From positions 1 to 44,843 of IMG/VR virus record IMGVR_UViG_3300002835_000349: a DNA stretch of 44,843 nt. One strand, written 5' to 3'. Of the stretch, positions 1 to 44,843 are shown piece after piece. Below the pieces are notes generated by a model. That model saw only the letters and a program-made list of their open reading frames with translations, made no database searches and had not been told where the DNA came from. This stretch comes from a virus. Numbering within the stretch: the stretch's first letter is position 1; each line of letters opens with the position of its first letter. Made by a program: the position numbers and the translations under genes.

Positions 1-8766: not shown

Positions 8767-11700
8767 CATTTATGGTGAGAATTCTGGTAACATTTATGTT
8801 GAAGCAGATTATAGTAATATTATTTTAGTTGACCCGAATAAAACTACGCGTATTGGTCCAGGTGGTAAAGCTATTATTGAAGATAGAGTGGTTGACCACG
8901 AAAATCTTGTTATGTATGCTAATTTAGAAGCGTCAGTTTTACCAAGAACTAAACTTGCCATAGGAGGAAGTCCCCAAGATAATCTCAGAACAATATCAAT
9001 CGCTTCAATAAATTTTTTGAAACCAAACGACGATGAATTTTTAAGCACCGGTTATTATGATGATTTGACTGGCTTAAATTCAAATCAAGGCAAAGCTAGA
9101 ACGCAAAGATTTGAAAGTGTTGTCAGTAATAACCAAGAAGGTACAAAGTTTTATAAACAATTTACTGCAACAGATAATAGAGGCCGAGTAATTGATACTG
9201 GATTGTTAGGAATTACTAGTATTATAATTGAAACTTCACTTTCTTTTATACCGAAAGTGACAATAGAATTAGAAGATGTGCAAGGTAAAGCTTTGTTCGA
9301 ATCTGGAGACCAGTCACCATATGCTGCATTCTTCAATTTACCTTATCCCCCTTTTTATTTGACAGTTAAAGGATGGTATGGACAAGCAATCAGATACCAA
9401 CTTAATTTACAGAAATTCACAGCAAGGTTTAATACGTTCAGTGGTAATTACCAAGTATCTCTAACGTTTTTTGGGTATAAATACAACATCTTGAATGAAC
9501 TCTCAATTGGGCACTTGATTGCAACACCGCACATGTACAGTAAAACTTTTAATATAACCCAGAGTGATATCAGTTTACAAAATAGTGTGGTGGTAAACCA
9601 AACTCTTCAAGAAGGAAACCTTATTGGAGATTCAACGATTTCAGATTCAGAAACAAGTATTGAAACCGTTTCTGAAAAAGGATATCAAAAAATTAAAGAA
9701 TTGTATGCTGAATACAAACAAAAAGGTTTAATTCCTATAGATTTTCCTGAGTTGACTGTTGCTGAAATGGCATACAAACTACAACATTTAGAGCAGGATA
9801 TATTAAATGAATTTAAAAACAAAGCAGATTTACAACCATTAACAGACGCAACAACTTATGGTAAGTACCTTAAAGATTATTTTGAAAAAATAAGGGGGCA
9901 ACAAAATTCTTGGTATATTAAGTATATTAACCCAAATCCCTTTATTCTGAAAAATGGTACTGTAGTGTTTGCTTTTAAAACGGAATTAGACCCACAACAA
10001 AGAGAACAAGCCCTAACAGAACTGAGGGCAGAAATATTAAGCTTCAATAATAGATTGAATGAAAATAGAACTTTCGGGGCTGTAAGAGGGGAAAAGAATT
10101 TTAAGATAGACAATTCAATAACCATTAATTCGATTGTAACCTCAATTGACCCAAGTCAATTAGATTTTTCTCTCACATTGAGACAACAGCTTGGAGTATT
10201 AAATCCAACATCTGGTCAAACAAATACCTTCATTAATCAAATTTTAAAGCAACAATTTAACATTACAGTTGAGATTACCCCAGAGGGTATAAAGGAAGTT
10301 AAAAAACCATTTTTTGTTTTTGACGGAACTGGAAGATTTGATAATCTCTTAAAAGTAATGCAATCAGATTTGGACAACAAAGTTTCTTCAATAGAAACTG
10401 AAATTAGTACTAGATTAGCAGAACAGATAGCATCCACCAGCGGACTTGGGTTTGTCCCAACGGTCAGGAATGTAATGGCGGTCATCTTTGCTTCGACAGA
10501 AGCTTTCATTAGATTAATGGACGAAGTGCATACTAAAGCATGGGAAGTTCGCACTGACCCAATCAGAAAAAATGTTATATTTGACAATTCAACAACGGTA
10601 TTAAATTCTGACAATGTAAGAAATGTTCAGTACGGTGCGAATGCATCGGACGCAGCAAGAAATTCAGAAGAACCTGTTTACCCATGGCCACAAGTATTTG
10701 TTGAAAATGCAATAACACCAACCACAAGCACTACAAATAACTTTACACCAACAAAAGGGAGGTATGAATTAGCTTATCCTGGAGACCCATCTATTGTTTC
10801 GAAAACAAAAGGATATTTGTATGACAAGTGGCCCGAGGTAGAATTTGTTGAAGAATACCTCAGAGGGGTTGCACAAAAATTCCAACCACCGGTTGCTCAA
10901 CCTCCAAAGGCAAATGATGGGCAAATTACTTCTGTTTTGAATATAAATGCAATTGAATTTCCGTATGTTAACTTTGCCTATCTTAATAAAGAAGAAGTAA
11001 AATACTTTTATGAGATATACGAACGAAGTTTAATATATTCGAGATATTCTGGATTTGTCAGAGCGGTAAATTCACCATTGGAAACTGGTATCACGGAACT
11101 CATTGCAAATGTTGAATCAAATAATATTGTTTCCAGTTTAGGAATTAGTTCACCTTACCTTATATTAAAATTAAAAAATTTCCCGGTAAGTGCTGGTAAT
11201 TATATCACATTTTTGCAAGGTATTTCTAACGATGGTACAGGTAGAGATTGGAATAATTTCGTTAGAGACTATTATGTTACCACATATCTTAGGGATGAAA
11301 TAGAAAATAGCGCTTCCATTTTACCCATGGAATCACTTTCAACTTCAATACAAACACAAAACTTTTCTTTACCTCAATTACAATATTTAAAACAATTTTT
11401 GGATACCACCAACACCAATATTCCACAAATTACTGATACATATCCATTCACCGATGAATTGTGGAACGCCACTTATCTTAATGGTTTTACTTTTACTGGC
11501 GACCAAAATCGAGTATTTAATACGACCCGCACTTATAAACTATTTGAGCCAAAAAACTTAATTACAAACTTTACTGACCTAAATAACAAAACCCAAATAA
11601 GACCTGTTACAACTTTTTCATACTTAGAAGTTACAACACCAAACCCTGCTGGCGACATAGAGGATTTTTATATTGGTAGAAGTGCATCCGAATTACTACC

Positions 11701-14700
11701 AACTGAGGGTTATGTGGAAAGAGGTTCCCCAAATGTTTTGAATAGTACAACGTCAATGTTGAATACTCCATTTTTTGTAAATGCAATACAATATGGAGTA
11801 GAAAACCAAAAAAATTCAATTCAAGCGCCTTACAAACAGGCCGCATTTTTATTTTTGAATTCTTTACCTTTAGCAACATTAAAAGAACGGTACAAAACAC
11901 TGAACTCGGCAAATCCTCTAGATTATATCTTTGCAAGTATGAAAAAACTTGGGGCGGTACATAGACTTCCTTATGTTTGGATTTTAAAATATGGTTCGAT
12001 TTGGCATCGATACAAAGAATTTGTCAATACTGGCCAAGACATTCTGGGACCTATTTGGTCAAACTATGACTACATTAATAACTATGACCCGGTAAATGGT
12101 GATACAGGTAAAAGTTATGTTTTAAATGGTGTGGGTACAATTACATTACAAGAGCAAGAATTGGATGTTAGTTCACAATATGATGAACTACAAATAGGTT
12201 TTTATCCCAAAACAATTAATGATTTTAATTATTTTTTAAACGGTTCCGATTTATGGACAAACTATTCTGATAGCGAAATAAATCAATCAATAGCACAAGG
12301 TTTTAAAATTCAAAACTTGTCTCAATCCAATATCTTTACATCAACGGTAGATACAACAGGTTTAGATAGGATAATAAATATTAACACTTACAGTTGTTTG
12401 GTTCCAGACACCATTGAAGCGAGTGACCCTAATCAAACAGTTTGCAACAATCCGCCTTCTACACCACAAACTAACTATTATGTTTTACCTTCATTTGGTA
12501 CTACAGAAAACGAAATGAGAGAAGCTCTATTTAATAGCGCAGGAACTTTGACTGGTGAATTGTTTAACAACCCAGCAATATTCAACGGTTCTGTAAGAAC
12601 TTTTTGGAAAATGCCTAACTATGGTTATTTGGATATAAATAATATAGAAAGACCTGATTATGATGCCTATTTAAATTTAATTCCAAGAGCGGGCGCAGTT
12701 GCACCTTTCAAATTAATTTTACCCGCAAACTCCGTTTCAGTAGTCGATAACTATTCCAAAATAGATGATTTACTTTCAACTTTCGAAAAGAAAGTTTTAG
12801 ATTTATTTGAAAGAGAATTTTTGAAATTTTCACAATCAATCTTAAATTTTGACCCCCAGGTTGGAGATGATGATTTTATAATAGACAATTCAAGAGCTGA
12901 AAGTAGAACACAGAATATTCAAAACAATACGAATAACAATTCCTATAGAAATTTCCAACTCCTATTCCGAGAGTTGATGAGCGTGCCGTTGCCTTCAACA
13001 TTTGCGACACAAGAAGATTTATTTAAACAAGTAATTGAAGGGCAATTTTCTAAGTCAATTAGTGAAATTCAAAATTTAATGAATTATGACGTTGCTTTGA
13101 GATTAGGTAATCCAACGCAATACAAAAGAAGAGAAACTGATTCATATTTAAGATACGTTTTGGGGACCGGTAATGTAATCGACCCAATACCTTTCGGGCC
13201 TTACATTCCAAACACTTTACCTACGCAAGGGGGTTCTATAACCCTTTTGGAATCTGAACTAAATAATTTGGATGCTTGGAGGGCATTAAGAACAAATGTA
13301 GGGTTTTCCACAATACCAGAACTTACTTATAGCAACAGTGGTTCATACATTACTGATTTCTTCATTGATAATAACATTGCTTTTACACAACAAAATGTGG
13401 AGTTTTTGGCTCCTGTAATAAAAATGTATGCAACCCAAAAACTCGAAGATTCGGAAATAACAAACTTTTTATTTGCAAATTCTTTACAGAATTATTTAGC
13501 TTTGACAAATGATGTGCAAAACACCTGTTTAAACAATACATTAACTATTGTTAGGAAAGATTTACCAAATATTACCGAACTTCCAGAAAAAACAATCCAA
13601 AGTCAATTTGATTCAAAACAAAGTAAAGTTGAATTGTATGAAATGTTTAAAGCGTTAAATGATAAATGGATTTCTGGTTCTGATTTTACAAATCAAACTT
13701 TATTTGAGGACATTTTATTTTTAGACCGAGCTTCACGAAATATTGGAGACAAGATAATTTTAGACATATTCAACTTACAAAGGTTAGTCAATCCAGAAAG
13801 TTTGAATTATAATATGAGTGTTTTTGTTTTAATAAGTGGTATTTTAACAGAAAACCATTTTTCTGTGATGCCAATGCCTGCTTATGTCAATTTTTACAAC
13901 GTTCAACAAGTTTCTGCTTCAGCCCAACCTAACATAGAGCCAGGTGCTTCATTTGCTAACAGTATGTGGGGAACATTTTTAAATGTTGACTACAGAAATT
14001 CCGGTCCGAAACTAGTTTGTTTTTATTCTGAAAGACCCTCAACTTATCTAGATTTAAGAGGTGAAGCTAAAAATTATTTATTTAGAAGTGATGCTTTTGA
14101 CTTACGTGAAGAAACTTTAAATCCATTAATTGAAGACCAAACTAACAAACAAGATTGGTCCGTGTCTAACAGGGTTGTAGGTTTCAACGTTGATATTGGG
14201 ATAAGAAATCAAAATGTGTTCTATTCTTTCAGTGTTACGCAGGATACTGGTAAAGCCACTTCCGAATCTATCCAACAGATAAATTTGATGGCTGCTAGCG
14301 CTTCAGGAAGAAACACTTCTACTCAAAACGTATCTTTGTATAACATTTATAAAAACATGAGTTATCAATGTGAGGTGATTTCTTTTGGTAATGCTTTAAT
14401 TCAGCCTACCATGTATTTCAATTTAAGACATGTACCATTGTTCAATGGTTCGTATATGATTACAGAGGTTCAACACACCATTTCCCCAGGTACATTTCAA
14501 ACAAAATTTAACGGAATACGTCAAAGTGTTTTTACATTGCCGTATTTGGAAGGATATCTGCAAAGCATCAATAAGAATTTAGTCACAAAACTCCTTGCAG
14601 CTAGTAAACAATCTAGAGACATTTCTAGAGGTACTACAACAACTACAACCCAAGGAAATAATGCCAATCTATCGACAGATACACAAACCAGTGTTGCCAC

Positions 14701-15328
14701 ACAAAATTCTTGTGTATCCAAAGTATTAGAAGAACCTTATCTAAATACATTAGGTTATGACTCTATTGCTGGTCAAACTACATCAATTAATAGTACTGGA
14801 TTTCTTTCTTTCTTAAATCAATCAACAGACGATGAAAATATTAAATTTATAATATTTGTTCTATCCTTCGCATCAACCGGGGTCAATAATAGATTTGAGT
14901 CAGTAAATAACAACTATGGAAAAATTACTTTGAATTATGATTATGGTGCCACGGCGGATTTGTATTTTACTAGAAACTATGTTTGTAGAACAATGAAAAC
15001 ACTGAATACAACAGATGTTTCAATGCCTTTTGCTGTGTTCAATAATGTTTTAAGTTATATTAATTTTGTAAGGGACCGAGTAACCAATAGTATTGGTGAA
15101 ATTAGAAGGAAAAGTATCGAAACATACTTTTTACAAAATTGGCCATACCCAAGAGGAACCTCTCAGACAACAAATTCACAATTAAAAACAAATTTGACTA
15201 ATGCGGTAATATTAGCAAAACAACTTGGTTTAAATACAGATATTACTGTACTCACACCTATATCTACACCAACTCCCCTACCGAATAATCAAAACTTGAT
15301 TAATACTGTGACGCCAACTTGTACCTAA
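8756..15328 (+). CDS. Giant baseplate hub protein, possibly with C-terminal muralytic domain
   Basis: A 2190-aa protein, the longest in the window. Residues about 1-270 resemble a tube/hub domain (ELEDVQGKALFESGDQSPYA, PPFYLTVKGWYGQA, then a YQVSLTFFGYKYNILNEL stretch). Around residues 1880-1945 the pattern IQPTMYFNLRHVPLFNGSYM followed by ITEVQHTISPGTFQT resembles the last tube-like domain of gp27/gpD-type hub proteins. A Thr-rich linker (about 1958-1985) leads to a final domain with NNRFESVNNNYGKI, a Cys pair and FAVFNNVLSYINFV, a layout that reminds me of glucosaminidase/muramidase domains; this last call is weak. T4 splits these jobs between gp27 and the lysozyme-bearing gp5. The middle 1500 residues are unassigned. 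Start ATG overlaps the preceding gene. Confidence 0.6.
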   Translation: MADSIYGENSGNIYVEADYSNIILVDPNKTTRIGPGGKAIIEDRVVDHENLVMYANLEASVLPRTKLAIGGSPQDNLRTISIASINFLKPNDDEFLSTGYYDDLTGLNSNQGKARTQRFESVVSNNQEGTKFYKQFTATDNRGRVIDTGLLGITSIIIETSLSFIPKVTIELEDVQGKALFESGDQSPYAAFFNLPYPPFYLTVKGWYGQAIRYQLNLQKFTARFNTFSGNYQVSLTFFGYKYNILNELSIGHLIATPHMYSKTFNITQSDISLQNSVVVNQTLQEGNLIGDSTISDSETSIETVSEKGYQKIKELYAEYKQKGLIPIDFPELTVAEMAYKLQHLEQDILNEFKNKADLQPLTDATTYGKYLKDYFEKIRGQQNSWYIKYINPNPFILKNGTVVFAFKTELDPQQREQALTELRAEILSFNNRLNENRTFGAVRGEKNFKIDNSITINSIVTSIDPSQLDFSLTLRQQLGVLNPTSGQTNTFINQILKQQFNITVEITPEGIKEVKKPFFVFDGTGRFDNLLKVMQSDLDNKVSSIETEISTRLAEQIASTSGLGFVPTVRNVMAVIFASTEAFIRLMDEVHTKAWEVRTDPIRKNVIFDNSTTVLNSDNVRNVQYGANASDAARNSEEPVYPWPQVFVENAITPTTSTTNNFTPTKGRYELAYPGDPSIVSKTKGYLYDKWPEVEFVEEYLRGVAQKFQPPVAQPPKANDGQITSVLNINAIEFPYVNFAYLNKEEVKYFYEIYERSLIYSRYSGFVRAVNSPLETGITELIANVESNNIVSSLGISSPYLILKLKNFPVSAGNYITFLQGISNDGTGRDWNNFVRDYYVTTYLRDEIENSASILPMESLSTSIQTQNFSLPQLQYLKQFLDTTNTNIPQITDTYPFTDELWNATYLNGFTFTGDQNRVFNTTRTYKLFEPKNLITNFTDLNNKTQIRPVTTFSYLEVTTPNPAGDIEDFYIGRSASELLPTEGYVERGSPNVLNSTTSMLNTPFFVNAIQYGVENQKNSIQAPYKQAAFLFLNSLPLATLKERYKTLNSANPLDYIFASMKKLGAVHRLPYVWILKYGSIWHRYKEFVNTGQDILGPIWSNYDYINNYDPVNGDTGKSYVLNGVGTITLQEQELDVSSQYDELQIGFYPKTINDFNYFLNGSDLWTNYSDSEINQSIAQGFKIQNLSQSNIFTSTVDTTGLDRIININTYSCLVPDTIEASDPNQTVCNNPPSTPQTNYYVLPSFGTTENEMREALFNSAGTLTGELFNNPAIFNGSVRTFWKMPNYGYLDINNIERPDYDAYLNLIPRAGAVAPFKLILPANSVSVVDNYSKIDDLLSTFEKKVLDLFEREFLKFSQSILNFDPQVGDDDFIIDNSRAESRTQNIQNNTNNNSYRNFQLLFRELMSVPLPSTFATQEDLFKQVIEGQFSKSISEIQNLMNYDVALRLGNPTQYKRRETDSYLRYVLGTGNVIDPIPFGPYIPNTLPTQGGSITLLESELNNLDAWRALRTNVGFSTIPELTYSNSGSYITDFFIDNNIAFTQQNVEFLAPVIKMYATQKLEDSEITNFLFANSLQNYLALTNDVQNTCLNNTLTIVRKDLPNITELPEKTIQSQFDSKQSKVELYEMFKALNDKWISGSDFTNQTLFEDILFLDRASRNIGDKIILDIFNLQRLVNPESLNYNMSVFVLISGILTENHFSVMPMPAYVNFYNVQQVSASAQPNIEPGASFANSMWGTFLNVDYRNSGPKLVCFYSERPSTYLDLRGEAKNYLFRSDAFDLREETLNPLIEDQTNKQDWSVSNRVVGFNVDIGIRNQNVFYSFSVTQDTGKATSESIQQINLMAASASGRNTSTQNVSLYNIYKNMSYQCEVISFGNALIQPTMYFNLRHVPLFNGSYMITEVQHTISPGTFQTKFNGIRQSVFTLPYLEGYLQSINKNLVTKLLAASKQSRDISRGTTTTTTQGNNANLSTDTQTSVATQNSCVSKVLEEPYLNTLGYDSIAGQTTSINSTGFLSFLNQSTDDENIKFIIFVLSFASTGVNNRFESVNNNYGKITLNYDYGATADLYFTRNYVCRTMKTLNTTDVSMPFAVFNNVLSYINFVRDRVTNSIGEIRRKSIETYFLQNWPYPRGTSQTTNSQLKTNLTNAVILAKQLGLNTDITVLTPISTPTPLPNNQNLINTVTPTCT

Positions 15329-15342
15329 TATAAATTTCAATA

Positions 15343-15349
15343 TATTTAT
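15343..15349 (+). promoter_or_regulatory. Late-promoter-like TATTTAT motif, 74-aa gene
   Basis: TATTTAT followed by TAAGAAAA, ending 15 nt before the ATG of the small gene at 15365. If it is a late promoter, the two small genes that follow are late genes. Confidence 0.42.
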
Positions 15350-15364
15350 TAAGAAAATACTAAC

Positions 15365-15589
15365 ATGAATATCAATTCATTATTGAACCAATATCTTGGA
15401 AAGAACACAAGAATTTCTGAAAAAGATAATGGTGATGGAACTAAGCAAGTTTGTGATTTAGACACAGGAGATTGTTATACTGTCAGAGAGCGAGATGGTC
15501 TTATCGAAAGAGCTGGACACGATATTACTGCGAACAGAAGAGTTCGTGTCGAAACGCCAAATGGAATTAAACAACTTTTAAACGGGTAA
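15365..15589 (+). CDS. Small protein of unknown function (74 aa)
   Basis: I do not recognise a family. The protein has an N-terminal helix (MNINSLLNQYLGKN), then a beta-like segment with two cysteines seven residues apart (QVCDLDTGDCYTV) and a charged YTVRERDGLIER stretch, ending in a short helix. It is small, soluble and without signal peptide. It lies directly behind the hub gene, with its own TATTTAT motif, and 4 nt before the next gene, so it is probably a late protein connected with the virion or its assembly. Confidence 0.68.
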   Translation: MNINSLLNQYLGKNTRISEKDNGDGTKQVCDLDTGDCYTVRERDGLIERAGHDITANRRVRVETPNGIKQLLNG

Positions 15590-15593
15590 TCCT

Positions 15594-16226
15594 ATGAGCA
15601 TTGAAAAAAAAATATTGAAAGAGATTGAGAGACATCACAAAATCAATAATTATATTAAAGAACAAACTACACCCTTAGTTCCGGGATTACCCGAACCGGA
15701 AGCACCCGCTGCGGCACCCGCTACGGCATTAACACCTGAATTACCACAAGGAACTCCACAAAAAATTGACTTAGCGGTAGACACCGAAGTCGAAAAAATT
15801 GGTGATTCAGCAGCAACTGGTGAAAGTGGTACTGAAGAGTTAGACGTTACAGAACTTGTTACCACTCAGAAAAATATCGAAAGTAAACAAGAAGAATATT
15901 TTCAAAATCTTTTTGGTTATCTTCAAAATTTGGAATCAAAATTGTCCGAGATGGATAATTTAGTGAACAAATTAAACGACCTTGAATCACAAATTGAAAA
16001 GTTTAGACCTAAATCTGCAGAAGAAAAGTTAGCATTAAGAACCTTAGATTCAGGACCGTTCAACAAAAAGCTATCAGATTTTTTTGATGACAAAAAGGAC
16101 GATTGGGAAAAATCCGGTAAACACGAATACATTTTGACATCAGATGAAGTTGAAGATATAAGTCCAGCCGAAATTAAAAAAACATTTCAGCTAAGTAATA
16201 ATAATCAATTACCTAACAGGTTTTGA
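15594..16226 (+). CDS. Unknown protein with Ala/Pro linker and coiled coil (210 aa)
   Basis: No family recognised. Layout: a basic N-terminal helix (residues 1-25), a Pro/Ala-rich low-complexity linker (about 27-55), an acidic segment, a coiled coil at about 92-145 with regular Leu spacing (NLESKLSEMDNLVNKLNDLE), and an acidic helical C-terminus containing LTSDEVEDISPAEIKKTF. No signal peptide or membrane segment. It starts 4 nt after the preceding stop and is closed by the terminator at 16253, so the two small genes form one unit. Composition suits a scaffold- or linker-type structural protein, but that is a guess. Confidence 0.68.
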   Translation: MSIEKKILKEIERHHKINNYIKEQTTPLVPGLPEPEAPAAAPATALTPELPQGTPQKIDLAVDTEVEKIGDSAATGESGTEELDVTELVTTQKNIESKQEEYFQNLFGYLQNLESKLSEMDNLVNKLNDLESQIEKFRPKSAEEKLALRTLDSGPFNKKLSDFFDDKKDDWEKSGKHEYILTSDEVEDISPAEIKKTFQLSNNNQLPNRF

Positions 16227-16252
16227 TTTATAATCATTTTATACTATAATTG

Positions 16253-16277
16253 AGGTTGTGGCAACACAACCTTTTTT
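16253..16277 (+). terminator. Intrinsic terminator between tail and replication modules
   Basis: Perfect 8-bp stem AGGTTGTG / CACAACCT with a GCAA tetraloop (GNRA type) followed by six T. It closes the late unit and separates it from the promoter of the SSB gene. Confidence 0.92.
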
Positions 16278-16281
16278 ATTA

Positions 16282-16313
16282 TTTGACAAATTGAAATCTA
16301 TTTTCTATATTTT
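16282..16313 (+). promoter_or_regulatory. Promoter of the gp32-like gene
   Basis: TTTG at 16282-16285, a 20-nt spacer and TATATTTT at 16306-16313 fit the Bacteroidota consensus (TTTG, about 20 nt, TAnnTTTG) except for the last base. The same DNA also reads as TTGACA-N17-TATATT, a near-ideal general bacterial housekeeping promoter. It lies just after a terminator and 25 nt before the start codon, which strongly favours a real promoter served by host RNA polymerase early in infection. Confidence 0.78.
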
Positions 16314-16338
16314 AAACACTAACTTAAATTAATTTTCT

Positions 16339-17187
16339 ATGAGTTCATTAGACGCAGTACTTGCACAGTACGAAAAAAACCAACAATCTGGTGGTGGTAA
16401 CTTTGGTAAAATGTCTCAGGACGAGCGCATGAAGAAATACTTCGCGCTCATTCTTGATGACAAATCAAATTCCGGCACCCGTCGTGTCCGCATCCTTCCT
16501 ACTTCGGATGGAAGCTCTCCTTTTAAGGAGGCGTGGTATCACGAAATCCAAGTGGGTGGTAAATGGCAAAAATTTTACGACCCAGGAAAGAACGACAACG
16601 AACGTTCTCCTTTAAATGAAGTTTATGAAGAACTTATGTCCACTGGTAAAGAGTCGGACAAAGAGCTTGCTAAGCAATACAAGTCTCGTAAGTTTTACAT
16701 TGTTAAGGTTATCGACCGAGACCACGAAGAAGACGGTGTTAAATTTTGGCGATTTAAACACAATTACAAGAACGAAGGTATTCTTGACAAGGTTATTCCT
16801 ATCTGGCGTAACAAAGGTGATATTACTGACCCAGAAAAAGGTCGTGACCTAATTATTGAATTAGGTAAGCAAAAAACGCCAAAAGGAGCTGTTTATACAA
16901 CAGTATCAACCATTATGTATGAAGACCCAACAGCAATCCATCAGGATAAAGCAACTATGGATGAATGGTTAAAGGATGAATTGGGATGGCAAGATGTCTA
17001 TTCCAAGAAACCAGTCGAGTACCTTGAAGCAATTGCACGAGGTGAGACCCCACGTTGGGATAGTGACAAGGGTGGTTATGTTTACAGTAATGATGAAGTG
17101 TCCACAGAAACTTTTGGCGGGTCATCCTCATCAAACTACCAGGACCCACAAGAAAATGCAACACCAGACGAGGATTTACCATTTTAA
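16339..17187 (+). CDS. 32: Single-stranded DNA-binding protein (T4 gp32-like)
   Basis: A 282-aa protein matching the gp32 family in size (T4: 301 aa) and order of parts: a short N-terminal cooperativity segment, an OB-fold core with RRVRILPTSDGSSPF and WYHEIQVGGKWQKFYDPG (about residues 48-85), and a long acidic tail. It coats ssDNA during replication and recombination and recruits partner enzymes. Two oddities are visible. The protein contains no cysteine, so the zinc site of T4 gp32 is absent; SPLNE sits where CPxxE-like residues occur in relatives. The last residues, DEDLPF, look like the C-terminal tip of bacterial SSB proteins rather than like T4 gp32. The gene has its own promoter and terminator, consistent with high independent expression. 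Confidence 0.85.
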   Translation: MSSLDAVLAQYEKNQQSGGGNFGKMSQDERMKKYFALILDDKSNSGTRRVRILPTSDGSSPFKEAWYHEIQVGGKWQKFYDPGKNDNERSPLNEVYEELMSTGKESDKELAKQYKSRKFYIVKVIDRDHEEDGVKFWRFKHNYKNEGILDKVIPIWRNKGDITDPEKGRDLIIELGKQKTPKGAVYTTVSTIMYEDPTAIHQDKATMDEWLKDELGWQDVYSKKPVEYLEAIARGETPRWDSDKGGYVYSNDEVSTETFGGSSSSNYQDPQENATPDEDLPF

Positions 17188-17199
17188 TTTAAGTTAGTT

Positions 17200-17223
17200 G
17201 GGTGGGGGAAACCCCACCCTTTT
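17200..17223 (+). terminator. Intrinsic terminator after gp32-like gene
   Basis: Perfect 8-bp GC-rich stem GGGTGGGG / CCCCACCC with a GAAA tetraloop, then TTTT and further A/T-rich sequence. It isolates the SSB gene from the uvsX unit. Confidence 0.92.
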
Positions 17224-17236
17224 AATTATTTAACTT

Positions 17237-17473
17237 ATGACAAAAGAAACAAGACAAAAAACAATTGACAGTCTCAAAAAAAAGTATGAGGCTCAGATTT
17301 TAGAGGCGGAAGCAACATTAATGATTTATCTTGAAAATGCTGCTGGTATTGGAGAACACCCACAGATGTTAGAGGAAATGGATAACATGGTGGAAAAGTT
17401 GGCAAATGCTAGTGACAAACTACAAGTATTAACAGAATTTTGGAAATATAATGGCAATCAAGAAAGCAACTGA
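17237..17473 (+). CDS. Small conserved helical protein upstream of uvsX (78 aa)
   Basis: A 78-aa, all-helical protein with no cysteines. The central NAAGIGEHPQMLEEMDNMVEKL stretch (about residues 35-56) resembles a GIGEHP-containing small protein I recall from T4-type cyanophages, where it is also uncharacterised. A helix-turn-helix hairpin is the likely fold: two amphipathic helices joined at the GIGEHP turn. It overlaps the start of uvsX by 23 nt, so translation of the two is probably coupled and it may act with the recombinase. Function unknown. Confidence 0.72.
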   Translation: MTKETRQKTIDSLKKKYEAQILEAEATLMIYLENAAGIGEHPQMLEEMDNMVEKLANASDKLQVLTEFWKYNGNQESN

Positions 17474-18464
17474 TTTCTCTTCTTTTAAGAAGAAATATTC
17501 AACATCCGCAAAATATAAACCCCAAAGATTTTTTGACCTGGGGACAGAGTTCCTAGATGCGGTTGGCTTACCAGGGCCAGCTATTGGGCACATCAATATG
17601 TTCCTTGGGCACTCTGACACTGGTAAAACAACGGCTCTTATAAAAGCAGCTGTTGATGCTCAAAAAAAAGAAATACTTCCAGTTTTTATTATTACTGAAC
17701 AAAAATGGAGCTTTGAACATTCCCGTTTGATGGGCTTCCAATGTGAGGAAGCTGTTGATGAAGAAACAGGTGAAATTGATTGGGATGGTTTTTTTATTTT
17801 TAACAACAACTTCGATTACATTGAACAAATCACGGATTATATTAATTCTCTTCTGGATGCTCAAGAAAAAGGTGAATTGGAATATGATTTGCTCTTTCTT
17901 TGGGACTCAGTTGGTTCAGTTCCCTGTAAGATGACTTATGAAGGAAAAGGGGGAAAACAACATAACGCCGCAGTTTTAGCCGACAAAATTGGTATGGGTA
18001 TCAATCAAAGAATTTCAGGTTCACGAAAAGCTGAATCGAAATTCGAAAATACTTTAGTTATTGTAAACCAACCTTGGGTTGAACTACCAGATAATGCATA
18101 TGGGCAACCTAAAATCAAAGCTAAAGGCGGCGAAGCTATTTGGTTGAACTCTTCCCTTGTGTTTTTGTTCGGAAATCAGAAAGGTGCTGGTACAACCAAA
18201 ATTACGGCAACCAAAGATAAGCGTACGGTTAAGTTCGCGAGTCGAACTAAAGTTTCAGTAATGAAAAACCACATCAATGGTCTGGGGTATGAAGATGGTA
18301 AAATCATTGTAACACCACATGGATTTCTTGCGGGTAAAGATACTACTGAAGAAAAAACATCGATTGAAACTTACAAGAAAGAATATTCTGATTACTGGAA
18401 GGAAATCATTGGTAGTGATGGTGACTTCACTTTGAAGGAAGAAAAAGACCCAGAGAGCTTCTAA
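17451..18464 (+). CDS. uvsX: UvsX RecA-like recombinase
   Basis: A 337-aa RecA/UvsX-family ATPase that forms filaments on ssDNA and drives strand exchange, central to recombination-dependent replication in T4-type phages. The Walker A loop GHSDTGKTT is at about residues 52-60, the conserved glutamate-bearing EQKWSFEHSR follows near 82-91, and the Walker B strand DLLFLWDSVGSVP is at about 146-158. The DNA-binding loop region contains GKGGKQHNAAVLADKIG (about 167-183), and the NQPW motif (about 205-208) follows. Length is slightly shorter than T4 UvsX (about 391 aa). It overlaps the preceding small gene and is followed by a terminator. The ATG has no Shine-Dalgarno sequence. Confidence 0.92.
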   Translation: MAIKKATDFSSFKKKYSTSAKYKPQRFFDLGTEFLDAVGLPGPAIGHINMFLGHSDTGKTTALIKAAVDAQKKEILPVFIITEQKWSFEHSRLMGFQCEEAVDEETGEIDWDGFFIFNNNFDYIEQITDYINSLLDAQEKGELEYDLLFLWDSVGSVPCKMTYEGKGGKQHNAAVLADKIGMGINQRISGSRKAESKFENTLVIVNQPWVELPDNAYGQPKIKAKGGEAIWLNSSLVFLFGNQKGAGTTKITATKDKRTVKFASRTKVSVMKNHINGLGYEDGKIIVTPHGFLAGKDTTEEKTSIETYKKEYSDYWKEIIGSDGDFTLKEEKDPESF

Positions 18465-18495
18465 TGATGCTTAATGAGTTCGTTAGTGAATGACT

Positions 18496-18536
18496 AATGG
18501 TGTGGCTGGAAATACCAGCCAACCATTTCATTTTTT
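18496..18536 (+). terminator. Intrinsic terminator after uvsX
   Basis: Two-part stem: AATGGT / ACCATT outside and TGGCTGG / CCAGCCA inside, with one bulged G and an AAATA loop; six T follow after TCA. The interval 18465-18561 holds this hairpin and no credible gene. Confidence 0.85.
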
Positions 18537-18561
18537 GTATAACATTTGAAAAAAAAAATAA

Positions 18562-19566
18562 TTGAAAACTCTATTAGTAGATGGAGATAATTTATTCAAA
18601 ATCGGATTCCATGGAGTTCGAGAACTATTTGTTGCCGGTAATCACATTGGGGGCATCTATCACTTTCTTAACACCCTTAGAAAACAACTCGTGGACAACG
18701 AGTACGACAAAGTCGTTGTGTTTTGGGATGGAAAACATAACTCCCAAACTCGACGTAATTTATATCCAGCATATAAATTAAACCGTAATAATAATATGAC
18801 GGAGGAGAAACTCGAGTCATATTTTTTTCAAAAAAACAGGGTAAAACAATATCTAGAAGAAATTTTTGTTAGACAAATAGAAATCGATGGTAATGAGTCA
18901 GACGATTTGATAGCATATTACTGTCAAATATCTACGGATGAACATAAAATGATTTTTTCATCTGATAAAGATTTACTTCAGTTAATTGATGAAACTACTT
19001 CCGTTTATTCCCCTCTACAAAAGTTCATTTATCAAAATGGTGATTTAGTGAAATTTGGTAATTTTTACATTCCACACCAAAATATTCTTGTGGCAAAAAT
19101 TTTTTTGGGAGACCAAAGTGATAATATCCAAGGGATTAAACAACTAGGTGAAAAAACTTTTATGAAAGTTTTTCCCGAGGTACTTGAAAAACCCATTTCT
19201 ATTGATGATATTTTAACAAGAACAAAAAACTTGTCGATGGAAAACCCTAAACAAAAAGTTCTACAAAATATTTTAGATGGTTTAACGAAAAATGGTAAAT
19301 TAGAAAATGAGTATTACTTAGTAAATCAAAAATTGATGGACTTGAAACTTCCATTGATTGATGAAGAATCCAAAAAAATTGTTACACAATATTACTCAGA
19401 GTCTCTTGACCCAGAAGGTAGGGAAACAAAGAAAGTAATTGAAATGATGATGGAAGATGGCTTCTTCAAATTTCTCCCCAAAACCGACGAATCGTTCGTT
19501 GAATTTTTAAAACCTTTTTTAAAATTAACAAGAAAAGAAAAACGACAATTTAAAAAAAATAATTAA
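18562..19566 (+). CDS. 5'-3' exonuclease / RNase H of the FEN family (T4 Rnh-like)
   Basis: A 334-aa PIN/FEN-family nuclease that would remove RNA primers from Okazaki fragments, like T4 RNase H (305 aa). Acidic metal ligands are in the expected order: VDGDN at residues 6-10, GNESDDL at about 111-117, SSDKDLL at about 133-139, and the helix-3-turn-helix signature GDQSDNIQGI at about 184-193. The start is TTG: a stop codon sits immediately before it, and the next ATG would remove the catalytic N-terminal aspartate. The leader is a run of A with no Shine-Dalgarno. It begins a unit continuing through the helicase; the spacing to the next gene is 2 nt. Confidence 0.9.
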   Translation: MKTLLVDGDNLFKIGFHGVRELFVAGNHIGGIYHFLNTLRKQLVDNEYDKVVVFWDGKHNSQTRRNLYPAYKLNRNNNMTEEKLESYFFQKNRVKQYLEEIFVRQIEIDGNESDDLIAYYCQISTDEHKMIFSSDKDLLQLIDETTSVYSPLQKFIYQNGDLVKFGNFYIPHQNILVAKIFLGDQSDNIQGIKQLGEKTFMKVFPEVLEKPISIDDILTRTKNLSMENPKQKVLQNILDGLTKNGKLENEYYLVNQKLMDLKLPLIDEESKKIVTQYYSESLDPEGRETKKVIEMMMEDGFFKFLPKTDESFVEFLKPFLKLTRKEKRQFKKNN

Positions 19567-19568
19567 TT

Positions 19569-20021
19569 ATGAAAGAAGAAACTCTTTTTAAGATGGAATT
19601 CCTTTTGACGTTGAATGAAAATATTGTAGTGCAACGTTTTTTCAATGTCCGCAATTACAACTCACAAGCAGCTCGCTCAGCCGACCTTGCCTTTTTTATG
19701 AAGCAAGTTGAAGATGATTTTATCTCTGATTTAAAAATGAAAACAGTGATGTACATGATGGACAATCAGGAAGCTATTTATCTTGACCCTGAGGTGTTAA
19801 ACACATCAAATACTGACGAAGCGGAATACTTTAATATGTATGTCAAAGTGGCAGACGAAAAAATCTTTCATCGAATTTTTGATGCAAAAATATACCCACC
19901 AAAAGTTAGATACACTGTAGATGTACGTCCCAGCTTGAAAAACATTCTGAAAGGACTGACTGACATTTTTTCAGCAGAATATTTGTCTTTCGAGTACATG
20001 GAATACGACCTATCTCGGTAA
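19569..20021 (+). CDS. Conserved-looking phage protein of unknown function (150 aa)
   Basis: Function unknown. The N-terminal pattern of a hydrophobic strand then VVQRFFNVRNYN and a helix (residues about 17-50) resembles a small uncharacterised protein that I recall in the replication gene cluster of T4-type phages. The rest alternates helices and strands, with one Met-rich segment (KMKTVMYMMDNQE, about 56-68) and no cysteine. It sits 2 nt after the exonuclease and 25 nt before the helicase, so a role in replication or its control is likely but not shown. Confidence 0.72.
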   Translation: MKEETLFKMEFLLTLNENIVVQRFFNVRNYNSQAARSADLAFFMKQVEDDFISDLKMKTVMYMMDNQEAIYLDPEVLNTSNTDEAEYFNMYVKVADEKIFHRIFDAKIYPPKVRYTVDVRPSLKNILKGLTDIFSAEYLSFEYMEYDLSR

Positions 20022-20046
20022 TATTTACTGAATACATTACAATTAT

Positions 20047-21426
20047 ATGACTAAAAATTTTGACTATCTAGGAAATACATTTCAACTTCAACTATTAAAT
20101 CAATTAATCTTAGATAAAGAATTTGCTCAGTCCATTATTGATGTTTTAGAACCATCTTATTTTGATAACAAGTATTTTAAACTTGTGATTCAAATGGTAA
20201 GAGAATATTATTCAAAATATCAATCTACACCCACCTATGATACACTTGACCAAATTGCCAAAGCGGAGATAAGTCAAGAACTAGCCCTTAAGATTGTCTT
20301 GGACACTCTTAAGCAAATCCAAGAAGCTCCATTTGAAGGTGGGGTTTTTGTTCAAGAAAAGGCATTAAAATTTTGTAAGCAACAAGAATTACAAAAAGCC
20401 ATGGACAAGGCACAAAAAATTATCACTAATGGTGATTTTGAGTCTTACGACCAGGTTGAAGGGATGGTTCGAGAAGCACTACAAGTGGGTGAAAGAGAAT
20501 CTGGTGTCTTGGACGTATTTAATGGCCTGGATGACGTTTTAAATGATGATTACAGACACCCAATACCAATGGGTGTTGATGGTATTGACAGACTTCTTAA
20601 AGGTGGCCTTGCCAAAGGTGAAATCGGGGTTATACTTGCACCAACCGGTGTTGGTAAAACAACACTGATGACAAAGATTGCAAACTCTGCATTTAATTTG
20701 GGTTACAATGTACTTCAGATTTTTTTCGAGGACAATCCCAAAATCATTCAACGTAAACACTTTACAATTTGGACAGGCATTGAACCGGATAATCTCTCTT
20801 CAAGAAAAGAAGAGGTTATGGAAAAAGTTGGCGCAATCCAAAATACAATGCCTAATAAGTTGATTTTGAAAAAGCTGCCATCAGACACAATGACCATGGC
20901 ACAAATAAAAAATCAAGTTCGTAAAATGATTGCGGATGGTACAAAAATTGACATGATTACTTTAGATTATATTGATTGTGTTGTACCTGAAAACACTAAA
21001 AATGACGAATGGAAAGCTGAAGGTTCTGTAATGAGACACTTTGAGGCAATGTGTCATGAACTTGAAATTGCTGGATGGACAGCAACTCAAGGTAATCGGT
21101 CATCTATTTCATCTGAGGTTGTTACAACAGACCAAATGGGTGGCTCAATCAAAAAAGCACAAGTTGGTCACGTAATTATTTCTGTTGCAAAAACTATGCA
21201 ACAAAAAGAAATGAAGCTTGCAACCATAGCAATCACTAAATCTCGTTTGGGACAAGATGGTGTTGTTTTTGAAAACTGCAAATTTGACAATGAGTTATTG
21301 ATTATTGACACAGAGTCATCAGTAACATTCTTAGGTTTTGAAGAACAACAAGAGCAACGTAAGAGTGATAGAGTAAAAGAATTATTTGAAAAACGTAAAC
21401 AGAGAGAACAAAACTCAAATCTTTAA
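20047..21426 (+). CDS. 41: Replicative DNA helicase (T4 gp41-like, DnaB family)
   Basis: A 459-aa hexameric 5'-3' helicase that unwinds DNA ahead of the leading-strand polymerase; T4 gp41 is 475 aa. The N-terminal helical domain covers residues about 1-150. The RecA-like core carries Walker A APTGVGKTT at about 197-205, a Walker B strand MITLDYIDCV near 303-312, and a QGNRSS segment in the position of the DnaB-type sensor near 350-355. The final 40 residues are charged and contain Gln/Glu-rich repeats, as in gp41. No primase domain is fused, so a separate primase should be encoded elsewhere. A 75-nt A/T-rich gap separates it from nrdB, with no terminator. Confidence 0.9.
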   Translation: MTKNFDYLGNTFQLQLLNQLILDKEFAQSIIDVLEPSYFDNKYFKLVIQMVREYYSKYQSTPTYDTLDQIAKAEISQELALKIVLDTLKQIQEAPFEGGVFVQEKALKFCKQQELQKAMDKAQKIITNGDFESYDQVEGMVREALQVGERESGVLDVFNGLDDVLNDDYRHPIPMGVDGIDRLLKGGLAKGEIGVILAPTGVGKTTLMTKIANSAFNLGYNVLQIFFEDNPKIIQRKHFTIWTGIEPDNLSSRKEEVMEKVGAIQNTMPNKLILKKLPSDTMTMAQIKNQVRKMIADGTKIDMITLDYIDCVVPENTKNDEWKAEGSVMRHFEAMCHELEIAGWTATQGNRSSISSEVVTTDQMGGSIKKAQVGHVIISVAKTMQQKEMKLATIAITKSRLGQDGVVFENCKFDNELLIIDTESSVTFLGFEEQQEQRKSDRVKELFEKRKQREQNSNL

Positions 21427-21501
21427 AAATCTTGATGTTATGATATTAAAATATTCAATTACAAAACTTAAATTTGTCTGCCGCTACTAATTATTTAAAC
21501 T

Positions 21502-22782
21502 ATGGAAAATCAAGAAACACAATCATTTAATGAACAACGTTTCGTTATTAAACGAAGCGGCGATAAAGTTCCTTTTGAAGAAGAAAAAATTAAAAACGCA
21601 ATTATCAAAGCTATGCGTGGCATCAACAAAGTTGATGTTGAAATGGCTGAAAAGATTGCAAGAATTACTAAGAAGGGTATCTTCAGGAATAATAAAATTG
21701 GGGTACCACATGTCGATGAAATTCATGACATGGTGGAAAACAAATTAATGGATAATGCTTTGAATGATGTTGCTAAAGAATATATCATTTATCGCTCAAA
21801 GCACCAACCTAATATCTTCATGAAGAGAACTAATCTCAAACCCTACGAGTACCCAGCACTTGTGGAATATGTTGACGCTATCCGTCATTCCTATTGGGTT
21901 CATACTGAGTTTAATTTCACTTCTGACATTCAGGATTTTATGGTACACTTAAATGAAAAGGAGAAGATGGCGGTACAACGTGCAATGCTTGCTATTTCGC
22001 AAATTGAGATTGCTGTTAAAACGTTCTGGGGTGATATCTACAAGAGATTGCCTAAACCAGAAATTGGAAGTGTTGGTGCAACCTTTGCAGAATCTGAGGT
22101 GCGACACGCTGATGCATACTCACACCTTTTGCAGTTATTGGGATTGAATGGGGAATTTGAAAATTTACTTGAAGTTCCTGCAATCCGTAGACGAATCAAA
22201 TATTTGGAAAAATCAATTTATAATTCAAAGTCAGTGGAAAACCAAGATTACTTTGAATCGGTGGTGTTGTTTTCGATGTTTGTGGAGAACGTATCACTCT
22301 TCTCGCAATTCCTAGTAATCATGTCTTTTAACAAACATAAAAACGTTTTGAAAGGCATTAGTAACGCAGTTGAAGCAACTTCTAAGGAAGAAAACATTCA
22401 CGCTGAATTTGGATTTGACTTAGTTAACCTAATCAAAAAGGAAAACCCAACCTGGTGGACTCCTGAGTTAGTTGAAGATTTAATTCTAGCGACTAAGGAA
22501 GCTTTTGAGGCTGAATCAGAAATTGTTGAATGGATTTTTGAAAAGGGTGATTTGGATTTTCTTACAAAAGCACAAACAATAGAATTCATTAAACACCGTT
22601 TTAACATTTCATTGAACTCAATTGACATCGATAATATTTTTGAAGTCAATGAAAAACTTTTAGAAACTACCGAATGGTTTGATGATGAAATTCTAACAAC
22701 AAAGCATACAGATTTCTTTAACAAGCGCAGTATAAATTACAGCAAAAAGTCAAAATCAATTACACTTAACGATTTATTTTAA
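21502..22782 (+). CDS. nrdB: Ribonucleotide reductase small subunit with N-terminal ATP-cone
   Basis: A 426-aa class I radical-generating subunit. Residues about 11-100 are an ATP-cone (RFVIKRSGDKVPFEEEKI start), a nucleotide-sensing regulatory domain normally found on the large subunit. The ferritin-like core follows. Visible ligand positions are Glu199 and His202 with the radical tyrosine at Tyr206 (EVRHADAYSHLL), and Glu297/His300 (EENIHAEF). The first carboxylate ligand appears to be Glu169 rather than the usual Asp. The C-terminus SITLNDLF is a typical tail for docking into the large subunit. ATP-cones on NrdB are known from Leeuwenhoekiella blandensis, a flavobacterium, which supports a Bacteroidota host. 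Gene order is nrdB-nrdA, reverse of T4, with a 24-nt gap. Confidence 0.9.
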   Translation: MENQETQSFNEQRFVIKRSGDKVPFEEEKIKNAIIKAMRGINKVDVEMAEKIARITKKGIFRNNKIGVPHVDEIHDMVENKLMDNALNDVAKEYIIYRSKHQPNIFMKRTNLKPYEYPALVEYVDAIRHSYWVHTEFNFTSDIQDFMVHLNEKEKMAVQRAMLAISQIEIAVKTFWGDIYKRLPKPEIGSVGATFAESEVRHADAYSHLLQLLGLNGEFENLLEVPAIRRRIKYLEKSIYNSKSVENQDYFESVVLFSMFVENVSLFSQFLVIMSFNKHKNVLKGISNAVEATSKEENIHAEFGFDLVNLIKKENPTWWTPELVEDLILATKEAFEAESEIVEWIFEKGDLDFLTKAQTIEFIKHRFNISLNSIDIDNIFEVNEKLLETTEWFDDEILTTKHTDFFNKRSINYSKKSKSITLNDLF

Positions 22783-22806
22783 TTTAAAAACAACGACAAT
22801 AACAAT

Positions 22807-24513
22807 ATGGAAAATAGAGAACCTTTTGACTGGATTAATGATGAGTCAATTACATTTCTTCGTCGAGGATATTTGAGTGAAGGAGAAGACTCTTTAGAAC
22901 GGATTAGAACAATTGCTGAACACGCTGAAAAGCTTTTAGGTATTGAAGGATTTGCGGATAAATTTTACGATTATATGGGTAAAGGGTGGTACTCACTTTC
23001 TTCACCGGTGTGGGCGAACTTTGGAAAAAAGCGTGGATTACCCGTTAGTTGTTTTGGTTCAAATATTGGTGACAATATTGAGTCAATTCTTTACACTCAA
23101 GCGGAGGTCGGTGAGATGAGTAAAATGGGTGGTGGAACTTCAGGTTACTTTGGAAACATTCGTGGCCGTGGTGCTGAAATTACAGACAACGGACACGCAC
23201 CAGGTTCAGTACACTTTATGAACTTGTTCCAAAGTGTTGTGGACAACATTTCTCAGGGTTCAACACGTCGCGGTAGATTTTCACCATACCTTCCAGTTGA
23301 ACATCCAGACATTATGGAATTTTTGGAAATAGGTACTGAAGGATTTCCTATTCAGGATTTAACCCATGCAGTAACAGTTTCTGACCAGTTTATGGAGGAA
23401 ATGATTGCTGGTGATAAAAAGAAACGAGCTATCTGGGCTAAAGTTATCCAACGTAGAGGAGAAATCGGCTATCCATATATTATGTTTGCTGACACAATGA
23501 ACAAAAAGTCGCCTGAGGTTTATCAGGAAAAAGGAATGAAGATTTATAATTCAAATTTATGCTCAGAGATTGCACTTCACAATTCGGAGGAGGAATCTTT
23601 TGTATGTGTTTTATCTTCAATGAATGTTTTGCATTACGACGAATGGAAAGATACTGATGCTGTAGAGATGATGATTTATTTCTTGGACGCTGTAGTAACA
23701 GAATTTATTGAAAAGATTGATACTATTAGAAATAATGGGACAATTGAAGGACAACGTGCTTTTTTCTATTTAGAAAAAGCTTACAACTTTGCTAAAAAAC
23801 AGCGTGCGCTTGGTTTGGGAGTTTTAGGTTGGCATTCTTTATTGCAATCGAAAGGTTTACCCTTTGATTGTCGTGACACTGCTAAATTGAATATTGAAGT
23901 ATTCAAACTTATCAAGGAAAAATCATACAAGGCTTCAGCTGAATTAGCCAACATGTTTGGCGAACCAGAAACTTTAGTTGGTTATGGTCGTAGAAATGTC
24001 ACTTTAAACGCAATTGCTCCAACAACATCATCTGCATTTATTTTAGGACAAGTATCACAATCAATCGAACCAATTTGGTCAAATTGTTATGTGAAAGACG
24101 TAGCTAAAATTAAAGTTACTATCAAAAATCCCGTGTTGAAAAAACTACTCGCTAACTTGGGTAAAGACACTAAGTCAACTTGGGATAGTATTAAAAAGAA
24201 TGATGGCTCAGTTCAACATTTGGAGTTTTTAACTGATGAACAAAAAGAAGTTTTTAGAACATTTGCTGAAATTAATCAATCCGCAATTATTAACCAGGCA
24301 GCTATCAGACAAGATTTTATCGACCAAGCCCAGTCTTTAAATCTTATGATTTCACCGGATTTGCCCACTAAAGCTGTTAATAAACTCTTGGTAGACGCAT
24401 GGCAGTTAGGAGTCAAAACTCTTTATTATCAACATTCTATGAATTCGGCTCAGGCATTTGCTAGAAAAAAATTGAATTTGAATGATTTGCATTGTGCATC
24501 ATGTGAGGCGTGA
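22807..24513 (+). CDS. nrdA: Ribonucleotide reductase large (catalytic) subunit, no ATP-cone
   Basis: A 568-aa class I catalytic subunit reducing ribonucleoside diphosphates for phage DNA synthesis. All key residues are visible: Cys82 (PVSCFGS) and Cys267 (VCVLSSMN) as the redox pair, the Asn250/Cys252/Glu254 triad (NSNLCSEI), the paired radical-transfer tyrosines Tyr540-Tyr541 (TLYYQHS), and the C-terminal Cys563-x-x-Cys566 that is re-reduced by thioredoxin or glutaredoxin. It is about 190 residues shorter than E. coli or T4 NrdA, mainly because the N-terminal ATP-cone is absent; that domain is on NrdB here. The shortening is therefore likely natural, not a truncation. The gene ends before a strong terminator. 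Confidence 0.92.
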   Translation: MENREPFDWINDESITFLRRGYLSEGEDSLERIRTIAEHAEKLLGIEGFADKFYDYMGKGWYSLSSPVWANFGKKRGLPVSCFGSNIGDNIESILYTQAEVGEMSKMGGGTSGYFGNIRGRGAEITDNGHAPGSVHFMNLFQSVVDNISQGSTRRGRFSPYLPVEHPDIMEFLEIGTEGFPIQDLTHAVTVSDQFMEEMIAGDKKKRAIWAKVIQRRGEIGYPYIMFADTMNKKSPEVYQEKGMKIYNSNLCSEIALHNSEEESFVCVLSSMNVLHYDEWKDTDAVEMMIYFLDAVVTEFIEKIDTIRNNGTIEGQRAFFYLEKAYNFAKKQRALGLGVLGWHSLLQSKGLPFDCRDTAKLNIEVFKLIKEKSYKASAELANMFGEPETLVGYGRRNVTLNAIAPTTSSAFILGQVSQSIEPIWSNCYVKDVAKIKVTIKNPVLKKLLANLGKDTKSTWDSIKKNDGSVQHLEFLTDEQKEVFRTFAEINQSAIINQAAIRQDFIDQAQSLNLMISPDLPTKAVNKLLVDAWQLGVKTLYYQHSMNSAQAFARKKLNLNDLHCASCEA

Positions 24514-24537
24514 TTTAACGTTAAAACGGAAATTAAT

Positions 24538-24570
24538 AAAAACCCTGACAAATAATTTGTTGGGGTTTTT
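24538..24570 (+). terminator. Intrinsic terminator after nrdA
   Basis: A 15-bp stem with two wobble pairs (AAAAACCCTGACAAA / TTTGTTGGGGTTTTT) and a 3-nt loop; the A and T ends give it potential in both directions. It closes the replication/nucleotide module. Confidence 0.85.
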
Positions 24571-24597
24571 ACATTTCTTATAAAAATTTTCAAGGTA

Positions 24598-24604
24598 TAT
24601 TTAT
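24598..24604 (+). promoter_or_regulatory. Late-promoter-like TATTTAT motif, gp25 gene
   Basis: TATTTAT ends only 5 nt before the gp25 start, the closest spacing of the set. If it is a -10 element, the transcript would be leaderless or nearly so; alternatively this copy is chance. Confidence 0.3.
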
Positions 24605-24609
24605 GGTAT

Positions 24610-25080
24610 ATGGCTGAAGGTGTCACATATGGTTTAGCATTTCCATTTGAAAATTCCAGTAGGGGTGATTTTCTTTTATTAACTGAAACTCAGTTTGCTC
24701 AAATTCGAAGTGATTTAATTCATTTATTACTTACCAGAAAAGGTTCTAGATATTACTTGCCAACTTTTGGAACTAGATTATATGAATTTTTATTTGAACC
24801 TTTTGACGGGTTAACTTTTGATGCGATTGAAGCAGATATTAGAGACTCCGTACAACAATTTATGCCTAATCTTTTAATAAATAATATAACCATCGAACCC
24901 GCAGACCCCTCTGAAGAAGTACCGTTGGCTAGAGGTGAAAGTATTCCTGGTCAGGCAAAAGACAATGTCTTTAGAGTGCCTGGTAAAGGCACGTCAGAAT
25001 ACACCGCAAAAGTGAGAATTGACTATGCTGTAGATAATAACACTTTTGCCCAAAGTGATTTTGTCATTTTGAATATTTAA
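24610..25080 (+). CDS. 25: Baseplate wedge protein gp25-like
   Basis: A 156-aa protein of the gp25/gpW family, which anchors the first sheath layer and the wedge core in contractile tails. The family core is clear: LLLTRKGSRYYLPTFGTRLYEFLFE (about residues 38-62, with the characteristic Arg/Gly and YEFLFEP) followed by an IRDSVQQFMPNLLINNITIEP helix-strand. T4 gp25 is 132 aa; the extra length is in the C-terminal part (about residues 98-130). The gene lies 5 nt upstream of gp6, the same adjacency as W-J in P2-type and 25-6 in many T4-type tails. Confidence 0.88.
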   Translation: MAEGVTYGLAFPFENSSRGDFLLLTETQFAQIRSDLIHLLLTRKGSRYYLPTFGTRLYEFLFEPFDGLTFDAIEADIRDSVQQFMPNLLINNITIEPADPSEEVPLARGESIPGQAKDNVFRVPGKGTSEYTAKVRIDYAVDNNTFAQSDFVILNI

Positions 25081-25085
25081 AATAT

Positions 25086-26924
25086 ATGGCTAACAATAGA
25101 ATATCTTATACTGCTAGGGATTACGAAAGTATTAGAATTGAATTACAAAATTATGTCAGAACTTATTATCCTGAATTAATCCAGGATTTTAATGATGCCT
25201 CGGTGTTTTCAGTTTTTCTTGATTTGAATGCTGCAATTGCAGACAACCTTCATTATAATATTGACAGAAGTATACAAGAAACTGTTCTACAATATGCTCA
25301 GCAAAGGTCTTCAATTTATAATATAGCCCGAACCTACGGTCTAAAAGTACCCGGACAACGCCCTTCAGTAGCATTGGTTGATTATTCAATTACTGTCCCT
25401 GCGTTTGGAGACAAAGAAGATGAAAGATATTTGGGTATTTTGACTAGGGGTTCCCAAGTTTTCGGTGCGGGTATTGCATTTGAAAATCAAAACGATGTTG
25501 ATTTTGCATCGCCATATAATAGCTCGGGATTTCCAAATAGAACAAAAATACCAAACTTTGATGCTAATGGTAATTTAATTAACTATACAATTACTAAAAG
25601 AGAATTGGTAGTGAATGGAATTACTAAAGTTTTCAAAAGGGTAGTTAATCCTAGTGATGTAAGACCTTTTTTTGATTTGTTTTTACCTGAAAAAAATGTT
25701 CTTGGGATTACTAGTGTTTTGTTGAAATCGGGTACTAATTATACAAACGTTCCTACAGCATCAGAATTCTTGGGCTTAGAAAACAGATGGCTCGAGGTTG
25801 ATGCGTTAGCTGAAGACCGCGTTTTTATAGAGGACCCAACTAAAGTATCTGACCAACCAGGTATTAAAGTTGGTAGATACATTCAAACAAACAGTCGTTT
25901 TATAACTGAATTTACCCCGGAGGGTTTTTTAAAAATGACATTTGGTGGAGGAACAACATCTGCACAAGACCAACTCAATGCTTTTACCAATTTAGGTGTT
26001 CCTGTGAATCTACAATCTTTGAGTAATAATTTTTCTTTAGGGTCAACATTATCTCCAAATTCAACATTATTCATACAATACAGAATAGGTGGGGGACTTG
26101 CAACTAACATTGGAACCAATGTTATTAATCAGATTGGAACAGTTTCATTCTTTGTAAATGGCCCATCCCAAACAATTAACTCTGCCGTAATCAACTCTTT
26201 GAGATGCAACAACCCAACAGCGGCTATTGGCGGTTCAAACGTTCCCACAACAGAAGAAGTAAGAAATTATGTTAGCTTCAATTTTTCAGCACAGAAAAGA
26301 GCTGTCACCGTTAACGACTATGAATCTCTTTTAAGAAACATGCCAAGTCAATTTGGTGCTCCAGCAAAAGTTTCTATTACTGAAAATAACAATAAAATTC
26401 TTATAAACTTGTTGTCGTTTGACACCTCTGGTAAACTTACAAATATTGTATCCAATACGTTAAAACAAAATGTTGCTAACTACCTTTCAAATTATCGCAT
26501 GATAAATGACTACATTCAAGTAACCACAGCAAACGTAATTGACTTAGGTGTAGATGTTTCAGTAGTACTTGATGCAACCCAAAACTCTGGACAAGTTGTT
26601 TCAGAGATTGTTAATAGAATTTCTGAATACTTTAATCCAATCGTAAGGGAATTAGGTCAAAACGTTTATCTGTCACAATTAAGAAGCATAGTTCAAAATC
26701 AAACAGGTGTTATTACAGTTGCCGATATTACAATCTCCAACAAAGTAGGTGGTCAATATTCAGGGGCAGAAACCTCAATGACATATTCTGACCCTGAATT
26801 GAAAATAATTCAACCAGTAGACGACACTATATTCGCCGAACCAAACCAGGTTTATCAAGTTAGATATCCACAAAAAGACATTGTGGTAAGAGTTAAGAAC
26901 TTACAAAACGTATCATTTTCTTAA
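25086..26924 (+). CDS. 6: Baseplate wedge protein gp6-like (gpJ family)
   Basis: A 612-aa protein comparable with T4 gp6 (660 aa), whose dimers form the inner iris of the baseplate. The N-terminal signature is present: ISYTARDYESIRIELQNYV, then FNDASVFSVFLDLNAAIADNLHYNIDR and AQQRSSIYNIARTYG (about residues 5-88). The C-terminal third has the gp6/gpJ-type pattern QKRAVTVNDYESLLRNMP (about 398-415) and a segment ending in QNQTGVITVADI. Expected partner is the gpI/gp7-like protein encoded at 36607, with which it would form the wedge core heterotrimer. No cysteine-rich or enzymatic region is seen. Confidence 0.87.
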   Translation: MANNRISYTARDYESIRIELQNYVRTYYPELIQDFNDASVFSVFLDLNAAIADNLHYNIDRSIQETVLQYAQQRSSIYNIARTYGLKVPGQRPSVALVDYSITVPAFGDKEDERYLGILTRGSQVFGAGIAFENQNDVDFASPYNSSGFPNRTKIPNFDANGNLINYTITKRELVVNGITKVFKRVVNPSDVRPFFDLFLPEKNVLGITSVLLKSGTNYTNVPTASEFLGLENRWLEVDALAEDRVFIEDPTKVSDQPGIKVGRYIQTNSRFITEFTPEGFLKMTFGGGTTSAQDQLNAFTNLGVPVNLQSLSNNFSLGSTLSPNSTLFIQYRIGGGLATNIGTNVINQIGTVSFFVNGPSQTINSAVINSLRCNNPTAAIGGSNVPTTEEVRNYVSFNFSAQKRAVTVNDYESLLRNMPSQFGAPAKVSITENNNKILINLLSFDTSGKLTNIVSNTLKQNVANYLSNYRMINDYIQVTTANVIDLGVDVSVVLDATQNSGQVVSEIVNRISEYFNPIVRELGQNVYLSQLRSIVQNQTGVITVADITISNKVGGQYSGAETSMTYSDPELKIIQPVDDTIFAEPNQVYQVRYPQKDIVVRVKNLQNVSFS

Positions 26925-26968
26925 CATCTTTATTTAATTTCCTAACTAGGTATATTTCATTTATAAAA

Positions 26969-26987
26969 GTGTTTTTAAAAAAAACAC
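26969..26987. repeat. Inverted repeat GTGTTTTT / AAAAACAC
   Basis: An 8-bp perfect inverted repeat with a 3-nt loop in the 90-nt gap between the gp6-like gene and the 1690-aa gene. The T-rich arm could make it a weak terminator, but there is no following U tract; it may only be an A/T-rich leader feature. Confidence 0.45.
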
Positions 26988-26993
26988 CATAAA

Positions 26994-27000
26994 TATTTAT
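26994..27000 (+). promoter_or_regulatory. Late-promoter-like TATTTAT motif, 1690-aa gene
   Basis: TATTTAT followed by CATTAAAA, ending 14 nt before the start codon. Confidence 0.43.
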
Positions 27001-27014
27001 CATTAAAACCTTGA

Positions 27015-30000
27015 ATGGGACAGTCCTTTAGAATTAACACAAACATTGGTATAGACAAAAATATATCATTTCAATTAGACCAAGATTTTGAATTCTTAGA
27101 AATTCTTTCCCTTCAAATTTTTCAAAATGATGTTTACCCTCGTGATTGTGCTGATTACGGGGTGGTGGTTGGTAGAGTTGTGGCAAATGGGGGGTTTGGA
27201 ATCCCGAATGCAAAAATTTCAATATTCGTACCAATAACTGAAATTGACTCTTTGAATGATAGGATTGTTCAGTTATACCCATACACTCAGCCAAACGATA
27301 AAAATGATGATGGGTATAGGTTTAATCTACTCCCTTACGTACAATCATATACAAACCATGCCGCAACAGGGACATTTCCATCTAGGGAAGATGTTCTCAA
27401 AGACCCAGTTGTTGTTGAAATTTATGACAAGTATTACAAATTTACTGTAAAAACAAATGATAGCGGTGACTTCATGATACTTGGAGTCCCAGTAGGACAA
27501 CAAACTATTGTAATGGATTTAGATTTGAGTGATATTGGTGAATTCTCACTTACGCCTCAAGATTTAATTAGAACTGGTTTAGCAACAGAATCTCAAGTTG
27601 CTGGAGATAGATTTCGTAGTTCACCAGACCTAGATACTTTGCCGCAAATAATACATGTCGAAAAAATTTTTGAAGTAGCCCCTTTCTGGGGCGAACCAAC
27701 AATCTGTCAATCTTCAATCAGTAGGATTGATTTTGATTTGAGAGAAGAAGCTAACGTTGAAATTCAACCAACAGCTGTTTTCATGGGTTCAATTTATTCT
27801 ACTGGTGATGAATTCAAAATAGCAGCACCTCTTGGTTTTGGTCAAGACCCACCTTCTATACTCACCGCCGGTTGTAAACCAAAGGATAACATGGGCAACC
27901 TTTGTGACTTAACTACTGGTCCAGGCCAGTTACTTGCCATAAGACAAACCATAGTTCAGGATGACCAAGGAAGGCCCATACTTGAGGAATATCGTCTTGA
28001 AAACTCAGGTAATGTTATAGATGAAAATGGAACTTGGTTGATTGAAATACCCATGAATTTGGATTATGTGACAACCAATGAAGAAGGTCAGAGAATATTC
28101 TCGAGAGACCCTCGAGTTGGTATTCCTACAAAATCCAAATATCGCTTCAAAGTAAAATGGCAACAATCACCTAATGACACCGACCCGGTAAAAAGGGGAT
28201 ACTATCTTTTACCAAACGTAAGAGAGTGGGGGTGGAGAGTTTCCTCAATTGACCCGTATTATGACAACTCATTCGACACAAGTCGTGAATTAGCCAGTTC
28301 TTATTATTTTGGATTGAATTGGACTGGATACACAGACGCTGAATTTACTTCTGTTTCTAACAAAAAATTGCAAGCGGCAATAAACTGTGAGGATACTTTT
28401 TATGAATTTGAATACAATAAAGTATACACCCCAGCTGGTTTAATTGACCAATACAAAAGAGGATTTAGTAGAGGTAGGTTCATTGGAGTTAAAGACATAG
28501 GTAATAACGATTGTGAAACAACGGTTAATAAGTTTCCAGTAAATGAAGGGTTTAAAAATTTTAGTTCACAATTTTTTCTATTTGCAATTTTGATGCAATT
28601 TATTCAGTTAATATTTCCAATTGTTTTAATTGCGTACCATGTCCTTGGTTTGATATTAAGAATTCTTTCTATCGGTTCGGTTAAGTTAAAACCGATTAGA
28701 TTACCAATGATTACATATCCTGAGTGTCAAAATTGTGAATGCGCTACTCCAGATTTAGATACAAGTGAAAATGGGATTCCAAATTCTATTTTAACACCTC
28801 TTACACAAAGTGTTCGTTACTTTGAAGCTTTGGAAAATTATCCACTATTACCACCAGAAAAAATTGGGGATGACGGTGTTTTAAGTAGCGCTAACGTTTC
28901 GGCACTTTCTTTGATTTTTTCTGAAGCTTTAGGTACAAGAACAGCTGAAGTAAAAAAACTAGCAGAAGACAACTCCACACAATCACAAACATCAAGATTA
29001 CCGGACACTCTTAATTCTATTAACATCGCAAAAAAGATTTTTGCAATCTCTTCGGATATTCCGATGGCGCAAAGAATTAATATTTTTAACACAAGGAAAA
29101 AATATTTTGATGGTGTTAACAAAATTAGTGTAAGTTTTGACAATCCAAATAACACAACTAGTCAACACTTTGACAACACGTTAACAATTTTGACTCAATC
29201 AGCTCTGCCGGCAGGAACATTGTTGACTTTTGTTGACCTGGCAAAAACGGAGGATAAGAATTTTTTATACTCGGGAAACACTTTCAATGGGATTAGTGGT
29301 AATACACTTTTACCAGGTCCCGGGCAAATCAATGTGACTTATGCAACGAGTCAAACAACTAATACAAGCCAAAGTTATTTTCTTAATTCGGGTTCCTCAA
29401 TAGAAAATTATAAATTTCCTGCAGACCTCGAATATTACCAGGTTTTGACAGCCATTACTTTGAGTGATGCGTTTGTTCTTGCTAGTGGAGGGGGAACACC
29501 GATTTGTAACACGTATTTCATTGAAACAGATTTTGACCCAAATGCGCAGCTTTCGGTCGATGTTACTTACATTGACTGTTCTGGAAATAATCAGTTGTTA
29601 AATGTAACGTCGACGTATGATAATACAATCAACCAATACCTCCCTGGGTCTCAAACAGTGTGCGCTTCTACAACACCAATCATCACACAAGGAAGCGGGA
29701 CAGTAACACTACAAGGGCCATGTTCGCCACCTAATCCTTTTGGTGGAATACTTGAATTGTTAAACTCTTCAACAAAAATTGATTGGTCTATTTTAAATTT
29801 TAATTTAGGTGGTTGGAATGATAGACCTTCATTAAATTTAAAAACGAGAGAATTCTTTGATGGGTTTGATAACCAATACTTGACAATTTTACAAAGAGGT
29901 GTTGACCCTTATTCTCCGTTATACACAAACAAATATGGTATTGGTAAAATTTTGGGTTTACCAAATGAAAACTCTTTAACAATAACAACTCAAACTAGGT

Positions 30001-32087
30001 TGAATATTCCCATTCAAGCACTTCCTGCTGGAGGAATTTCAGTACAAAATCACAACTCCCAGAATAATATTTTTTATCAATCTTATTTCTTCGAGCCAAC
30101 CAATGAGTTTTCTGCATTTACAACCAGCAATGTAGGGTATTATAGTGCAATAGATGCAAATAGAAATTTTTCTATTTATAAAAACCCTTCTGTAGGCCCT
30201 CCCCTCCCTAATCCACTATTTTTTCAGGGTCCTATGCCTTGGGTTTCATCATTATTAAATACACCTATAAATAACGCAGTCGAAATTGTAACAAGTATAA
30301 ACGCAAATGACGCTTTCGATTCTTTACCTTCACCAGCAAAATACGATGCGGTCGAAGATTTGTCGGGTGCTGATTTTTATTATATTGCGGTAAGTGAAAA
30401 TCCCGGAAAAGCTTTTAGCACTTATTTTAGTTTTTCTCTTTTACCAACAGTGTCATCAACCAATACTAAATTAAACATTTCCAATAAAAGTAAAAATGTT
30501 CTAAGAACCGACCGTTTACCTTCGTCAGATTTTCTTGATGGTTTCGCTTGGGATTCTGTAGTTCCGGTTTTACAAATGAATCGCGGCTTTACGGTTTACA
30601 CTATCGATACACCAGATGGAAATATTGTGACAACAACCTACGGCTCAGGGGCAGATATTACTGGAAATGACATCGAAGATTTGCCGGATTATTTGGACGT
30701 AACTGCAACTTTTTCTTGTGAATCAATGGTCAGTTTGGATTGTTACGATAATGTTGGGGATACAATAGTTGTTGATACTAATTGCGCTGAAAAGGATAGA
30801 ATTGAACGGGGTTGTTTCGTTTTTGCAAGAAAATTCATAACAGGGTTACCTCTTGATTTGGTTGCATTTAATGAGTGGGGATTACGCTACAGATTTTTCT
30901 ATGCGTTATGTCAAGGTGTGGTATCACAAACTTTTACAAACAATTGGGTAAATGGTAGTTTGTATACATTTCCTTTTGCTGTAAGAACACTTTACGGTGG
31001 AAACAATCAAATTTCTAGAAGGGTTTTTTGTAAAGATTTGATTTATTACAATGAAGATAGTAATAATTTTTATTATAGAAGTAGCCCTTATAGTCCGACT
31101 ACAAACAATTTTATTGGTAAAGATAATAATCCTTTAACTGGTACAATAAATGATTATGCCTTAAAAACACCAGCAACAATAATGAATCTGGGTCCTAAAA
31201 CAGCGGTATTTAAGGAATTGACACTTAACCCTTCTGATTATGGTTTTGTAATGGACGCTCTTACACCCACTAGTTATGGTGACACAAGTGACTTGTTGAA
31301 TTTATTTGTTATTTCAAGGATTACAAATGCGGGTTATTTGCGGTTGTTACTTAATTATTATCCAGGAATTGTTGGGACAAATTTGGCGATTAATACCTTG
31401 TTTTCGCGAAGACAACTTAGATTAGATGGTGACATAACTCAAATGCTTTCAATTAACTCAGAATTTGGTGTTGTTAAATTCAATTCACAAAATTATACTA
31501 ATGTTGCAAACAATCCGGACAACCCAATTTTTATTTCTAGAAATCCAAATGGATTTTCTGTGATGGGAATATTTTATTCTTCAACAACAGAAGATTTACA
31601 ATACAAAGATTATTTATCACCTGGTAGAATCAATTTCAGACCAACACCAACATCAAACGCCTTCCCTTACTATTATGATTTAAAATCTCAAAGAGTGCCT
31701 TTCTACCGTTGGAAAAGGCAAGACAATGCAAGATTTTTTAATAATATAAGTCTACCATTTAGTTTAGGTTCAGAAGTTGGAATTTTTGGTACGCAAAGTA
31801 ACAACTGGGCTACCGATAATAATGATATTTTCAATAAAAATTACCAAAATCTTGATAGAACAGACCCCGCTCAGCCATCTTACTTTTTAGGCTCTAATTC
31901 CCAACTTAATGATGTGTATGCCAGAGGATATATTTTTAACGTGGATGGTAATGGAAATGTCTCAGCTACTGCAGGAAATTATCCTAGTGTATTTGCAATA
32001 GGTGCTCCAAATCATTTTTATTTTGGGTTAATCAATGGTGCTACTTCGCTGGATAGATTCAAATCAAAATACTTAGCAGATGAATAA
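27015..32087 (+). CDS. Giant baseplate-associated protein with carrier-like beta domain and membrane-like segment
   Basis: A 1690-aa protein located between gp6-like and gp7-like genes. Residues about 45-180 contain a carboxypeptidase-regulatory-like or similar beta-sandwich: GRVVANGGFGIPNAKISIFV, later YYKFTVKTNDSGDFMILGVPVGQ. Residues 520-553 form a long uncharged hydrophobic stretch (begins FFLFAILMQF, ends VLGLILRILSI) with one proline in the middle, followed by a Cys cluster at 571, 574 and 576. Such a segment is unusual in a soluble virion protein. The remainder is Asn/Ser/Thr-rich beta sequence. No enzymatic motif. It overlaps the next gene by 8 nt. Role is inferred from context: a peripheral baseplate protein, perhaps acting at the cell surface. 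T4 gp10-like or gp7-like roles are possible. Confidence 0.55.
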   Translation: MGQSFRINTNIGIDKNISFQLDQDFEFLEILSLQIFQNDVYPRDCADYGVVVGRVVANGGFGIPNAKISIFVPITEIDSLNDRIVQLYPYTQPNDKNDDGYRFNLLPYVQSYTNHAATGTFPSREDVLKDPVVVEIYDKYYKFTVKTNDSGDFMILGVPVGQQTIVMDLDLSDIGEFSLTPQDLIRTGLATESQVAGDRFRSSPDLDTLPQIIHVEKIFEVAPFWGEPTICQSSISRIDFDLREEANVEIQPTAVFMGSIYSTGDEFKIAAPLGFGQDPPSILTAGCKPKDNMGNLCDLTTGPGQLLAIRQTIVQDDQGRPILEEYRLENSGNVIDENGTWLIEIPMNLDYVTTNEEGQRIFSRDPRVGIPTKSKYRFKVKWQQSPNDTDPVKRGYYLLPNVREWGWRVSSIDPYYDNSFDTSRELASSYYFGLNWTGYTDAEFTSVSNKKLQAAINCEDTFYEFEYNKVYTPAGLIDQYKRGFSRGRFIGVKDIGNNDCETTVNKFPVNEGFKNFSSQFFLFAILMQFIQLIFPIVLIAYHVLGLILRILSIGSVKLKPIRLPMITYPECQNCECATPDLDTSENGIPNSILTPLTQSVRYFEALENYPLLPPEKIGDDGVLSSANVSALSLIFSEALGTRTAEVKKLAEDNSTQSQTSRLPDTLNSINIAKKIFAISSDIPMAQRINIFNTRKKYFDGVNKISVSFDNPNNTTSQHFDNTLTILTQSALPAGTLLTFVDLAKTEDKNFLYSGNTFNGISGNTLLPGPGQINVTYATSQTTNTSQSYFLNSGSSIENYKFPADLEYYQVLTAITLSDAFVLASGGGTPICNTYFIETDFDPNAQLSVDVTYIDCSGNNQLLNVTSTYDNTINQYLPGSQTVCASTTPIITQGSGTVTLQGPCSPPNPFGGILELLNSSTKIDWSILNFNLGGWNDRPSLNLKTREFFDGFDNQYLTILQRGVDPYSPLYTNKYGIGKILGLPNENSLTITTQTRLNIPIQALPAGGISVQNHNSQNNIFYQSYFFEPTNEFSAFTTSNVGYYSAIDANRNFSIYKNPSVGPPLPNPLFFQGPMPWVSSLLNTPINNAVEIVTSINANDAFDSLPSPAKYDAVEDLSGADFYYIAVSENPGKAFSTYFSFSLLPTVSSTNTKLNISNKSKNVLRTDRLPSSDFLDGFAWDSVVPVLQMNRGFTVYTIDTPDGNIVTTTYGSGADITGNDIEDLPDYLDVTATFSCESMVSLDCYDNVGDTIVVDTNCAEKDRIERGCFVFARKFITGLPLDLVAFNEWGLRYRFFYALCQGVVSQTFTNNWVNGSLYTFPFAVRTLYGGNNQISRRVFCKDLIYYNEDSNNFYYRSSPYSPTTNNFIGKDNNPLTGTINDYALKTPATIMNLGPKTAVFKELTLNPSDYGFVMDALTPTSYGDTSDLLNLFVISRITNAGYLRLLLNYYPGIVGTNLAINTLFSRRQLRLDGDITQMLSINSEFGVVKFNSQNYTNVANNPDNPIFISRNPNGFSVMGIFYSSTTEDLQYKDYLSPGRINFRPTPTSNAFPYYYDLKSQRVPFYRWKRQDNARFFNNISLPFSLGSEVGIFGTQSNNWATDNNDIFNKNYQNLDRTDPAQPSYFLGSNSQLNDVYARGYIFNVDGNGNVSATAGNYPSVFAIGAPNHFYFGLINGATSLDRFKSKYLADE

Positions 32088-33774
32088 GTTTGAGATTGTC
32101 CCCTCGAGTTTAAGTTTCAAGTCAGCCCCAATAGTTGACCAACAGGTTAATATTGAGTTAAATCAAACTCAAAAAGAATTGACTCAATATGTGAGAAACA
32201 ATTCGCTTTCATTGGAGCAATTATACCAAGATGAAAGGCAAGCTTCTTCCAGATTTAGACCTGCATTTAAAATTCAATATCTTTATGATAATACTTTAAC
32301 TGGGACTACAGGATATAACCCATTCAAAAATAATCTCTACTATGTAGAGCCAACACAATCCAAACTAAGTGGGATTTGGAAAGGGTTTCCGCAATACTAC
32401 GAATTCGATTTTTTTAGACCAAGAATCGATGATGGACATATAAATTATAGAGCGTCAAGTGCATATACATACAACTGGACTTATTACCTAAGTTATGCGG
32501 CAGAGAATGATTTTACCAAACCCATGCAAGCAACCTATCAGGGTGAAACTATTAACTGGGTTTCAGGTGATGGTATACCTTTTATTGTGTTTAAATCAAC
32601 ACAAGGTGGGGCTAATATAATTTCGTTTCAGTGTTTAATGCCACACAATCTGACTATAGATAATTTTGTGGAATTATCATTAACCTATGAAGGGGAAAAT
32701 GTTTTTGGTATTTTTTCTTTTGGCGACTCAAACTATGAAAGCTCAAATTATATTTTTAACATTTTAGACATTGGATATACAGGCACGACTTTTAGTGATG
32801 GTATAACAGGTACTTTCAAAAGAGTTTTAGACCCGAATAATCTAGTTGGAACACGGTCTGAATATTATGTTAGAAAAAATCGTATAGTTTTTAATGAACA
32901 AGATATTATTGTTACGAAAACCGGATTTGAAATTAATGCATTTCCTAATGAAAAAAAATTAGAATTCAGTTCGATTACACCAAATGACATAACTAGAATT
33001 TCACAAAAAACATCCTCTTTAACTTACAATGTTACATTAGCAAAAGATTTGGTTTTAAGTGGTATTACTGACAATCACAATAGACCTGTTGGAGAAATAT
33101 TTTTATCAATTATTAATAAAGGGTTTAGTGGTTATTTTAACAAATCAAGCAATGGATTTGGATTAAAACAAGGCTGGGTTTTTAATATCAATAATGTAAT
33201 CACACCATGGTGGTCTGAATTCAACCAAAATTCTTACACAAATATACCAGTAGATTCTTACACTAGAACCAACGGTACAACTGAAACATTTTATTATAAC
33301 AGAGTTTTAAATCCTGGTGAGTTACTGGATGGTGATTTTTGTGAATGGAATGATTTTAATCAGTATGAACTTGTTGTTTCAAGATACGTACAGAAAATAC
33401 AATATAATCAGGAAGTTTTTACTACCGAAATAACCCCAACTGGTAATCCACAAGGTTACTATTACCTACCCCACAATACGATGGTTTTAAGGGTTTTCTC
33501 TGATTATATTGAAACAGCACCTTCAAATCAAGTTGAAAATATTCCTACTTGGGCATATTTTTCAGAACAAGCCCAACAATTCCGATGGAGAGAACCCTAT
33601 TTGTATGGGGAGTTTGATGAACTGGACAGGGGCACTAATTTTCCGTATCTGAACAGGGCTCATTATTCTTTTTCTTACCAAATTTTTAGATTAATTCCTG
33701 AAGGAAGTAATTATCAAGAGGTTCTGAGTGGATTCAATATACCAATACAACCAATTATCGATGACTGCGAATAA
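32080..33774 (+). CDS. Putative baseplate/fibre structural protein (564 aa)
   Basis: No family recognised. The sequence is aromatic- and Asn-rich with alternating strands, typical of tail fibre or wedge proteins, with no signal peptide or membrane segment. A helical N-terminal region (about residues 25-60) contains NIELNQTQKELTQYVRNNSL and could serve for attachment. The C-terminal 100 residues include PTWAYFSEQAQQFRWREPYL. ATG overlaps the end of the preceding gene, and its own end overlaps the next by 14 nt, so it belongs to one translation-coupled unit from 27015 to 35669. Its position resembles the gp8/gp9 neighbourhood in T4, but similarity is not visible. Confidence 0.55.
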   Translation: MNKFEIVPSSLSFKSAPIVDQQVNIELNQTQKELTQYVRNNSLSLEQLYQDERQASSRFRPAFKIQYLYDNTLTGTTGYNPFKNNLYYVEPTQSKLSGIWKGFPQYYEFDFFRPRIDDGHINYRASSAYTYNWTYYLSYAAENDFTKPMQATYQGETINWVSGDGIPFIVFKSTQGGANIISFQCLMPHNLTIDNFVELSLTYEGENVFGIFSFGDSNYESSNYIFNILDIGYTGTTFSDGITGTFKRVLDPNNLVGTRSEYYVRKNRIVFNEQDIIVTKTGFEINAFPNEKKLEFSSITPNDITRISQKTSSLTYNVTLAKDLVLSGITDNHNRPVGEIFLSIINKGFSGYFNKSSNGFGLKQGWVFNINNVITPWWSEFNQNSYTNIPVDSYTRTNGTTETFYYNRVLNPGELLDGDFCEWNDFNQYELVVSRYVQKIQYNQEVFTTEITPTGNPQGYYYLPHNTMVLRVFSDYIETAPSNQVENIPTWAYFSEQAQQFRWREPYLYGEFDELDRGTNFPYLNRAHYSFSYQIFRLIPEGSNYQEVLSGFNIPIQPIIDDCE

Positions 33775-34606
33775 GTTTCAAATTAAATTAGGTGTTAACA
33801 ACGCGGATAAGGTTATTCAAGTACCTGTTATGTTAGATTGGGAATTGTTAAACACAGAAAATGAAATAGACAAACTTGAAGCCCAAATTAATCAAGACAT
33901 TGCTGGCCTGGGTATCGATTTTGAAACAACTAGATTTGCGCATTCTGGATATACGTTTACGGAAAGAAGTTCAGAAGAAACAGTTGTAGACACAACATTT
34001 AGTACTAGTATTAATTATGAATTTTATTTTTTTTCTGGGGGGAGTTTGAATAATACTTTAGCGTCTGGAAATTGGATTTCAAATTACAATGCTGAAGGTT
34101 TCACATATGATGAAATTTATTACTACACACAAAGGTTTACAAGAAGTTTCTTTAAGTTGGATTTTTATGATACACCATCAGAATCTGAACAGCAAAATTA
34201 TTTGACCATTATTTTGCCAACAACGCAAGGTGAACAAATGCCTGTAGTAATGCAAGGTCAAAATGTGTTAATTAACAAACCAAAGTTTTCTCTAGATTAC
34301 GTTGGAGATACGGATGGTTTTTTTATTTATTGGTTAAAATCAAAAGAATATATCGATATTGACCAATTTTATGTTAGTTGCAAATTTTACAATGCAAAGA
34401 CTGGTGAATTTACAAGAATGATAAATAGACCCCAAAACTTGCAAACCATTAATACTTTCGCTGTAAATAATTTGTTTAATTTTTATTACATCTATAAATT
34501 AGATTATCCGAGCGAAAAATATTTGGTTTATGATTTATTAACCTTTAGTAGAGTAGGTACAAATGTGCCAATAAAATGGTATGAATACGTAGGGCCAAAT
34601 GACTGA
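33761..34606 (+). CDS. Putative baseplate/fibre structural protein (281 aa)
   Basis: No family recognised. I place the start at ATG 33761 (MTANKFQIKLGVNN), which overlaps the preceding stop in the same way as its neighbours, rather than at an upstream GTG at 33728. The N-terminal NKFQIKLGVNNADKVIQVPV resembles the opening NKFEI of the gene before, hinting at a shared attachment element. A short helix (ENEIDKLEAQINQDIAGLGI, about residues 30-49) is followed by beta-rich, Tyr/Phe-rich sequence. Likely virion component by context only. Confidence 0.55.
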   Translation: MTANKFQIKLGVNNADKVIQVPVMLDWELLNTENEIDKLEAQINQDIAGLGIDFETTRFAHSGYTFTERSSEETVVDTTFSTSINYEFYFFSGGSLNNTLASGNWISNYNAEGFTYDEIYYYTQRFTRSFFKLDFYDTPSESEQQNYLTIILPTTQGEQMPVVMQGQNVLINKPKFSLDYVGDTDGFFIYWLKSKEYIDIDQFYVSCKFYNAKTGEFTRMINRPQNLQTINTFAVNNLFNFYYIYKLDYPSEKYLVYDLLTFSRVGTNVPIKWYEYVGPND

Positions 34607-35669
34607 TTATAAATTTGCTATAGGACCTGGAAGTATTTCTTCTGACTTAACTTTCGTAGATGTAAGTGGTGAGACTGTGGGGGTTTATTCTTCCATGACT
34701 CAAGTTTTAAGTGGGGGTACAAATGGAAATTCTATTTTGACAGGATTAAGTTTATGTATTTTATTAACTGAAACTACAATTGATTTGGGATATTATTCTC
34801 CATTTGATGGTGCGGCAGAGCAAAAAGACGTAGTAACAAATTTTATTTTTACTTCTTCAACAGAATCCCCATATGTTTATACAGTATTCAATTCCTCAGA
34901 CAAAGCTGCTACATATCTTTCATTGGCAAGTTATACTATAAACTGGGGTGATAACACCCCGGATGAAATTTTTATCGGGGATATTGTATCACATACTTAT
35001 CCGAATACACCCACAGGTTATACCATTACAATGAAACAAACAACACCGTTTGGTGTGAATAACGTTTCAAAGAAAATTACTATACCGTTTACAAACGCGG
35101 TGATATACAATCCACTGGGTCGAGCTTTTTTTACCCCACTCGGAGGCAGCTGGGCAAACACGCCAGTAAGTTATGATTATATTTTTTCAGGAGATGCTGT
35201 AAACACAGTTGAAAGTGAAATATCTTCTGGCTACACCCAAGTACCTTTTATAGTTTCAGGCAACACTAGTTCAAGAATAACTGAACTTGCTCTTTATGGG
35301 CAAATTCAATACCAAGTTGGTGTTCCGGTATTTTTTGGAGGACAACCTTATGGGGTTATAACAGACATGAATCCAATCTTTACAGCATACACTATACAAG
35401 ACACTGAGTACTACGACTATATTGATGGAACAAGCATATATTTTCAAAACAGTAGTGGTTTTACTAGTGACATGTTAACAGCAGTTCCAATAACGAAGGA
35501 TGAGTTATTGATTAAAATTCAAGACCAACCTCAAATAGTAACTAATGTTTACGTTGAAAGGGGTAAAAATTCTGCTTATCAACAGATTCAAAGATTGGGT
35601 GAAGTATCTACCCTTTCTGGATTAATAAACTATGGTTATGGATATTATACCATAGAAAATAAGGGATAA
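34599..35669 (+). CDS. Structural protein with PKD-like domain (356 aa)
   Basis: A beta-rich protein whose middle part (about residues 95-155) has the PKD-type immunoglobulin-like signature: SYTINWGDNTPDE, then VSHTYPNTPTGYTITM. PKD domains are found in surface glycan- or protein-binding proteins and in phage appendages, so host-surface contact is plausible. No signal peptide, which fits a cytoplasmically assembled virion protein. It overlaps the preceding gene by 8 nt and ends 29 nt before a gene with its own TATTTAT motif. Exact place in the baseplate is unknown. Confidence 0.6.
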   Translation: MTDYKFAIGPGSISSDLTFVDVSGETVGVYSSMTQVLSGGTNGNSILTGLSLCILLTETTIDLGYYSPFDGAAEQKDVVTNFIFTSSTESPYVYTVFNSSDKAATYLSLASYTINWGDNTPDEIFIGDIVSHTYPNTPTGYTITMKQTTPFGVNNVSKKITIPFTNAVIYNPLGRAFFTPLGGSWANTPVSYDYIFSGDAVNTVESEISSGYTQVPFIVSGNTSSRITELALYGQIQYQVGVPVFFGGQPYGVITDMNPIFTAYTIQDTEYYDYIDGTSIYFQNSSGFTSDMLTAVPITKDELLIKIQDQPQIVTNVYVERGKNSAYQQIQRLGEVSTLSGLINYGYGYYTIENKG

Positions 35670-35671
35670 AC

Positions 35672-35678
35672 TATTTAT
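35672..35678 (+). promoter_or_regulatory. Late-promoter-like TATTTAT motif, 302-aa gene
   Basis: TATTTAT followed by TAAAATAA, ending 20 nt before the start codon. Here the leader also contains AAGG next to the ATG, one of few purine-rich leaders in the window. Confidence 0.42.
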
Positions 35679-35698
35679 TAAAATAAGAAACTTTAAGG

Positions 35699-36607
35699 AT
35701 GGCTATCGGCACATATGGAACCCTAAGACCGGCGGATGTTTCACCGGAGGATGTTGAAATCATCCTAAATTACACCCCATCTAGGGATGAAACAGAAAAT
35801 TTTATTCTCACAACTTTGGATTCTCCAAGTGTATTAAGACCTTATTTTAATAACGCAAATACTGGTGGTAATGCAAACGTTGAGGTTTTGGGGGGTCTTT
35901 ATAATTTAACTCTACCTGCTGACGTTTTTAATCAAGTAGGGATTTACACTATGATGTTGAGACCTGCTCAGATAAGAACATCGATAACTGATTGTGGGGT
36001 GTTGTCAGCACTACCCAACGTAAAAGGAATTATAATAGACTTAAATAATGTGCCATCACAATTTAGAAACAAATTTACACCACAAGGGCTCATAGGTTTT
36101 CGTGTAGAATATTTGAATCCAGATGGCTCAAAAATACCCAACTTTTTTAGGATTGTAACTTCAAATTTTTATTGTGAACCTGTAGTTGTTAACCAAGTTA
36201 ACACCACACAAAAAGCAATCAGATACAGATATGTTGAAGGCGTTACAAATTTAATGTTTTGTACGCTATCACCATCTTCATCACCAACAAACAAACCTAA
36301 TGCAACTCCATTCATAGGACAGCCAGCACAAAATATAATAATGACAAACACATATTTTAATCCAGTTTCTATCGAAATTGACATGGTTGAATATGATGTT
36401 TCATCACTTGCTATTGCTTTATACGGTAATCAAACTAAAAGTATTGATGATGGTATCTACACAATCTATGACAGTGAAAATAACATTTACAAGCAATACA
36501 ACTTATTTGAAATTCGTGACCAGTTTAATGCACTGCTTTATGAAGTTCGACAAGACAGGGGAGCTAACATTGATTTTACTAAAAACTTCACAACAATAGT
36601 TAGTTAA
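35699..36607 (+). CDS. Putative baseplate/fibre structural protein (302 aa)
   Basis: No family recognised. The N-terminus (YGTLRPADVSPEDVEIILNY) reads as an extended arm and helix; a region around residues 60-150 is compact beta sequence with GGLYNLTLPADVF and GIIIDLNNVPSQFRN. A Ser/Pro/Asn-rich loop lies near 195-208. The last 30 residues are helical and charged. Its stop and the next gene's ATG share one base (TAATG), implying tight coupling with the gp7/gpI-like wedge protein and so a related structural role. Confidence 0.57.
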   Translation: MAIGTYGTLRPADVSPEDVEIILNYTPSRDETENFILTTLDSPSVLRPYFNNANTGGNANVEVLGGLYNLTLPADVFNQVGIYTMMLRPAQIRTSITDCGVLSALPNVKGIIIDLNNVPSQFRNKFTPQGLIGFRVEYLNPDGSKIPNFFRIVTSNFYCEPVVVNQVNTTQKAIRYRYVEGVTNLMFCTLSPSSSPTNKPNATPFIGQPAQNIIMTNTYFNPVSIEIDMVEYDVSSLAIALYGNQTKSIDDGIYTIYDSENNIYKQYNLFEIRDQFNALLYEVRQDRGANIDFTKNFTTIVS

Positions 36608-39600
36608 TGGCGATAAATAGCACGAAGTTTTTCTACCCACCAACCCCAGGTAATGGTGCTGGAACTTTTGACGACATTGTAGGATTTCAAGTTGTCGAGG
36701 GGGGCGGTTTAACATCTGCTGTTTTTGATTTTACAACATCTGTAACTGAAAAAGTTAACCGGACATTTTCAATTGGTACTTTTTCCAACCCAATATCTCT
36801 TGAGGATTTGGATGTAAATTCATTAGAGGAAAGTAGACGAATTTTACAGACGCAATTTAGAGTTTACCCTAGTTATGATGTTTCACAGGTCTTAAATTTT
36901 TCTCTTTATGGTTCTTTAGCTAAAAGATTAAGTGTATCGGTCACTCATATAATTAATTTTTTTCCGGCAGCTTTGGATGTAAGAAGACTGATGCCAGATT
37001 TTTCATCAGGTCAAACAGCAACAAACATTTCATACGACCCAATTGAGAAAGAAACAACTTTTACGGTACCAGTATTACAAGCATATAATCCATTTTTAAT
37101 CGAGTTTTCACAAAGTGCTACCACAGCCTTGATGGTTAGAGAACTTGAAGCATCCCAGTATCGAAATCTAACTCGAAGCTATTTGAATTATGTTTTGGAT
37201 TATGATGATATAAAATATCCTGTTGTTGATTTTGTACCTTCAACAAGTCAATCTTCTGGAAATTTAGTGTTTGTCGTATCTGGAGCACCTTTTGGAGTTA
37301 GTACGTCGTCAACTGTGGAAAACTTTTTAATTAGACCGAGTGATTACATAGTTGACAAAGTATTCCAAGAAAACTTCGATGAGGTTGAACAATTTCTGAT
37401 GAATCGATTGATTCGACCGGAGTACACGGCAAACTTCCAGGTGCCTCAACAAAACCAAGCGGGTCAGTTTTATACTTCCTATGTTCAAATTACCTTCCCC
37501 AAAGATGGTGACTGGAACTTGGACATCACATCTTTTAGGTTTGATGAATATCTAACCAGATTAGCCGATGTCGCAGAAGATTTGGACACTTACAAAACTA
37601 ATTTGATTTCTAGATTTTTGGTAACAGCATCAATCAAAGAGTTTGATACTATGGACCAAAAGGTGGAAAAAATTCTACAAATATATGGCAGAAGTTTTGA
37701 CCAAGTAAAGCAGTATATCGATGCGTTAGCAAACATGAATTCTGTTAACTATGTTCCGCAAAACGACATACCTTCTCAGTTACTTTTTAACTTATCACAA
37801 ACTCTGGGTTGGAGTAATAATTTTTCACCAATAACCGATGAAGATTTTTTAGGCAGTGTCTTTGGGAATACTAATCAAATAGAATATCCTGGTTATGCTA
37901 GGGCACAAACCCCCACTGAATTAAATTATCAGTTTTATAGAAATTTAATTCTAAACTCTGCATACCTTTTTAAATCAAAAGGAACAAGGCGTTCAATAGA
38001 ATTTTTATTAAGATTGATTGGCGCACCAGAAGCTCTTATAGAATTCAACGAAAATATTTATCTGGCTGACCAGAGAATTAGTATGAGTAAGTTCGATACT
38101 CAGTTTACGCAATTGTCTGGTGGAACTTATGTGAATGAGCAACCTGCATTGTCACCAGGAAACACATTTTCAATAAGAGGTCAAATTTTTACAGCCTTTA
38201 CAACATCTTCAACTTTTGAAACCGTTAATATAAGAAGAAATGATTATCCGGTTGATGATTTAGGATTTCCAAAAGCACCCAATCCCGCTGGTACAAATGG
38301 AGTTTTTTTCCAAGAAGGGGCAGGATGGTATGAATCCACACCAGACCACAGAAGTCCAAATCAGATTACCATTACTGGTGACGTATTCACTGGGCAAAAT
38401 GTGGATGTACAAACCCAATTACAACCATTTACCTACGGAGGAATTTATTTAGACAGATTCAATCAATTTCCCTATATGCAAGAAGGGTTTAAATTGAGAA
38501 AAATAGCTGACAACAAAAAATCATGGGTTGCCACAGATAATCGTTTACGAATTGATACTGAAGGTGGTTATGAAGCTTACTATTTTACTGACGATGAAAA
38601 ACTTGTTCTTAATGTCAAAAATATTGATTTGTTTTTAAATGTTGGACAAGGTTATGCGTATGATGTATGGGACCAGTCAAGGTTGTTTAACTATCCGATA
38701 CCCGAGTCTGGATTTACAGCAAATTTTCCATCGCCAGGGGGAATTGATGATACATTTATAGACCCCGAGCCACAGAAAAAAACTTTTTTCGAATTTTATC
38801 AAACTTTCTGGCAAAACATGATTAACACCAGAAATAGAATGTTTATTTCTGATGGCAAAACGGGGGGTTACCCAACTCTACAATCGGTGTTTTGGAAATA
38901 TCTAGAATCTGAACAAACTGTTGGTATACCAAACAACAAGTACACGTATCAAAAACTTATTGAATACGTGGATGCTATTGGCCCATATTGGATGAAACTT
39001 ATTGAACAAATGATTCCAGCAACAACACTTTGGAATACAGGTGTGAGATTGGAAAATTCTATTTTTCAAAAACAAAAATTTGTATATCGACGTCAAAGAG
39101 GTTGTCAATTAATTCCGGTAGAAGCTCAACCTTGTTTTATTATCTCCAACATATTTGATTACGATTGCAACACAGAATATGTTGATTTTTTTATTTACCC
39201 TTGGTTGAATGGTGATGTTACGGTATCTGATTTCCAAGCTATTTTGATAAATAGGGTTAATAATTATTTGATTTCAGTCGGGTCAAATGCTGGGTTTTAT
39301 AATCCTAATTCAATTAGCTCACAATGGTATTTGAATTTAACAATTGGGAATCAAACAATTATTGATGTGTTTTTTTATCAAGGTTCAGGAATTAACGATG
39401 TTCCCACGTCGTTATTATGGAGGCAAACTTTAATTGATAATCTTAACAATTTATATCAGTACGGATATACCTATACTTTGAACGGAAACTTCTTGACAAT
39501 AACAAATTTAAATTGCGTATTGGAAAATTCTTTACAAAACGTAAGTTTAAATGTTGGAATAAACATAACCTTAGATTGTCCAATAACAAGACAGGTAGAA

Positions 39601-39609
39601 CCTGCATAA
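36607..39609 (+). CDS. Baseplate wedge protein, gp7 / P2 gpI-like
   Basis: A 1000-aa protein. A helical block at about residues 350-480 contains VEKILQIYGRSFDQVKQYID, SQLLFNLSQTLGW and, after an FYRNLILNSAYLFKSKG helix, GTRRSIEFLLRLIGAPEALI; the last part is the KGTRxxIexLLxLxG pattern of P2 tail protein I. In P2 and T4 tails gpI and gp7 pair with gpJ/gp6 to make the wedge core. The order gp25, gp6, then this protein therefore preserves W-J-I, interrupted by five extra genes. Residues 1-340 and 500-1000 are beta-rich additions; T4 gp7 is also about 1030 aa. The similarity to gpI is judged by eye. Confidence 0.6.
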   Translation: MAINSTKFFYPPTPGNGAGTFDDIVGFQVVEGGGLTSAVFDFTTSVTEKVNRTFSIGTFSNPISLEDLDVNSLEESRRILQTQFRVYPSYDVSQVLNFSLYGSLAKRLSVSVTHIINFFPAALDVRRLMPDFSSGQTATNISYDPIEKETTFTVPVLQAYNPFLIEFSQSATTALMVRELEASQYRNLTRSYLNYVLDYDDIKYPVVDFVPSTSQSSGNLVFVVSGAPFGVSTSSTVENFLIRPSDYIVDKVFQENFDEVEQFLMNRLIRPEYTANFQVPQQNQAGQFYTSYVQITFPKDGDWNLDITSFRFDEYLTRLADVAEDLDTYKTNLISRFLVTASIKEFDTMDQKVEKILQIYGRSFDQVKQYIDALANMNSVNYVPQNDIPSQLLFNLSQTLGWSNNFSPITDEDFLGSVFGNTNQIEYPGYARAQTPTELNYQFYRNLILNSAYLFKSKGTRRSIEFLLRLIGAPEALIEFNENIYLADQRISMSKFDTQFTQLSGGTYVNEQPALSPGNTFSIRGQIFTAFTTSSTFETVNIRRNDYPVDDLGFPKAPNPAGTNGVFFQEGAGWYESTPDHRSPNQITITGDVFTGQNVDVQTQLQPFTYGGIYLDRFNQFPYMQEGFKLRKIADNKKSWVATDNRLRIDTEGGYEAYYFTDDEKLVLNVKNIDLFLNVGQGYAYDVWDQSRLFNYPIPESGFTANFPSPGGIDDTFIDPEPQKKTFFEFYQTFWQNMINTRNRMFISDGKTGGYPTLQSVFWKYLESEQTVGIPNNKYTYQKLIEYVDAIGPYWMKLIEQMIPATTLWNTGVRLENSIFQKQKFVYRRQRGCQLIPVEAQPCFIISNIFDYDCNTEYVDFFIYPWLNGDVTVSDFQAILINRVNNYLISVGSNAGFYNPNSISSQWYLNLTIGNQTIIDVFFYQGSGINDVPTSLLWRQTLIDNLNNLYQYGYTYTLNGNFLTITNLNCVLENSLQNVSLNVGINITLDCPITRQVEPA

Positions 39610-39624
39610 TAATAAGAAAGAAAC

Positions 39625-42108
39625 ATGGCGTGTCGTAACCTAGGACCAATTGATTTTAGTTTTATAAGTTTAAGTGAAGTTTGTACCTCACCCAGTTTAG
39701 AGATTTATTCTATTGATGAGGTCACTCCTTCTTCACCCGCAATTGGTGATATTATTTACAATGGTGCTGGTTGCAGTGTATCCGCTGAAGCAAACGATGG
39801 ATGGTATATTCTGGATAGTTTAAATCCCCAAGTCGTTTATGTGGTTGGTTCTGGTGGTGGTGTTATAACATCAATAGAAACCTGCTCCACACCCACACCA
39901 ACCCCGACAAATACTTCAACCCCTACAAACACACCTACCCCAACCGTGACCCCCACCCCAACGGGAACTTTAAGTACAACAACACCATTTGGTAATGGTG
40001 TTATTTTTGATTACACCCTTGATATTATTGGTGCTTGTGAAACGGGTTTTGGTAGTGCCGAAATCATCCCAACTGGAGGGGTAGGACCGTATACTTTTGA
40101 TTGGTATAATCCAGAACTTGGCACTGGTCCTATAAAAACAAATTTAGCACCTGGAACTTATTTTGTTCGAGCTAACGATTCAGCCAGCCCTGTCAATGCG
40201 CAATTTTTTATAAACGTTACTATATCAGAATGTTTATGTGTTTCAATATTAAATGTAAATTCCACTACTTGTGGTTCGGACAATGGTTCTGTGACAGGAA
40301 CTTCTTCTTCTGTATTTGCAATAACTGATTACCAGGTTTTTACCAATAATGATATATTGGTACAATCTCAAGCAAGTAATACTGGTACCGTAGAATTTAA
40401 TAATCTTTCTGCGGGAACTTATTATTTATTTGGGTCTGATGGGGGGGGTGCAACTGGTCGTAGTGCTAATTTTATTGTTGAGCAATCCACTCCGCTTTCT
40501 TATGGGTTGTATGTTGTTCCTGATGCTTCGTGTAATGGTTTACCTTCAGGTAAAATTTACGTGACAGGAATTACGGGCACCCCCCCTTTTACATACTTGT
40601 GGAATAACAGCTCTACACAGAGTAGCATTACGGGATTGACCCCTGGTGTTTATTCTGTGCAAGTTACGGATTCGCTTGGGTGTCAATTAACGCAAAATGC
40701 GCTTATCACTGAGGTGGAGCCGGTTGCATTAGGGACAATAACTTCTACATCTCCGACTTGTTTTGAAGCTGATGGTAGCGTTACAATAACTGTTATTGAT
40801 GGTACACCCCCCTTTTATTATTCTGCCAGCACAGGTTATTCTGAGATAAGTTATCTAAGAACATTAACCTTATCCAATTTAAGTAATGGAAATTATAGTA
40901 TAAGTGTAACTGACGCTGGATTATGTAAATTTTTGGCAACGACCTCGATTGCTAGTCCTGGTGGAATTTCTTCTGTTAATGTTTCTACTACTAATTCAAC
41001 TTGTTCGGCGAATGATGGGTCTATTAACGTTGGTGTTATTGGGGGTGTAGCTCCTTATGTTTATACATTAATTTATCCTGGTGGGGATATGAATTCTGTC
41101 AACAGTAACACAACTACACAAATTTTTTCGAATTTGGAATCGGGTACATATTCAATTTTTGTGGAAGATACCACAGGTTGCGTATACACCACGGAAGTGA
41201 CTTTGATTGCTGAGGATAAATTTGAAATTTCCATTTCTTTGCAACCAGCTACTTGTGGCTTGAATGATGGTGTGTTGCAAGTATCCATAAGTGAGGAAGC
41301 TGTTTTGCCTTTAACCTATTCTATTGACGGGACAAACAACATTGTGGATTCTAATTTATATGGGGTTACGTTTTCAAACGTAAGTCCTGGGCAACACATA
41401 TTGACCGTTGTTGATTCTGAAGGATGTTCCATTTTCACTCCGTTCACAATATCGAGTTCGGTACCAGTAGACTTTTCTTTGTACTCGACTTCTTGTGGTT
41501 CTGGAAACGAGGGCATAATAACAGCATTTATAACCCAAGGCACGGCACCCTTTAATTTTAATTGGAGTGCAAACGTTGCTGGTAACCCCCAAGAAATTAC
41601 TGTTGAGGGTCTTTCCGGTGGCACATATTCGTTAATTGTGCAAGATGCGAATGGTTGTTCATTATCAAGAGAAACAATTATAGAATGTGCCGCCAAGTGC
41701 GTAACCTTTCAGACCTATTCAATGGGTTCAGAGGTTTTTAACATTTTATCTCCAACAAAACATGGTATTAATCAAATACTTGTTGAAGGGTTTAATGATT
41801 TAACTGCTGGTAACAGTGAATGTATTTTAATATCAGCAACATATACGGCTCAAATTGAAATTCAACCCCAAAATACTTTCTTAAACAACACTTTTTATAC
41901 TGGTAATTCCTTGGTTGATGTGCCAAGTGATAATCTGTGGTTTACAACCATAACAAACTTATTGCAAAGTATCCAAGGTGTTACTGCTGTTAATATCAAC
42001 CCTCTGACAAATCAAATTTCAATTTCTGCTAATCCTGGTAGTTCCATCATTGGTCAAGAACTGAGCGTCAAACTAATTATAGTATACGACATCATTTGCT
42101 TGACATGA
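39625..42108 (+). CDS. Tail fibre/adhesin built of SprB-like repeats
   Basis: An 827-aa protein. After about 85 N-terminal residues comes a Thr-Pro-rich flexible linker (about 88-115) and then about seven units of roughly 80 aa. Each has the plan C-x-x-(N)DG-x-I/V, a central TPPFTYLW-like strand, L/G-x-Y-x-V-x-V-x-D and a closing GC; the clearest is GTPPFTYLWNNSSTQSS followed by GLTPGVYSVQVTDSLGC. This matches the SprB repeat known from flavobacterial gliding adhesins. Paired cysteines at repeat ends could bridge. The C-terminal 130 residues form another domain. Expected role: receptor-binding fibre. No signal peptide. An unusual G8 tract at 40441-40448 is inside the coding frame. Confidence 0.78.
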   Translation: MACRNLGPIDFSFISLSEVCTSPSLEIYSIDEVTPSSPAIGDIIYNGAGCSVSAEANDGWYILDSLNPQVVYVVGSGGGVITSIETCSTPTPTPTNTSTPTNTPTPTVTPTPTGTLSTTTPFGNGVIFDYTLDIIGACETGFGSAEIIPTGGVGPYTFDWYNPELGTGPIKTNLAPGTYFVRANDSASPVNAQFFINVTISECLCVSILNVNSTTCGSDNGSVTGTSSSVFAITDYQVFTNNDILVQSQASNTGTVEFNNLSAGTYYLFGSDGGGATGRSANFIVEQSTPLSYGLYVVPDASCNGLPSGKIYVTGITGTPPFTYLWNNSSTQSSITGLTPGVYSVQVTDSLGCQLTQNALITEVEPVALGTITSTSPTCFEADGSVTITVIDGTPPFYYSASTGYSEISYLRTLTLSNLSNGNYSISVTDAGLCKFLATTSIASPGGISSVNVSTTNSTCSANDGSINVGVIGGVAPYVYTLIYPGGDMNSVNSNTTTQIFSNLESGTYSIFVEDTTGCVYTTEVTLIAEDKFEISISLQPATCGLNDGVLQVSISEEAVLPLTYSIDGTNNIVDSNLYGVTFSNVSPGQHILTVVDSEGCSIFTPFTISSSVPVDFSLYSTSCGSGNEGIITAFITQGTAPFNFNWSANVAGNPQEITVEGLSGGTYSLIVQDANGCSLSRETIIECAAKCVTFQTYSMGSEVFNILSPTKHGINQILVEGFNDLTAGNSECILISATYTAQIEIQPQNTFLNNTFYTGNSLVDVPSDNLWFTTITNLLQSIQGVTAVNINPLTNQISISANPGSSIIGQELSVKLIIVYDIICLT

Positions 42109-42410
42109 CACAAATTAGAATTTCTTTAGTTTCTGGAAACGTTCCGATAAGTGTATTTGTTGCTGACATATATGGTAACAATAGAGTTTTAATTGGAACC
42201 ATTAGCAATACTGGAGCTATTCCTCCTGACGCAAATTTTTATCCTCCAGCGTTATTTGATACTGCTCCGCAAATTATGCTCATCCTTTTAGATAATGAGG
42301 GTTGTGAAAAATTTGAAATTTTAGATTGTACGTTCGGTTGTGCTTTTGCAATTTCTGTTGAATCTGTTGACTGTACATTTACCATGACTGTTACAGAATT
42401 CACGCCATAA
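42105..42410 (+). CDS. Small fibre-associated protein of unknown function (101 aa)
   Basis: The start is taken as ATG 42105, overlapping the preceding TGA (ATGA), rather than an upstream TTG at 42096. The 101-aa product is beta-rich, with four cysteines in its second half (EGCEKFEILDCTFGC and VDCTF), echoing the Cys-rich repeat ends of the fibre before it. No family recognised. Translational coupling to the SprB-repeat gene suggests an accessory part of, or chaperone for, that fibre. Confidence 0.6.
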   Translation: MTQIRISLVSGNVPISVFVADIYGNNRVLIGTISNTGAIPPDANFYPPALFDTAPQIMLILLDNEGCEKFEILDCTFGCAFAISVESVDCTFTMTVTEFTP

Positions 42411-42538
42411 CATAAAAATATTTCCTTCGAAAAACAAACCAAAAAAATTCTAGCAGATTTAAATCGGTAATGAAATGAAATTCGATAGTAAAGGGGGGGT
42501 AGAAAACTTAGGAACTTATGTATTTATTATAGAAAATC
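42411..42538 (+). other. Leader region with G7 tract
   Basis: This 128-nt gap contains no gene. It holds a G7 run at 42493-42499, a palindromic GATTTAAATC and, near its end, a TATTTAT motif. No good terminator hairpin was found. Confidence 0.5.
42521..42527 (+). promoter_or_regulatory. Late-promoter-like TATTTAT motif, 335-aa fibre gene
   Basis: TATTTAT followed by TATAGAAAA, ending 11 nt before the start codon. Confidence 0.42.
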
Positions 42539-43546
42539 ATGGCATTACAAAATATAATCGTTGTCAATACTGCTCCCGGTTGTAACAATTCGGTTGTACA
42601 ACAAATTACTGTTGTAGATGTAGAGTGCTTTTTAGTTAGAATACCCCCTGAGAGTGATGCCGTAGGTCCCTTTGACGTCTATGTAGACTCCTTGAGCTCC
42701 ACACCCTACTTTACGTCTCAAACCAGACTACAAATGATAGCTGGTGTTGTAATATGTTTGGGAACTCAAACACCAACTCCAACACCAACCCCAACTGCCA
42801 CACCTGGAGCAGTAACCCTAACACCAACACCAACTAGTACCCTAACACCAACGCCAACGCCATCAAACGATGTAATACCTTCACCAACCCCAACAACCAC
42901 CACTACACCAACACCAACACCAACTCAAGAAGCAAACTACTTTGCATATTTGTTCCCAGAACCGTTGGACGCAACTTCAGGTACCAATTTAGGTCAATAT
43001 ATGTTTGACAATGGTGCGACCTGGTTTGGTTATTATAACACTGGAACTCCAGGAACAACCGATTATTCTAGTAATTTAAATACTTACGCTCAATATCCTG
43101 GTTGGAGTGGTGGCGTAGATGAATTTATTACACCAGTAACCTCCTTAACCTCTCTAATAAGACAACCAGCTGGTTCTGGTACTGATAGCTTTGGATGTCC
43201 ACAAAATCAATATACATTCGGTACAATTAGAGTTACTACCTCTCAGGTAAATGTCAATGAACAATACTATTATAGTATCTGGATTCCTTTAGCTGGCGTT
43301 GGTGGTAGTATGACGAATACAACTGTAGACATTACATCTGGTTCAGCTTGCGGTGACAATATTTTATCTGACGGTATTCCTGACCCAACATTGGCTGGAA
43401 CAAATGTTATAGTCACCGCCGGTGCTGCTATACCCGCTGGAACTTATAGGGTATTATGGCTTGGTTCATTCGCGACACAACCGTCAGCCGTACCACCTCC
43501 ACCATTATCATCAAGTTTATTCTTCAAAGGTGACACAAAATACTAA
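42539..43546 (+). CDS. Tail fibre-type protein with long Thr-Pro linker (335 aa)
   Basis: Three parts: an N-terminal beta domain (residues 1-75) with two cysteines, a (T-P)n linker from about 78 to 133 interrupted by short spacers, and a C-terminal globular domain of about 200 aa rich in Tyr, Trp and Gly. The C-terminal part includes NEQYYYSIWIPLAGVGG and PAGTYRVLWLGSF and ends in SLFFKGDTKY; it may be a binding domain, but I do not recognise it. Thr-Pro linkers also occur in the SprB-repeat fibre, suggesting related appendages. It has its own TATTTAT motif. Confidence 0.65.
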   Translation: MALQNIIVVNTAPGCNNSVVQQITVVDVECFLVRIPPESDAVGPFDVYVDSLSSTPYFTSQTRLQMIAGVVICLGTQTPTPTPTPTATPGAVTLTPTPTSTLTPTPTPSNDVIPSPTPTTTTTPTPTPTQEANYFAYLFPEPLDATSGTNLGQYMFDNGATWFGYYNTGTPGTTDYSSNLNTYAQYPGWSGGVDEFITPVTSLTSLIRQPAGSGTDSFGCPQNQYTFGTIRVTTSQVNVNEQYYYSIWIPLAGVGGSMTNTTVDITSGSACGDNILSDGIPDPTLAGTNVIVTAGAAIPAGTYRVLWLGSFATQPSAVPPPPLSSSLFFKGDTKY

Positions 43547-43575
43547 AAAAAAATCATAAACGGTAAAAGACAACC

Positions 43576-43582
43576 TATTTAT
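43576..43582 (+). promoter_or_regulatory. Late-promoter-like TATTTAT motif, collagen-like fibre gene
   Basis: TATTTAT ends 14 nt before the start codon and overlaps TATAAATA at 43580-43587, the exact T4 late-promoter octamer. Either element could be the functional one. Confidence 0.45.
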
Positions 43583-43596
43583 AAATAAAAAAAGTA

Positions 43597-44843
43597 ATGG
43601 CATTTCCTTATAAAAATCCAATAACCGCAGCTCAACTTTCCGGTTCTGAATCTGTATCAAGAACTTCTACATTTGGAACTAATTTCTCTGTTTTACAAAC
43701 GGGGGGATACATGGAAGTTTATAGTTTAGATGAGTTGGTTTGGTCTTTTGGAAGTGTTACACAGGGCCCAGTACAGTTATCGGGAAACACAATTCCGATT
43801 CAGTTTACTAAAGGTCTAAACAACGCATTTTCTAGAGATACCTTATTTTTAAATTCAGATAATATTTCGTCTGGAAGAAGAAGATTAGGTATGCAAGTTT
43901 ATGTTCAAGAAACAGACACTGTTTATCAATACCATATTCCAGATTATACCGCGGCATGGACAGTTTTAACCGGCTTGACAGGACTCTCTGCAATAACTAT
44001 TTCTGAGTATTCAACGGCAATCAACAACCGTTCCCAGGCTGGACAAGATTTCATTTCTGCGTGGACTGGTTCAACTATTGAAGGTGTTAATGGTGTTTCG
44101 AGACAAGATGCTCGTTGGAGAGTTTTTTTGGGTACCGACGTACAAATTACAGGGGGTACATACTATTCTGCAACTACCCCAAATTCGAATTATGTAATTT
44201 TAGATAATAGTACTGGAGGTACAATTACTATAACAGGGTTTACTGCGCCAATTACCGGTGGAACTTTTGACACCGGAACTAAAACTTTAACTTTAAATAG
44301 CAGTGATGGTACCTCCATAAATGTTGCTGGATTTACCGGTGCTGATTTACAAGTTGGTGACGGTGTAACAACAGTTAACAGTGTAACTGGTATGACCTTT
44401 GTTGGTGCTTCTGTAACTGACAATGGAAATGGTAATATAACAGTTACTGTAACAGCCATTTCAACAACCTCGGGAACTAGTGGAAGTTCAGGTATTGATG
44501 GAACATCAGGAACAAGTGGTACTTCCGGCACATCTGGTACAAGTGGTACTTCAGGAACAACGGGTACAAGTGGAACATCTGGAACCTCAGGAATAGATGG
44601 TACATCAGGTACAAGTGGTACATCCGGAACAACTGGAACTTCTGGTACTAGCGGTACATCAGGCACAACAGGTACAAGTGGTACTTCTGGGTCTTCCGGA
44701 ATAGATGGTACATCTGGTACCTCAGGAACAAGTGGTACATCTGGTACATCTGGTACTAGCGGAACATCAGGGACAACAGGTACAAGTGGTACATCTGGCA
44801 CATCAGGAACAACGGGTACAAGTGGTACATCTGGCACATCAGG
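43597..44843 (+). CDS. Collagen-like tail fibre protein, 3'-truncated by window end
   Basis: An open frame from ATG 43597 (MAFPYKNPITAAQLSG) runs without a stop to the end of the window, at least 415 residues. Residues 1-290 form a beta-rich head: a first part containing YMEVYSLDELVWSFGSV, a second with SAWTGSTIEGVNGVSRQDARW, then two Gly/Thr-rich strands (ITITGFTAPITGGTF and a TFVGASVTDNGNGNITVTV segment). From about residue 293 on it is Gly-X-Y repeat, mainly Gly-Thr-Ser with Gly-Thr-Thr, Gly-Ser-Ser and Gly-Ile-Asp variants. Such collagen-like triplets form trimeric shafts in phage fibres. The start follows a TATTTAT motif and an A-rich leader without Shine-Dalgarno. Confidence 0.85.
   Translation, partial: MAFPYKNPITAAQLSGSESVSRTSTFGTNFSVLQTGGYMEVYSLDELVWSFGSVTQGPVQLSGNTIPIQFTKGLNNAFSRDTLFLNSDNISSGRRRLGMQVYVQETDTVYQYHIPDYTAAWTVLTGLTGLSAITISEYSTAINNRSQAGQDFISAWTGSTIEGVNGVSRQDARWRVFLGTDVQITGGTYYSATTPNSNYVILDNSTGGTITITGFTAPITGGTFDTGTKTLTLNSSDGTSINVAGFTGADLQVGDGVTTVNSVTGMTFVGASVTDNGNGNITVTVTAISTTSGTSGSSGIDGTSGTSGTSGTSGTSGTSGTTGTSGTSGTSGIDGTSGTSGTSGTTGTSGTSGTSGTTGTSGTSGSSGIDGTSGTSGTSGTSGTSGTSGTSGTTGTSGTSGTSGTTGTSGTSGTS
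44473..44843 (+). repeat. Collagen-like Gly-X-Y coding repeat (mainly Gly-Thr-Ser)
   Basis: At least 370 bp of 9-bp units encoding G-T-S triplets, continuing past the window. A higher-order block containing SGIDGTSGTSG recurs at about 44490, 44590 and 44700. Codons for the same residue vary (AGT/TCT/TCA/TCC; ACA/ACT/ACC; GGT/GGA/GGC), so the repeat is better conserved as protein than as DNA. Confidence 0.92.

Follow-up and report, generated by a model that had tools for sequence, protein, structure and literature searches.

Two features bring the adhesin SprB to the cell surface, a signal peptide and a T9SS end at the C terminus. In F. johnsoniae, sections of PMC12618676 describe a C-terminal domain (CTD) that decides the destination of SprB and is alone sufficient to send other substrates to the gliding machinery. 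The closest precedent for the phage protein analyzed here is the tail-associated BACON array of crAssphage, which parts of de Jonge 2019 (PMC6949934) describe as eight domains in cluster 1 that form clades by position. Both systems are tandem arrays of a Bacteroidetes beta-domain encoded near tail genes, with a fixed number of units and positional clades; however, the BACON array belongs to gut crAss-like phages, whereas the SprB-repeat protein is built from another domain family in another phage group, and its C-terminal domain shared with a neighboring protein and its heads at both ends have no counterpart in those parts of the crAssphage account. The SprB-repeat protein would represent the second instance, after BACON in crAssphage, in which a surface domain from Bacteroidota became established as a tail array. 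None of the open-access papers searched describes phage proteins with SprB repeats, and one such protein, A0A6J5LD72, is already deposited under that name. In the portions concerned, PMC7468147 and PMC7345892 offer nothing on this subject beyond references and general text, PMC13370021 treats Ig-like phage adhesins and PMC7073777 has polymorphic toxins as its subject.

The window, meaning the whole 44,843-nucleotide stretch of viral DNA analyzed here, is a 44.8 kb record classed as linear and encodes one protein with SprB repeats (Table 1). A sequence-only reading had assigned SprB repeats to this open reading frame and proposed a PF13573 profile search as a check; the Pfam model matches the 827-aa product at E 8.9e-20 and 70.5 bits, against a cut-off of 28, and confirms the assignment. 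A six-frame search of the record with PF13573 returned five separate matches, all in this open reading frame and two of them above the per-match cut-off, while the model matched 0 of 14 control genomes searched in six frames and all 11 of the full-length relatives. A repeat profile built from the relatives identifies exactly seven repeats in the window protein (residues 136–190, 209–293, 296–367, 372–448, 453–534, 537–616 and 617–690), and by alignment these measure 81, 87, 78, 80, 84, 80 and 74 aa from first to last, so that the earlier count of about seven units of roughly 80 aa was accurate. The description of the units as Cys-bounded holds fully for repeats 3–7, which have two Cys residues 50–59 aa apart, and fits repeats 1 and 2 less well; the interval first given, 39887–41700, extends from the linker through repeat 7 and omits two parts of importance, the N-terminal head and the C-terminal domain. 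BACON is not among the ten Pfam families matching the window protein at E 0.1, and the Pfam match to Por_Secre_tail is below cut-off and internal (residues 245–273).

Table 1. Positions of the SprB-repeat gene, its parts and its tail-module neighbors in the window
Feature	Position	Strand	Basis or remark
Tail tube gene	at 154		
Hub gene	at 710		
gp25-type baseplate wedge protein	24610..25080	+	profile match
gp6-type baseplate wedge protein	25086..26924	+	profile match
Upstream ~1000-aa baseplate-module protein	36607..39609	+	last ~140 residues are the C-domain also found in the SprB protein
SprB-repeat tail protein, 827 aa	39625..42108	+	head, Thr-Pro linker, seven repeats, C-domain; PF13573 and relatives' profile
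N-terminal head, residues 1-87	39625..39885	+	unrelated heads or none in relatives
Thr-Pro-rich linker, residues 88-125	39886..39999	+	
SprB repeat 1, residues 126-206	40000..40242	+	alignment, profile
SprB repeat 2, residues 207-293	40243..40503	+	farthest from host repeats
SprB repeat 3, residues 294-371	40504..40737	+	closest to host repeats
SprB repeat 4, residues 372-451	40738..40977	+	alignment, profile
SprB repeat 5, residues 452-535	40978..41229	+	alignment, profile
SprB repeat 6, residues 536-615	41230..41469	+	alignment, relatives' profile
SprB repeat 7, residues 616-689	41470..41691	+	lowest dN/dS
C-terminal alpha/beta domain, residues 690-827	41692..42105	+	homologous to end of upstream protein; proposed anchor
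Small TTG-started ORF, listed at 104 aa	42096..42410	+	usually next after the SprB gene in relatives
Next protein, 335 aa	42539..43546	+	two globular parts with Thr-Pro linker between; position variable in relatives

A first scan of viral contigs recovered 18 loci, and in 17 of these (L006–L022) the SprB gene follows, within each locus's reach, genes for proteins of ~280, ~360, ~302 and ~1000 aa; the eighteenth, L023, encodes a host-type protein. A profile-based scan of viral contigs identified 456 relatives of the SprB protein. Among the best 80 of these 456 are 60 distinct proteins, from which three truncated ones (L011, L012 and L022) were dropped and with L023 excluded from the phage family as host-type, and all 57 complete cores have seven repeats and near-constant lengths. 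Because these sets had been picked by similarity to a seven-repeat query, we added a test anchored on the neighboring gene. Two scans with the upstream protein gave 160 loci among the matches listed (out of at least 549 and at least 510), which represent the better-matching part; dropping 38 loci in which the next gene was cut or absent at a contig end left 122 complete loci and 92 distinct proteins. Exactly seven repeats and the C-domain are present in 91 of these 92 distinct complete next-gene proteins (pooled, among the matches listed), including one, L310, with two C-domain matches. In 121 of the 122 loci with a complete next gene among the matches listed, the SprB gene immediately follows the upstream gene; in the exception, L273, the next gene lacks repeats and a seven-repeat protein is encoded one gene further on; the intervening L273 gene is perhaps a split-off head. 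Where next genes were judged singly, seven repeats were found in 70 of 71 and eight in one (among the matches listed). The count of seven persists in relatives down to 32% identity, and A0A6J5LD72 (BFVD; 714 aa, uncultured Caudovirales phage, annotated 'SprB repeat'), the best viral Foldseek match at 32% identity and E 1.9e-61 against the whole window model, is a deposited member of the seven-repeat family. Host SprB-repeat open reading frames, by comparison, carry 1 to 38 repeats (41 complete, including L023 and L026, among the matches listed); since the number of units is constant in the phage proteins, unlike in host arrays, length itself appears to be selected. Among named phages the only relative came from LR756502, whose protein is host-type, and a contig scan of bacterial genomes with two short patterns gave 62 pattern matches and no full-length relative.

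Length variation in the phage family is confined to terminal extensions: the array plus C-domain spans 689–732 aa and whole proteins range from about 700 to 2083 aa (among the matches listed). Extensions longer than 40 aa occur at the N terminus in 33 of 91 proteins and at the C terminus in 23, with 17 proteins extended at both ends and 52 at neither, and the longest reach 1004 aa N-terminally and 641 aa C-terminally (all among the matches listed). A Thr-Pro pattern is present in 7 of the 33 N-terminal and 14 of the 23 C-terminal extensions among the matches listed, so that such linkers are frequent and not universal. Heads reappear among relatives in differing combinations, and the C-terminal head of the L077 protein exists as a separate gene in L051 (9267), 90% identical over 285 aa. 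The conserved arm with its exchangeable heads offers a handle for locating receptor-binding parts in metagenomic phages. A second mosaic protein, with lone SprB-like repeats between Thr-Pro linkers, is encoded in the same phage as L016 (L349, 2–2065). The protein that follows the small open reading frame in the window, also with a Thr-Pro-rich linker, has no family match in Pfam and PHROG searches.

Gene order places the SprB gene in the baseplate module: the gp25- and gp6-type wedge genes come first, then a series of large genes up to the one for the ~1000-aa protein, which directly precedes the SprB gene. Together with the PF13573 match, this context supports the earlier proposal of a phage tail-module protein made of SprB repeats. 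A C-domain profile matches the ends of upstream proteins (best 7e-8), hhalign aligns the C-domain with the upstream end at probability 94.5 and E 8e-8, and the C-domains in the predicted models of the SprB protein and the upstream protein have the same order of strands and helices; the C-domain and the C-terminal end of the upstream protein are homologous. The single-chain model of the SprB protein contains seven Ig-like domains in a string and an alpha/beta domain (pLDDT 83.7, pTM 0.38), and this low pTM means that distances between the beads cannot be taken from the model. The best solved Foldseek matches of the array are parts of GhpA (E 2.7e-20 to 2e-19), a surface protein of the Aureispira grappling hook (PDB 9flp, 9flw and 9fly; name taken from the PDB titles). 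VIA aligns the two at Z 12.3 over 506 residues with an rmsd of 52, so that the likeness holds bead by bead only; GhpA is a bacterial protein and is absent from the sequence matches of the array in a PDB profile search at E 1. Neither the upstream protein nor its relatives in two cultured phages matched a Pfam or PHROG family at E 0.01; its model has an overall pLDDT of 52.8, a PDB profile search gave chance-level matches only and Foldseek gave weak matches and nothing at E 1e-3. A likeness of the upstream C-domain to T7 nozzle and phage tail sheath domains (VIA Z 4.5–6.0, rmsd 2.9–4.5 over 76–91 residues) was rejected as below the tool's meaningful level, and a KSKGTRRSIEFLLRLIG stretch in the upstream protein may resemble P2 gpI-type proteins, a likeness that no search confirmed.

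The reading we favor, with moderate confidence, is that the SprB protein is an Ig-like arm of fixed length, anchored at the baseplate and fitted with exchangeable heads. Seven Ig-like SprB repeats would form a structural tail protein of fixed length, and the alpha/beta C-domain, common to the adjacent baseplate-module protein, would anchor it at the baseplate. The N terminus would be distal, with the arm directed outward and bearing interchangeable heads that contact the receptor and often sit on Thr-Pro linkers. The repeats would derive from, or share descent with, Bacteroidota cell-surface proteins, would have been in place before the phage group diversified, and since then would have served as a spacer and not as a secreted adhesin. 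The repeats and their constant number, the synteny, the C-domain common to both proteins, purifying selection and the scarcity of host secretion features are observed; that the protein is part of the virion, that the C-domain anchors it, that the arm points outward and that specificity resides in the heads and not in the repeats is inferred. With 456 relatives in one viral-contig scan, the arm is a candidate core adsorption component of abundant, largely uncultured Bacteroidota phages.

Repeat divergence is consistent with such a history. Repeats at the same position are 49% identical across phages (735 pairs), and repeats at different positions within one phage protein average 26% (315 pairs), in agreement with the strong divergence among repeats noted from the sequence alone. 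Host repeats share 53% identity with others in their own protein (478 pairs) and 46% with those of other proteins. Between phage and host repeats, mean identity is 24–39% by position, and the best single pair reaches 57%; this comparison used 15 of the 60 phage proteins and, for each host protein, at most its four best repeats, and it is biased towards repeat 3, by similarity to which the host repeats were collected. Bacterial relatives of repeat 3 carry Bacteroidota or subgroup record titles, with one Candidatus Kapaibacterium (best 80 of at least 568), which supports the suggestion that the phage protein and Bacteroidota surface proteins share an origin. A tree was built from 49 phage repeats (from 7 of the 60 proteins) and 40 randomly chosen host repeats, with many short and divergent rows; in it, positions 1, 2, 3, 4 and 7 form one clade each with bootstrap values of 99–100, although position 2 has an SH-aLRT of just 72. 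Positions 5 and 6 do not resolve in the free tree, and trees constraining each as a clade are more likely. These position-wise clades indicate that the seven positions predate the divergence of the phage family, and long residence, as the sequence-only reading had suggested, is borne out over recent capture. Forcing all 49 phage repeats into one clade is not rejected (p-AU 0.238), a value compatible with either a single or a multiple capture of the repeats.

Across 16 independent close pairs, dN/dS is 0.08–0.20 over the array, which indicates purifying selection, with nothing to suggest that the repeats are under diversifying selection. The ratio is 0.20 for repeat 1, 0.08 for repeat 7 and 0.10 for the C-domain, and the difference between repeat 1 and the combined repeat 7 and C-domain has a bootstrap interval of 0.036 to 0.189; the gradient was looked for post hoc and is uneven, with repeat 4 below repeats 5 and 6. 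The fall from repeat 1 to repeat 7 and the C-domain fits a distal N terminus and anchoring at the C-terminal end, an argument for polarity that is weakened by the C-terminal extensions, which imply that the C terminus is not buried.

A different location on the particle, as a neck whisker or a head or tail decoration protein instead of a baseplate arm, is unlikely, even though the protein matches a Hoc-like head decoration family in PHROGs (phrog_2973, E 3e-9, best stretch residues 317–457) and profile searches match a solved neck whisker protein weakly (E 6e-4) and decoration proteins at E 0.012 and 0.077. Such matches probably reflect Ig-like folds in general, whereas the gene lies in the tail module constantly right behind a baseplate-module gene whose product shares its C-domain, and on the L016 contig, the one examined for this, it falls within the first 13 kb, with the head block near 105–115 kb.

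Mimicry of the host adhesin, in which the arm would bind the partners of gliding adhesins or the same polysaccharides, had been raised by the sequence-only reading; it now appears quite improbable, also in a form in which the arm would bundle with SprB. The repeat family is common to host surface proteins, the best solved structural match is a Bacteroidota surface protein and the phages are predicted to infect Bacteroidota, all of which would suit mimicry. Host SprB proteins and the phage proteins indeed share PF13573 repeats of ~80 aa with paired Cys residues; however, host proteins mostly have a signal peptide, a T9SS end and a variable count, and phage proteins have seven repeats and almost none of these secretion features. 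A hydrophobic-window screen for signal peptides was positive in 2 of 92 phage against 59 of 63 host proteins, and T9SS end motifs were found in 0 of 92 phage against 40 of 58 host proteins (both among the matches listed); inspected by eye, the N terminus of the window protein has no hydrophobic signal-type stretch. The CTD that sets the destination of SprB in the sections of PMC12618676 cited above has no equivalent at the end of the phage protein, and the low identity to host repeats and the dN/dS values likewise argue against mimicry. Binding of polysaccharides by the repeats is neither supported nor excluded. A host-type SprB protein of 1670 aa does occur at 6231–11243 of L026 (LR756502.1, a 642-kb uncultured huge phage record); with its signal-peptide-like start, 13–14 repeats and gliding-type C-terminal end, it amounts to a secreted adhesin copied into a phage genome and differs in this from the window protein.

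Still more speculative, and decidedly doubtful, is an extended role in which a host surface-adhesin repeat would have become, in the baseplate of an entire clade of large Bacteroidota myophages, a seven-unit measuring arm or universal chassis with heads at either end that also latches onto the moving adhesin layer by repeat-to-repeat contact, the phage riding the gliding machinery to its receptor; latching is suggested because the host shows the same repeat on moving adhesins. It is very unlikely that the protein is an assembly factor or ruler that acts in tail assembly only and is absent from the mature particle, since the fixed length of the array plus C-domain would suit a ruler but an assembly factor would hardly carry heads that turn over and reach about 1000 aa. 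Least probable by our estimate is a host-derived cargo or moron with no structural role, for which the host ancestry of the repeat family and the host-type secreted SprB proteins in other phage records (L026, L023) could be cited, against its presence in 91 of 92 neighbors (among the matches listed), near-invariant length, purifying selection and the lack of a signal peptide in nearly all members.

The phages that carry the baseplate arm we propose appear, from gene content, to be bS21-encoding Bacteroidota myophages. bS21 is encoded by 10 of 12 large contigs carrying the SprB gene, and in the one contig examined for arrangement (G008, the contig of L016) its gene has antisense orientation within a group of TerL, portal, protease and MCP genes; the window is a 44.8-kb fragment without this block. 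The same bS21 gene arrangement is described, in the sections concerned of Chen 2022 (PMC9723584), for phages predicted to infect Bacteroidetes, and SprB does not occur in the main text of that source. The window also encodes gp32, a DnaB-type helicase and a ribonucleotide reductase small chain, and three giant tail-module open reading frames at 3386–8440, 8756–15328 and 27015–32087 (1684, 2190 and 1690 aa) have no PHROG match at E 0.01. Its gp6-type protein is closest to those of Microcystis phage Mel-JY01 and Flavobacterium phage immuto at ~27%, which points to a clade without a close cultured relative in the phage collection searched. A Shine-Dalgarno-like 4-mer is found for 0 of 22 ATG-started open reading frames in the window (GTG and TTG starts left out), against a background of 8%; Flavobacterium phage immuto is similar, with 1 of 32, and a Microcystis phage differs, with 9 of 22. 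Together, the missing Shine-Dalgarno signal and the bS21 genes of the relatives suggest a Bacteroidota host for the window phage.
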